Assembly (NCBI RefSeq): GCF_000265295.1
Contig: NC_018002.1
Span: 1,426,001-1,490,000 of the forward strand
Source of the DNA: Sulfurospirillum barnesii SES-3
GTDB taxonomy: Bacteria; Campylobacterota; Campylobacteria; Campylobacterales; Sulfurospirillaceae
DNA: 64,000 bases
Reading direction: 5' to 3'
Shown here: positions 1 through 64,000 of the stretch, in pieces
Position numbering within the stretch: position 1 is the first letter of the stretch
Layout: every line of letters starts with the position of its first letter
Position numbers and translations under genes: made by a program
The notes under the pieces: generated by a model
Databases searched by the model: none
What the model saw: the letters and a program-made list of their open reading frames with translations, nothing else
Told to the model about the DNA's origin: nothing

Positions 1-619
1 AAGCAGCATCTTCGCCCGTAAATTCAATCAAAATAGTCTCTTCATTGTATTTGGATACCACAGGCGATTCAAGTGTAAAACAGCTGTATTGAAAAAGGTG
101 TTTAATCTGTACATTAATTTCATCAATAATATCATCCAATGCACGCTTTTCATGATGAAAATTTTGGTCAATAGTATGAGATACAAGAGAATTACGTAAT
201 TCTCTTGTATGCGCATGCACACTTTTAGGTGGCATCATTTCAGGGACAATACCACTTTTTTCTTTTACTACTGAGCCTTGAGTTTCTAGAATTGTTTCAG
301 AAACATCATGTTGTATAAGATCTTTATTTTTATTTTTTGAGCGTCTGTTTTTCGAACGTCTACTCTTCTCTTTACGTTCATCATCATTCTCTTTATGAAC
401 ATCAGAATGAGAAAAAATATGTTCTTTACGCTCAAAATTTTCTCTTTTTATCTCACCCTTGCGTTTGACTTCAATAATGGCACCTTTTTTAAAAAAGCCT
501 AAAAAGCCATTTGAACCATTTTGAATAATACTAATCTCTAACTCCACAACCGAACAAGACAATTCACTCGCTGCTTTAGAATAAGCTTCTTGAAGTGTTG
601 GTGCTTCAACTCTTATCAT
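1..619 (-). CDS. jag: Jag/KhpB-like RNA-binding protein, 3' end outside window
   Basis: The reading frame starts at ATG 619 and runs off the left edge, so about 206 residues are visible. The first ~50 residues match the Jag N-terminal domain: a start rich in E-A-Y-S-K-A-A-S-E-L, then a G-F-L-G-F-F-K-K-G turn. A long Lys/Arg-rich linker follows (about residues 55-115), and then the beginning of a KH-type RNA-binding region with a D-D-I-I-D-E-I-N helix. The start overlaps the yidC stop by one base (TAATG), so the two are translationally coupled. Jag/KhpB family proteins bind RNA and accompany YidC in many bacteria; the exact role here is unknown. The R3H end cannot be seen. Confidence 0.85.
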   Translation of the reverse strand, partial: MIRVEAPTLQEAYSKAASELSCSVVELEISIIQNGSNGFLGFFKKGAIIEVKRKGEIKRENFERKEHIFSHSDVHKENDDERKEKSRRSKNRRSKNKNKDLIQHDVSETILETQGSVVKEKSGIVPEMMPPKSVHAHTRELRNSLVSHTIDQNFHHEKRALDDIIDEINVQIKHLFQYSCFTLESPVVSKYNEETILIEFTGEDAA

Positions 620-2205
620 TATTGAGCCTTTTCTTCTTTATGTTTTTTTGCAAAAAGTTTATTGACATAAAACTGCTGAACAATGGATGCTAAGTTATTT
701 GTAAACCAATACAACGTAAGACCTGCTGGAAAAGTTACAAAGAAAAAAGTAAAAATCAACGGTAAAAACTTCATAATCTTTTCTTGCATTGGATCATTAA
801 AGGTCGTTGGCGTGATCTTTTGATGGAAAAACATGGTAAGACCCATAAGCACAGGTAGAATAAAATAAGGATCCATGACCGCTAAATCATGTACCCATAA
901 AATCCACTCTGCTCCCTTAAGTTCAATGGCATTTTGTAAAACACGGTACACAGCAAAGAAAACAGGGATTTGGAGTAAAATAGGTAAACATCCTCCCATA
1001 GGATTTGCACCATGCTTTTTATAAAGTTCCATCATATGCATATTGAGTTTTTGCTTATCATCACCGTATTTTTTCTGTAGCTCTTTAACTTTTGGTGCAA
1101 GTTCTTTAAGTTTGTTCATGGAGACCATACCCTTATACGTCAAAGGATACAACACCAACCGTACGATAATAGTCATTGCAACAATTGCCCAACCCCAGTT
1201 ACCAAAAATACCGTGTAAATAAGAAAGTAACGAAAAAAGTGGTTTTGCAATAAACGTAAAAAAGCCATACTCAACAACATCGGTTAATTCAGGTTCAATT
1301 GTTTTAAGCTTCCTATGCTCTTTTGGTCCGATATAGCCACTAAGTTTAAAATCATCCTGGCCCTTAGCAAATAAGAGAGGGTCACTGTTTTTACCAGGTA
1401 AAATAACTGTCTCAAGACCAGAATTTAGTTCATAGAAAAATGTTGTGTAATATTTATCAGCAGCAGCAATCAATCGTGCATTTGCAAAGCGTTCATCCCC
1501 TTTGGCATCACCATCACTGATAGTGTGAATCGTGCTATCTGCTTTTTTAATTAACGCACCATGAAACGTGTAACTGTCCACAGCTGCATTGGGTCTAAAA
1601 CCAGGAGAAATAAAATAATCTTTAGCATTTGAAAGCTTTACATGTAAATCATATTTACCCGATGGAAAGAACGTAATTGTTTTAGTGAGTGTTACATCTG
1701 CTAAGTGTTGTGTTAGCACAAGAGCACTACCATTTTCAGTTACATCAACATTTGGTTTATCTGAAGTATAAGACATTACAAAAGCATCAGCATTAACTTT
1801 TTTGTCACTAAAACGAATTTCTAAAGGCAATACACCTTGTGAACCATCAATGAGTTGTATTCGATCACCATGGTCATCTTGATATTTTGATTCACCCAGA
1901 TAAAATTTTGCAATTCTTCCTAAACGATCAATCTTTACCTCATAATCAGGAGCTTTTATCGTAGCGATAATTTCATGCTCAGATCCAGACGCTACGGTTG
2001 CCTGTGAAATATCATTACTACTGACTGCGCTCGAAACATCCAAAGCTGTAGAGGGAGAAGAGATATTTTGTTCTATCTTAGAAGTATTGGTTTCAGCAAG
2101 AGGAGTGTTTTTAGGGATAAAAAAATGATCATAAAGAGCAAAAAATAAAAATGATAAAACAGTAGCGATGATAACTCGCATCTGAGGAGTAAGTTTATCT
2201 GTCAC
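619..2205 (-). CDS. yidC: Membrane protein insertase YidC
   Basis: This 528-residue protein has a first membrane helix near residues 10-28, a large periplasmic beta domain (about 60-320) and then the conserved five-helix insertase core. The core includes W-G-W-A-I-V and the P-M-G-G-C-L-P-I-L-L-Q-I-P-V-F motif. It ends in a Lys-rich cytoplasmic tail. YidC inserts and folds inner-membrane proteins alone or with SecYEG. The start is GTG at 2205, with a GGGA ribosome site, and it overlaps the yidD stop as GTGA. One palindrome copy (1637-1648) lies inside the periplasmic domain and is read as L-H-V-K. Confidence 0.97.
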   Translation of the reverse strand: MTDKLTPQMRVIIATVLSFLFFALYDHFFIPKNTPLAETNTSKIEQNISSPSTALDVSSAVSSNDISQATVASGSEHEIIATIKAPDYEVKIDRLGRIAKFYLGESKYQDDHGDRIQLIDGSQGVLPLEIRFSDKKVNADAFVMSYTSDKPNVDVTENGSALVLTQHLADVTLTKTITFFPSGKYDLHVKLSNAKDYFISPGFRPNAAVDSYTFHGALIKKADSTIHTISDGDAKGDERFANARLIAAADKYYTTFFYELNSGLETVILPGKNSDPLLFAKGQDDFKLSGYIGPKEHRKLKTIEPELTDVVEYGFFTFIAKPLFSLLSYLHGIFGNWGWAIVAMTIIVRLVLYPLTYKGMVSMNKLKELAPKVKELQKKYGDDKQKLNMHMMELYKKHGANPMGGCLPILLQIPVFFAVYRVLQNAIELKGAEWILWVHDLAVMDPYFILPVLMGLTMFFHQKITPTTFNDPMQEKIMKFLPLIFTFFFVTFPAGLTLYWFTNNLASIVQQFYVNKLFAKKHKEEKAQ

Positions 2206-2555
2206 GAGATTCCCTTTTGTTTCAATGTTTTAAAAGCTTTTACTACGTAAAAACTTTTGGTATTTTTTGGTACAAACCAAAAAAGAATACGATGAATATC
2301 TGGTGATTTTGAAAGCGAAAGAGGAGGAAATGCAAAACTCTTTTGAACTACAGGATAATCAATCCCCCCAACAAAAAGTTGATTGCATTTCAAAATACGT
2401 ATAAAACTGTAAAAGAGAGCTTTTAAAAAATTATTGTGCAGAAATTGCTCTTTAGCGTATTGAGAACACGTTGGATAATACCTGCAACTTCCATAACCAA
2501 TTAACGTAAAAAACTTCTGATAAAGCTTTATTAAAAAAAGTGCCAGAACTTTCAT
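2202..2555 (-). CDS. yidD: Membrane protein insertion efficiency factor YidD
   Basis: This is a 117-residue protein of the YidD (DUF37) family. It carries the diagnostic run L-I-x-L-Y-Q-K-F near the start, then C-R-Y-Y-P-T-C-S-Q-Y-A and a C-N-Q-L-F-V-G-G-D-Y-P-V block. YidD is a small amphipathic membrane-associated protein that helps YidC-dependent insertion. The C-terminal ~40 residues are longer than in many homologues. It overlaps rnpA by four bases (ATGA) and yidC by four bases (GTGA), so all three are probably made from one transcript. Confidence 0.95.
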   Translation of the reverse strand: MKVLALFLIKLYQKFFTLIGYGSCRYYPTCSQYAKEQFLHNNFLKALFYSFIRILKCNQLFVGGIDYPVVQKSFAFPPLSLSKSPDIHRILFWFVPKNTKSFYVVKAFKTLKQKGIS

Positions 2556-2890
2556 TCTTTAACACAATTCATTTTTTTCATTGACCATAAAATACCTTTT
2601 TTTAAAGTATCATACGATAAATGATGTATTTTCTCTTTTGCCACAAAAACATACACACCATCATCTAAAGTGTGTTGGATTTCTAAAAAAATAGCACGAA
2701 GTCGCCTTTTTGCTAAATTTCGCTTAATAGCATTCCCGACTTTTTTACTTGCGGTAAAGCCAACTTTATTTGTTGAATCTTGATTGTAAAAGACTAAAGC
2801 ACCTTCATAGTGCCATTTCTTTGCGTAATTATAAACGAATGAAAACTCTCGTGTCGTTTTGAGAGTTTCATATGCTTTTAAACGGCCAAT
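2552..2890 (-). CDS. rnpA: Ribonuclease P protein component, with a non-standard start
   Basis: This gives about 112 residues, including F-S-F-V-Y-N-Y-A near the start and the RNR-type signature K-K-V-G-N-A[12 protein letters not shown], typical of the RNase P protein that binds the M1 RNA and helps mature tRNA 5' ends. No ATG, GTG, TTG or CTG lies between the upstream in-frame TAG and the conserved core. The best candidate is ATT at 2890, about ten bases after an AAAGG ribosome site inside rpmH. It would overlap the end of rpmH by 13 bases. The stop overlaps yidD (ATGA). The function is certain; the start codon is inference, and a sequencing error is the alternative. Confidence 0.9.
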
Positions 2891-3012
2891 CTGCTTCTAC
2901 CTTTAGCACGACGTGCTGCGATAACCTTACGTCCACCCTTAGTTTTCATTCTAAGTCTAAAGCCATGTGTGCGTTTTTTAGGTGTACTATGTGGCTGATA
3001 CGTTCTTTTCAT
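2878..3012 (-). CDS. rpmH: Large ribosomal subunit protein bL34
   Basis: This 44-residue, very basic protein reads [18 protein letters not shown] and then [19 protein letters not shown], which is the complete bL34 sequence pattern. It is the first gene of the rpmH-rnpA-yidD-yidC-jag cluster, an order conserved across bacteria. The ATG at 3012 has an AAAGGAA ribosome site upstream. The gene is short and easily missed. Confidence 0.98.
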
Positions 3013-3050
3013 CTAAAAGTTCCTTTGATAAAAAATAATTTAAGGTACGG

Positions 3051-3056
3051 ATTTTA
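3051..3056 (-). promoter_or_regulatory. Candidate -10 box for the rpmH operon
   Basis: On the minus strand the sequence GGTAAAAT lies about 39 bases before the rpmH start. Promoters of this group often have a good -10 box and a weak -35 box, and no convincing -35 is seen here. The rest of the 3013-3236 gap shows no gene, tRNA or clear DnaA-box cluster. Confidence 0.35.
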
Positions 3057-3236
3057 CCTTAGCTTTACTTAAAATTGAATAAGCTTAAATTAAGAAGTTC
3101 TCAAAAAATCAATGAATTTACGACGAATGCTTTACACTGTACACTCAAGGCTTTTTGACATTAAGGTTGCTGTAATTCATCTATCACTAGAATAATCCCT
3201 TTGATTTTCGTCTAATTTAACCCAAAGGGAAATGCT

Positions 3237-3593
3237 GTGTGTATGCAAAAAATCGTATTGATTTTATTGATGGGGCTAGGAACACTTCTTTTTGCATGCG
3301 GTGGTAGTTGCTTGGAGTGTCATCCAAAATTAGAGCCTTACAGTGAAGATAAAGATCACCGTATTTTAAAAGAGTGTACATCCTGTCATAATACACCCTC
3401 AAAAAATGGGATGTGTGGACAAGATTGTTTTGAGTGTCACTCACGGGATAAACTCTATGCTCAAAAAGATATAGAAGCCCATCAAGCACTTAAAGCGTGT
3501 AAAGCTTGCCACAAAGAAAAAGAAGATTTTCTACGCATGTCCCCTGCTTCATCACCAACACAAGAGACCTTGATTGATCTTTTTAAAAAATAG
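3237..3593 (+). CDS. Small periplasmic tetraheme cytochrome c
   Basis: This 118-residue protein has a hydrophobic signal segment (residues 5-20) and four CXXCH haem-attachment motifs: C-L-E-C-H 25-29, C-T-S-C-H 47-51, C-F-E-C-H 64-68 and C-K-A-C-H 88-92. Extra His residues at 41 and 82 could serve as distal ligands. Cys21 follows L-L-F-A, so a lipoprotein anchor is possible. It probably carries electrons in the periplasm; no partner enzyme is adjacent. The GTG at 3237 is favoured because AAAGGGA sits six to seven bases upstream; ATG 3243 is the alternative. The gene is single and convergent with the next one. Confidence 0.85.
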   Translation: MCMQKIVLILLMGLGTLLFACGGSCLECHPKLEPYSEDKDHRILKECTSCHNTPSKNGMCGQDCFECHSRDKLYAQKDIEAHQALKACKACHKEKEDFLRMSPASSPTQETLIDLFKK

Positions 3594-3600
3594 TATCCTC

Positions 3601-4029
3601 TTACGAGGGTAAACACTTCTTCATAACCTCTTTCCACTCTAAATGAAAATGTTTTCTAATAAAAGCCCTTGTGTGCGGAACAGAACATGCCGAACAATCC
3701 AAATGTGAAATGGCATTGTGCACATAATAAGCACTCTTTTTTGACGGAATGGCACAGGCACTTTTCACCAAAATATCACCTTCTTTTCGAAGCCCTAAAT
3801 CATTAAAACGAAAATACGGGCATGCACAAAAATAACAATTTAAATAGCTCAGTTGATGACACTTTTCCTTGCGTGCATACAAGGGACAAAAAAGAGGCTC
3901 TTTTGCAAGCATATTTTCAAAAACAAAATAGTCAATAATCATCTCTTTTGAGTAGCCTTGTGCTATCAATTTTTTCACAATGTCTTGATGCTTTCTATTG
4001 TGTGCCATGAACCAATCAAAATAAGCCAT
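3601..4029 (-). CDS. Cysteine-rich small-domain protein (zf-like)
   Basis: This 142-residue protein has no signal peptide or membrane segment. The centre carries C-P-L-Y, then N-C-Y-F-C-A-C-P-Y-F, and later D-C-S-A-C-S-V-P-H. The N-C-x-F-C-x-C-P and D-C-S-x-C-x-x-P-H pair is the pattern of the cysteine-rich small domain (PF04071-like), thought to bind metal. Its biochemical role is unknown. The family call rests on motif spacing only. It converges on the cytochrome gene across seven bases, with a weak CCTC/GAGG stem at 3597-3608 between them. Confidence 0.65.
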   Translation of the reverse strand: MAYFDWFMAHNRKHQDIVKKLIAQGYSKEMIIDYFVFENMLAKEPLFCPLYARKEKCHQLSYLNCYFCACPYFRFNDLGLRKEGDILVKSACAIPSKKSAYYVHNAISHLDCSACSVPHTRAFIRKHFHLEWKEVMKKCLPS

Positions 4030-4091
4030 TTTGTCGATTGCTCCTGTTAAAAATTAATAAAATTATTGTAAAATTCCACAAAAGGAAGGTT

Positions 4092-4514
4092 ATGAAAAAA
4101 TTTTTGACCATTTTAGCACTTATTACAACACTTTTAGCCGATAACCCAAATGATTTGGATGAAATCAAAGAGGAAGATATACCCAAAATCCTCTCTATTA
4201 TTAAAGATGGAACAAAAGAGTACCTACCCATGATGTTAGATGATTATACGACATTGGTGGATATTGTGTGTGTTCAAAATGCCATCGAGTATCGCAATCG
4301 TATCAATTCAGAGAATGAACACGTCAAAATAATTCTCAAAGCAGACAAAGGAACCCTTATAAAAACTACTTTTGAGAACAACAAAAGTTACTTATGCAGT
4401 GACCCTGAAACAAAAATGCTTCTTTCAAAAGGTGCTATTTTTGTCTACGTTTTTTATGATTTGCATGATGCGGAACTTTTTAAATTCTCCGTTCAACACA
4501 AAGATTGTCCCTAA
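4092..4514 (+). CDS. Secreted protein of unknown function
   Basis: This 140-residue protein starts M-K-K-F-L-T-I-L-A-L-I-T-T-L-L-A-D, a typical signal peptide, so it is probably periplasmic. An acidic stretch follows, then two widely spaced Cys in the middle and one near the end. I do not recognise a family. ATG 4092 is chosen because AAGGAAGG precedes it; an upstream in-frame extension to 4038 has no ribosome site. The gene ends at the terminator hairpin 4514-4548 shared with clpB. Confidence 0.6.
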   Translation: MKKFLTILALITTLLADNPNDLDEIKEEDIPKILSIIKDGTKEYLPMMLDDYTTLVDIVCVQNAIEYRNRINSENEHVKIILKADKGTLIKTTFENNKSYLCSDPETKMLLSKGAIFVYVFYDLHDAELFKFSVQHKDCP

Positions 4515-4548
4515 CTTCTTACATGTAAAAGCTTTACATGTAAGAAGT
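4514..4548. terminator. Bidirectional hairpin made of two TTACATGTAA copies
   Basis: Two palindrome copies (4519-4528 and 4534-4543) are extended on their outer sides by ACTTC and GAAGT. This gives a perfect 16-bp stem with a three-base loop. It lies between the convergent ends of the secreted-protein gene and clpB, with T-rich sequence on the plus-strand side. This is the expected place and shape for a two-way intrinsic terminator. Confidence 0.75.
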
Positions 4549-4558
4549 ATTTAGACTT

Positions 4559-7132
4559 TTAATGTTGATGGATAACAATTTCACCTTCATTTGCATCAAT
4601 GACGATGCTTTCGCCCTCATGCAATTTCTCTTCCAAAATAAGCTCTGCTAATCTGTCCTCAACAAGCTCATAGAGTGCGCGTTTAAGGGGTCTTGCCCCA
4701 TACACAGGATCAAATCCCGCTTCAGCAATTAAGGCTTTTGCACGAAGTGTAAGCTCCGCTTTTATCTCTTTGGCTGAGAGCTTGGTCTCAATATCTTTAA
4801 ACATAATGCTTACAATTTCACGTAAACCATCTTCGCTCAAAGGATTGAAAATAATGATGTCATCCAGTCGGTTCAAAAATTCGGGTTTAAAATGTGTGCG
4901 CAACTCTTTCATCACCTCTTCGGTGCGTTTTTCACCCTCATACGCCATGATTTTATCGCTGGCAATATTGGACGTTAGAATAATAATCGTGTTTTTAAAA
5001 TCAACCGTAACACCTTTATTATCCGTTAATCGCCCTTCATCAAGCACTTGAAGCAAAATATTAAAAACATCAGGATGCGCTTTTTCAATCTCATCAAACA
5101 GGACAACACTGTAGGGTTTTCTACGTACCGCTTCTGTGAGTTGTCCGCCCTCATCATACCCCACATACCCTGGAGGTGCCCCAACCAAACGACTAACAGA
5201 GTGTTTTTCCATGTATTCGCTCATATCAAAACGAATCAATGCCTTAGTGGTATCAAACAAAAAGTTAGCTAACGCCTTAGCACTTTGGGTTTTACCCACC
5301 CCTGTAGGACCTAAGAAAAGGAAACTACCAATAGGCTTACTTTGCTCACTAAGACCTGCTTTGTTACGCTTGATCGCTCGACCAATCGCTTTAATAGCTT
5401 CATCTTGTCCAACCACTTCTTTTTTAAGATACTCTTCTACATGTAATACTTTTGCTTTCTCACTTTGAAGCATTTTAGTGACAGGAATCCCTGTCCATTT
5501 GCTGACAATGGTGGCGATCATCTCTTCATCAACACTGTTTTTTAAGAGTGTGCCACTTTCTACCATTTTTTCCCACTTAACCTTTAGTTCTTCTTCTTGT
5601 TTAAGAAGGTCTGGTAATTTTCCATACTCTATTTCTGCAGCCTTGTTAAAATCACTGTTTTTCTTAGCCGTTTCTGCTTCTCGTCGCAAAGCTTCTGCGT
5701 CTGTTTTAAGTGAGGCAATGTCATTAAAAACACTCTTTTCAGTCTCAAATTGAATTTCAAGGCTATTGCGTTTCTCTTTGGCATCACTGAGCTCTTTTTC
5801 AATGGACTGTAAGCGTTCATCGTTCTTTTTATTTTTTTCCATTAAAAGAGCCTCTTTTTCTACCATCAACGTACCAATAACCCTTTTAATACGACTTAGC
5901 TCTGTAGGTTCACTCTCAATTTGCATCTTAAGCTCTGCTGATGCCTCATCAATTAAATCAATCGCTTTATCGGGCAGAAAACGATCACTGATATATCGAG
6001 CACTTAATTTTGCTGCTGCAATCAATGCTGAATCCATGATGGTTACATGATGATGCGCCTCAAGGCTCTCTTTAATACCCCGCAAAATCTGTAATGCCTC
6101 ATTAATACTTGGTTCATTCACCGTGACAGGCTGAAAACGTCGTTGCAGTGCGGCATCTTTTTCAAAATATTTGCGGTACTCTTTGAGTGTCGTAGCACCA
6201 ATGGTATGGAGTTCACCACGGGCTAAAGCTGGCTTTAAAATATTGGCCGCATCCATACTTCCCTCACTCGCACCTGCACCCACAATGGTATGAATTTCAT
6301 CGATAAATAAAATAATATTGCCACTTTTTTTCACTTCATCAATGACCGCTTTGAGTCTGTCTTCAAACTCACCACGATACTTTGCCCCTGCAATCAAGGC
6401 ACTCATATCGAGGGCGACCACACTTTTGTTTTGAAGGCTTAAGGGCACATCATTGTGTGCAATTCTAAGGGCTAATCCCTCCGCAATGGCCGTTTTACCC
6501 GTTCCTGGCTCACCAATCAAGATAGGATTATTTTTACTTTTACGAATTAAGATTTGCATCATTCGACCAATCTCTTCATCCCGTCCAATCACAGGATCCA
6601 ATTTTCCCTCACTGGCTAATTTGGTCAAATTAATACCGTATTTTTCAAGCGATTCAAGAGTTTCATCGGCACTTTGTTTGTCGATTTTTTTACCCCCACG
6701 AAGGGCTTCAAGGTTTTTCTTAAACTGCAATAGATCAAGGTATTTACCCAAAATCTTTTTCAATGGATCACTATCAATATTGGCAAGCAACCATGTATCC
6801 ACAGAGAGATAACTGTCTCCTTTTTGTTTCATCAGCCCTTCTGCTTTTTGCAAACTCTCCACAAGATGTCGTGAAATAACAATATTTTCTTTGCTCACAT
6901 GCGAGACGGTTGGTAGTTTTTGTACTTCACTTTTTACTTCTAACTCTATAGCACTTTTGTCAATATTCATTTTATTAAAGACTTGATTGAGAATAGAAGC
7001 AGAATTAGTGATGAGTCCCCATGTTACATGTAAAGGACCAGCTTCATTATTTTTGGAGTGTAAAGCAAGGCTTATAGCGCTCTCAATGGCTTCACGCATT
7101 TGGTTTGTCAGCTGTTCAAAAAGTGAGTTCAT
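4559..7132 (-). CDS. clpB: ATP-dependent disaggregase ClpB
   Basis: This 857-residue Hsp100 protein has the N-terminal Clp repeat domain (1-140), the first AAA+ domain with Walker A G-E-P-G-T-G-K-T near 206, and a coiled-coil M domain (about 400-520). The second AAA+ domain has G-P-T-G-V-G-K-T near 605 and is followed by the D2-small C-terminal domain. It works with DnaK to rescue aggregated proteins in the cytoplasm. The length is normal. The ATG has an AAAGGAG site. The promoter carries a HAIR-like element, so HspR control is likely. A palindrome copy at 7024-7033 is read L-H-V-T. Confidence 0.98.
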
Positions 7133-7158
7133 AAAATCTCCTTTGTATTTTTCTATTA

Positions 7159-7189
7159 TTTTACAACTTTGAGTGCCTTGATGTCAAGA
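7159..7189 (-). promoter_or_regulatory. clpB promoter with HAIR-like (HspR) inverted repeat
   Basis: Reading the minus strand, TTGACA (7188-7183) is followed after 18 bases by TAAAAT (7164-7159), a near-consensus vegetative promoter 27 bases before clpB. The -35 box is inside CTTGACA-N7-ACTCAAA (7189-7169). This resembles the HspR operator CTTGAGT-N7-ACTCAAG with three mismatches. HspR represses clpB and other chaperone genes in several Campylobacterota. The HspR gene is not in the window. Confidence 0.6.
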
Positions 7190-7284
7190 TTATTTAGTCA
7201 CAATGAAGCACTAATGAGATTACTTTCATCTTTATGTACGTATCAATAACTCTCTCTTTCATAGAAATTTTAGGGAAATTTCAC

Positions 7285-7290
7285 TATAAT
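7285..7290 (+). promoter_or_regulatory. Candidate -10 box for ctp
   Basis: TATAAT lies about 50 bases before the ctp start. No strong -35 box is visible. The gap between the divergent clpB and ctp genes is otherwise without a gene. Confidence 0.5.
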
Positions 7291-7339
7291 CTCTGCTTTT
7301 AGTAAAGCAAGCATCTCATGCTAGGAGCATACACACATT

Positions 7340-8659
7340 ATGAAACATTTACCTTTTGCTACGGTTGGCTTTGTTGCCACTTTTATCGGTATTACCACAC
7401 TCTTCTCTTCCTCGCTTTTTGCAGATAATGCGGAGGGTGAAAAAAGTAGACTTGCATCATTGGCTAAATTCACACGTGTTTTAGCGACCATTGAAAAATA
7501 CTATGTTGATGACATCAAAATTGATGAAATTGTAAAAAAATCCATCGAGGGTCTCTTAAACAACCTTGACGCCCACTCCTCTTATTTGGATGAAAAACAT
7601 TTTAAAGACCTTAAGATTCAAACCGATGGTGAATTTGGTGGGCTTGGAATTACAATCAGTCAAAAAGATGGTGCGCTTACTATCATTGCTCCTATGGAAG
7701 GAACGCCTGCGGATAAAGCGGGTATCAAGGCAGGTGATATTATTTTAAAAATCAATAAACAATCTACCCTAAACATGACGATTGATGAAGCCGTTAACAT
7801 CATGCGTGGAAAACCTGGAACGCCTATTGAACTTACTATTGTAAGAGAAGGCGAGAACAAGCCAATTGTTGTGCCTATTGTACGGGATATTATTAAAATA
7901 GAATCTGTGTATGCCAAAACAATTGAAAATGAAAATATACTCTACGTACGTGTGGTTAACTTTGATAAAAACATTGTAGGGGATGTACAAGAAGCCATTA
8001 ATAAAAACAAGAAAGTTCAAGGTATTATTTTGGACCTGAGAAACAATCCTGGAGGACTTCTCAATCAAGCGGTTGGGTTGGTAGATATTTTCGTTGAAGA
8101 TGGGATTATCGTCTCACAAAAAGGTCGTTTAGAATCAGAAAATGAAGAGTACCGTGCTAGCAAAGCAGGCACATTAAGCAAAACACCTTTGGTGGTTTTA
8201 GTGAACGGTGGAAGTGCTAGTGCCAGCGAAATTGTAAGCGGTGCCTTGCAAGATCATAAACGTGCTATCGTCATTGGTGAAAAAACCTTTGGAAAAGGAA
8301 GCGTACAAGCGGTTCTTCCCGTCGTTGATAATGAGGCGATTCGTTTAACCATTGCTCGCTATTATCTGCCAAGTGGACGTACGATTCAAGCAGAGGGTGT
8401 CACTCCTGATATTCTTGTGTATCCAGGAGAAGTTCCCCATAAAAACAATGAACAATCTCTCAAAGAAAAAGATCTTAAAAAACATTTAGAGAGTGAATTG
8501 CAAAAAGTAGACACAAACCAAACAGATAAAAAAGCAAAAACAAAAACAAAAGAGACACAAAAAGCAGACAAAGAAGTAATTACGCAAGAGAATTTATTTA
8601 AAGATTTACAATTAAAAAGTGCTATTGATGCTATCAAAGTACTTTCAATCAAAAAATAA
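7340..8659 (+). CDS. ctp: Carboxy-terminal processing peptidase (S41 family)
   Basis: This 439-residue protein has a signal segment (about 8-28), a PDZ domain (about 95-180) with G-G-L-G-I and D-I-I-L-K-I-N, and an S41 protease domain. The catalytic Ser is in the [10 protein letters not shown] motif and the Lys in K-T-F-G-K-G-S-V-Q. The Lys-rich C-terminal tail is low complexity. C-terminal processing proteases cut envelope proteins in the periplasm. It heads the run ctp-purC-purS-purQ-SH3-plsC, the same order as in Campylobacter jejuni. Confidence 0.95.
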
Positions 8660-8672
8660 CAAAGGGGTAAAG

Positions 8673-9386
8673 ATGAATAAAGGGGCATTGCTATACGAGG
8701 GCAAAGGTAAAAAACTGTTTTTGACAGACGATGAAAATCTTTTAATTTCAGTGTTTAAAGATGATTTGACAGCATTTAATGCCGAAAAAAAAGGCAATGA
8801 AGCAGGAAAAGGCGCACTGAATTGTAAAATCAGCACCCAATTGTTTCACCTTTTGGAAAAACACGGCATCCAAACGCACTTAGTTAAAACGCTTAATGAT
8901 ACAGAGCAACTGATTAAAAAAGTAAAGATTATTCCTATTGAAGTGGTTGTTCGCAATATCGCAACGGGTTCACTTGCCAAACGTCTTGGTATTAAAGATG
9001 GTACGGTGCTTCCTTTTACCTTGGTTGAGTTTTACTATAAAGATGATGCACTGGGTGATCCTATCATTAATGATGAACACTGCTTGTTGTTGAATCTTGT
9101 GAAAAGCGAGTCTGACCTTGAAGAGCTTAAACGCCTTGGTCGTGAGATTAACGTTATTATGAAAAGCTTTTTTGCAGAACGCAAACTCAAACTTGTTGAT
9201 TTTAAAGTGGAATTTGGTGTCGATAAAGAAGGTAACATCCTTCTCTCCGATGAAATCAGTCCTGATAGCTGTCGTTTTTGGGATATGGATACCAATGAAA
9301 AACTGGATAAAGATAGATTTAGACAAGGCTTAGGCGATGTAAAAGTTGCTTATGAAGAAGTCTTAAAACGTATTCTATCTCACTAA
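8673..9386 (+). CDS. purC: SAICAR synthetase
   Basis: This 237-residue enzyme joins aspartate to CAIR in purine synthesis, using ATP. It starts [15 protein letters not shown], the family ATP-binding strand. It has [22 protein letters not shown] and the [12 protein letters not shown] motif. ATG 8673 is chosen for its AAAGGGG site; an upstream in-frame start would overlap ctp and add unrelated residues. It lies 13 bases after ctp and is probably co-transcribed with purS and purQ. Confidence 0.98.
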
Positions 9387-9407
9387 AATCAAAGGAAAAG
9401 ATTAACA

Positions 9408-9653
9408 ATGAAAGTTATTGTCAACATTCAACTCAAAAATGGCGTTTTAGATCCCCAAGGAAAGGCTGTTCATCATGCACTCTCGTCTTTAAAATTTAAC
9501 GAAGTGAATGACGTGCGTATTGGAAAGCAAATTATTTTGGACATTGCTGAAAGCGATAAAGCAAAAGCGCACGAGAGAGTAACAATCATGTGCGATGAAC
9601 TTTTGGCCAATACTGTGATTGAAGATTACACCATCGAGTTTCCAACATGCTAG
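9408..9653 (+). CDS. purS: FGAM synthase subunit PurS
   Basis: This 81-residue small subunit of the three-part phosphoribosylformylglycinamidine synthase bridges PurL and PurQ. It shows K-N-G-V-L-D-P-Q-G-K-A, V-R-I-G-K and a C-terminal N-T-V-I-E-D-Y, all typical of PurS. It overlaps purQ by seven bases. The large subunit purL is at 59079-61280, about 50 kb away. Confidence 0.97.
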   Translation: MKVIVNIQLKNGVLDPQGKAVHHALSSLKFNEVNDVRIGKQIILDIAESDKAKAHERVTIMCDELLANTVIEDYTIEFPTC

Positions 9654-10318
9654 TAGCCGTTGCTGTATTTCCAGGCACCAACTGTGAAATCGACACCAAA
9701 TACGCCTTTGAAAAACTAGGACAAGAGGTTGTCCTTGTCTTTCATAAAGAAGAAAAATTACCAGAGGGAACCGATTTAGTCGTCCTTCCTGGTGGTTTTA
9801 GCTATGGCGATTACTTACGAAGTGCGGCTATTGCAAAATTTTCACCGATTATGAAAGCTGTCATTGAGTTTGCCAATCAGGGTGGGAAAGTATTGGGTAT
9901 TTGTAATGGTTTTCAAATGCTGGTTGAAGCAGGATTGCTTCCAGGGGCTATGAAACGCAATGAGAGTGTGCATTTTATTTCTAAATTTCACCCTCTAAAA
10001 GTCGTTGCCAATGATAATCTTTTTTTACAAAAATGTGCCATTGGAGATGTGTTAAATATTCCAATTGCTCATGGTGAGGGAAGCTTTTATATTGATGATG
10101 CAGGACTTAAAGAACTGTATGCCAATAAGCAAGTCCTTCTTACTTATTGTGATGAAAATGGCAATGTGCAAAACCCTAACGGTTCCATCGATGCCATCGC
10201 AGGAATTTGCAACAAAAGCAAAAATGTTTTTGGTCTTATGCCTCACCCTGAACGGGCTATTGAGAGCATTTTAGGCTCTGATGATGGGGTTAAAATGTTG
10301 CAAGGGTTCATTCAATAA
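9647..10318 (+). CDS. purQ: FGAM synthase glutaminase subunit PurQ
   Basis: This 223-residue class I glutamine amidotransferase supplies ammonia to PurL. The nucleophile Cys is in G-I-C-N-G-F-Q, after the oxyanion motif L-P-G-G-F-S-Y-G-D-Y-L-R. The His-Glu pair is in M-P-H-P-E-R near the C-terminus. The ATG overlaps the purS stop. The small length and the separate PurS and PurL show this is the three-subunit enzyme type. Confidence 0.98.
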   Translation: MLVAVAVFPGTNCEIDTKYAFEKLGQEVVLVFHKEEKLPEGTDLVVLPGGFSYGDYLRSAAIAKFSPIMKAVIEFANQGGKVLGICNGFQMLVEAGLLPGAMKRNESVHFISKFHPLKVVANDNLFLQKCAIGDVLNIPIAHGEGSFYIDDAGLKELYANKQVLLTYCDENGNVQNPNGSIDAIAGICNKSKNVFGLMPHPERAIESILGSDDGVKMLQGFIQ

Positions 10319-10322
10319 ACAT

Positions 10323-11414
10323 ATGAAAAAACTTTTAAAATTCCTTCTACTCTCTTTAGTACTCTTTTATTCACCTCTGTTTGCAGAAGAGAGTGCTTAT
10401 ACGGGTTACTCAAAATCTCTTTTCCTCTCTGTTGAAGCTGTCCCACAAAAAATCTATGTGGGGCAAGTCTTTCCTATAAAGATTAAAGCGATTGTGGCAC
10501 AAAGTTCAAATGTAGAATTACAAACCCTTTTTTTATCCCCTTTAAATGGTGTGGAGATCCTAAATCCTGAAGCATCATGGGAAGCTTCCACGAATAATAC
10601 CTATTACGCTACTTTTTACCTCAGTGTCAATCAGACACAAGCAACACTTCCTCGTCTAAGTGTTTCACTCGTACAAAACAAAGAAGTAACAGAAAGTGCT
10701 TTTCTCGCTCCTCAAACACCCAGTATTATTCAACTTAAAAAAGACCCTCTGTTTAGCAATGTCATTGCCCAATCACTGAGTGTGAATAAATACAAAACAA
10801 CCACCTTTGATGCAAAAAACATTATGAGTGTACTAGAAATCGAAGCAACGGGCTCCAATTTAAAAGATTTTAAACTTACATCCATTGCAAAAAATGGGAT
10901 TGATTCATTTCTTGATAATGGTAGCACTCAAAGAATCTACTACTATGCTATTTTGCCTAATTATCAAAAAAACTTCGAATTTACCTATTTTGATTTAACC
11001 AGTAACAAATTTACTAAAATTTCACTGCCCATTACCATAGAAGATGAAGAGGTCAGTACTCAATTAGGGCTGAATCCTAAAGAGAGTATTTTTGAGTTTT
11101 ACAAACGTGTCTCTTATGCTTTTTTCTCGTTCTTGTTTTTTGTTATCTTGCTAAAATACCGTAAATGGTACTATTTGGTAGCATCACTTTTCTTTTTAAT
11201 CCTCTATTTTCTTGATCAAAACCCATTAAATCACGTCAAACTTAAAACAGGAAGTAATATCAAAATTCTTCCTATAGAGCGATCAACTATTTTTTATACC
11301 AATGACACCGTTTTAAATGTTGAAAAATTGGGTGAAAGAGAAAATTATATTAAGATTTTACTTCCTGATGGAAAAATTGGATGGACAGAGTATGAAAATA
11401 TTAGCAAGAATTAG
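10323..11414 (+). CDS. Envelope protein with C-terminal SH3-like domain
   Basis: This 363-residue protein has a signal peptide (residues 1-21, ending F-A-E) and a beta-rich middle. Two hydrophobic helices lie near residues 260-300, and a bacterial SH3-like segment closes the protein, with V-L-N-V-E-K-L-G and D-G-K-I-G-W-T. The same position between purQ and plsC is held by an uncharacterised periplasmic protein in Campylobacter. The arrangement recalls BatD-type proteins, but I cannot confirm that. ATG 10323 is four bases after purQ. The end overlaps plsC by 23 bases. Confidence 0.75.
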   Translation: MKKLLKFLLLSLVLFYSPLFAEESAYTGYSKSLFLSVEAVPQKIYVGQVFPIKIKAIVAQSSNVELQTLFLSPLNGVEILNPEASWEASTNNTYYATFYLSVNQTQATLPRLSVSLVQNKEVTESAFLAPQTPSIIQLKKDPLFSNVIAQSLSVNKYKTTTFDAKNIMSVLEIEATGSNLKDFKLTSIAKNGIDSFLDNGSTQRIYYYAILPNYQKNFEFTYFDLTSNKFTKISLPITIEDEEVSTQLGLNPKESIFEFYKRVSYAFFSFLFFVILLKYRKWYYLVASLFFLILYFLDQNPLNHVKLKTGSNIKILPIERSTIFYTNDTVLNVEKLGERENYIKILLPDGKIGWTEYENISKN

Positions 11415-12078
11415 AGCTATTTTTGTTGCTATTGAATTTAGTATTACTGTTTTAATCACCGTTGTTTTCATGTATATTTTTTCCAAAAACACACGACCCG
11501 TTCGTCGTTTTTGGGCAAAGCTACAAACCTACCTCATTGGTTTTAAGATTCACACTAAAGGCGAACTTTGCGAGAAAACAACGCTTCTGGTGATGAATCA
11601 TCAAAGTTTACTCGACATTGTCACTCTTGAAGCAATTCATCCCAAAGATTTGTGTTGGGTTGCTAAAAAAGAGATTGGTGATATTCCTCTTTTTGGGCAT
11701 ATTTTAAAAGCACCAAAGATGATTGCTATTGATAGAAACGATAAGCGTTCTATTGTTAAACTCATCAAAGTAGGTCAAGAAAGGCTTCATGAAGGACGTG
11801 TGCTTGCTATGTTTCCAGAAGGAACTCGTGGACGTGGCAATACACTTCTTAAATTTCAAAGTGGTGCAAAAATTGTAGCGGAAAAACTAAATCTTATTGT
11901 GCAACCTGCTGTGATTGTTGGTACACGCAATGTTCTGGATTCACAAAATCTTTTAGCCAATGGTGGCGATGTGCATGTTATCTTTTTAGACCCCATCAAT
12001 CCCCACGAAGATGAACAGTGGTATGAAAAAATGCATGATGCAATGAGCAAAACCTTGCAAGAGCACACTTCTTCTTAA
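11392..12078 (+). CDS. plsC: 1-acyl-sn-glycerol-3-phosphate acyltransferase
   Basis: This 228-residue protein has an N-terminal membrane helix (about 8-28), the catalytic N-H-Q-S-L-L-D motif (HX4D type) and the F-P-E-G-T-R-G substrate-binding motif. It acylates lysophosphatidic acid to phosphatidic acid at the inner membrane. ATG 11392 (M-K-I-L-A-R-I-R-A-I-F) gives the normal length; a longer in-frame start would lie deeper inside the preceding gene. Confidence 0.95.
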   Translation: MKILARIRAIFVAIEFSITVLITVVFMYIFSKNTRPVRRFWAKLQTYLIGFKIHTKGELCEKTTLLVMNHQSLLDIVTLEAIHPKDLCWVAKKEIGDIPLFGHILKAPKMIAIDRNDKRSIVKLIKVGQERLHEGRVLAMFPEGTRGRGNTLLKFQSGAKIVAEKLNLIVQPAVIVGTRNVLDSQNLLANGGDVHVIFLDPINPHEDEQWYEKMHDAMSKTLQEHTSS

Positions 12079-12117
12079 TTAACTGCTACAAAAGTGGCTT
12101 TTTTTCTTGGCTCTTTT

Positions 12118-12126
12118 TGATACAAT
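12118..12126 (+). promoter_or_regulatory. Candidate extended -10 promoter of htpG
   Basis: TGATACAAT matches the extended -10 form TGN-TATAAT with one mismatch. No clear -35 box is seen. Transcription from here would start near 12133, so the leader would contain the hairpin at 12139-12193. Confidence 0.55.
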
Positions 12127-12138
12127 AGCGCCACTTTC

Positions 12139-12193
12139 TTGGATTTTTCAAAGTGCTTTCTTCTTTACATGTAAAGCATTTGAAAAAATCCAA
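12139..12193 (+). promoter_or_regulatory. Long hairpin in the htpG leader
   Basis: The arm TTGGATTTTT-CAAAG-TGCTTT (12139-12159) pairs with 12173-12193 in a stem of about 20 base pairs with two single-base bulges. The 13-base loop contains most of a TTTACATGTAAA copy (12164-12175). The hairpin ends a few bases before the AAGGA ribosome site (near 12200-12204) and the htpG start at 12213. It is not followed by a T-run, so it is not a typical terminator. An mRNA-stability or thermosensing role is inference. Confidence 0.5.
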
Positions 12194-12212
12194 TTACTAA
12201 AGGAAATATAAA

Positions 12213-14084
12213 ATGTCAAAACATCAATTTCAAACCGAAGTCACTCAGCTTTTAGACCTGATGATTCACTCACTTTACTCGAACAAAGAGATCTTTTTAC
12301 GTGAACTTGTTTCCAATGCTTCCGATGCCCTCGATAAGTTAAACTACCTCACACTCACCGATGAAAAATACAAAGCACTCTCCTATGTGCCTCGTATCGA
12401 CATCGCCATCAACAAAGAAGCTAAAACACTCACACTGAGTGACAGTGGCATTGGTATGAACGAAGAAGATTTGGTTGAGAATCTTGGAACCATTGCTAAA
12501 AGTGGTACAAAATCATTCTTACAAAACCTCAGTGGCGATAAAAAGAAAGATTCTAGCTTGATTGGTCAATTTGGTGTTGGTTTTTACTCGGCATTTATGG
12601 TTGCCAACAAAATTGAAGTGGTAAGCCGTAAAGCGGGCGAAGAAAAAGCGTATATGTGGAGCTCAACCGCAGGTGCGGAGTATGACATCTCTGAAGTGTC
12701 CAAAGAGAACCACGGTACCTCTATTACGCTCTATCTCAAAGACGATGAGGACGAATTTTTAGAGTTTTACCGCATTCAAAACGTCATCAAAAAATACTCA
12801 AACCACATTCAATTCCCTATTTTTATGGACAAAGAAGTCAAAGAGTACGACGATGAAGGCAAAGAAAAAAGCACTGAAATCAAAAATGAGCAGATCAACA
12901 AAGCGAGTGCACTTTGGACAGTAGCCAAAAGTCAAATCAAGCCTGAAGAGTACAAAGACTTTTACCAACAAATCTCTCACGATAGCACCGATCCACTCCT
13001 TTGGAGCCACACCAAAGCTGAGGGTACATTTGAGTACACCACTCTCTTCTACATTCCCTCAACGCCTCCAATGGACTTGTTTAGAATGGACTATAAACCA
13101 GGGGTCAAGCTTTACGTTAAACGTGTCTTTATTACCGATGATGAGAAAGAACTTTTGCCAACGTATCTTCGTTTTGTCAAAGGTATCATCGATGCGGAAG
13201 ACCTACCACTCAACGTCAGCCGTGAGATTTTACAACAAAACAGAGTCCTAGAAACCATCAAAAAAGCGTCTGTTAAAAAAATCTTGAGCGAGCTTAAATC
13301 GCTCAAAGAAAAAGATGCTGAAAAATACCTTGAGTTCTACAAAAACTTCGGACGTGTTATTAAAGAAGGTTTGTATAACGATTGGGACAATAAAGAAGCG
13401 CTACTAGAGCTTGTACTGTTCAAATCGTCAAAACGTGAAGGTTTAGTGAGCCTAAAAGAGTACAAAGAGGCGATGAAAGAAGAGCAAAAAAGCATCTACT
13501 ACATCACGGGCGAAAACGAAAAGTTACTACGCAACTCGCCACTTATCGAGCAATTTAAAGCCAAAGACATCGAAGTCTTGCTCCTTGATGAAGAAGTCGA
13601 TGCCATCGTCTTCCCAATGGTCGGTGAATACGACAAAACGCCGATCAAACCTGTAAACAATTCTGACATTGATGAAGAAATCAAAGAAGATAAAGCCAAA
13701 GTGGAAGAGGATGAAAAAACCTACAAAGAGATTTTGGTCAAAATGAAAGAAATCCTCAAAGATGATGCGAAAGATGTCAAAATCTCTAGTCGTTTGAGCG
13801 ACTCTCCATCATGCTTGGTCTACGATAAAAACGACCCAGATTTCCAAATGCAACAGATGCTCAAGCAGATGGGACAAGACAATCTCCCAACCGTTAAACC
13901 TATCTTAGAAATCAACCCTGAGCATGAAATTTTCAAAAAACTCGGTGCAAAAAGCGACCTTTTAGAGCTAAATGACATCGCTTTCTTGCTTCTTGATCAA
14001 GCAAAACTTCAAGAAGGCATGAAAATCGAAGATACCGCAGCGTTTGCTAAACGCTTGAACCGTTTTATCGCTAAAGCGCTTTAA
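12213..14084 (+). CDS. htpG: Molecular chaperone HtpG (Hsp90)
   Basis: This 623-residue cytoplasmic Hsp90 has the GHKL ATP-binding domain with [15 protein letters not shown] and [10 protein letters not shown]. The middle domain contains [12 protein letters not shown], and the C-terminal dimerisation region is complete. It is a single gene with a candidate extended -10 promoter and a leader hairpin, and it is followed by the paired-palindrome terminator at 14094-14123. Confidence 0.98.
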
Positions 14085-14093
14085 AAAATAGTT

Positions 14094-14123
14094 TTACATG
14101 TAAGGATTTTTCCTTACATGTAA
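14094..14123. terminator. Terminator hairpin from two inverted-pair TTACATGTAA copies after htpG
   Basis: Copies at 14094-14103 and 14114-14123 carry GGA and TCC on their inner sides, giving a 13-bp stem with a four-T loop ten bases after the htpG stop. The same design occurs at 20953-20984. It is probably the htpG terminator. Confidence 0.65.
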
Positions 14124-14192
14124 GAGTAAATCAACTCTGGGGTGATGTTTAATGGATACAATCATAGTTGCATTACATGTAAAAAGGCTTAC

Positions 14193-14846
14193 ATGCTAAA
14201 AGTAATGATTATTGAAGATGAACCTCTTATCGCCCTAAACCTTGAAAAGCTTTTAGAAAAAAAAGGCTTTGAAGTCACAGGACATGCTAGTAATTGGGAA
14301 GAAGCACACACACTTTTTCATACCACTAAACCCCATATTGTCCTTAGTGACATTAAACTTGAAAATGACGAATCAGGCATTGACATTGTAAAGCAGTTAA
14401 AAAAAATGAATGATTTTTGCGTCATATACCTAACCTCCTATGGCGATGATGCGATGATTGAAAAAGCATTGAGTACCAACCCTGCTGCGTATATTACAAA
14501 GCCTTTTAAAGAAATTGACCTCAATGCTGCCTTAAAACTTGTTTCCTCAAAAATTAAAAATAAAAACATCAATCCCGATTTTTACTACAACAAAGAAACC
14601 CGTGCTCTTTTTTATAAAAATGCGCAGATTATTTTAACGAAACAAGAATCCGACCTTTTTCACATCTGTTATCTTAGCAAAGGATTTTTTGTCTCGATGG
14701 CGAACGTTGAGTATGCTATTTGGGGAGAAGAACACGTGAGTGACTCAACACGAAGAGGCTTGATTCATCGTTTGCGAAAAAAATTACACGATACCATCTT
14801 TGAGTATTCCAGCGGACTAGGATGCAAAGTGGATAAGATAGCATGA
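14193..14846 (+). CDS. Response regulator with winged-helix output domain
   Basis: This 217-residue protein has an N-terminal receiver domain with the acidic pair E-D-E, the phospho-acceptor Asp in V-L-S-D-I-K, Thr in Y-L-T-S and Lys in T-K-P-F. The C-terminal ~75 residues resemble an OmpR-type winged helix (L-T-K-Q-E-S-D-L-F, then R-R-G-L-I-H-R-L-R-K-K-L). ATG 14193 with AAAAAGG upstream is chosen; a GTG at 14142 in frame is possible. A palindrome copy (14173-14182) touches the ribosome site. It is coupled to the kinase by an ATGA overlap and probably controls the adhesin genes downstream. Confidence 0.85.
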   Translation: MLKVMIIEDEPLIALNLEKLLEKKGFEVTGHASNWEEAHTLFHTTKPHIVLSDIKLENDESGIDIVKQLKKMNDFCVIYLTSYGDDAMIEKALSTNPAAYITKPFKEIDLNAALKLVSSKIKNKNINPDFYYNKETRALFYKNAQIILTKQESDLFHICYLSKGFFVSMANVEYAIWGEEHVSDSTRRGLIHRLRKKLHDTIFEYSSGLGCKVDKIA

Positions 14847-16729
14847 GAGCGCTTCTTTTTATTTTTTTCATTGTGGTTTATGGGTTTGCCACAACTTCCA
14901 TCGCCGAAAAATCAGCACAACTCCACCTTACGCAAGAACAAAAGCAATGGCTTCTTGAGCATCCTCGTATCATCGTTGGGATGGACCCTGATTATGCACC
15001 GTATGAGTGGGTCGATGAACAGGGCAATTTCATAGGCATTGTGGTTGATTATCTGCATGAACTTGAACAAATACTGGGTGTGCGCTTTGAGATCGTCAAA
15101 AACAAATCATGGGAGGAGTTGCTTCTTCTTGCCAAAAAGGGTGAGTTGGACATGCTAACGAGCATTGTCAAAACGCCAGAGCGCTCCACATATCTGAGCT
15201 TTAGTGAGCCTTATCATAGCTCACCTACGATTATTGTCGATAATGGAAAAGGTGCGTTTATAGGGAGTTTAAAACAACTCAACACCAAAAGAGTCGTTGT
15301 TGAAAAAGAGTATTTTATGGCGGAGTTTATCAAAAAAAAATACCCCCAAATTCTGCTTCTCTTAGCACCTTCCACCAAAGAAGCGTTAAAAATGGTACAA
15401 AATGGAGAAGCCGATGCCTATGTGGGTGATGCCAATCTTGTGGATTATGTGATTAAAAAAAACCATTTAAGTTCATTACGTTTTTCAGGACAAACAGAAT
15501 ACATCAGTCATCAAGCATTTGCTTTTACCAAGGGCAATGAAGCGTTAGCGCCTATTTTCAGCCAAGCGATGGCGACCATTCCCAAAGAGGAATTTGATGC
15601 CATGTTTCATTACTGGCTGAGTCTTGATTATGGGATAAATCGTGAAACGCTCATCACATACAGCCTCTTCATTGCGCTTATATTTACCGTGATAGGTTAC
15701 TGGATTTATCGATTGCGCCAAGAGATTAACCAGCGAAAAAGTGCGGAACAAAAACTTAAAACAAGTGAAGAGCTCTATCGTGAGCTCACCGAAGATGTCA
15801 CCGATGTGATTTGGAAAGCCAATAGCCAGCATATTTTAACCTACATCAGCCCTAGCGTGGAAGATAAGTTAGGGTTTCGTCCTGATGAATTAGTGGGTCA
15901 TCATGTATTTGAGATGTTTACCGATGAGGGCATTGCCATCGTGATGGAGCGCATCAAACAGAGAAAAGAGAGCAAAGAAGAAGCCATAAACGATGTTTAC
16001 TCTATATTTGAAGTGCAACATAAGTGCAAAGATGGCTCGTTTATCTGGGGAGAAGTGGTTTCAAAAGCAGTCTACGATAAAAATCACACGGTTATTGGCT
16101 ACCATGGCATTAGCAGGGAAACAACGGCACGTAAAGCAATGGAGCGAGAAAAAGAGTTGTTGTATCAAGAGTTAGACCACAGGGTTAAAAATAACCTTCA
16201 AGTCATCTCCAGCATCATCTCATTGCACTCGTTACAAGAGGATACATCACGCTCACTTGAAGACATTCATAACACCATCGCCGCCATCTCTTTAGCGCAT
16301 GACAAACTCCATCAAAACGCAACACGAAAAACATTGGAGATAAAACAGTATGTCACCGCTTTGTTGAATAACCTACTTGCAAGTTCAGTGTTAGACATTC
16401 AAAAAGAGGTATACTCTCCTGAACTGTACCTAAGCGCACAATACTCCATTACCCTTGGCATCATCATCAATGAATTTGTAAGTAACTCCATCAAATACGC
16501 CTTTAAAGGCATACGCTCACCGAAAATTACTGTGACCATTGAAAAAGAAGACGGTTTTATTGCCGTTTTAGTTTCCGATAATGGCATAGGTTTCAAAAAA
16601 GAAGAAGCACCAAATTCTGGCATTGGACTGGACATCATCACAACACTCATCAAAAGTAAATTTAAAACCGATGTACGTTTTTTTAATAATAACGGAACAT
16701 CTATGGCTCTAAAAATCCCTTACATGTAA
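14843..16729 (+). CDS. Hybrid periplasmic-binding/PAS sensor histidine kinase
   Basis: This 628-residue protein has a signal segment (1-18) and a bacterial extracellular solute-binding domain (family 3, about 35-265: I-I-V-G-M-D-P-D-Y-A-P-Y-E-W). A membrane helix follows near 272-290, then a PAS domain (about 315-430). The kinase core is of the HisKA_2 type, with phospho-acceptor H in L-D-H-R-V-K-N-N-L-Q near 450, and the HATPase domain has D-N-G-I-G-F. It senses a small molecule in the periplasm and signals to the regulator before it. The last codons are TAC ATG TAA, supplied by a palindrome copy at 16720-16729. Confidence 0.88.
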   Translation: MRALLFIFFIVVYGFATTSIAEKSAQLHLTQEQKQWLLEHPRIIVGMDPDYAPYEWVDEQGNFIGIVVDYLHELEQILGVRFEIVKNKSWEELLLLAKKGELDMLTSIVKTPERSTYLSFSEPYHSSPTIIVDNGKGAFIGSLKQLNTKRVVVEKEYFMAEFIKKKYPQILLLLAPSTKEALKMVQNGEADAYVGDANLVDYVIKKNHLSSLRFSGQTEYISHQAFAFTKGNEALAPIFSQAMATIPKEEFDAMFHYWLSLDYGINRETLITYSLFIALIFTVIGYWIYRLRQEINQRKSAEQKLKTSEELYRELTEDVTDVIWKANSQHILTYISPSVEDKLGFRPDELVGHHVFEMFTDEGIAIVMERIKQRKESKEEAINDVYSIFEVQHKCKDGSFIWGEVVSKAVYDKNHTVIGYHGISRETTARKAMEREKELLYQELDHRVKNNLQVISSIISLHSLQEDTSRSLEDIHNTIAAISLAHDKLHQNATRKTLEIKQYVTALLNNLLASSVLDIQKEVYSPELYLSAQYSITLGIIINEFVSNSIKYAFKGIRSPKITVTIEKEDGFIAVLVSDNGIGFKKEEAPNSGIGLDIITTLIKSKFKTDVRFFNNNGTSMALKIPYM

Positions 16730-16780
16730 ACATTATTTAAGAAAAATATCAGTTTCATCAAACGCCCTTCAAACGCTTAT

Positions 16781-16798
16781 TTGTTATAGTAATAACAA
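16781..16798 (+). promoter_or_regulatory. Dyad overlapping a candidate -10 box before the adhesin gene
   Basis: TTGTTAT-N4-ATAACAA is a perfect 7-bp inverted repeat 24 bases before the adhesin start. TATAGT at 16785-16790 inside it could be the -10 box. This is a plausible operator for the adjacent response regulator, by position only. Confidence 0.4.
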
Positions 16799-16821
16799 GA
16801 AATTATGACAAGGAATTGACG

Positions 16822-19272
16822 ATGAAACATTCCCCCGATTTTAGTTCACGCTTTAGAATCCTCAAAGGCGGAAAAATATCCTTGGTGGTATCTGCTTTAC
16901 TCACCAGTGTGAGTTTGCTTCACGCAGCCCCTAGCGGTGGCGTGGTCACCAGTGGCAGTGCGAGTATTGCGCAAAGCGGAGCCGTGACTACTATCAACCA
17001 AAGCTCTCAAAAAGCCTCCATCAACTGGCAAAACTTCTCCATTGGTGCCACAGAAACCGTAAATTTCAATCAACCCAATGTTTCAGCCATAACGCTCAAT
17101 CGTGTTATAGGCAATGAAAAATCCATCATTGATGGAGCGTTAAACGCTAATGGTCAAGTATGGATACTAAACTCCAATGGCGTACTCTTTAATTCCAGTG
17201 CCAAAGTCAATACCGCAGGACTTCTAGCGACTACGATGAACCTAAGCGATGAGGATTTTCAAAAAGGAGCGTATAGCTTTAAAGGTGACTCTAGCGCTTC
17301 AGTCATAAACTTAGGGGAAATCACTATCAGTGATGGCGGTTACGCTTCACTTCTAGCCCATAGCGTTCAAAACGAAGGAACCATAAAAGCCATTCATGGA
17401 ACGGTAACTTTAACAGGTGCACGTGAAGCAACGATAAATCTCAATGGCAACTCTTTGGTCTCTCTCAAAGTCGATAAAGGTGTTTTAGATGCGTTAGTGG
17501 AAAACAAAGGGGCTATCTATGCTGATGGTGGAAATGTTTACTTAACCACCAATGCGGTGAATGAATTACTTAAAGGTGTGGTCAATAACACAGGCATCAT
17601 TGAAGCCAACTCCCTTGATGATATTACAGGTGAGATTATCCTTTTTGCCCATGGTGGAGCGTTACATGTAAACGGCACACTTGAAGCGGAGGGTGGGTTT
17701 ATCGAGACTTCAGGAAAATCGTTACATGTAGAAGATAGCACCATCATTAAAACCAAAAAATGGCTCCTTGACCCAGATAACATGACCATTGAAAATACAG
17801 GTGGAGCAAGTTTAACAGGAGAAAGTGTGAGTGCAACTGCTATCCAAAATGCACTCAGCTCAGCTGACATTGAACTTCAAGCAACGTATGACATCACCGT
17901 CAATGAAAATATTACATGGGCAACGGCTAAAAAACTGACTCTCACCGCAGGCGATGAGATTTACGTCAATGCCACCATCAAAAACACCAATACCACCAAC
18001 GGCGGTGTTTACTTCCATGCCGCTAATACCACCGATAAAGTCATCTTCGACACCAGTGGCTTGGTCTCCATCTACAATGTTTACCAACTCCAATGGCTGA
18101 ATCAAGCGCTGAACGGAAAGTATGCGCTAGGTGGCAACATTGATGCTTCAGCGACTTCCTCATGGGACAGTGGTTTAGGGTTTTCGCCGATTGGAACTCT
18201 AACAAATCAATTTAAAGGAACCTTTGATGGCTTAGGGCATACCATCACAGGTTTATTTATCGACCGTCCAACGACAAGTTATGTTGGATTATTTGGTTTC
18301 ACAAATGGTGCTACAATCCGCAATATTGGCATTGTCAATGCCAATATAACAGGCAAGGATGGAACCGGTGGATTGGCGGGACTCTTCAATTATGGAACCA
18401 TCACCAATGCGTATGCTACTGGCAGTGTAACGGGAAAAGGTAATATGGTCGGTGGGCTTGTGGGAACGATTAGTGGTTCCACTATCACAAATAGTTACGC
18501 TACGGTGGGTGTAATAGGTAGTGGCAATGAAGTCGGTGGGCTTGTGGGAGGTGCTTACTCCACATCATCGATCGCAAATAGTTACGCCACAGGAAGTGTA
18601 CAGGGAGTAGCTTCTGTCGGTGGACTTGTGGGCATACTTTACCAGTCATCACCAATCACAAATAGCTACGCCACAGGACTTGTAACGGGGACAACTCTTG
18701 CCGGTGGACTTGTGGGTGCGTTTTCTAGCGGAGGCGCTGTCACTAACAGCTACTGGGACACCCAAACCTCTGGAAAAACAAATTCAGCACGAGGTGTGGG
18801 CAAAACCACTGAAGAGATGATGAACTCATCGACGTATGCTGGTTGGAGCATTTTAGAAGACACAACCCTTGCAAAAAACTATCCAACCCTTAGAATGGCA
18901 AGCAGTGGAAATGTGTGGGTGATTGGTACGAAAAGTACACCCACACCAAACAATCAAACGCAAACCCCCAATGTAACAGCGATTGTCAATGGTACAGCCA
19001 TAACACCACCTGTACTTCCAAATTTTACGCCTCCCACTCAAGCACCACAACCCCTTAATGCAGGAGGGGTGATGTTACAACTAGCCTCCGTCCCCAGTGG
19101 TGATGTTCCATCTCAACTCGTAGGAACACCAGAAGCTAGAGCAATGATGCAAGGAGCAGATGTTGGAGACTTGAGAGTTCCACTAGGGCAAAACTCACAA
19201 ATCCAGTTGGTTAACGGTGGTGTGAATTTACCAGCAGGTGTAGAGCAACAATATTTCATGGCACAACGATAA
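16822..19272 (+). CDS. Two-partner secretion exoprotein (TpsA), haemagglutinin-like adhesin
   Basis: This 816-residue protein has a long signal peptide (about 1-37, ending L-H-A-A) and a TPS/filamentous-haemagglutinin N-terminal domain (about 38-300). That domain has S-I-N-W-Q-N-F-S-I-G, N-S-N-G-V-L-F, E-A-E-G-G-F-I-E-T-S-G and K-W-L-L-D-P-D-N. A block of GLUG-type repeats follows (about 490-660: G-G-L-V-G, N-S-Y-A-T-G), and then a Pro/Thr/Gln-rich tail. It is small for the family. The secretion partner lies 15 bases downstream. ATG 16822 has AAGGA upstream. It is probably a surface adhesin; the target is unknown. Confidence 0.9.
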   Translation: MKHSPDFSSRFRILKGGKISLVVSALLTSVSLLHAAPSGGVVTSGSASIAQSGAVTTINQSSQKASINWQNFSIGATETVNFNQPNVSAITLNRVIGNEKSIIDGALNANGQVWILNSNGVLFNSSAKVNTAGLLATTMNLSDEDFQKGAYSFKGDSSASVINLGEITISDGGYASLLAHSVQNEGTIKAIHGTVTLTGAREATINLNGNSLVSLKVDKGVLDALVENKGAIYADGGNVYLTTNAVNELLKGVVNNTGIIEANSLDDITGEIILFAHGGALHVNGTLEAEGGFIETSGKSLHVEDSTIIKTKKWLLDPDNMTIENTGGASLTGESVSATAIQNALSSADIELQATYDITVNENITWATAKKLTLTAGDEIYVNATIKNTNTTNGGVYFHAANTTDKVIFDTSGLVSIYNVYQLQWLNQALNGKYALGGNIDASATSSWDSGLGFSPIGTLTNQFKGTFDGLGHTITGLFIDRPTTSYVGLFGFTNGATIRNIGIVNANITGKDGTGGLAGLFNYGTITNAYATGSVTGKGNMVGGLVGTISGSTITNSYATVGVIGSGNEVGGLVGGAYSTSSIANSYATGSVQGVASVGGLVGILYQSSPITNSYATGLVTGTTLAGGLVGAFSSGGAVTNSYWDTQTSGKTNSARGVGKTTEEMMNSSTYAGWSILEDTTLAKNYPTLRMASSGNVWVIGTKSTPTPNNQTQTPNVTAIVNGTAITPPVLPNFTPPTQAPQPLNAGGVMLQLASVPSGDVPSQLVGTPEARAMMQGADVGDLRVPLGQNSQIQLVNGGVNLPAGVEQQYFMAQR
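18350..18760 (+). repeat. GLUG-coding tandem repeat block in tpsA
   Basis: Four to five imperfect units of about 84-90 bases each contain a G-G-T-G-G-(A/G)-C/T-T-T-G-T-G-G-G-like core encoding G-G-L-V-G, followed by an N-S-Y-A-T stretch. Units start near 18366, 18448, 18532, 18618 and 18700. Such repeats can change in number by recombination. They are coding repeats, not a CRISPR array. Confidence 0.7.
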
Positions 19273-19287
19273 GGAAAAGGGACAAGA

Positions 19288-20934
19288 ATGAGAACCGTAA
19301 AAATTATAACACTATCACTAACAACTGCATCTTTCCTCTTTGGGGCACCACCTACCGTGAGTGATATAGAAAGAAACGTGCAACCACCCAAAGAGGTCGA
19401 ACGTGGGATGAACAATGTCATCCCAACACTTCCCACACAAGAGATAAAGCCCGCTATGAGTGACATGGGTGGAAAAAGCATTGAAGTTAAAGGCTTTACA
19501 CTCAGTGGGGCTTTACATGTAAAGAGTGAAACACTGCTTTCTTTACTAGAACCTTATGCAGGTAAAAGCTATACCTTAGGTGAATTAGAAAAGATAACCG
19601 CCTTAATTACCAAAGCGTACCGTGAAGAGGGATACTTCGTCGCCCGTGCGTACATCCCAAAACAGAGCATGAAAGAGGGTATTTTAGAGATAGCCATCAT
19701 TGAAGGAAACTATGGAGCGTTTCACCTTACCAACAGCTCCCTTGTGTCCAATGAAAGAGTGCAAGGCATGTTAGATGCTATTAAGCATGAGAATATCATC
19801 AGTACCCATACCCTAGAGCGTGCTATGCTTCTTATCAACGATACCCCCGGCGTGAAAGTTACAGGAGCCGATGTCAAACCTGGAGAAAATGTAGGTACAT
19901 CGGATTTTGAGATGAGAACAGAAGCAAGCAATCCTTATAGTGCCTATATCGTAGGGGATAATTATGGCTCCAAATACACAGGGCGTCATCGAGTCAATGC
20001 AGGGCTTAGTGCAAACTCTCCTTTAGGTTATGGCGATAAATTTGGTATCAATGGGGTGCTCTCTTCCTCAACGGATTTAAAAAATGGCAAGGTCTATTAT
20101 AATTTTCCCTTGATGGATAATGGGCTAAGAGGAGAGCTAAGCGCCTCTCGTACTACCTACTCCCTTGCAGAGGAGTATAAAGCCCTTGATGCGCTAGGTC
20201 ATTCAACCACCCTTGAAGCCTCACTCTCTTATCCACTCATTCGTACACGTTTAGAGAGCTTACACCTCTCTTTGGGATATGCGCATAAAAAGATGAAAGA
20301 TGAGATTGAAAGTACCGATGATGTCACCAAAAAAGACTCAAATGCACTTAGTCTTGGAGCCAATTACCTCAAAAACCACACGCTTTTTGGTATCAACAGT
20401 AGCCTTACCAGTGAACTTAAACTCACCAAAGGAGAGCTAGACAGTCCTAGTAACAGCGATACCGATGGAGCGTATGCCAAAGTTGCAGGCAGTGTGGAAC
20501 ACACCATGGCATTCTCACCGTTGTATGCGCTTACCACCAGCCTTCGCTTTCAACACGCACTGGGCAATAAAAACCTCGATGGAAGTGAAGACTTCTCTTT
20601 AGGGGGAGCCTATGGGGTAAGAGCCTTTCCCGATGGTGAACACTCTGCAGAAAATGGCTATATCCTAGGAGCTGAACTCTTTTATACCTTACCTTCTTTT
20701 GAGGGAATCATGCATAAAGCAAGCCTCTTTGCCGATACAGGCTATGCCACCATGCAAAACGAAAATGGCACACAAGAGAGCAGGCAGCTCAGTGATATAG
20801 GCATAGGCTATCAGGCGTCTTACAAACAATTCTTTGGCAAAGCACAAATCGCCAGAGTCATTGGCGGGGAAAAGGTTGAGAGTGAAAGCGAACGCTCCAC
20901 AAAACTGTTACTGCAACTAGGCTTTGTCTACTAA
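19288..20934 (+). CDS. Two-partner secretion outer-membrane transporter (TpsB, ShlB/FhaC family)
   Basis: This 548-residue protein has a signal peptide (1-20), a Pro-rich linker helix region and a POTRA domain (about 70-140: G-F-T-L-S-G-A, then Y-R-E-E-G-Y-F-V-A-R-A-Y-I-P). The rest is a 16-strand barrel. It contains V-R-A-F-P-D-G-E, the family's loop-6 motif variant, and ends in a terminal aromatic (F-V-Y). It secretes the adhesin encoded just upstream. A palindrome copy at 19512-19523 is read L-H-V-K at the start of the POTRA domain. Confidence 0.93.
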   Translation: MRTVKIITLSLTTASFLFGAPPTVSDIERNVQPPKEVERGMNNVIPTLPTQEIKPAMSDMGGKSIEVKGFTLSGALHVKSETLLSLLEPYAGKSYTLGELEKITALITKAYREEGYFVARAYIPKQSMKEGILEIAIIEGNYGAFHLTNSSLVSNERVQGMLDAIKHENIISTHTLERAMLLINDTPGVKVTGADVKPGENVGTSDFEMRTEASNPYSAYIVGDNYGSKYTGRHRVNAGLSANSPLGYGDKFGINGVLSSSTDLKNGKVYYNFPLMDNGLRGELSASRTTYSLAEEYKALDALGHSTTLEASLSYPLIRTRLESLHLSLGYAHKKMKDEIESTDDVTKKDSNALSLGANYLKNHTLFGINSSLTSELKLTKGELDSPSNSDTDGAYAKVAGSVEHTMAFSPLYALTTSLRFQHALGNKNLDGSEDFSLGGAYGVRAFPDGEHSAENGYILGAELFYTLPSFEGIMHKASLFADTGYATMQNENGTQESRQLSDIGIGYQASYKQFFGKAQIARVIGGEKVESESERSTKLLLQLGFVY

Positions 20935-20952
20935 AAACCTCACGCATCTTTT

Positions 20953-20984
20953 TTTACATGTAAGGAAAAATCCTTACATGTAAA
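20953..20984. terminator. Paired-palindrome hairpin between tpsB and the DUF255 gene
   Basis: Copies at 20954-20963 and 20974-20983 face each other with GGA/TCC inner flanks, giving a 14-bp stem and a four-base loop between convergent genes. The right-hand copy also provides the TAA stop of the minus-strand gene. It has the same design as 14094-14123. Confidence 0.7.
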
Positions 20985-22710
20985 GTGTTACAGCTCGCAC
21001 AGCCTCAGGGTAGGCATGGGCATATTTTTGAATGCCAGCTCCAAAACTCTCCAACATATCACGTGCTCGAATAAAGAGCGCTGTGTTATCTTCGATTTTG
21101 GCTAATTCAAACAGATTTTTAATCATCGTGGAAAGCGGGCTTTTGTAGCTGTTATCTTCCAAAACCGCTTTAGCACGAAAGGCTTTATCGGAGAGGTACC
21201 ACGTCTCATCTTTGTAAAATTTATGCTCAGCTTCATGGCTTAGTTTCTTTGCTAACGCTAGGTACTTCGCCTCTTTCGTATGCACATAACCGCGAAGTAA
21301 GCTTTCGATGACAAAGGCGTAATCTTCGAGCAACGCTTCCACTTTCAAACTGCCGCCGAAGACGATTTGGTGGTATAAAATGCCGTTTACATGTAAAGAT
21401 TTTAAAAGCGTATCAAGCACGCTTTTTGCTTTCTCAGTTTTACCTGCTTCAAACAAAGCCGTCACCATCAAGGCGTTCCAAGCGGTCAATATTTTGGTGT
21501 CGATAAAGGGATACGCTACCTTTTGGCGTACCTCTTTTAAAATCACAATCGCTTCATCTAAGCGATCAGGTTTTTCGTTACATGTAAGAATGGGATTGGT
21601 GCTTTGGTGCTCAAAATTGCCAAATTTGGTGATACCAAAATAGTCCATGACCGCCTTAGCTTCCGCCTCACTTAGCCCACCTTTTAAAAGAGCCTCTTTG
21701 GCTTGTGCATACTTAAACACAAAGTATTTGCCCTCTTCCCCCTCAGAGTCCGCATCGCTGGCACTGAGATAAAGTCCCTCTTTTAAAAACCGCTCATCCA
21801 TTGCTTCGATGGTTTTATCGACCACGTCATTAAACAATGGTTTTTGTGTCAATGTATACAGTTTGGCATAGACTTCAATCAGTTCGGCATTGGTGTAAAG
21901 CATCTTTTCAAAATGAGGAATCACCCACGCTTCATCGACACTATAACGGTAAAATCCACCCTCTATTTGGTCATTTATGCCACCTTGCGCCATCGCAGTA
22001 AGAGCATCTTCGCTCATATATAACGCTTCAAGATTTTTGCTTTGCGCATAAATATCTAAAAGGGCATTCCATGTGGAAGCATGGGGAAATTTGGGCGCAC
22101 TTCCCACACCTTTGGAAACATCATCATAACTAGCTTTAACATTGCTCACAAACGATTCTAAAACAGCCTCTTTTTCAATGCGGCTCTTCTGTTCAAAACT
22201 ACGCTCATAATGTTTAATAGCCGCCTCAATGCTCTGCGCACTCTTTTGAACTTCCTCATATTCATCATCGAATTTACCTTTGATGAAGCTTGTGAGTTCT
22301 CGAAATCCCATGCGTCCTTGAGCACTTTGAGGTGGTAAGTATGTTCCAGCGAAAATAACCTGCCCAGAGGGCGTCATAATGATACTCAGAGGCCAGCCAC
22401 CACTTCTTTTGGTCAGCAGATAATGCACGTCTTGGTAGTATTTATCAAGATCTGGCATCTCTTCACGGTCAACCTTAATGCTGACATATGAGTCGTTGAG
22501 TAGTTTAGCACTCACGTCATCTTCAAAGGTCTCACGCTCCATCACATGACACCAATGACAGGTGCTGTACCCGATGGAGAGAAAGATCAGCTTGTTTTCC
22601 TCTTTGGCTTTGGCAAGGGCTTTATCGCTCCACGCCATCCAGTTAACAGGATTATGGGCATGTTGAAGTAGGTAAGGAGAATCCTCATGGATCAGTTCAT
22701 TGGTGTGCAT
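20974..22710 (-). CDS. DUF255/YyaL-type thioredoxin-domain protein
   Basis: This 578-residue protein has an N-terminal thioredoxin-like DUF255 domain ([14 protein letters not shown] and the C-H-W-C-H motif near residues 45-50). A six-hairpin glycosidase-like alpha/alpha barrel follows, with [15 protein letters not shown] and T-A-W-N-A-L-M. Members are often about 670 residues, so this one lacks a C-terminal part. It ends exactly in T-L-Y-M-stop made by a palindrome copy. ATG 22710 has AGGAG upstream. The function is not well defined. Confidence 0.85.
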
Positions 22711-22772
22711 CAAAAACTCCTCTCTTTTTAGGAGTTATTTTATCTCTTTTAAGTTAGCGGATGCTTTAAATC

Positions 22773-24803
22773 TTAATGTACCATTCCTGCTTCAACTAAA
22801 AAGGGTGAATGCGTATAGCTAATCTTCTTAATCTTGTCATACTTCGCATAGGAGAGATAGAGCATGTCTTTTGCCCTCGTGGTTGCCACGTAAAAGAGCC
22901 GTCGCTCCTCTTCGAGGCTTCCGCCTTTTTGCATCAGTTTACGATTGGGAAAGCGTCCATCCATCAAATCAATGACGTACACTTCTTTAAACTCAAGCCC
23001 TTTACTGGCGTGAATGCTGAGCAAATTAACTCCCTCACCCTCACTCATCTCGTTACTTCCTAAGGTTAGGGCATTTAAAAAGCGCTCACTTGAGGCGTAG
23101 GAGCTAGACAAATCTTTGAGCAAATGCCCTTTGCGAAAGATACGAGAGCGAGCTTCTGCTTTTTGCTTTTCATCGACACTGCCATCTTTTTTAATGGAAC
23201 GCTTCACCGATAGTGTCTCAGCAATGGCGCTAAACACTTCGGAGCTTAGCACATGATTTATCAAACTTTGTGGGGTCTTAATGCGTGTGGCATGTTTCAT
23301 AAATTTGTAAAACTGGTGCAAAAACTTTGCACCATCAATGCTTAGGCGAGGATGTTTTAAAATGGGATTGGATAAGAACTGCTCTTCAAAACCCAAATCG
23401 TAAAAACGACTCACACTACCCAAATCAAAAATTTCATCAAAAAGTCCTAATTGATGGTTTTTAGGACGCTTTTTAAAAATTTCCTCAACCCCCGCTTTAG
23501 GATGAAAAAAACCGTTATAGATGTTCCCCTCTCCTAGTTTAAACAAACCATCAAAAAGCTCTTTGGAGAGTGAACTTCCCACCCCTCTGGCATACTCAAA
23601 AGTATGAATAAACGCCATCATATCTTTAGGATTGACCACCACGCCTACCAAATCAAGCATGGCTTTGACTTCCGCCGCATCAAAAAAGCTAATGCCCCCT
23701 TTTCGTTTACACGCAACGCCCTGCTCTCTTAAGGTCGCTTCAATGCCATCCGCACTGGAGTTATTGCGAAAAATAACGGCAATATCCGCATGTGCATTCT
23801 TCGAGTTTTTAATTAAAGAGGAAATGGAGTGGTACTGGGCAAAAAGCTCATCGTAAATGAGCAGTTGTGGTGCTTCAAAGGCACCATCACGGGTGACTTC
23901 CAAACGCTTTTCATAGAGTCTTGGATTTTTTTCAATAACACGGTTGGCTAGGGAGAGAATTTTATGGGATGAGCGGTAATTTTTATTGAGAGTAAAAACA
24001 TTTGCTCCCTCATAACGCTTTGCAAACGAGCCGATAATATCAATATTGGCTCCATTAAACGCATAAATGCTCTGGTCATAATCGCCCACGCAAAAAAGTG
24101 ATTTGGAGCGAAACGCATCAATTAAAGAGCCTTGCAAGGTATTGGTATCTTGGTACTCATCAATTAAGACCTCTTCAAAAAAAAGTTCATGTTCTTTTTT
24201 CAATGCCTCACGCATAAAAATGAGCAAGTCATTAAAATCCACATAGCCAAATTCTCTTTTTAGGGCTTGAAACTCTTCAAAAATATCTTCGTAAATATCA
24301 AAAAAGACACCATGTTCACTGTCATTTTCCTCAAGCCACTGCGTAAAACTCTGTGTAACGGTGCTGTTTTGATAGAGTGAAAACAAATCATACAAATATT
24401 GCGCACTGTAGGCTTTGACACCTGAGTCTATATGATCAAACCGTCTTCGCTCCACAATACTTTTAAGTAAAATCTTAAGGTCTTTAGGCTGTTTTAGGAC
24501 AATGTTTCGACCCATTTTTTTAAGCAAACGGTAACTTACCGCATGAAAGGTACCTGATTCTATTTGCGAAGTAATGGCTTGAGGGAAAAAAGCACTCACA
24601 CGCTCTATCATCTCAGCGGCGGCTTTATTGGTAAAGGTTAAAAGCAAAATTTTTGAAGGAGCAACACCGTTTTTTAACAAATATGCCAGTCTTGCAACAA
24701 TGGTCGAGGTTTTTCCTGTGCCAGCACTAGCAATAATAAGATTGTAACCTGATGGTGCCGTAGCAGCACTTTTTTGCTCAGTATTGAGACGAGTAAGAGG
24801 CAT
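22773..24803 (-). CDS. UvrD/Rep-family ATP-dependent DNA helicase
   Basis: This 676-residue superfamily 1A helicase has motif I A-S-A-G-T-G-K-T, motif Ia T-F-T-N-K-A-A-A-E-M and motif II D-E-Y-Q-D-T-N. Motif III is G-D-Y-D-Q-S-I-Y-A-F, motif IV N-Y-R-S-S-H-K-I, motif V H-A-S-K-G-L-E-F and motif VI E-E-E-R-R-L-F-Y-V-A-T-T-R-A. It unwinds DNA 3' to 5' in repair or replication restart. UvrD, Rep and PcrA cannot be told apart here. It stands alone, 60 bases from the DUF255 gene. Confidence 0.93.
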   Translation of the reverse strand: MPLTRLNTEQKSAATAPSGYNLIIASAGTGKTSTIVARLAYLLKNGVAPSKILLLTFTNKAAAEMIERVSAFFPQAITSQIESGTFHAVSYRLLKKMGRNIVLKQPKDLKILLKSIVERRRFDHIDSGVKAYSAQYLYDLFSLYQNSTVTQSFTQWLEENDSEHGVFFDIYEDIFEEFQALKREFGYVDFNDLLIFMREALKKEHELFFEEVLIDEYQDTNTLQGSLIDAFRSKSLFCVGDYDQSIYAFNGANIDIIGSFAKRYEGANVFTLNKNYRSSHKILSLANRVIEKNPRLYEKRLEVTRDGAFEAPQLLIYDELFAQYHSISSLIKNSKNAHADIAVIFRNNSSADGIEATLREQGVACKRKGGISFFDAAEVKAMLDLVGVVVNPKDMMAFIHTFEYARGVGSSLSKELFDGLFKLGEGNIYNGFFHPKAGVEEIFKKRPKNHQLGLFDEIFDLGSVSRFYDLGFEEQFLSNPILKHPRLSIDGAKFLHQFYKFMKHATRIKTPQSLINHVLSSEVFSAIAETLSVKRSIKKDGSVDEKQKAEARSRIFRKGHLLKDLSSSYASSERFLNALTLGSNEMSEGEGVNLLSIHASKGLEFKEVYVIDLMDGRFPNRKLMQKGGSLEEERRLFYVATTRAKDMLYLSYAKYDKIKKISYTHSPFLVEAGMVH

Positions 24804-24871
24804 TGAGTTCCTAGAGAATTTTTTTGAGGGGGAATTCTAGTTAAAAAGAGCCTAAAATAAGGTAAAAGTTT

Positions 24872-25408
24872 TTACAGATACCAATGGCTTTGCACTAATT
24901 TTCCCTCTTTATACTCATCAATATAGGCTTTTTTAGGTTCATCATTGCTAAGCCATAAGCGATATTCCATCTGGGGAGTGGTGATTTCTATGCCTTTTTC
25001 AACCGTACGATAATTGCCTTTTGAGAGTTCTTCAAACACACGTGAGAGAACGTGTTCCGTTCGAGGAAGATTTAACTCTTTAAGATTAATTCCATCATGC
25101 ATAAATTGATAAATCAATTTTTTTTGAAGCATCAAGGTTGTGAAGTACGACGCACTTTCTCGATACTCTTTCGTACTGAGTAAATTTTTACTGATTTGTC
25201 CTAAAGGTTGAATGGCATCTATTTTGGCACAGGCATCTCCAATAGCAACTAAAATTTCTTCATTGCGTTCATTTTTAAGATAAAACTTAGCACCATCGGA
25301 ACATACTTTTTCATAACGCTTCGCCTGATAATCGTTTAAAAGATCACGATACGAATCAGCATAAGCGATATAACAGAAAAACAGTACCCAACATAAAAAA
25401 AGTCTCAT
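24872..25408 (-). CDS. Periplasmic protein linked to the CtsP/MshN-like genes
   Basis: This 178-residue protein has a signal peptide (about 1-17, ending Y-A-D) and helical, TPR-like stretches with two Cys. I do not recognise a family. It overlaps the preceding gene by four bases (ATGA), so it is the third gene of the operon 26851-24872 and may serve the same pilus-like or transformation apparatus. Confidence 0.6.
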   Translation of the reverse strand: MRLFLCWVLFFCYIAYADSYRDLLNDYQAKRYEKVCSDGAKFYLKNERNEEILVAIGDACAKIDAIQPLGQISKNLLSTKEYRESASYFTTLMLQKKLIYQFMHDGINLKELNLPRTEHVLSRVFEELSKGNYRTVEKGIEITTPQMEYRLWLSNDEPKKAYIDEYKEGKLVQSHWYL

Positions 25409-26061
25409 CTTTGCCCTTTATAAAAATTTAACAGTTCATTTATTTCTTCAGATTTAATGTATCCTAAAATACGTTCCAAAGAACTTATGGCTTCTTCTCT
25501 ATCACCTAAGTGAAATTTTGATTTTGCATAGATTATCCATGTCTGTTCTGCATTAGGATTTAACTTATTTGCCCTTTTTGCCCAGTCAATCGCTTCATCG
25601 TACAATTTTTGTTCAAAACAAAATTGCGCAAGAACATAAGCATTTTCATACGTAGGTGCATACTTATATGCTTCAACAAGGGAATTTTCTTTCAAAAACA
25701 GTAAGCGTTCTGCTTCGAGGTCTTGTTGTGTTAATGTAACATTCTCTTCTTTTGATTTAAATTTAGGTGCTAAAAAAAGAGTTGGAACATTCGTATCAAT
25801 TGGCTCTATAGGGGTTTGTGTTACTACAACACTCGCAATGTCTTGTGTTTCATTTAGCTCTACTTTTTCCGCAACGACCACTTCAGCTGAAGATGGCAGA
25901 GGAGATGTTTCAACATAAACTTCTTTGGGGGTATAAACGAACCAAAAAACACCAAGCACTGTTACTAAAAGAAACAAACTAGAGATGTACACTCGAATTA
26001 AATGCTTCTTTTCCAATGCCTTACAACGCTTTTCTAGCATTTCAAATCGTTTACCTGTCAC
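25405..26061 (-). CDS. TPR membrane protein, MshN-like
   Basis: This 218-residue protein has a charged cytoplasmic start, one membrane helix (about 24-42) and a Pro/Val-rich periplasmic spacer. The C-terminal TPR repeats (about 125-215) contain W-A-K-R-A-N-K-L-N-P-N-A. The layout matches MshN of MSHA pili and the gene beside ctsP in Campylobacter. GTG 26061 has AGGA seven bases upstream and overlaps the ATPase gene by 11 bases. It probably belongs to a type II secretion/type IV pilus-like assembly; the secretin, assembly ATPase and pilins are not in the window. Confidence 0.6.
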   Translation of the reverse strand: MTGKRFEMLEKRCKALEKKHLIRVYISSLFLLVTVLGVFWFVYTPKEVYVETSPLPSSAEVVVAEKVELNETQDIASVVVTQTPIEPIDTNVPTLFLAPKFKSKEENVTLTQQDLEAERLLFLKENSLVEAYKYAPTYENAYVLAQFCFEQKLYDEAIDWAKRANKLNPNAEQTWIIYAKSKFHLGDREEAISSLERILGYIKSEEINELLNFYKGQR

Positions 26062-26851
26062 AAATCAGTCCTATTTCCAATGCTGTCATCATTAGCAGTC
26101 TATTGCTCAGGGTTGTATACTCAAGAAGATATTGGTTTTGAGAAAACTCCAAAAGATGAAACAGTGTGTATAAAAAGTGTCGAATGGTGCGAAAATTTCC
26201 TTTGGCATAACGAGCAATCTTTTTGGCATCGTGTGCAGAAAACATCAAAGCAATTTCACCTTGAGAATGCACCATCAAATAAGATTGAAGGTATCGGTGT
26301 AATTCATGTTTTGCCAATAGCCCACACACAATAGAGGCTTTTGAACAAGACGTAAACGAAGGATGTTCTAGCATCTTTTGTTTTGCTTCACAAGGCACAG
26401 AAAGAACACACCGAAAGACCTTATTATGGCACAATGTTGCAAGCAATTCACACTGTTTTTTCCCTAATAAATGGGCTTCATCAATAAAAATTGTACACAA
26501 ACTCTCTTGATAAATTTCTGTTAATTGCTTTACATGTAACGCTTGTGTCAGCGTCTCATCAAACAGCACTCCTTTTTGCGTGTACAGCCGTAAAAAGAGC
26601 TCTTGCCACTCAAAATAAGCATGAGGCATTAAAATGGAATGGGGGAAAAAAGAAGATGAGCGATGCAGAACATGCAACATGTGTGTTTTACCTACGCCCG
26701 CATCTCCGATGAGAAAAAGAAGGGAATGGTGATTGGCATCAAGCGTGTCTATTACTTTTTTACGTGCTAGTTCCGCACTCATGCTATCAAAGTAAAACGA
26801 TGTAGTAACACTGTCACGAAACAAGGTTTTTGCAATTCCAAAATTTTTCAT
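26051..26851 (-). CDS. ExeA/MshM-type AAA ATPase, CtsP-like
   Basis: This 266-residue P-loop ATPase begins like the ExeA/GspA group (F-Y-F-D-S-M-S-A-E-L-A-R-K-K-V). It has Walker A G-D-A-G-V-G-K-T-H and Walker B C-T-I-F-I-D-E-A-H-L-L. In Campylobacter a protein of this kind, CtsP, is needed for natural transformation; in Vibrio MshM belongs to MSHA pilus biogenesis. The neighbour with MshN layout supports this class. The start could be ATG 26851 or GTG 26854; the ribosome site is weak. A palindrome copy at 26530-26539 is read L-H-V-K. Confidence 0.7.
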   Translation of the reverse strand: MKNFGIAKTLFRDSVTTSFYFDSMSAELARKKVIDTLDANHHSLLFLIGDAGVGKTHMLHVLHRSSSFFPHSILMPHAYFEWQELFLRLYTQKGVLFDETLTQALHVKQLTEIYQESLCTIFIDEAHLLGKKQCELLATLCHNKVFRCVLSVPCEAKQKMLEHPSFTSCSKASIVCGLLAKHELHRYLQSYLMVHSQGEIALMFSAHDAKKIARYAKGNFRTIRHFLYTLFHLLEFSQNQYLLEYTTLSNRLLMMTALEIGLICDR

Positions 26852-26923
26852 CACAACACTTTTATTGAAATCATGAATGATTGTAACATATTCTTTTCAA
26901 AGAACCCTGAAATGAGATGAAAT

Positions 26924-27442
26924 TTAAAAATTGACAGCGTTATCGTCGGGTATTAATGAGCGCTTAGGTAAAGGTGGTGCTAAATTAAGCGGTTGAAAAG
27001 ATTGTGCTGGGGGCTGTTGTTGCTGTTGCTGTACTGCTTTGGGTGCATTTTTTTGTTGAAATAAGGCTTCTTTTTTAATGGCATCAATGATTTCTTGCGT
27101 TGTTGGATTGGTTTTTAGGCTCAACTCCTTGATATAAATCGCATCAATCACAAGACCATGTGTTTTCTTCGCATATCCAATCAAGGTCGATTTTAAAAGC
27201 TCCTTTCCTTTAGACATTACCAAATCTTCTGCGTAATAACTTCCAATAACAATATTGAGCGCATCAATGACTTTGTGCTCATTTGTACTCACTTCACTTC
27301 CCTCAAATACCAAAGCCACTTCCACCTCTACAGGCTTTTTATCGACTTTTGAGAAGACGTTGGCTTTAAAATGTTCCACAACCAACGTCTGTGCGAGAAG
27401 ATTTACATGTAAAAGTATACAGATAAAAATAAGGTAGCGCAT
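26924..27442 (-). CDS. Secreted protein with weak FliL-like pattern
   Basis: This 172-residue protein has an N-terminal hydrophobic signal or anchor (1-17) and a mixed alpha/beta region. The run V-E-V-E-V-A-L-V-F-E-G with a later D-L-V-M-S-K-G-K-E-L-L-K-S-T-L recalls FliL. It ends in a Gln/Pro-rich tail. The FliL link is weak and by eye only. AAGG precedes the ATG. It lies ten bases after the next upstream gene, so the two are probably co-transcribed. Confidence 0.45.
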   Translation of the reverse strand: MRYLIFICILLHVNLLAQTLVVEHFKANVFSKVDKKPVEVEVALVFEGSEVSTNEHKVIDALNIVIGSYYAEDLVMSKGKELLKSTLIGYAKKTHGLVIDAIYIKELSLKTNPTTQEIIDAIKKEALFQQKNAPKAVQQQQQQPPAQSFQPLNLAPPLPKRSLIPDDNAVNF

Positions 27443-27451
27443 TTGAGCCTT

Positions 27452-27964
27452 TTAAACCGATGTATCGAGCACATTTCCGCCAAGTTCTTTAATTCTGGCA
27501 TCAACACTTTCGAGTGCTTTTTGCATCGTAGTATAACTAATTTCAGGCAATTTCCCACCCCACATCTGCTCTGCTTCTGCAAACCCTCTTAGCATGCCCT
27601 CACGCCCTGCTTGTAGTTTTTGCATATCATCACCCGCTCCACCAATGACAAAATTGGCAATGCGTTCACTCGTTTGTGCAATCCCAAAAAAGCCATCTTC
27701 TGAGACAAGTTCTGCCGCTTCACTTTGGCTCAATTCACTTAAAGGCTTTCCCGTATAGCCAATATCTGCCAAACGAAACGTATCGGCTTGCGTGCTAAAG
27801 CTCTTTTTAGCTTCTAAGAGCGCCTCTTCCATGTACTGCGTAATATAACCATTGACAATCTCTTTGGCACTCAAACCCTTCTCTTGCACCTCACTGAGTG
27901 TCACGGCTGATTTTGCACTGTAGGTCGTACCAGATGTACTGCTGTATGTTGCGTTAAGATTCAT
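27452..27964 (-). CDS. Campylobacterotal conserved protein (often mislabelled hydrogenase-4 component G)
   Basis: This 170-residue soluble protein has a Ser/Thr-rich start and then a conserved core: D-I-G-Y-T-G-K-P-L-S-E-L-S-Q, E-A-A-E-L-V-S-E-D-G-F-F-G and M-W-G-G-K-L-P-E-I-S-Y. Relatives in Sulfurospirillum and Arcobacter often carry the name hydrogenase-4 component G, which the sequence does not support: there are no membrane helices and no metal-binding Cys. Its function is unknown. A strong AAGGAG site precedes the ATG, and a palindrome copy (27985-27996) lies just upstream. Confidence 0.6.
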   Translation of the reverse strand: MNLNATYSSTSGTTYSAKSAVTLSEVQEKGLSAKEIVNGYITQYMEEALLEAKKSFSTQADTFRLADIGYTGKPLSELSQSEAAELVSEDGFFGIAQTSERIANFVIGGAGDDMQKLQAGREGMLRGFAEAEQMWGGKLPEISYTTMQKALESVDARIKELGGNVLDTSV

Positions 27965-27999
27965 GTGCTAGCTCCTTTATTTTCTTTACATGTAAATCG

Positions 28000-29328
28000 T
28001 CAAAAGGCATCAAAAAGTGAATCGCTAGGCTGTTCTTCTATTTTTAAAATCTCCGATTTTTCGTAGAACTCCCCTACTTTTGGCGAAACTTGCACACACC
28101 GCCTCACGTGTTCTGAAAAACGAGCATAATGGTAATCCAGTAACAATTGGTTGGGGTAGCGTGCTCTTGAAATTGCCACATAAAACTGACTCTTTTCAAA
28201 AATAGTGTTGATGTTACACACCAAAGAATCAATGCTCATGCCCTGAGACTTATGAATCGTAATCGCATAGGCAAGTTTGAGGGGAAATTGCTCCAAAGAA
28301 ACCAATGGCTTTTCTTGCACTTCACCATTCAAGAGTACATTTTCATGCAAAGTGTACTCTTGACGCTCAACTTTCACAAACTCACCCGCTTTTTCAACCA
28401 CCACCTCTTTTTCATCAATAGCATGCACAATGCCTCGCTCACCGTTGTAGTACTTTCCCCATTTATTGGTACAAAAAAGTACCTTTGCACCCACTTTAAG
28501 GGTTAAATCTACAGGCACAGGAAGCGCATTTTTCCACCCTTCTATTTTGTTTACATGTAAGGATTTTTCATGCACTTTTTCTTTGGCTTTAAGCACGATG
28601 GGTTCACTTTTTATCTGTGCCAATTTTTGAATATTGAGCATCTCCGCCTCTTTGTTCCTGCCAAATAAAACCGTAGGATCATCATCCCAGACCGATACAT
28701 TGTTACGTAAGGCGTCTAAATATACCAGCGTTTCTTCTTTTAAGTGACCTTTTCGGATGTGGCTTAAATGCTCAAAAAAGCATTCATCGTGTGTACGTTT
28801 TGTTTTGGTTAGCTCAACAACGACAGGCTTAAACGCACTCCATGCACTGCTCTCAAACGCATACTCCAATCCTCCTAAAAGTGAATCATTTTTGGCTTTT
28901 GAGACAGGTGGAAGCTGAAAAAAGTCCCCCACAAACAGGACACTTCCCTCAAAACCCGCATTGCGAAGACGGTAATAAATCATATCAAGCAAATCCGCTG
29001 ATACCATGCTAATTTCATCAATCACCAGCAAATCACATCGGCTTAACACTTTTTTAATTTCAGCCAATCGAGCTTTAGTATAGCGGTCATGCCGTGTCAA
29101 TTCATCTAAGTCATTGCAAATACCAAAGGCAAAAAAGCTGTGTACCGTTTGCCCTCCCACATTGACCGCACTGACACCTGTACTGCCTAAAACCACCACT
29201 TGTTTGCCAATTTTTCGTAGGTTTGTCACGACTTCGCCCACAAGATAACTCTTGCCAACACCCGCACCGCCTGTAAGTAAAGCGTGGCTCTTTTGTAAAA
29301 TATCAATCAGTTTTAATGAAAGGCTCAA
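28000..29328 (-). CDS. Pif1/RecD-like DNA helicase
   Basis: This 442-residue superfamily 1B helicase has Walker A G-G-A-G-V-G-K-S, a T-G-V-S-A-V-N-V-G-G-Q-T-V-H-S-F-F motif, Walker B L-V-I-D-E-I-S-M-V, and G-D-F-F-Q-L-P-P-V. Near the C-terminus are A-Y-A-I-T-I-H-K-S-Q-G-M-S and Y-V-A-I-S-R-A-R. This is the Pif1 pattern of 5'-to-3' helicases. It starts at TTG 29328 with AGGA six bases upstream. A palindrome copy at 28551-28560 is read L-H-V-N. Confidence 0.88.
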   Translation of the reverse strand: MSLSLKLIDILQKSHALLTGGAGVGKSYLVGEVVTNLRKIGKQVVVLGSTGVSAVNVGGQTVHSFFAFGICNDLDELTRHDRYTKARLAEIKKVLSRCDLLVIDEISMVSADLLDMIYYRLRNAGFEGSVLFVGDFFQLPPVSKAKNDSLLGGLEYAFESSAWSAFKPVVVELTKTKRTHDECFFEHLSHIRKGHLKEETLVYLDALRNNVSVWDDDPTVLFGRNKEAEMLNIQKLAQIKSEPIVLKAKEKVHEKSLHVNKIEGWKNALPVPVDLTLKVGAKVLFCTNKWGKYYNGERGIVHAIDEKEVVVEKAGEFVKVERQEYTLHENVLLNGEVQEKPLVSLEQFPLKLAYAITIHKSQGMSIDSLVCNINTIFEKSQFYVAISRARYPNQLLLDYHYARFSEHVRRCVQVSPKVGEFYEKSEILKIEEQPSDSLFDAF

Positions 29329-29385
29329 ATGGCATCCTAAGTTGTTTTTGCTATTATAGCACGTAGCAAAATAAAGGGGTAAACA

Positions 29386-31362
29386 GTGACATTTCGCACG
29401 CTATTTCTTTTTACATGTAATCTCTTACTCTTCAGTGGTTGCGCCATTAAAGAGCCCCTGCTCAGGCAAAACGAACCATATGCACCATCCACCCAAAGTC
29501 TTGTACAAAACATTGTGCCACAGAACATTGCTCAGGATGATTTTACCTACCGTTACTACAAACCATGGTTTAAAACACACCTGAGTCATAAAAAAGAAGA
29601 TGCCTCATGGGCCAATAAATCCTATGGCATTAAAGGACGTTACTATGGTGAAAATTTACAGCTTATTGGCGATGATGAAGTCGATGCACTCCTAAAAAGT
29701 ACCAATTTTGAAGCCCATGGAAGTGTCAATGCCCATGCCATTATGCTTCAAAATGAACAAATGCGTAACCTCCCAACCCACAAGCCTTTTTTCAAAAAAA
29801 CCACGCTTCCAGGAGAGGGGTATCCTTTTGATTATTTGCAAACCTCACGCATTCATATCGCAGAACCCATTCTCATCTCACACTATTCACGAGATGGGGC
29901 ATGGGCGTATGTGGAAAGCTCCTTTGCTGCAGGCTGGTTGCCTAGCAACAGTTTTGTATGGCTTGATGCGAAAGAGCGAACTCCCTTCATTAAGGCGTTA
30001 AAAATAGCAATTGTTCAAGACAATGTGCCCCTGTATAACGCAAAACAACACTTTGTCAGTTACGCCAAAGTAGGAGCTATTTTTCCTATAGAAAATGAGG
30101 ACGATAACTTTTTTTATACCTTTATTTATACCAAAGATGCCAATGAAGAAGCGAGTAAACTCACCCTTTTTATTCCCAAAAGCTTTGCGAAAAAAGTTCC
30201 TCTTGAATTTTCACAAGAGAGCATTCACCAACTCTCCAACACGCTCTTAGGTGAAAAATACGGATGGGGAGGCTACCTCAATAACCGTGACTGTTCGGCT
30301 ATGACACGTGATTTTCTAGCCCCTTTTGGCGTATGGATACCTAGAAACTCTGCCGCACAAAAGAGTTTTGGAGAGTACATCTCTTTAAAAGATTTAAGCC
30401 CAAAGGAAAAAGAAGCCATGATTTTAAAACACGGCATTGCCTTTTTAAGCCTCATTTACCTCAAAGGGCACATTATGCTCTATGCAGGTGAGGTACAAGA
30501 AAAACCGTTTGTAATGCACAATGTCTGGGGTGTAAAGACATTGGAAAATGGGAAAGAGGGACGTGATATTATTGGAAAAGCAGTCATCACCGATCTTTAT
30601 GTGGGTGCCAATCAGCCCAATGTTCCAGAAGCAAGCCTACTGATTAACCGTGTTGAGGGTATTTTGGTCAAACCAACGTATGCTACGAAAAACAACCTTG
30701 TCTCCAAATACCCCAGTGTCAAAGCCATCAAAGACAACAACGTCTATTTTATGGATGGAAGTACACTCCCTTACGATGACAAACAAGCGAAACATTTTGA
30801 TGAATTGCTTGAAAATGCAGACATCGAAGATATGTTCACCCAAACATACCCTGCTTTTTTCCCCATCACACCTCCCACGCTCAATGACGACCCAGGACGT
30901 TTTCGCAACGATGCTTTTTTGAAAAAACTTTATGGCGAGAGTAAAAAAGAGATAGAAAAAAACTTAACGGAAGTCATTTGGTTACCCAATCATGGGGCTA
31001 AAAAACTTAAATTTAACCAAAATGAAAATGCGGCGATGCAACTGCAAAAAGTCTCCGATGAACTCGACCGTTTGCCTGAGAAATACATGAAATACCTTAA
31101 AAATCCAGCAGGAACATATGCATACCGACCTATCGCAGGAACCTCAAGGCTTAGCGCACACAGCTATGGCATCGCCATTGATTTAGAAACAAGCTACTCA
31201 CGCTACTGGCGCTGGGATAAAACCTACACCTTTCACAATGAATTTCCCAAAGAGATTATTGATATTTTTGAAAAACATGGTTTTGTTTGGGGCGGCAGAT
31301 GGTACCACTACGACACCATGCACTTTGAGTATCGACCTGAGCTGTTTGAGAGTATAGACTAA
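29386..31362 (+). CDS. Lipoprotein with SH3, NlpC/P60 and M15 peptidase domains
   Basis: This 658-residue protein has a lipoprotein signal (L-L-L-F-S-G-C near residue 19) and SH3-like segments (about 140-270). The NlpC/P60 domain (about 285-410) has catalytic Cys in N-R-D-C-S-A-M-T and His in G-H-I-M-L-Y-A-G. A C-terminal M15 (VanY-like) domain shows S-R-L-S-A-H-S-Y-G-I-A-I-D-L and W-Y-H-Y-D-T-M-H-F-E-Y zinc motifs. Both domains look active, so it may cut two kinds of peptidoglycan bond. The start is GTG with AAAGGGG upstream. A palindrome copy (29411-29420) lies in the signal peptide as T-C-N. Confidence 0.85.
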   Translation: MTFRTLFLFTCNLLLFSGCAIKEPLLRQNEPYAPSTQSLVQNIVPQNIAQDDFTYRYYKPWFKTHLSHKKEDASWANKSYGIKGRYYGENLQLIGDDEVDALLKSTNFEAHGSVNAHAIMLQNEQMRNLPTHKPFFKKTTLPGEGYPFDYLQTSRIHIAEPILISHYSRDGAWAYVESSFAAGWLPSNSFVWLDAKERTPFIKALKIAIVQDNVPLYNAKQHFVSYAKVGAIFPIENEDDNFFYTFIYTKDANEEASKLTLFIPKSFAKKVPLEFSQESIHQLSNTLLGEKYGWGGYLNNRDCSAMTRDFLAPFGVWIPRNSAAQKSFGEYISLKDLSPKEKEAMILKHGIAFLSLIYLKGHIMLYAGEVQEKPFVMHNVWGVKTLENGKEGRDIIGKAVITDLYVGANQPNVPEASLLINRVEGILVKPTYATKNNLVSKYPSVKAIKDNNVYFMDGSTLPYDDKQAKHFDELLENADIEDMFTQTYPAFFPITPPTLNDDPGRFRNDAFLKKLYGESKKEIEKNLTEVIWLPNHGAKKLKFNQNENAAMQLQKVSDELDRLPEKYMKYLKNPAGTYAYRPIAGTSRLSAHSYGIAIDLETSYSRYWRWDKTYTFHNEFPKEIIDIFEKHGFVWGGRWYHYDTMHFEYRPELFESID

Positions 31363-31378
31363 ATATAAAAGGCTATTT

Positions 31379-32137
31379 ATGAAAAATCTTGTCGCTTTTG
31401 CAACAATTATTGGCACTATTATTACCTTTTTTGCATATTTTAAACCTACTGAAGCTTCTATCAATCAAGTACAACGAAGTAATCAAAGCCATATTATTCA
31501 AGGCAATAACAATACTATTTTAAACTATCAAAACAATATAACCAATGATAAAAACTCATCTCTCAATCCTGAAAATTTATTAGAGACTCTTCATCTTGGC
31601 GTAAGTAAGTCATATTTAATCTCCCTATTTGGCACTCCTAGGTTTGATGAAAAACCTAATAATTATAAAATCAATAATGTAATTTTTGTTTTTCCAACTT
31701 TTTTTCTTCAAGCTATTTTTTCACTAGAAGACAAATTAATTTTTTATTCAATAACAACAAGATCATTAAAGTTTCATCCAAATATACCAAAAATTGATCA
31801 AAAGCTATTAGAAATAACATTTTCAAATCTTTTTGATAATGCCATATATTTTTACAGTGAGTTGAACCCACATTACTTTTCATATGCAGAAAAAATATAC
31901 CTTGGCAACTCAGGAAATTATAAAGATTTATATCTTGGATATTGTCCAGCGGGAAAATCTTATGATATGTCTGTATTAACGATAAGTGATGAAAACAACC
32001 CTAAAATATTACAAGAATTTCGCATAAATAATATGCCAAACTGTTTTGGCATAGGTGAAAACGATAGTGAATTAACACGATATCTTCACGATTATCAATT
32101 AAATATTCATTACTATGATAAACGAGAAATCGAATAA
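31379..32137 (+). CDS. AT-rich accessory protein, ETEC_3214-like
   Basis: This 252-residue protein has one N-terminal membrane helix (about 5-22) and a low-complexity spacer with repeated N, including H-I-I-Q-G-N-N-N-T-I. A domain with L-G-V-S-K-S-Y-L-I-S-L-F-G-T-P and F-Y-S-I-T-T-R follows. This resembles proteins named ETEC_3214-domain, which I recall from variable islands. The sequence is clearly richer in A and T than its neighbours and holds no palindrome copy, suggesting recent transfer. Its function is unknown. Confidence 0.5.
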   Translation: MKNLVAFATIIGTIITFFAYFKPTEASINQVQRSNQSHIIQGNNNTILNYQNNITNDKNSSLNPENLLETLHLGVSKSYLISLFGTPRFDEKPNNYKINNVIFVFPTFFLQAIFSLEDKLIFYSITTRSLKFHPNIPKIDQKLLEITFSNLFDNAIYFYSELNPHYFSYAEKIYLGNSGNYKDLYLGYCPAGKSYDMSVLTISDENNPKILQEFRINNMPNCFGIGENDSELTRYLHDYQLNIHYYDKREIE

Positions 32138-32170
32138 TATTTAACTCAAACTGCTAGAGTTTTGCTTATT

Positions 32171-33160
32171 TTAGTCTGTTTCATTTAAAAGATTGACGAT
32201 GAGCCTTACCATCAACTCTTTTTGCGAAGAGTCACTTGAAGCCACCAAAAGAGCCAATGAAACCAAAGCGTTATCGTTTATCTTTGGTTCGCCATTGGCT
32301 TTGTAAGCGATGCCATTTTTATGTAAAAACAAGATAAACAAAAACGAGCCGATACGTTTATTGCCATCGCTAAAGGCGTGGTCTTTGATGACATAGTAGA
32401 GCAGATTTGCCGCTTTTTCTTCGATACTTGGAAGTAGATCAGCTCCGCCAAAGGTTTGATAAATATTGAGCAGTGCACCTTTAAACTCTCCTGCTTTTTC
32501 ATTGCCAAAAAGTTCTGTAGCATCACCTTTTGCTATCAAATCTTTTTTAATCTCGCTAATGGCATGTTTCGCCTCATCATAATCCAAAACAAACCGCTGA
32601 TTGAGTGTGCCTTGAAGCGCATGAAGTGCGTCTGAGTCATACCCTTGAAGTAATGCCCATGTTTTAGCGTAGTTGTTAATGATGTCTAGCAAACCTTTAG
32701 CTTCGTTACTGCTGAGCTCTTTACTTTCGATGCTTTTTCGCACTAATTCCATCGTGGCGGTGAGTTCATTTAAACTTTGAGCGTTGATACGTTGATGATT
32801 GAGAGCGTAGCCTTTGATGAGATACTGCTTTAAAACATTGGTCGCCCATTTTCTAAATTCTGTTGCTTGCTTAGAATTTACACGATACCCCAAAGAGACA
32901 ATCATATCGAGATTGTAAAATTCAACACTATAGGTTTTACCGTCACTAGCAGTTGTTGCATTTTTTGCAACAACTGAAATTTCATCAAGCTCACCTTCTT
33001 TATAAATGTTTTTAATATGCCTAGAAATAACCGATTTATCTCTATCAAATAGCTCACACAGTTGCTTTTGACTGAGCCAAACCGTCTCATTTTCAAGACT
33101 TACTTCTAAACTCACATGACCTTGTTCATCAGTATAAAGAATGACGTTTTGATGCTCCAT
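32171..33160 (-). CDS. RhuM-family protein with C-terminal Fic/Doc domain
   Basis: This 329-residue protein has a RhuM N-terminal half (T-V-W-L-S-Q-K-Q-L-C-E-L-F-D-R-D-K-S-V-I-S-R-H and F-Y-N-L-D-M-I-V-S-L-G-Y-R-V-N). It is fused to a Fic/Doc domain whose motif is H-A-F-S-D-G-N-K-R-I-G (about residue 260). The Lys in place of the second Gly of HPFxxGNGR is as in Doc toxins. No small antitoxin gene is next to it. RhuM proteins occur in mobile and defence islands; the substrate is unknown. AAGGAAG precedes the ATG. It converges on the AT-rich gene above. Confidence 0.82.
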   Translation of the reverse strand: MEHQNVILYTDEQGHVSLEVSLENETVWLSQKQLCELFDRDKSVISRHIKNIYKEGELDEISVVAKNATTASDGKTYSVEFYNLDMIVSLGYRVNSKQATEFRKWATNVLKQYLIKGYALNHQRINAQSLNELTATMELVRKSIESKELSSNEAKGLLDIINNYAKTWALLQGYDSDALHALQGTLNQRFVLDYDEAKHAISEIKKDLIAKGDATELFGNEKAGEFKGALLNIYQTFGGADLLPSIEEKAANLLYYVIKDHAFSDGNKRIGSFLFILFLHKNGIAYKANGEPKINDNALVSLALLVASSDSSQKELMVRLIVNLLNETD

Positions 33161-33286
33161 CTTTGGCTTCCTTTATTTACATGTAAATATTTTCACACAT
33201 TCTAGCTTGATTTAGTCCGTCATTTTACATGTAAGCATTTTTTATATTCCTAGATCTAAATCAAGGTTTTTTAGATTTTAATCAGA

Positions 33287-33292
33287 TAAAAT
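33287..33292 (+). promoter_or_regulatory. Candidate -10 box for tpx
   Basis: GATAAAAT lies 35 bases before the tpx start, with a plausible start site near 33299. The 33161-33326 gap also holds two palindrome copies (33176-33187 and 33225-33234) between the divergent rhuM-fic and tpx genes. Confidence 0.45.
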
Positions 33293-33326
33293 GACTCTCA
33301 TATAAACCAACCGTAAAAGGACTCGC

Positions 33327-33887
33327 ATGATATTTACAGCAAAAGTCGATAAAACAGCGCTAAAAGGCACTCCCGTTAAACTTGAGGGAAACTTTCAAGA
33401 AGTGGGGAACGACGCTCCGATGGTAAAGGTAGTCACACCTGATTTACAAGAAAAAACCATTGGTGGTGAGGGAAACAAAGCGCAACTCATCATTACCGTT
33501 CCCTCGCTAGACACGCCCGTGTGCGATGCAGAAGCGAGACGTTTTAATCAAGAAGTGGCACAGTATGAGATGATTGATACGACTATTGTCTCCATGGACT
33601 TGCCATTTTCCTCTGCGAAATTTTGCAACGTTGCAGGCATTGCCAATTTAAGTGTCACAAGTGATTTTAGGCACAAAGCGTTTGCGAGAAACTACGGTAT
33701 TTTAATTGCCAATGGCGCATTAGAAGGATTGTGTGCACGTGCTATTTTTGTCATTAGCAAAGATGGTAAAATTGTTTACAAACAAATTGTGCCAGAAATT
33801 ACTGCTGAGCCAAACTATGAAGAGGCACTACAAGCTGCGATTAAAGCAGGAAATTCAGGAGCAAGTTGTTGTGGTTTTTGTCAGTAG
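33327..33887 (+). CDS. tpx: Thiol peroxidase Tpx with cysteine-rich tail
   Basis: This 186-residue atypical 2-Cys peroxiredoxin has its peroxidatic Cys in T-P-V-C-D-A-E and its resolving Cys in S-A-K-F-C-N-V. It reduces peroxides with thioredoxin. The last ~12 residues form a short tail with C-C-G-F-C, beyond the normal end of the family; it could bind metal or form extra disulfides. This tail is coded where nnrS overlaps in another frame (33871-33887). Confidence 0.95.
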   Translation: MIFTAKVDKTALKGTPVKLEGNFQEVGNDAPMVKVVTPDLQEKTIGGEGNKAQLIITVPSLDTPVCDAEARRFNQEVAQYEMIDTTIVSMDLPFSSAKFCNVAGIANLSVTSDFRHKAFARNYGILIANGALEGLCARAIFVISKDGKIVYKQIVPEITAEPNYEEALQAAIKAGNSGASCCGFCQ

Positions 33888-35070
33888 TTTAACCCCACCC
33901 AAAGCCCCTCAAACCACACCGTTTGAGAATTTACAAGCGCAACCACACCGCATTTTCTTTTTTGCGGGCGTGGTGCAAGGTGTGCTTTTCATCGCACTCT
34001 TAGGCTTGCACTATGCAGGCATTTTACAGGTAGAAGCGTCTTTGAGACTTTACCATGCGTATGCGCTTCTTTTCATTGTCTTTACGCAATTTTTCGCAGG
34101 CTTTTTGCTCACGACATTTCCACGCTATCTCTCACGACCGAGTGCCACGAAAGAGGCTTATTTGCCCATTGTTTGGATGATAAATGGTGGAGGATTACTC
34201 TTTTTGCTCCTCTGTTTTATTTCGGAAAAAGCCGTACTGCTTCCTATGGCGATTATCTTGCTGGGGTATCTTAAGTTATGCCTTATATTGCGAGATTTTC
34301 ACACACAAAGTCTTGTGAACACAAAAACCGATACCGCATGGATGCTCCTTGCTTTTGCCTTTGGTGCTTTAGGGCAAATTTTATTTATGGTGGATGCGTT
34401 TATACCAACGTACATTCTTGCTGTGGGTATGAGTTTTTACCTCTACACATTTTTTATTGTGCTCGTTGTTTCACAAAAGATGATGCCTTTTTTCGCTGCC
34501 AATAGCATCGCAGGGTATACCATTCATAAAAGTCAGTATTTTTTAAGTGTCGTTTTTGCAGGGCTTTTAGGAAAAGTTATCCTTGAGGCATTCAATATTA
34601 ACGCCTTTGTAGCAGATGCCCTTTTATTTGGTGTTATTACCTATGAGTTGGTGAAATGGCGCTTACCTTTTACCAAAGCGCCTGCCATTTTATGGGTGCT
34701 ATTTCTCTCCATTTGGTGGGCACCTGTGGCATTTGGGCTCTTTGTCGTGTCTGATTTTAGTGCTCTTTTAGGAGCGCCCATTTATGTTGAAAAATCTCCT
34801 CTGCACACTTTAGCTCTAGGATACTTTACAACCGTTCTCTTAGGTTTTGGAACACGGGTTATTTTAGGACATTCAGGACGTACCCCAAAAGCAGATGCCT
34901 ATGCTGTTACACTTTTTGGGCTGATTCAACTGATGACACTTATTCGTATTGTGGCGGGGATTTTCCCTCAGTATGGCTACTTACATGCGGTACTGAGCGT
35001 TGCTGGGTTGTGGGTGATTATTTTTGGATTGTGGGCGAAGCGGTATATTGCTATTTTATTTGAGAAGTAA
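33871..35070 (+). CDS. nnrS: NnrS family haem/copper membrane protein
   Basis: This 399-residue membrane protein has about 12 hydrophobic segments and His residues in H-R-I-F-F-F-A-G near the start. It also has Y-H-A-Y-A-L-L-F-I-V-F-T-Q-F-F-A-G-F-L-L-T-T-F-P-R and H-T-L-A-L-G-Y-F-T-T, with G-H-S-G-R late, all typical of NnrS. NnrS proteins help cells tolerate nitric oxide. GTG 33871 with AGGAG nine bases upstream gives the usual length; longer in-frame starts lie inside tpx. Its last codons (E-K-stop) are inside the 34-base palindrome. Confidence 0.88.
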   Translation: MVFVSSLTPPKAPQTTPFENLQAQPHRIFFFAGVVQGVLFIALLGLHYAGILQVEASLRLYHAYALLFIVFTQFFAGFLLTTFPRYLSRPSATKEAYLPIVWMINGGGLLFLLLCFISEKAVLLPMAIILLGYLKLCLILRDFHTQSLVNTKTDTAWMLLAFAFGALGQILFMVDAFIPTYILAVGMSFYLYTFFIVLVVSQKMMPFFAANSIAGYTIHKSQYFLSVVFAGLLGKVILEAFNINAFVADALLFGVITYELVKWRLPFTKAPAILWVLFLSIWWAPVAFGLFVVSDFSALLGAPIYVEKSPLHTLALGYFTTVLLGFGTRVILGHSGRTPKADAYAVTLFGLIQLMTLIRIVAGIFPQYGYLHAVLSVAGLWVIIFGLWAKRYIAILFEK

Positions 35071-35095
35071 CCTTTACATGTAAAGGTTACTTCTC
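35062..35095. terminator. Perfect 34-base palindrome shared by nnrS and rmuC ends
   Basis: The sequence is its own reverse complement over 34 bases and is centred on TTTACATGTAAA (35073-35084). As RNA on either strand it folds into a 15-bp stem with a four-base loop. The left side codes E-K-stop of nnrS and the right side E-K-stop of rmuC. It is a probable two-way terminator that also carries both stop codons. Confidence 0.75.
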
Positions 35096-36373
35096 TTCAA
35101 TGAGCTCAATATCTGTCGAAAAATCTTGATACTCAATCTTTGCATCTTTAAGATTTTTAGTCGCCTTTGCACCCAAACGCTTTAAGTTTTCCACACGCCC
35201 TAAGATATTGCCAGAGCCTTCACTAAGTTGTTTGTGTGCATTATCATAACTATTATTGAGCGTTTGAAGCTGTGAGCCAACACGCTTAAAACTCTCCGCA
35301 AAGCCAACCATTTTGTCATACATTTTGCCTGCTTCTTCAAAGAGTTTTGAAGCTAGAGTGCTAGATTGTTCGCTTTGCCAGTAGAGATAAATGGTACGCA
35401 AAGAAACGGTCAGTGTTGAGGGATTGACGATGGCGATGTGCTTACGAAGCGCATACTCGTAGAGTTTTGGGTCTTCATGGATCGCCACTGAAAATGCACC
35501 CTCAATGGGCACAAACATAAAAACATACTGCAAGGTTCCTTGTTTGTAGTGCGCATAGTCTTTGCTATCCAACGTGTCGATGTGTTCACGAAACGCTAAA
35601 GAGAGTGCTTTGGACGCGATGCTTTTCTCCTCATCACTTTGCGCACGAATGAGCTCGTCGTAACTGTTCAGCGACACCTTAGAGTCAATGATGATGGTAC
35701 GCTCCTGAGGGAGTTTAATCACCACATCAGGACGTTTGGTACGGCCCTCTTCATCTTTGTAACTCTCTTGCGTTTCGTAATGCACCCCTTTGATGAGCCC
35801 AGAGTACTCTAATACACTCTCCAATATCATCTCACCCCAACTGCCCTGTGCTTGTTTTTTGCCCTTTAGTGCTTTGGTGAGGTTTTCTGCTTCTTTTGAG
35901 ATATTCATCCCAGCCCGTGCGACCAGTTCTATCTCTTTGGAGAGTTCTGCAAACTTTTTAATGCTAGATTCTTGAGAGCTTTCCACACTTTTTTTAAAGG
36001 TATCGAGATTTTCTTTAAACGGTTTTAGCAAGGTTTCAAGCGATTTGGTAGAGGTGGCATCAAGTTTTTGAAGCTTACGCTCCAAATGCGTCTCCATAAT
36101 GGCATTAAGCTTTAATTCTAACGTTTTGCCCTGCTCATCCAAATCAAATTTAAGCCGTGCATTGCCCTCTTTTTGGGCTTCGATTTCGGCATTTAGTTTT
36201 GCGTTATGCATGTTTAAGCGTAAATTTTCAGCCCCTAAGTGTTCATATTTTCTTTGAAGCTCAGCCAATACCTGCTCTTTTTCATTCAACAACGATTTCA
36301 TCCAAAAACCAAATGCCACCAAAACACCCAAAAACAGACCTAAAACAACTAAAAACAACATTTCTTGTGGCAT
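35087..36373 (-). CDS. rmuC: DNA recombination protein RmuC
   Basis: This 428-residue protein has an N-terminal membrane helix (about 5-25), a long coiled coil (about 30-175) and the RmuC nuclease-like domain with Q-G-S-W-G-E-M-I-L-E, D-V-V-I-K-L-P and I-I-I-D-S-K-V-S-L. RmuC limits inversions and rearrangements at repeats. The start has GGAG upstream. Its last codons lie in the palindromic terminator shared with nnrS. Confidence 0.92.
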   Translation of the reverse strand: MPQEMLFLVVLGLFLGVLVAFGFWMKSLLNEKEQVLAELQRKYEHLGAENLRLNMHNAKLNAEIEAQKEGNARLKFDLDEQGKTLELKLNAIMETHLERKLQKLDATSTKSLETLLKPFKENLDTFKKSVESSQESSIKKFAELSKEIELVARAGMNISKEAENLTKALKGKKQAQGSWGEMILESVLEYSGLIKGVHYETQESYKDEEGRTKRPDVVIKLPQERTIIIDSKVSLNSYDELIRAQSDEEKSIASKALSLAFREHIDTLDSKDYAHYKQGTLQYVFMFVPIEGAFSVAIHEDPKLYEYALRKHIAIVNPSTLTVSLRTIYLYWQSEQSSTLASKLFEEAGKMYDKMVGFAESFKRVGSQLQTLNNSYDNAHKQLSEGSGNILGRVENLKRLGAKATKNLKDAKIEYQDFSTDIELIEEK

Positions 36374-36409
36374 AAAAACGCTCCTAAAATCTTTTACATG
36401 TAAACAGAA

Positions 36410-36694
36410 TTATTCGATATAAATGGTGTCTAAAATTTGGTTTTTAAAACGCATATTTTCCAAATTTTGTTTCAAAACACGGTTCTCTTCTTTGAGAATA
36501 GAGTATTCACCGTACAATTTTCCAATATCACGGCTCATGTAGTAAATTTGATTTTTAATGTAAATTTTGGGCAAAACAAGCAAAAAAGCAACGCCCATCA
36601 CCATATAGACTAAGAGTAAAAAACGAAAATCAAGGTTTTTTTCAACCTTTTGCTCCGCATCGTACTGCTCTAGAAGTTCGTTTTTATCTTCCAT
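36410..36694 (-). CDS. FtsL-like division membrane protein
   Basis: This 94-residue protein has a charged cytoplasmic start, one membrane helix (about 26-44) and then a coiled coil (about 50-90) rich in E, N and L. The size, topology and place directly after rsmH fit FtsL, which bridges FtsB and FtsQ at the septum; the sequence itself varies too much for a firm call. It overlaps rsmH by 11 bases. A palindrome copy (36393-36404) follows the stop. Confidence 0.65.
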   Translation of the reverse strand: MEDKNELLEQYDAEQKVEKNLDFRFLLLVYMVMGVAFLLVLPKIYIKNQIYYMSRDIGKLYGEYSILKEENRVLKQNLENMRFKNQILDTIYIE

Positions 36695-37610
36695 CTTTGC
36701 CTCTTATCTCAAAGACACGAAGCCTTGCACTTCTGCTACGTGGGTTTTTTTTGAGCTCACTGGATGTTGCTTCAATCGGCTTTTTGCTAATAATTTTGCC
36801 TAACGCATGATTATTGCCACACATGCAACGCATCACGTGTGGTGGGCAGATACAGTTTTGACTCCAAAGCTTAAACGTCTGCTTCACAATACGATCTTCT
36901 AAAGAGTGAAACGAAATAATTCCTACAATGCACTGCGTAAATTCTGCCTTAGAAATACTCTCTAAAAGCTGTGTTAAGACTCCCAACTCATTATTGACCT
37001 CAATACGAATGGCTTGAAACAGAAGCGTTGAGGGGTGAATACTCTTTTTGCCTGGGACTTTTTGAGCAATCCGTGAAAGTTCTTTCGCACTAGTAATAGG
37101 AGCTTTTAAACGTGCTTCACAAATGAGTTGTGCCATTTTTTGATAGGCATGAATTTCGCCGTATTCTCTGAAAATAAACTCCAATTGTTCTTGGCTGTAA
37201 TGGTTCACTACTTCATACGCACTAAGCGTATTGTGAGGGTTCATTCGCATGTCTAAAACCTCTGAGTCAAAGGCAAAACCACGCTCTTTTTTATCGAGTT
37301 GCAAAGAAGAAACCCCAATGTCAGCTAGAATGCCTCGAATGGGTAGATGGGCATATTGAGCAATCACAGAGCTAAAATTGCCATGATGAAAGATGACTCG
37401 TTCGCCAAAACGCTCCAAACGCTTTTTACTAAACGCTAACGCCTCTTCATCTTGGTCACACCCAATCAACTTAATAGTCGGATTTTGTTCCAAAAGTACT
37501 TCACTGTGCCCACCATATCCTAGCGTACAATCAATAATAACCCCTTCAGAAACGGTAGAAAATACTTTTTTAACCTCTTCTAAAAGTACAGGTATATGGG
37601 GAATGTTCAC
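36684..37610 (-). CDS. rsmH: 16S rRNA m4C1402 methyltransferase RsmH (MraW)
   Basis: This 308-residue enzyme starts with H-I-P-V-L-L-E-E-V and has the SAM site D-C-T-L-G-Y-G-G-H-S. It also has G-I-L-A-D-I-G-V-S-S-L-Q-L-D, R-G-F-A-F and S-F-H-S-L-E-D-R-I-V-K. It methylates C1402 in the ribosomal decoding site. The start is GTG with AAGGA upstream. As in Campylobacter it faces away from ppiD-ftsA-ftsZ, but here bioA lies between. Confidence 0.96.
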   Translation of the reverse strand: MNIPHIPVLLEEVKKVFSTVSEGVIIDCTLGYGGHSEVLLEQNPTIKLIGCDQDEEALAFSKKRLERFGERVIFHHGNFSSVIAQYAHLPIRGILADIGVSSLQLDKKERGFAFDSEVLDMRMNPHNTLSAYEVVNHYSQEQLEFIFREYGEIHAYQKMAQLICEARLKAPITSAKELSRIAQKVPGKKSIHPSTLLFQAIRIEVNNELGVLTQLLESISKAEFTQCIVGIISFHSLEDRIVKQTFKLWSQNCICPPHVMRCMCGNNHALGKIISKKPIEATSSELKKNPRSRSARLRVFEIRGKDGR

Positions 37611-37640
37611 ACAAAATCCTTCATTAAAATGTCTGTTTTA

Positions 37641-38945
37641 TTATAAATCATTAACACTTACAATCGCCTCATACGCCACGTCCATCATGCGTTCAATCTC
37701 TTTACATGTAATGACATAAGGTGGCATAAAATAGACAATATTTCCCAAAGGTCTAAGAAGCACGCCCTTTTGCATAGCATGTTCAAAGATTTTTAAATTG
37801 ACTCTAAAATCAATGGGGTATTCTTTCAATTCTACCGCTGCTATCATCCCTGTTTGACGGATACTTTGAACATTGCAAAGCCCTTTAAAACGCTCCAACT
37901 GTGCGCCGATAAAAGCGATTTTTTCCTCATTTTTTTCCAAAATAGCTTCGTGCTCAAAAATATCCAGTGTTGCATTGGCCGCACTGCACGCTAAAGGATT
38001 TCCTGTGTAACTATGGGAGTGTAAAAAAGCCTTAAATTCTGCATAATCACCATAAAAAGCCTCATACACTTTTTGTGTGGTTAAAACAACGGATAGAGGA
38101 AGGTACCCACCCGTTAGCCCCTTAGAAAGTGTCATGAAATCAGGACTAACATTTGCATGCTCACACGCAAACATTTTACCTGTTCTACCAAAGCCAACAG
38201 CGATTTCATCAGCAATAAGATGAATATCATAACTATCACACAGTTTGCGTGCCAATGTGATGTAGAGCGGATGGTACATATGCATTCCTCCCGCACATTG
38301 CACCAATGGCTCAATAATAAACGCAGCAATTTTACCTTCATTTGCCCTAAAGACTTTTTCAAGCCCAACAGCTGCCTCACGAGCCGCTTCTTCACTTTGG
38401 TCTTTGGGGACAGGGGCTTGCAATGTTTTCAATAAAATGTCCTCAAAAATCTCTTTATACAATTTCACATCACCTATGGCTAAAGCACCAATGGTTTCAC
38501 CATGATAACTATTGGAGAGAGAGACGAAAAAAGGACGTTTTTCGCCTCTGTTTTTATGGTATTGAAAACTCATTTTAAGCGCCACTTCAATGGCACTAGA
38601 GCCATTATCCGCATAAAAACATTTCTCTAATCCCTTAGGGGCTAGCGCACACAATCTTTTGGAGAGTTTAACAATAGGTTCATGCGTAAATCCCGCAAAA
38701 ATCACATGCTCAAGTGTCTCAATTTGCTCTTTTACTTTTTGGTTAATATACGCATTACAATGACCAAAAAGATTGACCCACCAAGAACTAACACCGTCAA
38801 TATAACTGTTATCTTCAAAATCATACAAATAAATACCCACTCCTTTCTTGATAGCAATAAGAGGAAGTGTCTCATGGTCTTTCATTTGGGTACACGGGTG
38901 CCATATGTATTTCAAATCTTCGGTGACTAAAGAATCATGTTTCAT
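37641..38945 (-). CDS. bioA: Adenosylmethionine-8-amino-7-oxononanoate transaminase
   Basis: This 434-residue class III PLP aminotransferase makes diaminopelargonate in biotin synthesis. It starts with [12 protein letters not shown] and has [13 protein letters not shown], an [14 protein letters not shown] motif and [10 protein letters not shown] with the PLP Lys. The W-H-P-T/C-Q-M start and S-S-W-W mark BioA rather than other class III enzymes. No other bio gene is in the window. A palindrome copy at 37702-37711 is read T-C-K. Confidence 0.95.
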
Positions 38946-39053
38946 GAGCTAATTTTACCCCTGCTTGTTAGGAAATGAGAGCGAATTTATCGTTATTTAA
39001 TAACTATATAGATAGAATTATAGCAAAATACACCGTTTGTAAAGGGCAAGTCA

Positions 39054-40514
39054 ATGATTACGTGGATGCAACGTCATAAAAAATATTTGGTTATCACCAT
39101 CTGGATTAGTACCATAGCCTTTGTGGGTGCTGGTTTTGTGGGATGGGGAGCTTATGATTTAAACCATGACCGTGCAGCCTCTGTTGCGAAAGTAGGTAAA
39201 AGAACCATTTCCGTACAGGAGTTTCAATCTGCCTATGCAAGCCACTACAATTTTTACAACAACCTTCTGCAAGGGCAGCTTACACAAGAACAAGCCGAAC
39301 AAATGGGACTGGATAAAATTGTTATGAATAGCCTTGTAAATAAAACATTACTTCTAAACTACGCTGATGATATTGGTCTTCAAGTCAGCAAAGCTGAAGT
39401 GATAGAAAACCTCACAAACAACCCAAACTTTCAAGAGAATGGTGTTTTTAGCAAAGAGTTATACTACTCCCTTCTCAAAGCCAATCGTATCAATCCTAAT
39501 GATTATGAAACCGAGCTTGGAAAAGAAATTCTACACACCAAATTGGAAACATTGTTTAACCTACCTACATCTCAAGCAGAGATAGAAATTTTTGCCTCTG
39601 CTTTTTTTATGGAAGACCGCTTAGCCATTAGCACTCTAAGCTTAGACGCAAATGAAGTGACAAGCAATGAAGATTCTATTAAAACATATTGGGAAAAGAA
39701 CAAAGCCAATTATTTGACGAAAAAAAGTTATACCCTTGAACTCTTAAATGTTCCTGCTTCTGAAGCAAACTTTGACACAAAAACACTTGAAGCATTTTAT
39801 GCAGAAGAAAAACATAATTACCAACATGCTGATGGCAAAATCATGAGTTTTGAAGAAGCTAAAGCAAAAGTTGCCATTGATCTTAGACTTAAAAATGATA
39901 AAAAAAATGCCTTAGAAAGCTTTCTTGCCTTTAAAAAAGGTGATGTCAATGCAACGCAAAGCAAAGTCATTTACGATGATGATACCCTCTTCCCAATGGA
40001 TAAAATTCAAACAGCTTCTAAGGATGAAATCTTAAAGCCTCTTATTGTCAATGATAACTACGTTGTTATTAAAGTAAAAGAGATTAAATTCCCTGAGCCA
40101 ATGTCATATGAAGAAGCTAAAAAAGAGGCTTCACGTGACCTTCTTACGGAATTGAGATACGAAGCACTTGAGAAAAAAGCAAAAGCGAAAGTTGAGCAAT
40201 TTACAGGGAATGATATTGGGTTTGTTAGCAGAGATTCTGTTAAATCTATTGCAGGACTTAATGAGGCAAAAAGTGCAGAGTTTTTAAGCTATGTGTTTGA
40301 TAACACGACAAAAAAAGGTTATAAAATTATTGACGATAAGGCCATTGTTTACGAGATTTTGGAACAAAAGTTGCTTAACACCGATAAGGTAAAGCAATAT
40401 GTTAGCTTACTCAGTGATAATATTTCACAGATTAAGCAAAAAGAGTTAAATCAAAATCTTATTAAAAAGCTCGCAGAAACATACAAAGTCGAGCAATATT
40501 ATAAAGGAAAATAG
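39054..40514 (+). CDS. PpiD/SurA-like membrane-anchored foldase
   Basis: This 486-residue protein has a short cytoplasmic start and a membrane helix (about 12-35, ending G-W-G-A-Y-D). A SurA-N-type chaperone region (about 40-180) follows, then a degenerate parvulin-like part (about 220-350) and C-terminal helices. The layout is that of PpiD. I see no clear catalytic parvulin set, so it may be a chaperone without isomerase activity. It lies directly before ftsA, with no gap, as in Campylobacter. Confidence 0.8.
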   Translation: MITWMQRHKKYLVITIWISTIAFVGAGFVGWGAYDLNHDRAASVAKVGKRTISVQEFQSAYASHYNFYNNLLQGQLTQEQAEQMGLDKIVMNSLVNKTLLLNYADDIGLQVSKAEVIENLTNNPNFQENGVFSKELYYSLLKANRINPNDYETELGKEILHTKLETLFNLPTSQAEIEIFASAFFMEDRLAISTLSLDANEVTSNEDSIKTYWEKNKANYLTKKSYTLELLNVPASEANFDTKTLEAFYAEEKHNYQHADGKIMSFEEAKAKVAIDLRLKNDKKNALESFLAFKKGDVNATQSKVIYDDDTLFPMDKIQTASKDEILKPLIVNDNYVVIKVKEIKFPEPMSYEEAKKEASRDLLTELRYEALEKKAKAKVEQFTGNDIGFVSRDSVKSIAGLNEAKSAEFLSYVFDNTTKKGYKIIDDKAIVYEILEQKLLNTDKVKQYVSLLSDNISQIKQKELNQNLIKKLAETYKVEQYYKGK

Positions 40515-41888
40515 TTGAGCACTACAATTTTAGGTATTGACATCGGTTCAACCAAGATTTGCGCTATTATTGCTCAAAAAAACGATGATGGTGAAATAAA
40601 AATCTTAGGAGCGGGGATTTCGAAATCTCAAGGTCTTAAAAAAGGTATTATCACTAATATTGACCTTGCTTCAAAATCGATCCGCAGTGCACTCAATGAT
40701 GCAAAAAGAGTTGCTGGTACGCAGTACCAAAAAGTCATTGTTTCTATATCAGGGGCTTACACAAAAAGTGTTGATAGTAGTGGTATTGTAAATATTCCCA
40801 ATCGTGATATTGGAATTAAAGAGATTAATCGTGCGATGCAAATGGCGGACCACAACGCTAATATTCCCAACGAATATGAAAAACTCCATGTACTTCCATA
40901 CAATTTCAAGGTCGATGATCAAGAATATATTGAAGACCCACTAGGCATGAATGGGGCTCGCCTTGAAGTACAAGTCCATATCATTACGGCACAAAAATCT
41001 TCTCTAAGCAATCTCAAAAAAGCGGTTAAATTAGCAGGTGTTGAGATTGACAACATTGTTTTAGGTGGATATGCCTCAGCTATTTCTGTACTAAATCATG
41101 ATGAGCGAGAATTGGGCGTGTCGGTGGTGGATATGGGTGGAGCCACGTGTGATATTATGATTCACGCAGGTAATTCTATGCGTTTTAATGACTATTTGGG
41201 TGTGGGCTCTTTAAATATTACCAATGACTTATCAACAGCACTACACACACCACTCAGTGCAGCAGAAGAGATTAAAATTAACTATGGATCACTCAAAAAC
41301 AATTCTAATGACCTTATTGAACTTCCTATTATTGGGGATGATGGGGCAACGCATGAAGTTTCGCTGAACATTGTCTCTAATGTCATTTATGTGCGTGTGG
41401 AAGAGACTTTGATGATTTTAGCCAAAACATTAGAAGACAGTGGCTTCAAGGAACAAATTGGAGCAGGTGTTGTTTTAACAGGTGGTATGACAAAATTAGA
41501 AGGCATTCGAGAATTAGCCTCTGCTATTTTTGACAATATGCCCATCAGGGTTGCTAAACCCAAAGAGATAGATGGACTTTTTGAGACACTAAGAGATCCC
41601 AGTTACGCAACTGCTATTGGTCTCATCTTGTACGGGGGAGGTCATTTTACACCGTATGAAATTGATTCCAATAAAAAGTTACGATACAAAGAAGAGACGA
41701 TAGAACCGAGTCGTCATCACCAACAAGAAACACTCTTCGATGAGAACGAGATGGGTGAAGAGAAAGATGTAGCAACACTTCCAGCGGATAATGCAAAAGA
41801 AAAACTCAAAGACCTTGCAAATATCCAAGAAGAACATAGTGAGGGCTTTGGCTCTAAACTATGGAATAGACTAACACAATTATTTTAA
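40515..41888 (+). CDS. ftsA: Cell division protein FtsA
   Basis: This 457-residue actin-like protein has the ATPase motif I-L-G-I-D-I-G-S-T-K-I-C, V-V-D-M-G-G-A-T-C-D and V-V-L-T-G-G-M-T-K-L-E-G. The C-terminal amphipathic helix G-S-K-L-W-N-R-L-T-Q-L-F tethers FtsZ to the membrane. The start is TTG, immediately after the ppiD-like stop, with AAGGA upstream. There is no palindrome copy in this gene or in ftsZ. Confidence 0.97.
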   Translation: MSTTILGIDIGSTKICAIIAQKNDDGEIKILGAGISKSQGLKKGIITNIDLASKSIRSALNDAKRVAGTQYQKVIVSISGAYTKSVDSSGIVNIPNRDIGIKEINRAMQMADHNANIPNEYEKLHVLPYNFKVDDQEYIEDPLGMNGARLEVQVHIITAQKSSLSNLKKAVKLAGVEIDNIVLGGYASAISVLNHDERELGVSVVDMGGATCDIMIHAGNSMRFNDYLGVGSLNITNDLSTALHTPLSAAEEIKINYGSLKNNSNDLIELPIIGDDGATHEVSLNIVSNVIYVRVEETLMILAKTLEDSGFKEQIGAGVVLTGGMTKLEGIRELASAIFDNMPIRVAKPKEIDGLFETLRDPSYATAIGLILYGGGHFTPYEIDSNKKLRYKEETIEPSRHHQQETLFDENEMGEEKDVATLPADNAKEKLKDLANIQEEHSEGFGSKLWNRLTQLF

Positions 41889-41900
41889 GAGGGGAATGGG

Positions 41901-43016
41901 ATGAATGGATTTAGCATAGAAGAATCAAAATGTGTTTATGGGGCTAAAATTAAAGTTATTGGTGTTGGCGGTGGTGGTGGCAATATGATTAACCATATGG
42001 TACGTGAGGGTGTCAGTGGAATTGAACTTATTGCTGCAAATACTGACGCACAAGCACTTGAGCATTGTTTTGCAAAAACAAAAATACAATTAGGTAAAAA
42101 AGGCTTAGGGGCTGGTATGCGCCCAGAAGTAGGAAGAGAATCTGCTTTAGAGAGCTATGAAGAGATTAAAAGCTCTCTTGAAAAAGCAGATATTGTTTTT
42201 ATCGCTTCAGGATTTGGTGGGGGTACGGGAACAGGTGCCGCACCGATTGTGGCACAAGCAGCCAAAGAAGTTGGAGCACTTACCGTTGCCGTTGTCACAC
42301 GTCCTTTTCTCTTTGAAGGTAAAAAAAGAGCAAAACTTGCAGACATAGGCATTAATGAGCTTCGTAAAGAAAGTGATTCTATTGTTATCATCCCTAATGA
42401 CAAACTTCTCTCCATTGTTGACTCAAAATTTGGCATTAAAGATAGTTTTAAAATTGTTGATGATGTTTTAAGTCGTGCGGTCAGTGGTATGAGTTTGGTT
42501 GTTCTCTCCTCAGGTCAAAGTGATATTAACGTCGACTTTGCTGATGTACAAACGGTTATGAGTCATCGTGGTATGGCACTCATGGGTATTGGTGAGAGTA
42601 CAGGGGAAGATGCTGCGGTTGAAGCCATCAAAAGCGCTATTGAATCTCCACTGCTTGATAATATGTCTATTAATGGTGCCCTAGGAGTCCTTGTTCACTT
42701 CCAACTTCCTCCAACCTACCCACTTAATGAAATTAGTGCAGCTATGGGACTTATTATGGATTGTGCTGATGAAGACGCTGATGTTATTTTTGGTACAACA
42801 ACCGATGAAAATATGCCTGAGAACAGTGTAAAAGTAACCATTGTAGCGACAGGATTTGAAAATAAAGCAGAAGCAAAAGAGCTTAAAATGCTCAATACCA
42901 ATCAAGAAGCCATTAAAAAAGAGCGTATTTTACGTATGAAAAAAGTCAGTGGTGGTTATGAGGGTCAAGATGATTATCTGGACATTCCAACCTTCATTCG
43001 ACACCAAATGGATTAA
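41901..43016 (+). CDS. ftsZ: Cell division protein FtsZ
   Basis: This 371-residue tubulin-like GTPase has G-V-G-G-G-G-G-N-M at the start, the tubulin signature G-G-G-T-G-T-G-A-A-P and N-D-K-L. The C-terminal tail ends D-Y-L-D-I-P-T-F-I-R, the conserved peptide that binds FtsA. It forms the division ring. ATG 41901 follows ftsA by 12 bases with a GGGG/GGG ribosome site. The hairpin at 43035-43067 is its terminator. Confidence 0.98.
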   Translation: MNGFSIEESKCVYGAKIKVIGVGGGGGNMINHMVREGVSGIELIAANTDAQALEHCFAKTKIQLGKKGLGAGMRPEVGRESALESYEEIKSSLEKADIVFIASGFGGGTGTGAAPIVAQAAKEVGALTVAVVTRPFLFEGKKRAKLADIGINELRKESDSIVIIPNDKLLSIVDSKFGIKDSFKIVDDVLSRAVSGMSLVVLSSGQSDINVDFADVQTVMSHRGMALMGIGESTGEDAAVEAIKSAIESPLLDNMSINGALGVLVHFQLPPTYPLNEISAAMGLIMDCADEDADVIFGTTTDENMPENSVKVTIVATGFENKAEAKELKMLNTNQEAIKKERILRMKKVSGGYEGQDDYLDIPTFIRHQMD

Positions 43017-43034
43017 TCCCCCTCCCCCTCTCTT

Positions 43035-43067
43035 AATAGATAAGAAGCAGATAGCTTCTTATCTATT
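43035..43067. terminator. Terminator between ftsZ and the DUF4149 gene
   Basis: A perfect 14-bp stem (AATAGATAAGAAGC and its complement) with a five-base loop lies between two convergent genes and touches the stop codon of the minus-strand gene. It does not contain the TTACATGTAA palindrome. Confidence 0.75.
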
Positions 43068-43536
43068 ATTTATTGAACAACCATCCTCTTCTTACAAAAA
43101 GAGCCACTTGTGTGAGCATTAAAATTTTTATAACCCATTCGCTTTGTTTGTGCATCGTGCTAAAAGCGAGTGTAGAAGTATGTTCAGCGCCTAATTGTTG
43201 TGCATGCACAATGAACGGCGTATAATAAAAAATAAAAAGACCTGTTGAAATCACCATACTCAGGGATAATATTAAAGCATAGGTATCATGATTTTTACGC
43301 ATCATCATTACTTGAACTTCATAAATAATGCTATACAGCGCAACAAAACCAATGAGTATATTCATTTTCAAAAAAACTTGTGTCATTAAAATACCGCTTT
43401 GAAAATGGCTTAGCACACCCTCCCCTAAATATTTTTGTGGAAAGAAAATAATAGGCGCTACAAAAGCACCTGCAGCTATTTCAACCCCAACAGCAATTCC
43501 TAAAATGCCCAAATAAATTACAATAAAACTTTTCAT
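43066..43536 (-). CDS. DUF4149-type membrane protein
   Basis: This 156-residue protein has four membrane helices (about 5-27, 48-68, 83-105 and 133-150). G-V-E-I-A-A-G-A-F-V-A-P-I-I-F near the start and H-K-Q-S-E-W near the end are typical of the DUF4149 (TMEM205-like) family. Its function is unknown. It overlaps prmC by four bases, so M48 peptidase, prmC and this gene form one operon. Confidence 0.7.
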   Translation of the reverse strand: MKSFIVIYLGILGIAVGVEIAAGAFVAPIIFFPQKYLGEGVLSHFQSGILMTQVFLKMNILIGFVALYSIIYEVQVMMMRKNHDTYALILSLSMVISTGLFIFYYTPFIVHAQQLGAEHTSTLAFSTMHKQSEWVIKILMLTQVALFVRRGWLFNK

Positions 43537-44354
43537 CTCTTCTCCTGTATGTAAAATCCACGATCAAGCCCTGCTAAATCCTGATAAAACGTAGGCTCGA
43601 GCCCTTTTGCAACACAATATGTATACAAAGGCTCTTTTTGGTCATATCCCATCTCACATACCAAGGCTTTTACACGATGTTGCATAAAGAGATCAATGAT
43701 ATGACATAACATTTCATCCCCTTTAATGCCTCCAAAAAGGGCTAAAGAAGGCTCAAAGGAGAGTCCTTTACCTAAAGGCTCATCGTGTGCAATATAAGGA
43801 GGATTAGAGACAATCATATCAATAGACTCATGAATCGCATCCAAATAACTTCCCTGTACAAATGAAATGCGCTCATGAACACCATGTTTCATAGCATTGC
43901 TTTGGCTTACATGTAAAGCATCACTGGAAATATCCACTGCCGTTATTTTGACATCGGGGAGCATCAAGGCAAGCATAATACTAACAATCCCACTCCCACT
44001 CCCAATCTCTACAATATGTGCTTTTTCAGGCAATGTTTTTGCTAACAAAACCGCTTTATCCACCAAAATTTCTGTCTCGGGTCGTGGAATTAAAACCCGT
44101 GCATCCACGCTAAACTCTCTATCATAAAAAGAAGCGCGCCCTAAAATATACTCTAAAGGTTCATGATTAGCGCGTCGTTTAAGTGCTGTATAAAACCATT
44201 CATTGGGGATGATTTCATCCGCATCGTGTGCCACAAGCCAACTCATCTCTTTTCCCAACATGTCACATAAAAGCAACATGGTCTCTTTCTGAGGGATAGG
44301 TGTTACCTCTTGCAAACATTCAACCCCTAAATGCACACACTCTTTAATCCTCAC
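43533..44354 (-). CDS. prmC: Release factor glutamine methyltransferase PrmC
   Basis: This 273-residue enzyme methylates the GGQ glutamine of release factors. It has the N-terminal helical domain, R-V-L-I-P-R-P-E-T-E-I-L-V-D, the SAM site I-G-S-G-S-G-I-V-S-I and the catalytic N-P-P-Y motif in S-N-P-P-Y-I-A. It overlaps genes on both sides by four bases. A palindrome copy at 43917-43926 is read L-H-V-S. Confidence 0.95.
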   Translation of the reverse strand: MRIKECVHLGVECLQEVTPIPQKETMLLLCDMLGKEMSWLVAHDADEIIPNEWFYTALKRRANHEPLEYILGRASFYDREFSVDARVLIPRPETEILVDKAVLLAKTLPEKAHIVEIGSGSGIVSIMLALMLPDVKITAVDISSDALHVSQSNAMKHGVHERISFVQGSYLDAIHESIDMIVSNPPYIAHDEPLGKGLSFEPSLALFGGIKGDEMLCHIIDLFMQHRVKALVCEMGYDQKEPLYTYCVAKGLEPTFYQDLAGLDRGFYIQEKR

Positions 44355-45565
44355 ATCGCTTCCTTCGAGAAATGCATCCCCAATTTTTCAAGCCTTTGTG
44401 TCAAAGGTGGATGTGTAAAATAAAGCGCAATGGTTAAAGGATGCGAAAAAGGAAAACTTCTGTTTTCATCAGCAAGCTTCACTAAAGCAGAACACAATGC
44501 CTCTTTACTCTCACACTCACTCCCATATTCATCTGCTCTATACTCATTGTAACGACTCAGCATCCCAAATAAGGGCATCATCACAAAAGAGATTAACGGT
44601 GAGAGCATTAAGAAAAGAACGATAACCATATGCGGTGAAGCATTTACATGTAAAGCATCAAAGAGTGAATCAGGCAAATTTCCAAAAAGTACAAACATCA
44701 TAAAAAGCATCAAAGCACTTGAAGCAATATTTTTTACAATATCATTGTGTTTAAAATGTCCCAATTCATGACCTAAAACTGCTAAGAGTTCGTGCTTTTC
44801 AAGTTTTGCGATTAAGGTGTCAAACAAAACCACCCGCTTAGAACTGCCTAAGCCTCCAAAATAGGCATTTAAACGATTGTCACGTTTGCTTGCATCCAAA
44901 CTAAAGACCCCACTGCTTTTAAGCCCCGCTTTCGTAAGCAAAGCTTCAATTGAACATTTTAATGTTTCATCTTCCAAAGGTGTTAGTTTATTAAACAAAG
45001 GCACAATCACGCTAGGATAAATCATATTGATAAACAAAATAACCCCAAAAGAGAATAAAAATCCATACAACCACCAATACTCAAAATGAAGAATAATCAG
45101 ACTCATAATGGCAAAAAATGCCCCACCAAAGAGTAAAAACATAAGTACGGCCTTACACTGATCCATCACATAGGTTTTCAACGAAATGGTAGAAAAACCA
45201 AACTTTTTATCAAGATTAAATGTTTGATAAAGATCAAAAGGAAGGGTTAAAAAATAATTGACCGCAATAAACATCATGACAAACAAAACCGAATGAAGAA
45301 CCTCATTTTCAACAAACCGATACTCCGCCAAATACGCTAAGCCAAAAGCAATCCAACCAAAAAAAATAAAAAAATCATACAAAGAACTTACGATAGCCAT
45401 TTTTTGAGATGCAATTTTATACGCAGCTGCTTTGAGATAATTAGAGGGCGATAAAATAATAGGCTCAAACGATTTTGCTTTTTGAACGCATCCAATTTCC
45501 ATAAAACTTGCATAAAGCTTTATTACAAGATAGAGGCTATAACACCCCAAAATCCATTCTAACAT
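44351..45565 (-). CDS. M48 family membrane zinc metallopeptidase (Ste24-like)
   Basis: This 404-residue protein has several N-terminal membrane helices, then the zinc site H-E-L-G-H-F-K-H-N-D (about residue 260) and a downstream Glu in E-Y-R-A-D-E-Y. Two helices separate these, as in CAAX protease Ste24 and HtpX. It cuts membrane or envelope substrates. ATG 45565 has AAGGAA upstream; longer in-frame starts lack a site. A palindrome copy at 44643-44654 is read L-H-V-N. Confidence 0.88.
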   Translation of the reverse strand: MLEWILGCYSLYLVIKLYASFMEIGCVQKAKSFEPIILSPSNYLKAAAYKIASQKMAIVSSLYDFFIFFGWIAFGLAYLAEYRFVENEVLHSVLFVMMFIAVNYFLTLPFDLYQTFNLDKKFGFSTISLKTYVMDQCKAVLMFLLFGGAFFAIMSLIILHFEYWWLYGFLFSFGVILFINMIYPSVIVPLFNKLTPLEDETLKCSIEALLTKAGLKSSGVFSLDASKRDNRLNAYFGGLGSSKRVVLFDTLIAKLEKHELLAVLGHELGHFKHNDIVKNIASSALMLFMMFVLFGNLPDSLFDALHVNASPHMVIVLFLMLSPLISFVMMPLFGMLSRYNEYRADEYGSECESKEALCSALVKLADENRSFPFSHPLTIALYFTHPPLTQRLEKLGMHFSKEAM

Positions 45566-45728
45566 ACTTGATTTCCTTAATACGAATTTCAAAGAGCAAT
45601 CATACCAACTTTTAATCAATATTTTCTAAATCCATGCAACACCATTGCAACATACGAATGCTACTATTTTCACTGAAAAGAGATTTTCATCATTCAACCT
45701 GACTAAATCATTTAAAAAAGGAGTTCAC

Positions 45729-47339
45729 ATGTCAATTGCAAAACAATTAATGCTCATGCTTTTAATCGCTATCATAGGAACCTGTACCATCTTTGGAATC
45801 AGTATGAAAAAGATGGATCAGGTTTATGAGGAAACAAATTACGTAACCGTAAATTCGCTCCCAAGTGTTCTCTCTCTTAATCATTCCATGCTCTATGGTC
45901 TTAGACTTCGGCTGGTTATGTGGGAACACATTACACAAGAAGATAAAACGGCGAATGCTAAATCAAAAGAGGGAATCTTAGGTGCACTCAATGACTTAGA
46001 AAAAGAGCTCAAAACATACGAGTCGATGGTCAGTAATGAAAAAGATAAAGCGCTTTTAGCCAAAGACTTAGAGGCTCTTGAAGGATTTAAAAAATTGGTC
46101 GATGAAATTTTAAAACTTTCCGAATCAGGACACAAAGCAGAGGCTGCTGTGACGTTTAATAAAGCAAGACCTGTGCTCAAAGCACTTACTTCTGCTCTGG
46201 ATGAACATATGCAATACAATCTTGAACTTGCCAATCAAATGGCAACACATGCTGCTAGTGAAAAAGAGAATGCAAATTTACTACTCATTATACTTTCTCT
46301 TTGTATTATTGGTTCAACCATCGTTTTAAATCTCCTGATTCGCAAAAACATTATGCAAGGGGTGCATCTCGTGCGTGATAGCATTGGTCATTTTGTACGC
46401 ACTAAAGAACTTAATTTTCGCATCAAATACGAAAAACAAAATGAGATCAAAGAGATGGTTAACAGTTTCAATATGCTTGTGGAAACACTTGAGAGTACCA
46501 TCGTTGATGCCAAAAGTTCTTCAAGTGAAAACGCTTCTGTATCGCATGAACTAAGCACCACCAGTATGCAAATTGGACGCAATGCGGAACAAAGCTCTGT
46601 CATTGTAGCGAATACCATTCAAGAAATTGAAACCATAAAAGTCTTTGTCCAAGAGACAGCAACGCTTTCTGAAAATATGAAACAAAGCATCGCAACGGCA
46701 GGAAGTCGCCTTGATAACGCTAAAAATGAAGTCATTGCTCTTCGTGGCGAGATGAATCAAGCCAGTGCCTCTGAAACGGCTCTTGCTCAAAAGCTAGAGC
46801 AGATGAGCCATGATGCCGAACAGGTCAAGCAGATATTAACAGTCATTTCTGATATTGCCGATCAAACCAACCTTTTAGCTTTAAATGCCGCCATTGAAGC
46901 AGCAAGGGCAGGAGAGCACGGTCGCGGGTTTGCGGTGGTTGCTGATGAAGTACGAAAGTTAGCGGAGCGAACGCAAACATCACTCACAGAGATCAATGCT
47001 ACAATCAATATTATTGTTCAATCTATCGTAGACTCATCAGAACAAATGGGAAGAAATGCCAAAAACATTGAAAGACTCTCAACGGTTTCCAGTGGTGTTG
47101 AAACCACCATTTTAGGAACCACCCAGGTCATGGAAGAAAGTGTCACCGCTGTTACCACCAGTGCTCAAAACTCTCGAAAGATTTCACAAGATACTGATAA
47201 AATCGTTACGATGGTTTCCAATATCAACACACTCACGAGCGAAAATGCCAGGAGTGTCGAAGAGATTGCAGCAGCAGCAGATCATCTCTCTCGTTTGGCT
47301 GAAAATCTCAATAATAAACTCAATCAATTTAAGTCCTAA
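45729..47339 (+). CDS. Methyl-accepting chemotaxis protein (4HB sensor type)
   Basis: This 536-residue receptor has a membrane helix (about 10-30) and a helical periplasmic domain of four-helix-bundle type (about 32-185). A second membrane helix (about 187-208) is followed by HAMP and a signalling domain with the hairpin tip [19 protein letters not shown]. It controls flagellar switching through CheA. ATG 45729 has AAAGGAG upstream. The ligand is unknown. Confidence 0.93.
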
Positions 47340-47346
47340 CTTCCTA

Positions 47347-47381
47347 CGCCAGAGACTAAAGCAAGCCTTTAGCCTCTGGCG
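47347..47381 (+). terminator. Terminator after the first chemoreceptor gene
   Basis: CGCCAGAG-a-CTAAAG pairs with CTTTAG-c-CTCTGGCG around a short loop, giving a stem of about 14 base pairs eight bases after the stop. The following sequence is only moderately T-rich. The next promoter begins right after it. Confidence 0.65.
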
Positions 47382-47387
47382 TCAACT

Positions 47388-47398
47388 TTGGCTATAAT
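47388..47398 (+). promoter_or_regulatory. Promoter -10 box of the ABC-F gene
   Basis: TTGGCTATAAT contains a perfect TATAAT (47393-47398) about 25 bases before the TTG start of the ABC-F gene. Because this box would lie inside a longer reading frame from ATG 47388, it argues for the later start. Confidence 0.6.
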
Positions 47399-47423
47399 AC
47401 ACAAAAAAATCAACGGAGTCTCT

Positions 47424-49385
47424 TTGGCACTTTTAGATCTAATTGGTATTAGCAAAGCATATGAAACACAACAAATTCTCTCAAGTATCGATTTTTCTCT
47501 CCACGAGAAAGAGCGTGTCGCCATTATTGGGAAAAATGGTGGTGGAAAATCAACCCTTATGAAACTTATTTATGGCTCTCTTGAATCCGATGAAGGAAGA
47601 CGTATTCTTCAAAAAAATATTAAAGTGGGCATGCTCGATCAAACACCTCGTTTTAAAGAGGGAATGCATGTTAAAGAGGCAATAGAAGAAGCCCTAAAAG
47701 AGCTCAAAGATGCGAAACTACGCTACGATGAAATTTTAAAAACATTAGAAAAAGATTTTGAAAATACGGCTTTATTGCATGAACAAAGTGAATTGGTCAG
47801 TTATCTGGATATACACGATGCATGGAGTCTGGATGAAAAAATAGAACAGGTCATGTATGAATTTGATTTAAAGCAGTTTGAAAACAGCGATGTCAACCTC
47901 TTAAGCGGAGGAGAACAACGCCGTGTCACCCTTGCGGGACTTATCTTACAAAAGCCAGATATTCTTCTTTTGGATGAGCCAACCAACCATTTGGATGTCT
48001 ATATGGTCGAATTTTTAGAAGAGATGATCTTAAAGGGTAAGTTTACCCTCCTCTTTATTTCACACGACCGCTATTTTATTGACCATATTGCCACACGTAC
48101 CATTGAGATTGATGATGGAATGCTGCGTAGTTTTGAGGGAGGGTATGAAAATTATCTTACATGTAAAGAGTTATTAATTCTATCGCTCCAAAAGCAACAT
48201 GAAAATCTTCTCAAATACCTCAAAGGGGAAGAAGAGTGGTTACGAAGAGGGGTTAAAGCTCGCTTAAAACGTAATGAAGGACGTAAACAAAGGGTTTTTG
48301 AACTGCGTGAAAATGCAAAAAAAAATCCCTCTTTGGTGAAAAAACTCAAACTTGAGTTAGAACGAGAAAAACACAATTTTAACGGTGAAAAAATTGTTAA
48401 CAAGCAAAAAATGCTTTTTGAAATCTATAACATTCATAAAAAGCTGGGCGATAAACTGTTGATTAAAGATTTTAGTACCCGTATTTTACAAAAAGACCGT
48501 ATTGCTATTGTTGGGAAAAATGGGGCTGGAAAATCAACCTTGCTTAAAATTTTACTCGGTGATATGACGGTAGATAGTGGAAAATTTGACAAGGGTGAAT
48601 TTAAAGTTGGCTACTTTGACCAACAACGCCTTATGCTGGATGAAAATAAAAATCTCATTGAAACTTTTTGCCCTAATGGTGGCGATAGGGTGGATGTCAA
48701 GGGGAAAAATATCCATGTGTTTGGCTACTTAAAAGATTTTTTATTTCCTAAAGAAGATTTAAACAAGAAAATTGGCGTTTTAAGTGGTGGAGAAAAAAAC
48801 CGTGTTGCCCTTGCCCTACTTTTTGCTCAAGAAGTGGATTGTCTCATTTTAGATGAACCAACCAATGATTTGGATATTCCTACGATTAATATTTTAGAAG
48901 AGTATATTCAAAGTTTTAGTGGTGCTGTTATTTTTGTGAGTCATGATCGTTATTTTGTTGATAAGATTGCCAATAAACTCTATGTCTTTAAAGGTGAGGG
49001 ACTTATTGAAGAGAGTTACCAAAGCTACAGTGAGTATTTAGAAATTGAAAAAGAGATTAAAGAACTTGAGGGCATGGAAGCCTCCACCCATACCGTAACA
49101 CCTTTAAAAGAAGAACCAAAAACCCTTAAAAATAAAGAGAGTATTCCTACAAAACTTAGCTACAAAGAACAGCGCTTACTGGAAACACTCCCTGTGCACA
49201 TTCAAACCTTAGAAGATGAAATTAAAGAGATTAAACGCTGTCTTAGCAATCCAGAGTGCTACCAACGTATTGGACTCACACAACTCTCACAAACCCTTGA
49301 AGAAAAAGAAGCCCTTTTAGAACCTCTTATTGAGGAACTTTTACTTATTGAAGAAAAAGCAGAAATCATGCAAAAAGGCTTTTAG
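47424..49385 (+). CDS. ABC-F family ATPase (Uup/EttA-like)
   Basis: This 653-residue cytoplasmic protein has two ABC domains and no membrane part: Walker A G-K-N-G-G-G-K-S-T and G-K-N-G-A-G-K-S-T, signatures L-S-G-G-E-Q-R-R and L-S-G-G-E-K-N-R, and Walker B L-L-L-D-E-P-T-N-H-L-D and L-I-L-D-E-P-T-N-D-L-D. The C-terminal coiled coil (about 570-650) is as in Uup. ABC-F proteins act on ribosomes. TTG 47424 has GGAG six bases upstream. A palindrome copy at 48157-48166 is read T-C-K. Confidence 0.92.
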   Translation: MALLDLIGISKAYETQQILSSIDFSLHEKERVAIIGKNGGGKSTLMKLIYGSLESDEGRRILQKNIKVGMLDQTPRFKEGMHVKEAIEEALKELKDAKLRYDEILKTLEKDFENTALLHEQSELVSYLDIHDAWSLDEKIEQVMYEFDLKQFENSDVNLLSGGEQRRVTLAGLILQKPDILLLDEPTNHLDVYMVEFLEEMILKGKFTLLFISHDRYFIDHIATRTIEIDDGMLRSFEGGYENYLTCKELLILSLQKQHENLLKYLKGEEEWLRRGVKARLKRNEGRKQRVFELRENAKKNPSLVKKLKLELEREKHNFNGEKIVNKQKMLFEIYNIHKKLGDKLLIKDFSTRILQKDRIAIVGKNGAGKSTLLKILLGDMTVDSGKFDKGEFKVGYFDQQRLMLDENKNLIETFCPNGGDRVDVKGKNIHVFGYLKDFLFPKEDLNKKIGVLSGGEKNRVALALLFAQEVDCLILDEPTNDLDIPTINILEEYIQSFSGAVIFVSHDRYFVDKIANKLYVFKGEGLIEESYQSYSEYLEIEKEIKELEGMEASTHTVTPLKEEPKTLKNKESIPTKLSYKEQRLLETLPVHIQTLEDEIKEIKRCLSNPECYQRIGLTQLSQTLEEKEALLEPLIEELLLIEEKAEIMQKGF

Positions 49386-49396
49386 CCTTTTTGCAT
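49368..49396. terminator. Terminator between the ABC-F gene and the second chemoreceptor
   Basis: ATGCAAAAAGGC and its complement form a perfect 12-bp stem with a five-base loop. The left arm codes the last residues of the ABC-F protein, and the right arm ends just before the stop of the convergent gene. It can act both ways. Confidence 0.75.
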
Positions 49397-50986
49397 TTAG
49401 ACTTTAAAACTGGAGAGTGTATCATCGAGTGCTTGAGAGGTTTTTAACATCACTTGAGAAATTTGAGCTAACTCTTCAGCAATTTTTTCATTGTTGTGAG
49501 AGAGTCCTAATGTTTTCTTCATCTGTTCCATCATTTGAGTGGTAAGACCTGCAATTTCAAGCACTTTTTGCGACGCTTTTTTGGCATCTTCCATAGACTC
49601 TAAGGTACGTTTTTTCGTCTCTTGTGTCTCTTCTTCTACCTTGCATGCGCTGTTTGAAATATCATGAATATTTTGTGCATTATTTTCCATATGATTGCTT
49701 AGCTGTGTGACACCTTGAACAATCACACTAATGGTTGCATCTATCTCTGCCAATGATTTTTGTGTTCGCTCAGCCAATTTTCGTACTTCATCAGCTACCA
49801 CAGAAAATCCACGTCCATGCTCTCCTGCCCTTGCTGCTTCAATGGCGGCATTTAAAGCTAAAAGATTGGTTTGATCAGCGATCTCTTTAATCATCGCCAA
49901 AATAGATTTGATTTGATTGGTTTGAGAAACAACGCTTTGCACTTGTTGCGCCATTTCTTGCTCATTTTCACTGGCACTATTAATTTTTTGTACCACATCA
50001 TTTAATGAAAGACTCATGGTATCTAAAACATTAAAAGAAGCACTGTTATCTTCAACCGTATGCAAAGCTAAGCGTTTTGACTCATCAAGGTTTTGTTCAA
50101 TGTGCTTCATCAAATCAAAAGACATCTCAATTTGATGTGCTTGCTCTATCACACTTTTAGAAAAGCTGTTGGCATTCTCATTGAGAGTTTCACCTGTATG
50201 CTCGACGTTTTGAGAAATACCTTGCGATGTAAGAATAATGGAATGAATTTTTTCAATAAAAAGATTAATATAATGGGCAATATCTCCCATTTCATCTTTG
50301 CTTTGAATATTAAGACGTGCTCTTAAATCACCATTCCCCCCACTTAAATCTTTTACACGCTCTCTTAAAAGCATCAAAGGATTTCCAACCACACGCTTAA
50401 GCAACCACATAATCAAAATAGCTGTCAAGACCAATGAAAGTGCGAAAATGCTTAACAATTTCCAACTCATTTGCAAAATATAAGCATCAATCGTCTCAAA
50501 TGAGAAGGTCATATCCATGACACCTAAAACATCACCCACCTTTGAGGTTGGATGACAGGCAAGACAATCTTGTTCTGCAATTAAAGGCTTAAGAAGCCTC
50601 AACCTATGCCCTTTTTCATCATCCAACTCAATATTTTTAGAGCGAGGATTTTTAAAAATAGAAACAACGGCCTCATCACTAGAAAGTTTTGCATTGATCC
50701 CAAAAGCATCAATGACCGCTTGTGATTGGTGGATTTTGAGCTCTTTAATATCTTTCATTTGCCCTGCATCATGCAAGGACTTTTCAATCAGCTCTCTATC
50801 TCCCAAATTCATCGTTGCACGCACTGTTTGAAAAACAGATTGACTTAAAAGGTCTAAGTTCGTCTCACTTTGAAGTTGCGAAGACTTTCTAAATTCGCTG
50901 ACAATAAAAAATTGTAAGACAATAAAACTTACCAACAACAAAGGAATAAGCGTTAAACCTATTTTGACACCAAGCCCTCTTTGCAT
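49397..50986 (-). CDS. Chemoreceptor with a periplasmic c-type haem motif
   Basis: This 529-residue protein has a membrane helix (about 10-32), a periplasmic domain (about 33-170), a second helix (about 172-195), HAMP and a signalling domain with [16 protein letters not shown]. Residues 141-145 are C-L-A-C-H, a haem c attachment site just before the second helix. Haem-containing sensor domains of this kind are known in Geobacter chemoreceptors and could sense redox state or gases such as NO. ATG 50986 has GAGG upstream. Confidence 0.9.
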
Positions 50987-51077
50987 TAACAAAACCTCTT
51001 TGCATTGTGCGCATATTTCTCTACATGTAAAACCAAAAAAACACCTCCATACCCTACTCTTTTTCTATGCTTTATTT

Positions 51078-51083
51078 ATTATA
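51078..51083 (-). promoter_or_regulatory. Candidate -10 box for the haem chemoreceptor
   Basis: On the minus strand TATAAT lies about 92 bases before the chemoreceptor start. A nine-of-ten palindrome relative (51021-51030) lies between them. The remainder of the 50987-51131 gap has no gene. Confidence 0.4.
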
Positions 51084-51131
51084 GTAGAGATAGCTGAGGC
51101 AAAATTTAAACCCATCTAAAAAAGACACTCT

Positions 51132-51431
51132 TTAGCCACACAGTTCCTTTTTGACACGTTCACTCGCCATGCTAATATTCCAAGCGGGCTCCCATACCAC
51201 TTCAATCTCACATGATTCAACACCATCAATTTTTAAAACGGCCTCTTTCGTCCACTGCTGAATCAACTCATGCAATGGACATCCTTTTGTGGAGAGGGTC
51301 ATGGTCACATGAACATTGTTTTGTGCATTTACTTTAACCCCATAAATCAACCCTAAAGAGACAATATCAAACCCAACTTCTGGGTCAATGACTGTTGAAA
51401 TTGCTCCATAAACCTCTTCTTCTGTAATCAT
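51132..51431 (-). CDS. DUF59/MIP18-type iron-sulfur assembly factor
   Basis: This 99-residue protein has the DUF59 pattern: E-E-V-Y-G-A-I-S-T-V-I-D-P-E-V-G-F-D-I-V-S-L-G, then T-M-T-L-S-T-K-G-C-P-L-H with the conserved Cys, and V-W-E-P-A-W. Related SufT, PaaD and MIP18 proteins help mature iron-sulfur enzymes. It overlaps the upstream membrane gene by four bases (ATGA), so its target may be in the same pathway. Confidence 0.85.
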   Translation of the reverse strand: MITEEEVYGAISTVIDPEVGFDIVSLGLIYGVKVNAQNNVHVTMTLSTKGCPLHELIQQWTKEAVLKIDGVESCEIEVVWEPAWNISMASERVKKELCG

Positions 51432-52699
51432 TTTTCATTCTCCTTTATTTTGAAATTAAACGCATACATAGCATTAAACGCAACCAAAACCAATGAAAGC
51501 AGTAAAATCACACTACCATAGAAAAAAACCTTCTGCTCTTGCATCAAAATACCGCTAGCTTGAAGGATAACGGCTAGCCACAAACTGTATGTTTGGGTAT
51601 TGGCTGTTTTGGTATGCACCATTTGGTGTAACAGTGGTACTTTTTGTTTTCCAACCAAAGGTGAGAATTTTTCATACCAAATCAAAAATGGTAAAATCTT
51701 ATAAATATGCCCCACAATAAAAGAGAGTAAAAAACCAAAAAAGAAAAACACGCCAAAGAGCATGGCAAATTTTTCCTCTCCTTTTAGGGCATACACACTG
51801 ACACTTAGCATACTCACACTTAATGAGACCCACGCAAAAACACTGTTTTTCACCCAATAGTCATTTTGTTTACGCACCCTCTGCCGCATAACAATCACCA
51901 TTTGAATGAGATAAAATGCCATGCCTAAAAACATCAGTGCTAGTGCAGTGAATTTAAAGAAATTGTCTAAGCCAAACACAAAGGTTGCCATACCAAGCGC
52001 AATGCCTAGGGTATATACAGACAATGCTCGTTTTATCCACATGTCACTAAAACCATGAGAAAGTGAAAACATAGGAATTAAAACCATCGAAACCCCCATG
52101 ACAATCATCATCACAAAGCCACCCAATGTTCCAATAATATGTGCTTTTACCCATGCATCAATGTCTATTTCTAAAAGCCCATGTTCTAATGTTAAGCCTA
52201 TTAAAAGCCCTAGCGTAACCGATACAAAAAGAAAAAGGGTTGCAATGAGTAAAAACCACCCGATTAAACGTATCTTCTCTAAACGGTAAAAGGTCATAAA
52301 CACATTCACACAGAAAATCGCCATGGAAAGATACGTAATCACCGCACCATAAGGAATGAGCAGATGAAGGGTACTTACACTAAAACCACTTACCATCAAC
52401 GCCACACCAATAACGTACATGTAAAACTGAACATACGCAAAATCTTTCGAAAAAATAGGTGCTTCAAGCACCACGGGTAAGAGTTGGTACATTGCCCCAA
52501 AGATAATCATCATCACAAAACCAAGCAAATAAAGATGTGAGAATGCGGCAAGCGATAAAGAGAGAAAAGAGCCTAAACTATCAGCACTCATACTTAAAAG
52601 TCCCACACCACTGAGACTTAAAAACACAATCCCCGCAATGAAAAAATGCGCAACCAAAATAAAAGGAGGTGCCATCTCTGTGGCAAGTGAAGGTTTCAT
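51428..52699 (-). CDS. 12-TM haem-copper-oxidase-like or NnrS-like membrane protein
   Basis: This 423-residue protein is almost entirely membrane helices (about 12). Conserved-looking His occur in S-H-L-Y-L-L-G-F, K-A-H-I-I-G-T-L-G-G-F and G-H-I-Y-K-I-L-P-F-L-I-W-Y. The pattern recalls subunit I-like proteins and NnrS. These occur beside DUF2249 proteins in nitrogen-oxide gene sets, but the substrate cannot be read from sequence. ATG 52699 with GGGG upstream is chosen; GTG 52714 is possible and overlaps the previous stop. Confidence 0.7.
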   Translation of the reverse strand: MKPSLATEMAPPFILVAHFFIAGIVFLSLSGVGLLSMSADSLGSFLSLSLAAFSHLYLLGFVMMIIFGAMYQLLPVVLEAPIFSKDFAYVQFYMYVIGVALMVSGFSVSTLHLLIPYGAVITYLSMAIFCVNVFMTFYRLEKIRLIGWFLLIATLFLFVSVTLGLLIGLTLEHGLLEIDIDAWVKAHIIGTLGGFVMMIVMGVSMVLIPMFSLSHGFSDMWIKRALSVYTLGIALGMATFVFGLDNFFKFTALALMFLGMAFYLIQMVIVMRQRVRKQNDYWVKNSVFAWVSLSVSMLSVSVYALKGEEKFAMLFGVFFFFGFLLSFIVGHIYKILPFLIWYEKFSPLVGKQKVPLLHQMVHTKTANTQTYSLWLAVILQASGILMQEQKVFFYGSVILLLSLVLVAFNAMYAFNFKIKENEK

Positions 52700-52703
52700 A
52701 CCC

Positions 52704-53036
52704 TTACCCCGCACAATGCTTTTGGCTTAAATCGACGTTATCACTCATACCCTCTTTGTAGGAGAAAATGAGTTTGAGTTTAGCACCTTCAAGCTCTATG
52801 ACTTCAATGTCATAAAAGCCATCAATTTTTGCTAACAACCCCACAGGAGAGCGGTGGTTCATCATCACAACTTTTTTATGAGGTGCATCTAAAAGCTCTA
52901 GGGCAAGCATTGCATTCACCATGGGTTCTGGTGGAACACACATGGATGTATCAAACTCTATATACTCAATACCATCATGCGTATAGGTGACAAAAGGAAC
53001 CGTTGCATCGTTTACATGTAAAGAAATAGGGGTCAT
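52704..53036 (-). CDS. DUF2249-like protein
   Basis: This 110-residue protein has M-C-V-P-P-E-P-M-V-N-A-M-L-A-L-E-L-L and N-H-R-S-P-V-G-L-L-A-K-I in the layout of DUF2249 domains, small TusA-like folds found with respiratory NO genes. It is first in a three-gene operon with the 12-TM and DUF59 genes. A palindrome copy at 53011-53022 is read L-H-V-N. The role is unknown; the operon suggests redox or nitrogen-oxide handling. Confidence 0.6.
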   Translation of the reverse strand: MTPISLHVNDATVPFVTYTHDGIEYIEFDTSMCVPPEPMVNAMLALELLDAPHKKVVMMNHRSPVGLLAKIDGFYDIEVIELEGAKLKLIFSYKEGMSDNVDLSQKHCAG

Positions 53037-53174
53037 TGTTTCATCCTTTTTAAGATTTATTTGGATGAAACTATAGTGGAAGATAAAAGGGATTTCCTTA
53101 ATCTAAATCAATAAAAAGAGAAAAAGTATCTGAATTGAAGAAGAAGCCCAAAAAATGGGCTTCTAAAGAAGTTT

Positions 53175-54707
53175 TTAGTGTAAAAAGTGTCGAACACCCG
53201 TGAAATAAAGTGCCATGCCATACGCATTCGCCGCAGCAATCACTTCATCATCCCTAATGCTTCCACCTGGCTCAATAATGGCTTTCACCCCAGCAACTGC
53301 TGCCGCATCAATGCTATCACGGAAAGGGAAAAACGCTTCACTGGCTAGTGCTGCGCCACTCACATCAATGCCCATATCTTCTGCTTTTCGAAGCGCTGCT
53401 TTTGCAGCATCCACACGACTGGTCATCCCCATGCCAATGGCAACCATGGCGCTATCTTTGACATACACCACACAGTTTGATTTGGTTAAGCTCGCCACTT
53501 TATAAGCAATTTCAAGGTCACTCATTTCTTGCTTAGAGGCTTGACGGGTGGTTAAACATTTTGCTTGTGTTATTTCTTCATCACGTACCACATCGCTCTG
53601 CTGAAATACAAAACCACCATCCACATGTTTAAAGTCATACGCATCTTCGCTCAATACGAGATATTTGCTCTCTTGCGTAAAGATTTTAATGCGTTTTTTA
53701 CTTTCAAAAACAGCCAAAGCCTCTTCATCGACATTCGCCGCAATGATGACTTCCACAAAAATTTCATTGATTTTTTCTGCTAAGGCTTTATCTAGCGTTC
53801 CATTAATGGCGACCACACCACCATACGCTGAAACAGGGTCACATTTTAAGGCTTTAACATAACTGTCCAAAAGGTTTTCACCGATGGCAAATCCACACGG
53901 ATTGGCATGTTTAATAATACACACCGCAGGCGCATCCCCAAAGGATGCAGCAATTTTAACTGCACCGTTGATGTCGGTCATATTGTTAAAACTTGCCTCG
54001 CCTTTGAGGGTTTTAAAATGGTTGGTAAAGAAGTAGTCAAACTCATACAATGCCCCTTTTTGATGAGGGTTTTCGCCATAACGGGTATCAAACGCTTTAG
54101 TGCCTACAATAAACTGTTTCTCACCAAATCCACCATTAAAACGCTGGTTCATATAGTTAGCAATCATGCTATCGTATGCTGCGGTATGCTCATACGCTTT
54201 AATCATTAAAGAGCGTCTAAATTCGAGTGTATTGCTCCCAGATTTAAGAACATCAATCACCCTATCGTAATCCAAAACATCGGTGACAATCATGACATCG
54301 TTAAAGTTTTTTGCCGCACTTCGCACCATTGCAGGACCACCGATGTCGATATTTTCGATAATCTCATCAAAATCATCCGTTTTGGCAATTGTCTCTTTAA
54401 ACGGATAAAGATTGACACACACCACATCAATACCCTCAATGCCATGCTCTTTTGCAACCTTTACATGTAAAGGCAAATCTCTACGGTGTAAAATACCACC
54501 ATGAATCATCGGATTAAGGGTTTTAACCCTACCATCAAACATCTCAGGAAATTTTGTCACTTCAGAAATTTCAAGGGCTTTAATGCCCTCTTCTTTTAAG
54601 AGTTTATACGTTCCACCTGTGGAAATAACCTCAAAACCAAGCCCTACCAATTCTTTTGCAAACTCAACAATCCCAGTCTTATCACTGACACTAATTAACG
54701 CTCTCAC
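53175..54707 (-). CDS. purH: Bifunctional AICAR formyltransferase/IMP cyclohydrolase
   Basis: This 510-residue enzyme makes the last two steps to IMP. The N-terminal cyclohydrolase part starts [11 protein letters not shown] and has S-T-G-G-T and G-R-V-K-T-L. The C-terminal transformylase has the K-H-A-N-P-C-G motif and F-P-F-R-D near the end. It starts at GTG 54707 with AAAGGAA upstream. The gene stands alone. A palindrome copy at 54460-54471 is read L-H-V-K. Confidence 0.97.
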
Positions 54708-54798
54708 ATGATTCCTTTATTCGTTTTATTAATAATTCATTGTTACTTTTATTTTACAATACCTTCCTTTTAGGACGCATTAAACTTTGGAGCATACT

Positions 54799-55236
54799 AT
54801 GACCTCTTTACCCTCTTCTTCCCAAAAAACATGGTTCATCTTGTTTGCAAGTTGGCTTGTTGCCATGATTTCCACACTCGGAAGCCTTTTTTTTAGTGAA
54901 GTGATGTTTTTTCCACCTTGTGTGATGTGTTGGTACCAGCGTATCGCCATGTATCCACTAGCACTGATTTTCTTTGTGGCACTTTTTTCAAGTGATAAAA
55001 CGGTGTTTAAATACGCCATGCCTTTAGTCCTTACAGGGCTCTTTTTTGCCCTCTATCACAACTTACTTTCATGGGGCATTCTTCCAGAAGCTGCCGCACC
55101 TTGTACGCAAGGTGTTTCATGCACGAGTGAATATATTAACTGGTTTGGATTTATCTCTATCCAATTTCTTTCTTTAAGTGCGTTTAGCATGCTTTTTATT
55201 CTCTTACTTTGTCTCAAAAAAAAGGATACACAATGA
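54799..55236 (+). CDS. dsbB: DsbB-like disulfide bond formation protein
   Basis: This 145-residue membrane protein has four helices and the quinone-linked C-V-M-C motif in P-C-V-M-C-W-Y-Q-R-I-A-M-Y-P. A second Cys pair lies in a periplasmic loop (C-T-Q-G-V-S-C). DsbB reoxidises DsbA with quinones. ATG 54799 has GGAG upstream. It overlaps the thioredoxin-like gene as ATGA, so the two are an enzyme pair. Confidence 0.9.
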   Translation: MTSLPSSSQKTWFILFASWLVAMISTLGSLFFSEVMFFPPCVMCWYQRIAMYPLALIFFVALFSSDKTVFKYAMPLVLTGLFFALYHNLLSWGILPEAAAPCTQGVSCTSEYINWFGFISIQFLSLSAFSMLFILLLCLKKKDTQ

Positions 55237-55859
55237 AAAAACAATGGATAATTTTGACCTCACTGATGGTACTTGTGGGACTTTATTTTGGTGGAAGTTA
55301 CCTTTATAAAAATGCAGACCATCGTGTTGCCGATGAAAAAACATCCGCCCTGATGCGCCCTCATGCCTTTATTATTGGAAACCCCGATGCAAAAACAACC
55401 ATTGTTGAGTTTTTTGACCCAGCCTGTGGTACATGTAAAAGTTTTTACCCCTTTGTCAAAGAGATACTCAAACAACACCCAGAAAAATTAAAACTAGCCT
55501 TGCGCTATGCTCCCTTTCATAAAGATTCTTACTATGTTGTTGCGATGATTGAAGCCTCACGTCTGCAAGGAAAATACCTTGAAACCCTTGAGATTATTTA
55601 CAAATATCAAGAAAAATGGGTGAGCAATCACACCCCAAACATTGCGCTCATTTGGGCATTTTTGCCTGAGGCGGGTGTTGATATTGAAAGGCTTAAAAAC
55701 GATATGAAAAAACCTGAAATAGACGCAATCATTAAGCAAGATATAGCCGATACACAAACGCTAGGGGTAAGAGCCACTCCTGAGTTTTTTGTCAATGGTA
55801 AGCCTTTGATTACCTTTGGAAGAAAAGAACTACAAGCCTTAATTGCATCAGAATTATAA
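55233..55859 (+). CDS. DsbA-like periplasmic thiol oxidoreductase
   Basis: This 208-residue protein has a signal anchor (about 5-25) and a DsbA-type thioredoxin fold with the active site C-G-T-C in F-F-D-P-A-C-G-T-C. A cis-Pro segment T-P-E-F-F-V-N-G-K lies near the end. It is the likely substrate of the DsbB-like protein before it. A near copy of the palindrome (55430-55438) codes the T-C-K of the active site, so here the match may simply be coding constraint. Confidence 0.88.
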   Translation: MKKQWIILTSLMVLVGLYFGGSYLYKNADHRVADEKTSALMRPHAFIIGNPDAKTTIVEFFDPACGTCKSFYPFVKEILKQHPEKLKLALRYAPFHKDSYYVVAMIEASRLQGKYLETLEIIYKYQEKWVSNHTPNIALIWAFLPEAGVDIERLKNDMKKPEIDAIIKQDIADTQTLGVRATPEFFVNGKPLITFGRKELQALIASEL

Positions 55860-55861
55860 AA

Positions 55862-55884
55862 GAGGAAAAGCCTAGCTTTTCCTC
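55862..55884. terminator. Terminator between the dsbA-like and thioesterase genes
   Basis: GAGGAAAAGC and its complement form a perfect 10-bp stem with a three-base loop between two convergent genes. It reaches the stop codon of the minus-strand gene. Confidence 0.7.
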
Positions 55885-56356
55885 ATTCGTGACAATCACA
55901 CCCATGAAGCCTGATTTCTCTTCGTTTTTTAGCCGCTTTAAAACGCTTTTTTTGAATCTCTGTCTCAGGCTGGAGTGTTGGAACAGGCGTTGGTTTTCCA
56001 TCTTCACCCATTGCCACCATGGTAAAAAAACAGCTATTGGTGTGTATCGCTGTTCCTTTTTTAATATCTTCAGAAATGACTTTAATACCCACTTCCATCG
56101 ACGTCGTTCCTGTGTAATTGACACTGGCTAAAAACGTCAGCAGTGAGCCTACGGAGACAGGATGTTTAAATATAACTTGATCCACTGACATCGTAACCAC
56201 ATAAGAGCCACAATAACGTGTTGCACACGCATAAGCAACTTGATCCATCAGTTTAAGCAGGTCTCCACCGTGCACATTGCCCACAAAATTGGCTTTATCT
56301 GGGGTCATAAGAACAGACATAGAAAGTGTATGTTTTTCAAAAGGAGTTGAAAGCAT
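55883..56356 (-). CDS. Hotdog-fold acyl-CoA thioesterase (YciA-like)
   Basis: This 157-residue protein has the hotdog signature N-F-V-G-N-V-H-G-G-D-L-L-K-L-M-D-Q-V-A-Y and a V-D-Q-V-I-F-K-H-P-V strand, as in YciA/BACH thioesterases that cleave acyl-CoA. The tail ends R-L-H-G-C-D-C-H-E, an unusual Cys/His end. A palindrome copy (56365-56376) lies nine bases upstream of the ATG. Confidence 0.88.
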   Translation of the reverse strand: MLSTPFEKHTLSMSVLMTPDKANFVGNVHGGDLLKLMDQVAYACATRYCGSYVVTMSVDQVIFKHPVSVGSLLTFLASVNYTGTTSMEVGIKVISEDIKKGTAIHTNSCFFTMVAMGEDGKPTPVPTLQPETEIQKKRFKAAKKRREIRLHGCDCHE

Positions 56357-56394
56357 TTTTTTCCTTTACATGTAAAACGAAATTTTGACAAATA

Positions 56395-56403
56395 TGCTAC
56401 AAT
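56395..56403 (+). promoter_or_regulatory. Candidate extended -10 for the patB-like gene
   Basis: TGCTACAAT fits an extended -10 box and lies about 29 bases before the start at 56432. No -35 box at the right distance is seen. Confidence 0.4.
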
Positions 56404-56431
56404 CATTTCACTAAAAATAAGGATACCTTAT

Positions 56432-57571
56432 ATGACTAACTTTGATGAACGTGTGGATAGAACAAAAACACCTTGCGAAAAATGGGATAAATACAAGGAT
56501 AAAGATGTCATTCCTGCGTGGGTAGCAGATATGGATTTTAAATCGCCTCCGTGTGTGATGGAAGCCTTGCAAAAACGTGTAAGCGAAGGGGTTTTTGGTT
56601 ATACCGCTATTGATGATGAAACCTATGATGCGATTCTTGCGTTTATTAAATGCCACTACAATTGGGAGATTCAAAAAGAGTGGTTGGTCTTTACGCACGG
56701 CGTGGTGAGCAGTATGAACATTGCGTGTATGGCGGTGGAAGGAGAAAGTGTTATGACAACAACGCCGATTTACCCCCATTTCATCAAAGCACCTAAACAT
56801 GCAGGGCGTGAGGTGATTGCCATTAAAATGAAAGAAGAGAACAAGCGCTGGACGCTTGACTTTAAAGCGATGGAAGCGCACATAACGCCTACATGTAAAC
56901 TCTTTATGCTTTGCAATCCTTACAATCCAGCAGGGACGGTTTTTACATGTAACGAGTTAGAGCAACTTGGAGCATTTTGTTTAAAGCATAACCTAAGTAT
57001 CTGTTCGGATGAAATTCATGCCGATTTGATTCTCAATGATACGGCAAAACATATTCCTATTGCCTCACTTTCCCCATCACTTCAAGAGTGTACCATTACG
57101 CTCATGGCGCCGAGTAAAACCTTTAACATTGCAGGGCTTCAAGCCTCTTTTGCCATCATCCCCAATGTAAAACTGCGTCAAAAATTTAAAACAATCATGG
57201 GAAGTATGGTCGGAGGGGTTAACCTTTTAGGCATTGTTGCCATGAAAGCAGCCTACCTTGATGGGGATGCATGGTTGCGTGAACTTCGTCTTTATTTGGC
57301 ACATAATCTTCAAATGGTACAAGCCTTTGTTGCCAAAAATCCAACACTGAAACTCTTAGATCAAGAAGCCACCTTTTTGGCATGGATAGATGCCTCTGCT
57401 TTACATGTAAACAATCCCTACGAATTTTTTCTCTCATTTGGTGTGGGATTAAGCGATGGGGAAGCTTTTGGTGACAAAAATTTTATACGCTTAAACTTTG
57501 GAACCCAAAAAGACCTCTTAGAAGAAATTTTAAGACGTATGCAAAAAGCAATGGATAGCTTAAAAATTTAA
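56432..57571 (+). CDS. PatB/MalY-type cystathionine beta-lyase or aminotransferase
   Basis: This 379-residue fold-type I PLP enzyme has W-V-A-D-M-D-F at the start, N-P-Y-N-P-A-G, S-D-E-I-H-A-D-L and the PLP Lys in A-P-S-K-T-F-N-I-A-G-L. This is the MalY/PatB subgroup that splits C-S bonds of cystathionine or cysteine conjugates. Two exact palindrome copies (56943 and 57401) and one near copy (56890) are coded as T-C-N, L-H-V-N and T-C-K. Confidence 0.88.
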   Translation: MTNFDERVDRTKTPCEKWDKYKDKDVIPAWVADMDFKSPPCVMEALQKRVSEGVFGYTAIDDETYDAILAFIKCHYNWEIQKEWLVFTHGVVSSMNIACMAVEGESVMTTTPIYPHFIKAPKHAGREVIAIKMKEENKRWTLDFKAMEAHITPTCKLFMLCNPYNPAGTVFTCNELEQLGAFCLKHNLSICSDEIHADLILNDTAKHIPIASLSPSLQECTITLMAPSKTFNIAGLQASFAIIPNVKLRQKFKTIMGSMVGGVNLLGIVAMKAAYLDGDAWLRELRLYLAHNLQMVQAFVAKNPTLKLLDQEATFLAWIDASALHVNNPYEFFLSFGVGLSDGEAFGDKNFIRLNFGTQKDLLEEILRRMQKAMDSLKI

Positions 57572-57612
57572 GGCAAAATTGCTAAAATCATACAATTTTT
57601 TCAAGGGATGCA

Positions 57613-58221
57613 ATGAAACGAATTTACCTACTTCTACTCATAACACTGTTTTTGCTAAGCGGTTGTACTCAAAAAATAGCAGTAGAAGCCCCACCTCCCG
57701 CATACGATGACACACCAAAACGTGATGCCATCGTTTTTGAGGCACTCAAATACCGTGGGAAGAAGGATGGAGGGGATTGTTCAGGATTTGTAAGCCTTGT
57801 CAATCAAAAAAGTCTAGAGCCCTATTTTCAAACAGAAAGTCTTAATGCTTATTTTGAAGATTCCAGACGCTCCTTAGCCATTTACAATCTTTTAGACGCT
57901 CAAAATCGCCTCTACCATGAAAATCCAAAAATAGGTGATCTTATCTTTTTTGCCAATACCGTCAAAAAATACGCCAAACAAAAAAGTGTCGATAATATCA
58001 CGCATATTGGTATTATTACCAAAGTTGAAAGTGATGAAACCATCCATTTTATTCACCACACAAAAGGACGCAACCTTATGGGACAAATGAACCTCGCCCA
58101 CCCCAATACCGCTACGCTTAACAATAAACCCATTAATACCTATCTGGAAAAATGCTCGATTGCGCAAAGCCACCAATGTTTAGCCCCTGCTTATTTTAGT
58201 GCTTATGGAAAAATTCAATGA
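57613..58221 (+). CDS. NlpC/P60-like lipoprotein, first of a tandem pair
   Basis: This 202-residue protein has a lipobox (F-L-L-S-G-C near residue 18) and a compact NlpC/P60-like domain with catalytic Cys in G-G-D-C-S-G-F-V and His in I-T-H-I-G-I. It probably cuts cell-wall peptides. It overlaps the next gene by four bases (ATGA); the two share the G-D-C-S-G-F-V and H-I/V-G-I-V/I-T-K-V-E-S-D blocks and are duplicates. Confidence 0.8.
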   Translation: MKRIYLLLLITLFLLSGCTQKIAVEAPPPAYDDTPKRDAIVFEALKYRGKKDGGDCSGFVSLVNQKSLEPYFQTESLNAYFEDSRRSLAIYNLLDAQNRLYHENPKIGDLIFFANTVKKYAKQKSVDNITHIGIITKVESDETIHFIHHTKGRNLMGQMNLAHPNTATLNNKPINTYLEKCSIAQSHQCLAPAYFSAYGKIQ

Positions 58222-58955
58222 ACTATTATTTTACCCTGAGCCTCAGTGCTCTATTGCTCTGTGGGTGTGCCATGAAAGAGGTAGAAGTTCCTTCTCAAAT
58301 CGTTGAAGCACCCAAACCTGAAGCAAAAATGTACATTGAAGAAAAACCCACCAAAGAGTTACTCCTAAAGCAAGAAAAAGAGAGCTTTGCTTTGCGCTCT
58401 ATTCCTGAGCGTTCCACCCGTGAAGCCATCGTTGAAAATGCAATGATGTATTTAGGAAAGCGTGATGGTGGGGATTGTTCAGGGTTTGTCAATCTCATTA
58501 ATATTCGCTCAGGTCGCCCCTTTTATCAAGAAAAAGAGTTAAGCCAAAGTTTTGATAATGCACGAAAATCACGTGCTATGTTCAATCTTATGTCCAAAAA
58601 AGGCAATGCTTATGAAGCAAGACTACCCCATATTGGGGATTTGGTCTTTTTTGAAAACACAGAGAGACGAACATCCAAAAAAACAAAAGGGAACAAAACC
58701 CCTGCCGTACAAGTGGCTGAGAATATTACGCACGTAGGCATTGTCACCAAAGTAGAATCCGATGGTACCGTAGAGTTCATTCACCACTCGAATGGTAAAA
58801 ATATTTTAGATTATATGAATTTTAACTATCCGATGCTCACCAACAAAGACGGCAAAAAAATCAATACCTATATGAAACGCTGTCCCTCAAAAAATGGAGC
58901 CGTTCAACCGCAATGCATGAACATCGCCTTTTTTGTCGCTTACGGGACGTTTTGA
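58218..58955 (+). CDS. NlpC/P60-like lipoprotein, second of a tandem pair
   Basis: This 245-residue paralogue of the preceding gene has lipobox L-L-C-G-C, a longer Lys/Glu-rich linker (about 20-70), catalytic Cys in G-G-D-C-S-G-F-V and His in T-H-V-G-I-V. The loop before the His is longer and basic (K-K-T-K-G-N-K). Two small stems (59007-59020 and 59051-59072) follow. Confidence 0.8.
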   Translation: MNYYFTLSLSALLLCGCAMKEVEVPSQIVEAPKPEAKMYIEEKPTKELLLKQEKESFALRSIPERSTREAIVENAMMYLGKRDGGDCSGFVNLINIRSGRPFYQEKELSQSFDNARKSRAMFNLMSKKGNAYEARLPHIGDLVFFENTERRTSKKTKGNKTPAVQVAENITHVGIVTKVESDGTVEFIHHSNGKNILDYMNFNYPMLTNKDGKKINTYMKRCPSKNGAVQPQCMNIAFFVAYGTF

Positions 58956-59050
58956 TTTTACACACAATCCAAGCAAAGCTTGAATTGCAAGATAGCACTA
59001 AAGCTAGCCAATAAATTGGCAGAAAATGAGAGTTAAAATTTGAAAGAGAT

Positions 59051-59072
59051 AAGAGGTGCCCTCGCACCTCTT
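59051..59072. terminator. Terminator between the NlpC pair and purL
   Basis: AAGAGGTGC and its complement form a perfect 9-bp stem with a four-base loop between convergent genes, seven bases from the purL stop. It is probably two-way, as its flanks are T-poor on one side. Confidence 0.6.
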
Positions 59073-59078
59073 GAAGAT

Positions 59079-61280
59079 TTAGATGTCTTGCTCGATTACT
59101 TCTTGGAAGCGGTTAAAATAACGCTCTTGTATAGCTTCAACACTTTTGGAAACATCATTACATGTAAAGTTCTGTCCACCCACAGTTCCGATTTTAGTAG
59201 CACTTAAACCAATCGTTTTAGCCATTGCCTCAAAGCCTGCTTCATCGTTTACTTCAACGAGTGCACGGGAAAAACTCTCTGAAAAAATGTCTTTAGCATC
59301 GTTACATGTAAACTTACATGTAACACCTTTTCCACTTTTGGCAACCATTTTAGCCAGCGCAATGGCAACGCCACCTACGTTCACATCTTTAGCCGCATTT
59401 AAATAACCTTTTTTGTTCGCTTCAATCACCAGTTCCCACAATTTCAACTCTTTGTCATAATCAAGCTCTGCTAATGTGCCCTCAACTTTGCCAAAAAGCT
59501 CTTTCATATACAAGCTTCCGCCAAAATCACTTTGGGTATCGCCGATAAGATAAACACTTGCACCCTCTTTTTGGAAACTGGATGGAAGCGTTTTGTTTGC
59601 ATCATCATTCAAACCTACCATTACGATGGCAGGGGTTGGAAAAACGCCCACACCGTTGGTTTCGTTGTAAAGGGAGACATTACCGCTCACAACAGGTGTG
59701 TTTAGTTTCGCACACGCTTCTTTGATGCCATAACAGCCTTGCGCAAATTGCCACATGACTTCAGGATTTTCTGGGTTTCCGTAGTTCAGACAATCCGTAA
59801 TAGCAAGAGGTCGTGCGCCACTCATCGCAACGTTTCTTCCGCTCTCAGCCACCGCAGCAGCAGCGCCCATTTTAGGGTCAATGTAGTTGTAACGTGGATT
59901 ACAATCGCTACTCATTGAAAGCGCTTTACCGTTTTCTTTGATGCGAATCACGCTCGCATCCAAACTTCCTGGTGCTTTAATGGTATTGGTTTGGACGGTG
60001 GAGTCGTATTGGTCAAAAATCCATGATTTATCGCTGACTTCCACAGAATTTAAAAGAGTCTCAAACGCACTTTGATTCTCTACTTTTGCAAAGTCATTGA
60101 TGGTTGTGTTTTTAATAGACGCTAAATAAGCGGGTTCTTTGGTAGGTCTGTCATAAATCGGCGCTTGCTCGCTCACTGGTTGGACTGGCATATCCGCCAC
60201 TTTTTCACCGTGCCAGAAAAGCTCCATATGACCTGTTGCGGTAACTTCTCCGATAATTTCAGCGTTTAAGTCCCATTTTCTAAAAATCTCTACGACTTTG
60301 TCTTCATAGCCTTTTTTCGCACAAATGAGCATTCGCTCTTGCGATTCGGAGAGCATAAATTCAAAGGGTTGCATACCCTCTTCACGTGCTGGAACTTTGT
60401 CTAAGTGCATGATCATACCGCTTCCACTTCGTCCTGCCATCTCAAAGGAGCTAGAGGTCAAACCCGCCGCACCCATATCTTGAATGCCCACGATGTAGTC
60501 GGTTTTAAAGAGTTCTAAACATGCTTCAAGTAAAAGTTTTTCAGCAAAAGGATCACCTACTTGAACGGTGGGGCGGAGGCTTTTGTTCGCTTCGGTAAAG
60601 CTATCGCTTGCCATAACAGCCCCACCCAAACCATCACGACCTGTTTTTGAGCCAACGTAAACAACAGGATTGCCAATACCCTCAGCTCTGCCGTAAAAAA
60701 TCTCATCACTTTTTGCAAGACCAAGGGTGAACGCATTGACCAAAATGTTGCCGTTGTAACTCTCATCAAAAAAGGTCTCACCACCGATGGTAGGAACACC
60801 CATACAGTTACCATAACCGCCGATACCTGCTACAACGCCTCGTACGAGGTAGCGTTGGTGATGCGATGTGTCGTCATTGTTGGTAACATTGCCAAAGCGC
60901 AAAGAGTTCATGTTCGCAACGGGACGAGCACCCATCGTGAAGACGTCTCTTAAAATACCGCCAACACCCGTTGCGGCACCTTGATAGGGCTCAATGAAAC
61001 TTGGGTGATTGTGTGACTCCATCTTAAAGACAGCTGCCATGCCATCGCCCACATCAATAACACCTGCATTTTCACCAGGACCCTGAATCACCCATGGCGC
61101 TTTCGTGGGGAAACCGTTTAAGTATTTTTTGCTGGATTTGTAAGAGCAGTGCTCACTCCACATGGACGAGAAGATGCCGATTTCTAGCATATTTGGCTCA
61201 CGCCCTAAAATGTTCAAAATATTTTCATATTCGTCTTTGGTTAACTTATGTTTTTTTAACACTGCGTCTAAATTTTCCAT
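59079..61280 (-). CDS. purL: FGAM synthase large subunit PurL
   Basis: This 733-residue small-type PurL uses ATP and ammonia to make FGAM. It has [32 protein letters not shown], and a second half with [16 protein letters not shown]. It needs PurS and PurQ (9408-10318). Three palindrome copies lie near its end (59158, 59302, 59314), the last two read together as T-C-K-F-T-C-N. Confidence 0.97.
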
Positions 61281-61340
61281 GGATTATCGCCCTATGTGTG
61301 TAATTAAAGTGCGCTTATTGTACAAAAAAGGAGCTAAAAG

Positions 61341-63230
61341 TTAGTTTTGACGAAGATACTCCTCACATGCCTGCGCACTCATGGGCTTAGCAAATAAAAA
61401 CCCTTGCGCCATCAAACACCCATTTTCAAGTAAAAACAGCTTTTGTTCTTCTTCTTCAACACCCTCCGCTAAAACATCCAATCCTAAGCCTTGTGCTAAA
61501 GAGACAATTGCTCGTAAAATAGCTCTATCTTCCATATCATCAGGTAAATCTTTAATAAAAGAGCGATCAATCTTAAGCTTATCTAAGGGCAACTGTTTAA
61601 GATAGCTCAAAGAAGAGTACCCTGTGCCAAAATCATCCACAGAAATACTAAACCCTAATTGTTTGAGTTCTTGAAGCATGGCAATAGAAGAGGCTGCTTT
61701 CGTCATAATATAACTTTCGGTCATCTCTAATTCAATACTAGAAGCATCAACCCCTATGCCTTGACGTAAGGTCTCAATTTTTTCAACAAAATTTTCCTCC
61801 TCCATTTGTATCCCTGAAATATTAATCGCCATTCTTCCTTTAAAAAGCTTCTCATCTTGCCACACTTTGAGCTGAGATAAAGCCTTTTTCATTACCATCT
61901 CACCCAAAGGAATAATCATACGATTCTCTTCAGCTCTTGGAATAAATGCATTAGGAGGAATCATCCCTTTAATAGGGTCATTCCAACGTACTAAAGCTTC
62001 AATCCCCACAACGCCACCTGTTTGTAAATCAATCTGTGGTTGATAATAGACAATAAATTCATCCCTTTCGATAGCTCGTTTCATCTCTGTATCTAATTTA
62101 CTGGCTCTAAAAATGGTATCGGTCATATCTTGTGTGTAAAAAACATACCTATTTTTTCCTCTACTTTTTGCCTCATACATCGCCGTATCTGCATTTTTAA
62201 ACAAGGCTTCAAAATTGGTACCATCGTGTGGAGAAAGCGCAACACCAATACTTACACCCAATGAAAAAACATCTTTTTCCAAAAAAATGGGTTCAAGTAA
62301 ACTAGCAACCAATGCTTCACACAATGTGCTTACATGTAAATGTCCCTCCGTTAAAACAACAAACTCATCACCACCCACACGTGCTAAAAAATCATTCTCT
62401 TGAAGGCATTTTTCAAAGCGTTTTGCTACGATTTTAATCACTTTATCACCCACAGAGTGACCGTACATATCATTAATCGTTTTAAAATAATCCAAATCTA
62501 AAAATAAAAATGCCATTGAGGGCAATTCATTCATGCAACGTTTTTCAAACTCTTCTCGTAAATAAATGCGGTTTGGTAGTTTCGTTAAAGGATCATTGAG
62601 TGCTAAAAAAAGCATCTCAGCTTGTGAATGCTTACGCTCACTAATGTCACGATGGGTTCCTGCAAGCCTTAGCGGTGCTCCTGTTTTTTCATCCCGTTTT
62701 ACCACCGCACCAGAACCCTCAATCCAAACCCAATGCCCATCTTTATGTAACATACGAAATTCGATAACGTAAGGCTTATTATGGCGAATAGTACTTTCAA
62801 TGGCCTTTTGCGCAATAATTTTATCGCTTGGATGAATACGATTTGACCAATCCGTAACCGACGCTTCAATATCCTCACGCTTTAAGCCCAAAAAGAAAAG
62901 CCATTTATCATTCACCCACTGAGAATTATGAACATAATCCCAATCCCAATAGCCTAAATTTGCCCCCTCAATTACATACTCTAAGCGTTGTTGATGCTCT
63001 AAGAGCCTTTCTTGTATGGCATTAATTTCATCTATTTTACGTTTAATCAGAAAATACAACAATAACGATGTAATCACAACAAAAAAAAGCCCTTTATACG
63101 TTTGCAAAGCACTCAGGGTATTAGCATCGTCAATAAAAAAGCTTAAAAGTGCATCGGAAAATAAAATCCATAAAATTCCAAAAAAAGTATAAAAAAAGAC
63201 AATACGCAAAGAACTCATCATGGTGCGCAT
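61341..63230 (-). CDS. PAS-GGDEF-EAL cyclic-di-GMP protein
   Basis: This 629-residue protein has two N-terminal membrane helices (about 8-28 and 42-62), a short coiled coil and a PAS domain with PAC (about 80-205). The diguanylate cyclase domain has an intact V-G-G-D-E-F-V-V-L, and the phosphodiesterase domain has G-I-E-A-L-V-R-W and D-D-F-G-T-G-Y-S-S-L. Both activities could be real. It controls cyclic-di-GMP, hence motility or surface growth. A palindrome copy at 62330-62339 is read L-H-V-S. Confidence 0.93.
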   Translation of the reverse strand: MRTMMSSLRIVFFYTFFGILWILFSDALLSFFIDDANTLSALQTYKGLFFVVITSLLLYFLIKRKIDEINAIQERLLEHQQRLEYVIEGANLGYWDWDYVHNSQWVNDKWLFFLGLKREDIEASVTDWSNRIHPSDKIIAQKAIESTIRHNKPYVIEFRMLHKDGHWVWIEGSGAVVKRDEKTGAPLRLAGTHRDISERKHSQAEMLFLALNDPLTKLPNRIYLREEFEKRCMNELPSMAFLFLDLDYFKTINDMYGHSVGDKVIKIVAKRFEKCLQENDFLARVGGDEFVVLTEGHLHVSTLCEALVASLLEPIFLEKDVFSLGVSIGVALSPHDGTNFEALFKNADTAMYEAKSRGKNRYVFYTQDMTDTIFRASKLDTEMKRAIERDEFIVYYQPQIDLQTGGVVGIEALVRWNDPIKGMIPPNAFIPRAEENRMIIPLGEMVMKKALSQLKVWQDEKLFKGRMAINISGIQMEEENFVEKIETLRQGIGVDASSIELEMTESYIMTKAASSIAMLQELKQLGFSISVDDFGTGYSSLSYLKQLPLDKLKIDRSFIKDLPDDMEDRAILRAIVSLAQGLGLDVLAEGVEEEEQKLFLLENGCLMAQGFLFAKPMSAQACEEYLRQN

Positions 63231-63349
63231 TGGTTTACTCTCCTTTATTATCGTAACTTCAATTGAATTTATTATACAGATATTTATAGTATTTTGATAA
63301 AAATTCAGCTAATATTCAAGCTTAAAATTCACTTCTGAGGTGGTTGTAT

Positions 63350-63781
63350 ATGTTTGGTCTAGGCTTTTCTGAAATCCTCATCATTGCCATTATTGCTATT
63401 TTATTTTTAGGACCTGAAAAACTTCCTGATGCCATGGTTAAAGGTGCAAAATTTTTCAAATCATTTAAAAACAGCATTAATGATGTCAAAAGCACCTTTG
63501 AACAAGAGATGAAAATACAAGAACTCAAAGATGAAGCGCTCACCTATAAGAAAAAATTGGATGAAGCAGCCACCAGTGCAAAAAAAGTGATTACCTTTGA
63601 TGAGCTTGAAGAGATTAAAAAAACAACGCAAGGTGTGACTGATTCTTTAAAAGAGTTAGAAAACAGTGTGAAAGAGAGTACCTCCTTTGAGTCTATCACA
63701 ACACCCACTGAGCCAACCCTTGTGACATCAACACCCACACAAGAACCTTTATCTGAACCTAAAAAAGAGGGAAATGTCTAA
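63350..63781 (+). CDS. tatB: Twin-arginine translocase subunit TatB
   Basis: This 143-residue protein begins M-F-G-L-G-F-S-E-I-L, with Glu at position 8 as in TatB rather than Gln as in TatA. One membrane helix, an amphipathic helix and a long acidic, Thr/Pro-rich tail follow. It recognises folded twin-arginine substrates together with TatC. ATG 63350 has GAGG upstream; a TTG six bases earlier is unlikely. Confidence 0.94.
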   Translation: MFGLGFSEILIIAIIAILFLGPEKLPDAMVKGAKFFKSFKNSINDVKSTFEQEMKIQELKDEALTYKKKLDEAATSAKKVITFDELEEIKKTTQGVTDSLKELENSVKESTSFESITTPTEPTLVTSTPTQEPLSEPKKEGNV

Positions 63782-64000
63782 TGTTTGATGAGTTAAAACC
63801 GCATTTAGCTGAACTTCGTAAGCGCCTTGGTATCTCTTTAGCCGTTGTCATTGTTATGTTCGTTATCTGTTTCTCTTTTTGGCAACCCATTTTAGATTGG
63901 ATGATAGCCCCACTGAGAGAAGTTTTACCCACAGGAAGCAGTGTTATTTTCACAGGGGTTCAAGAACCTTTCTTTACCGCTATGAAGGTGGCATTTTTTG
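63781..64000 (+). CDS. tatC: Twin-arginine translocase subunit TatC, cut by the window end
   Basis: The first 73 residues are visible, with the start coupled to tatB by a one-base overlap (TAATG). The sequence M-F-D-E-L-K-P-H-L-A-E-L-R-K-R-L, a first membrane helix, and the P-x-x-F-T-A-M-K-V segment are typical of TatC. It forms the receptor core of the Tat system. Confidence 0.95.
   Translation, partial: MFDELKPHLAELRKRLGISLAVVIVMFVICFSFWQPILDWMIAPLREVLPTGSSVIFTGVQEPFFTAMKVAFF

What the first reader, a model, noticed from the sequence alone, without database searches (positions are those of the whole stretch)
25405..26851. Transformation-type genes in the same genome as the motif
The ExeA-like ATPase and the TPR membrane protein match the ctsP and neighbouring gene of Campylobacter transformation loci, and MshM/MshN elsewhere. 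If this organism is naturally competent, the dispersed palindrome is a candidate self-recognition sequence. The link is inference: no DNA receptor is in the window. The trio 26851-24872 also lacks secretin, assembly ATPase and pilin genes nearby, so the system is split.
Basis: inference. Interest (0 to 1): 0.55.

Follow-up and report, generated by a model that had tools for sequence, protein, structure and literature searches.

The report
Relic pilus genes; methylase-linked DNA palindrome
The three genes that were flagged are leftovers of a lost second pilus cluster, but the genome's roughly 1,200 copies of a short DNA palindrome look like a tag for recognising its own DNA, and related species that lost one DNA-methylating enzyme are losing the tag.

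Summary
Observation confirmed; interpretation partly supported. The genome is a Sulfurospirillum. The trio (24872-26854) is real, but it is not the cts-type transformation locus. It is the remnant of a second MSHA-like pilus cluster that is complete at the same place (next to uvrD) in two related genera. A complete cts-like cluster, prepilins, comEC and dprA lie elsewhere in the genome.

TTACATGTAA occurs 1,230 times in 2.51 Mb (control 6). In the window it is conserved at 22 of 26 orthologous sites at 81% identity. Third positions inside it are unchanged (38 of 38, against 62%). Its inner 8 bp tolerate almost no variants. A/T tracts phased at 11.2-11.7 bp flank it, the layout of Haemophilus uptake sequences but symmetric.

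Within Sulfurospirillum (15 genomes), all 10 genomes with the syntenic orphan adenine methylase have at least 1,056 copies; the 5 without it have 934, 412, 411, 238 and 49. Four of those show an empty site.

Best reading: a palindromic uptake tag whose upkeep depends on an orphan methylase. No uptake experiment exists; the association is partly phylogenetic; the methylase family also occurs in genomes without the motif, and some motif-rich genomes outside the genus lack it.

The parts
26051..26854 (-). ExeA/MshM-like AAA ATPase, remnant of second pilus cluster (contains one motif at 26530-26539)
   Evidence: AAA_22; ortholog in complete second clusters of G061 and G195; paralog of cluster-1 ATPase
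25405..26061 (-). membrane-anchored TPR protein (MshN-like position)
   Evidence: TPR families; same position in G061 and G195; 39% over 71 aa to cluster-1 TPR protein
24872..25408 (-). 178-aa protein of the second cluster
   Evidence: 44% over 160 aa to the gene between TPR protein and T2SSE in G195's complete second cluster
22773..24803 (-). UvrD-type helicase, syntenic anchor next to the second cluster
   Evidence: Pfam UvrD; neighbour of the complete second cluster in G061 and G195
1638..1647 (.). motif TTACATGTAA, in ORF
4519..4528 (.). motif, between ORFs (close pair with 4534)
4534..4543 (.). motif, between ORFs
7024..7033 (.). motif, in ORF
12165..12174 (.). motif, between ORFs
14094..14103 (.). 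motif, inverted close pair with 14114
14114..14123 (.). motif
14173..14182 (.). motif, in ORF
16720..16729 (.). motif, at ORF end
17662..17671 (.). motif, in ORF
19513..19522 (.). motif, in ORF
20954..20963 (.). motif, inverted close pair with 20974, between convergent genes
20974..20983 (.). motif
21387..21396 (.). motif, in ORF
21578..21587 (.). motif, in ORF
26530..26539 (.). motif, inside the trio ATPase gene
27403..27412 (.). motif, in ORF
27986..27995 (.). motif, between ORFs
28551..28560 (.). motif, in ORF
29411..29420 (.). motif, in ORF
33177..33186 (.). motif, between ORFs
33225..33234 (.). motif, between ORFs
35074..35083 (.). motif, between ORFs
36394..36403 (.). motif, between ORFs
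37702..37711 (.). motif, in ORF
43907..43916 (.). motif, in ORF
44644..44653 (.). motif, in ORF
48157..48166 (.). motif, in ORF
53012..53021 (.). motif, in ORF
54461..54470 (.). motif, in ORF
56366..56375 (.). motif, between ORFs
56943..56952 (.). motif, in ORF
57401..57410 (.). motif, in ORF
59158..59167 (.). motif, in ORF
59302..59311 (.). motif, in ORF, close pair with 59314
59314..59323 (.). motif, in ORF
62330..62339 (.). motif, in ORF

Best explanation
Two things, kept apart. (1) The trio is what is left of a second MSHA-like pilus cluster; it is not the transformation locus (shown by synteny and comparison). (2) TTACATGTAA with phased A/T flanks is a DNA-uptake tag. The genome's cts-like pilus machine and ComEC take up DNA, preferring fragments that carry the palindrome; the incoming DNA recombines, and this bias keeps about 1,200 copies in place. 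An orphan D12-class adenine methylase (G000:C1:2225021-2225992, minus strand) probably methylates the palindrome or an overlapping site, and only the methylated form counts as self, as C. jejuni does with RAm6ATTY and CtsM. When the methylase is lost the bias stops and the sites decay by point mutation. Shown: abundance, sharpness, DNA-level conservation, phased flanks, decay in methylase-less species, presence of the competence genes. Inferred: preferential uptake, methylation of the motif, and the causal direction.
For: Trio: complete second clusters at the same place in G061 and G195, including pilins, secretin, T2SSE and T2SSF. Motif: 1,230 copies against 6 control. 241 perfect copies in a 464-kb sample, against 8 single-mismatch variants at inner positions 2-5 with about 20 expected. 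22 of 26 sites shared window/G123 at 81% identity over 45,092 aligned bases. 38 of 38 third positions in motifs identical, against 6,682 of 10,746 elsewhere. A/T flanks phased at 11.2-11.7 bp in 5 of 5 Sulfurospirillum genomes (0 of 500 displaced controls each), in coding (n=319) and intergenic (n=273) sites alike (0 of 300 each). The Pasteurellaceae uptake sequence has A/T segments at about one-helical-turn spacings (PMC1626085, passages). Densest between convergent genes (5.67 per kb; tandem 2.03, divergent 1.71, coding 0.38). One copy in a 16.5-kb integrative element, 8.6 expected, P=0.0018. Gene-scale interspecies mosaicism. Methylase: 10 of 10 Sulfurospirillum genomes with the at-least-62%-identical ortholog have 1,056 or more motifs, 5 of 5 without have 934 or fewer (naive rank p=0.0003). 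Empty sites in G146, G182, G209, G350. In family f8, 6 of 9 genomes with 30 or more motifs have the methylase family against 4 of 42 with fewer, p=0.0008. C. jejuni takes up only RAm6ATTY-methylated DNA (PMC10046745, passages).
Against: No uptake, transformation or methylome data. Known uptake cores are not palindromic. The methylase family is common in genomes without the motif (241 of 397 genomes match at E<=0.001, including f2 genomes at about 50% identity) and G061 (7 motifs) has it; motif-rich G165, G129, G367, G306 and G319 lack a close copy. The genus contrast rests on about 4 losses, or 3 gains, not 15 independent points. Divergence is not lower near motifs; if anything slightly higher. 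No shorter embedded target is visible: ACATGT outside the motif is at expectation. Phased flanks are not significant in the small sample from other genera (n=44, 23 of 300 controls reach it). ComEC and DprA do not separate motif-rich from motif-poor genomes. In Haemophilus and Neisseria over-representation falls gradually with mismatches (PMC1939737, passages); here it is a cliff.
Confidence: 0.5

Rival explanations
1. A HIP-like palindrome: an orphan methylase marks it for an intracellular purpose (mismatch repair, replication or recombination control), and uptake has nothing to do with it.
For: Cyanobacterial HIP1 is a highly iterated palindrome whose abundance follows the presence of cognate methylases (PMC4390886, abstract and passages). 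Our motif is a palindrome that follows an orphan methylase. Deviations concentrate at the outermost base (T1: 38 copies against 8 at inner positions 2-5), as described for HIP1.
Against: HIP1 contains shorter methylase targets; here no shorter palindrome shifts in the expected way. Three-turn phased A/T flanks resemble Haemophilus-type uptake sequences and are no HIP feature known to me (recalled).
Confidence: 0.25
2. Binding sites of an intracellular nucleoid, segregation or regulatory protein; the palindrome is a dimer site and the phased A/T tracts help it wrap DNA.
For: Perfect palindrome; phased A/T flanks; strong conservation of individual sites.
Against: About 1,230 redundant sites, each under constraint strong enough to leave almost no variants, is hard to get from binding-site selection. 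Even spread (index of dispersion 0.91 over 20 stretches). Rarer between divergent than between convergent genes, so not promoter sites. Does not explain the link to an orphan methylase.
Confidence: 0.15
3. One reading: the trio is the ctsP/ctsX pair of the working transformation system, merely placed apart from the rest.
For: ATPase and TPR protein are homologous to the cluster-1 pair and the ATPase ORF is intact in 14 of 15 Sulfurospirillum genomes.
Against: A full cluster with its own ATPase and TPR protein exists at 1191-1200 kb. The trio's orthologs sit in complete second clusters in G061 and G195. The ATPase is broken in G379, which keeps 1,245 motifs. Trio presence does not follow the motif.
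Confidence: 0.07

Closest known systems
Haemophilus/Pasteurellaceae uptake signal sequence (USS)
   Same: Of the order of 1,000 copies of a 9-10-bp core; A/T segments about one helical turn apart next to the core; kept at DNA level inside genes
   Different: Core is a perfect palindrome; A/T tracts on both sides and over three turns; almost no single-mismatch copies; linked to a methylase; uptake not shown
Campylobacter jejuni CtsM / RAm6ATTY self-recognition
   Same: Same phylum; cts-type machine; palindromic site; adenine methylase
   Different: RAATTY is short and simply frequent (27,280 sites), whereas TTACATGTAA is strongly over-represented. Whether CtsM belongs to this methylase family was not tested, and methylation of TTACATGTAA is not shown
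Cyanobacterial HIP1 (GCGATCGC)
   Same: Highly iterated palindrome whose abundance follows a methylase
   Different: AT-rich 10-mer with phased flanks; no shorter embedded target visible
Neisseria DNA uptake sequence (DUS)
   Same: 10-bp word at about 1 per kb order of density
   Different: DUS has no flanking motifs and is not palindromic
MSHA pilus cluster (mshI-G order) and C. jejuni cts locus
   Same: Gene order MshI/J/K-like, secretin, AAA ATPase, TPR, T2SSE, T2SSF in cluster 1 and in the complete second clusters; the msh and cts orders are recalled
   Different: The window's trio keeps only ATPase, TPR and the 178-aa gene

Membership tests
C. jejuni-type cts transformation locus (for the trio) | ATPase and TPR genes in one cluster with secretin, T2SSE and T2SSF | tested here: not met
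   No T2SSE or prepilin hit of the genome lies in the window; the full set is at 1191-1200 kb
Remnant of a second MSHA-like cluster (for the trio) | Orthologous trio inside a complete cluster at the same syntenic place in relatives | tested here: met
   G061 and G195, next to uvrD
DNA uptake sequences (USS/DUS) | Genome-wide over-representation of a short word at about 1 per 1-2 kb | tested here: met
   1,230 in 2.51 Mb against 6
DNA uptake sequences (USS/DUS) | Preferential uptake of DNA that carries the word | not testable with these tools
   Needs an uptake assay
DNA uptake sequences (USS/DUS) | Competence machinery in the genome | tested here: met
   cts-like cluster, prepilins, PilT-like ATPase, ComEC, DprA
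Pasteurellaceae USS | A/T segments at helical spacing beside the core | tested here: met
   Period 11.2-11.7 bp in 5 of 5 Sulfurospirillum genomes; not significant in other genera, n=44
Pasteurellaceae USS / Neisseria DUS | Asymmetric (non-palindromic) core; typical, not strictly defining | tested here: not met
   TTACATGTAA is a perfect palindrome
HIP-type palindromes | Cognate methylase present where the palindrome is abundant | tested here: inconclusive
   Perfect within Sulfurospirillum (15 genomes), partial in f8, broken by G165, G129, G367, G306, G319
HIP-type palindromes | Internal shorter methylase target | tested here: inconclusive
   ACATGT outside the motif at expectation, CATG low in methylase-plus and -minus genomes alike
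CtsM-type methylation-dependent uptake | Orphan adenine methylase without restriction partner | tested here: met
   D12 hit over cut-off; DPPY and FAGSG conserved; no restriction gene recognised within 1.5 kb on either side, read by eye from ORFs
CtsM-type methylation-dependent uptake | The site is methylated and methylation is needed for uptake | not testable with these tools
   Needs methylome and uptake assay

The most novel reading that the evidence does not exclude
A methylation-licensed uptake code: an orphan adenine methylase writes the mark on a 10-bp palindrome set in three turns of phased A/T DNA, the pilus machine reads the marked palindrome as self, and transformation drives it to about 1,200 copies. 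It would be a sequence-type uptake tag in Campylobacterota, palindromic unlike those known to me, and the link between sequence-based (Haemophilus, Neisseria) and methylation-based (C. jejuni) self-recognition; its repeated loss follows loss of the methylase.
Probability: 0.42. Interest if true: 0.92.

Novelty: new variant of a known kind. Interest (0 to 1): 0.78.

Why it matters
How bacteria tell their own DNA from foreign DNA during transformation is known as two separate schemes: many copies of a word (Haemophilus, Neisseria), or methylation (Campylobacter jejuni). This system appears to join them, in culturable environmental bacteria, with natural methylase losers at graded stages of motif decay (934, 412, 411, 238, 49 copies). 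That makes two old questions directly testable: whether uptake words are kept by uptake bias or by another function, and what is gained by marking them. It also gives a way to look for transformation in Sulfurospirillum; the listings of the paper searches made here named no study of it.

Tried and rejected
Trio as the competence link: rejected (synteny, paralogy, no covariation with the motif). ComEC or DprA presence as the discriminator: rejected, 36 of 36 genomes have both. Other uptake 'dialects' in motif-poor relatives: no comparable palindrome seen in 20-kb samples of G146, G061 and G163. Nonsense codon in a PilT-like gene of G146 as the cause of motif loss: a single stop in an otherwise well-kept gene, judged too young to explain full decay. 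Homogenisation of DNA near motifs by recombination: not seen; divergence is slightly higher near motifs. Shorter methylase target inside the motif: none visible. PF01555 methylases: none in G000, present in 6 of 24 genomes. Fold search of the methylase model (mean pLDDT 88.6): the 50 listed matches are generic methyltransferase folds, TM-score at most 0.41 by query length; uninformative. Phage-side scan: 47 viral stretches with a motif pair, densities 0.13-1.12 per kb, hosts unknown, not interpreted. Paper searches on the motif, on uptake words in this phylum, and on transformation in Sulfurospirillum found nothing on it in this library of openly licensed papers; for most listed papers only the listing was seen.

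Multiplicity: the gene families compared with the motif across genomes were the trio ATPase, T2SSE, DprA, ComEC, PF02086, PF01555, the methylase protein and PF07963; only the methylase separated the Sulfurospirillum genomes. The at-least-62%-identity cut was chosen after seeing the result; with any match at all, G209 (53%, another place) and G146 (E 5.5e-8) count as having one.
Full report
WHAT IS THERE. The window is bases 1,426,001-1,490,000 of a single 2,510,109-base contig.

THE TRIO IS A REMNANT. The genome has another, complete cluster at 1191-1200 kb: three MshI/J/K-like genes (named by position, no Pfam hit), secretin, AAA ATPase, TPR protein, T2SSE with MshEN domain, T2SSF. This is the order recalled for mshI-G and C. 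jejuni ctsR-F. The window ATPase is only 26% identical to the cluster-1 ATPase. In two related genera (G061, G195) the orthologs of the trio sit inside a complete second cluster with several prepilin-like genes (by eye), MshI/J/K-like genes, secretin, T2SSE and T2SSF, beside the same uvrD; the 178-aa protein is 44% identical to the gene between TPR and T2SSE in G195. So the trio is what stayed after the rest was lost. All 15 Sulfurospirillum genomes surveyed have an ATPase match, 14 with an intact frame; in G379 it is broken. ATPase and TPR diverge fast (56% and 48% to G123, where uvrD is 98% identical), but in close species pairs they are nearly identical while flanking genes are not (G235/G248: synonymous difference 0.000 in the ATPase, 0.376 in uvrD), a sign of gene-sized exchange between species. 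dN/dS stays below 1 where it could be computed, so the remnant may still have a use.

COMPETENCE GENES. ComEC and DprA were found in 36 of 36 genomes searched. Four prepilin hits exist in this genome, two of them about 5 kb from comEC. A PilT-like ATPase is at 211 kb. In G240 and G271 dprA is split by 34.6 and 23.5 kb, probably by mobile elements (not examined).

THE MOTIF. TTACATGTAA occurs 37 times in the window, 1,230 times in the genome (control 6). In a 464-kb sample with 241 perfect copies the weak consensus continues outward as CTTTACATGTAAAG; the outermost base varies (38 copies), the inner positions 2-5 hardly (8 copies, about 20 expected from a model inflated by the motif itself). 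Sites are spread evenly (index of dispersion 0.91 over 20 stretches) apart from an excess of close pairs (12 within 25 bp, 2.8 expected), are densest between convergent genes and rarest in genes, and are depleted in an integrative element (1 against 8.6).

IT IS HELD AT THE DNA LEVEL. Against G123, 81% identical over 45,092 aligned bases, 22 sites are shared, 2 lost, 2 gained; the neutral expectation for a 10-mer at 81% is 12%. Third codon positions of unchanged amino acids are identical in 38 of 38 cases inside motifs and 6,682 of 10,746 outside. Against G248 (78.7%), 9 shared and 2 lost; against G146, 0 shared and 8 rows lost (two sites appear in two overlapping alignments), most alleles with one or two substitutions.

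PHASED FLANKS. A/T content beside the motif oscillates with a period of 11.2-11.7 bp over three turns on both sides in 5 of 5 Sulfurospirillum genomes (0 of 500 displaced controls each), in coding sites against same-gene, same-phase controls and in intergenic sites (0 of 300 each). Pasteurellaceae uptake sequences also have A/T segments about one helical turn apart, thought to help kinking (PMC1626085 and PMC7811141, passages). In the small sample from other genera this was not significant (n=44, 23 of 300); in the pooled GTDB pieces with 3 or more motifs it was (n=406, 0 of 300; many of these are Sulfurospirillum).

DISTRIBUTION. In 397 Campylobacterota genomes the motif is rich in 14 of 15 Sulfurospirillum (238-1,496; G146 has 49), in all five members of two sister genera (107-657), and scattered in other families (G335 1,059; G116, G367, G357, G129 340-380; G306 194), near control level in most others.

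THE METHYLASE. This genome has one PF02086 (D12-class) methylase and no PF01555 hit. It looks orphan: neighbours are a TAT-signal protein and a histidine kinase here, CheY in relatives (read by eye); catalytic DPPY is invariant and FAGSG nearly so. In Sulfurospirillum the ortholog at 62% identity or more occurs in exactly the ten genomes with 1,056-1,496 motifs and is missing from the five with 934, 412, 411, 238 and 49. At its place G182 has 107 bp where G056 has about 1,000, G146 474 for 1,275, G209 479 for 1,302, G350 394 for 1,316; in G240 the locus was not found. On a small protein tree the losers fall in about four places, so the naive p of 0.0003 overstates the case. Outside the genus: in f8, 6 of 9 genomes with 30 or more motifs have the family against 4 of 42 with fewer (p=0.0008; threshold 70 gives 4 of 7 against 6 of 44, p=0.02), but f2 (Campylobacter-like) genomes carry it without the motif, G061 has it with 7 motifs, and G165, G129, G367, G306 and G319 have motifs without it. 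So the family has more than one specificity, or other methylases can serve.

READING. The anatomy is that of an uptake sequence; the comparative genetics suggests that an orphan methylase sustains it; C. jejuni, in the same phylum and with the same kind of machine, takes up only DNA methylated by CtsM (PMC10046745, passages; M.CjeNI Cj0208, RAATTY, PMC4889913, passages). The simplest joint reading is a methylation-linked palindromic uptake tag. S. cavolei (G209) fits a system in decay: its 20-kb stretches hold 11, 2, 1, 10, 2, 8, 3, 2 motifs (P=0.001 against even spread), a patchiness that is unexplained. Against it: no experiment, no sign of lower divergence near motifs, and the HIP alternative, in which a methylated palindrome has an intracellular role (PMC4390886).

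Noticed in passing
G240:C8:271719-306839 and G271:C4:153796-177886: dprA is split by 34.6 and 23.5 kb in two Sulfurospirillum genomes that keep 934 and 1,127 motifs; probably mobile elements that inactivate transformation.
   Followed up: no
L025, L104, L124-L129 (S. cavolei, G209): Motif density is a mosaic: 20-kb stretches with 8-11 copies next to stretches with 1-3; cause unknown.
   Followed up: partly
L331-L350 (G056 against G206): Very strong divergence mosaic: 1-kb windows at 0-1% adjoin tracts of 10-19%, i.e. extensive homologous exchange with diverged relatives.
   Followed up: partly
L091 (G146:C1:240531-241331): PilT-like ATPase gene has a single in-frame stop in the motif-poor species; intact copies exist in relatives.
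   Followed up: partly
L020, 1810-18333 (G000:C1:2271810-2288333): Looks like an integrative conjugative element (ParA-like, 1,318-aa large protein, integrase-like ORF; judged by eye from ORF starts only), one motif in 16.5 kb.
   Followed up: partly
L355 / NZ_CP059996.1 (S. diekertiae plasmid): A second, 51%-identical copy of the methylase rides on a plasmid.
   Followed up: no
window 16816-20934: Two-partner-secretion transporter (ShlB/FhaC, 19288-20934) after a large ORF with degenerate 84-nt repeats near 18.4-18.7 kb.
   Followed up: no
L030 (G319:C1:100001-108301): A word cluster repeated about 36 times in 8.3 kb, probably a CRISPR array.
   Followed up: no
L095 against L105: One motif site is shared at the orthologous place between Sulfurospirillum and G335 of another family at 71% identity (1 of 1).
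   Followed up: no
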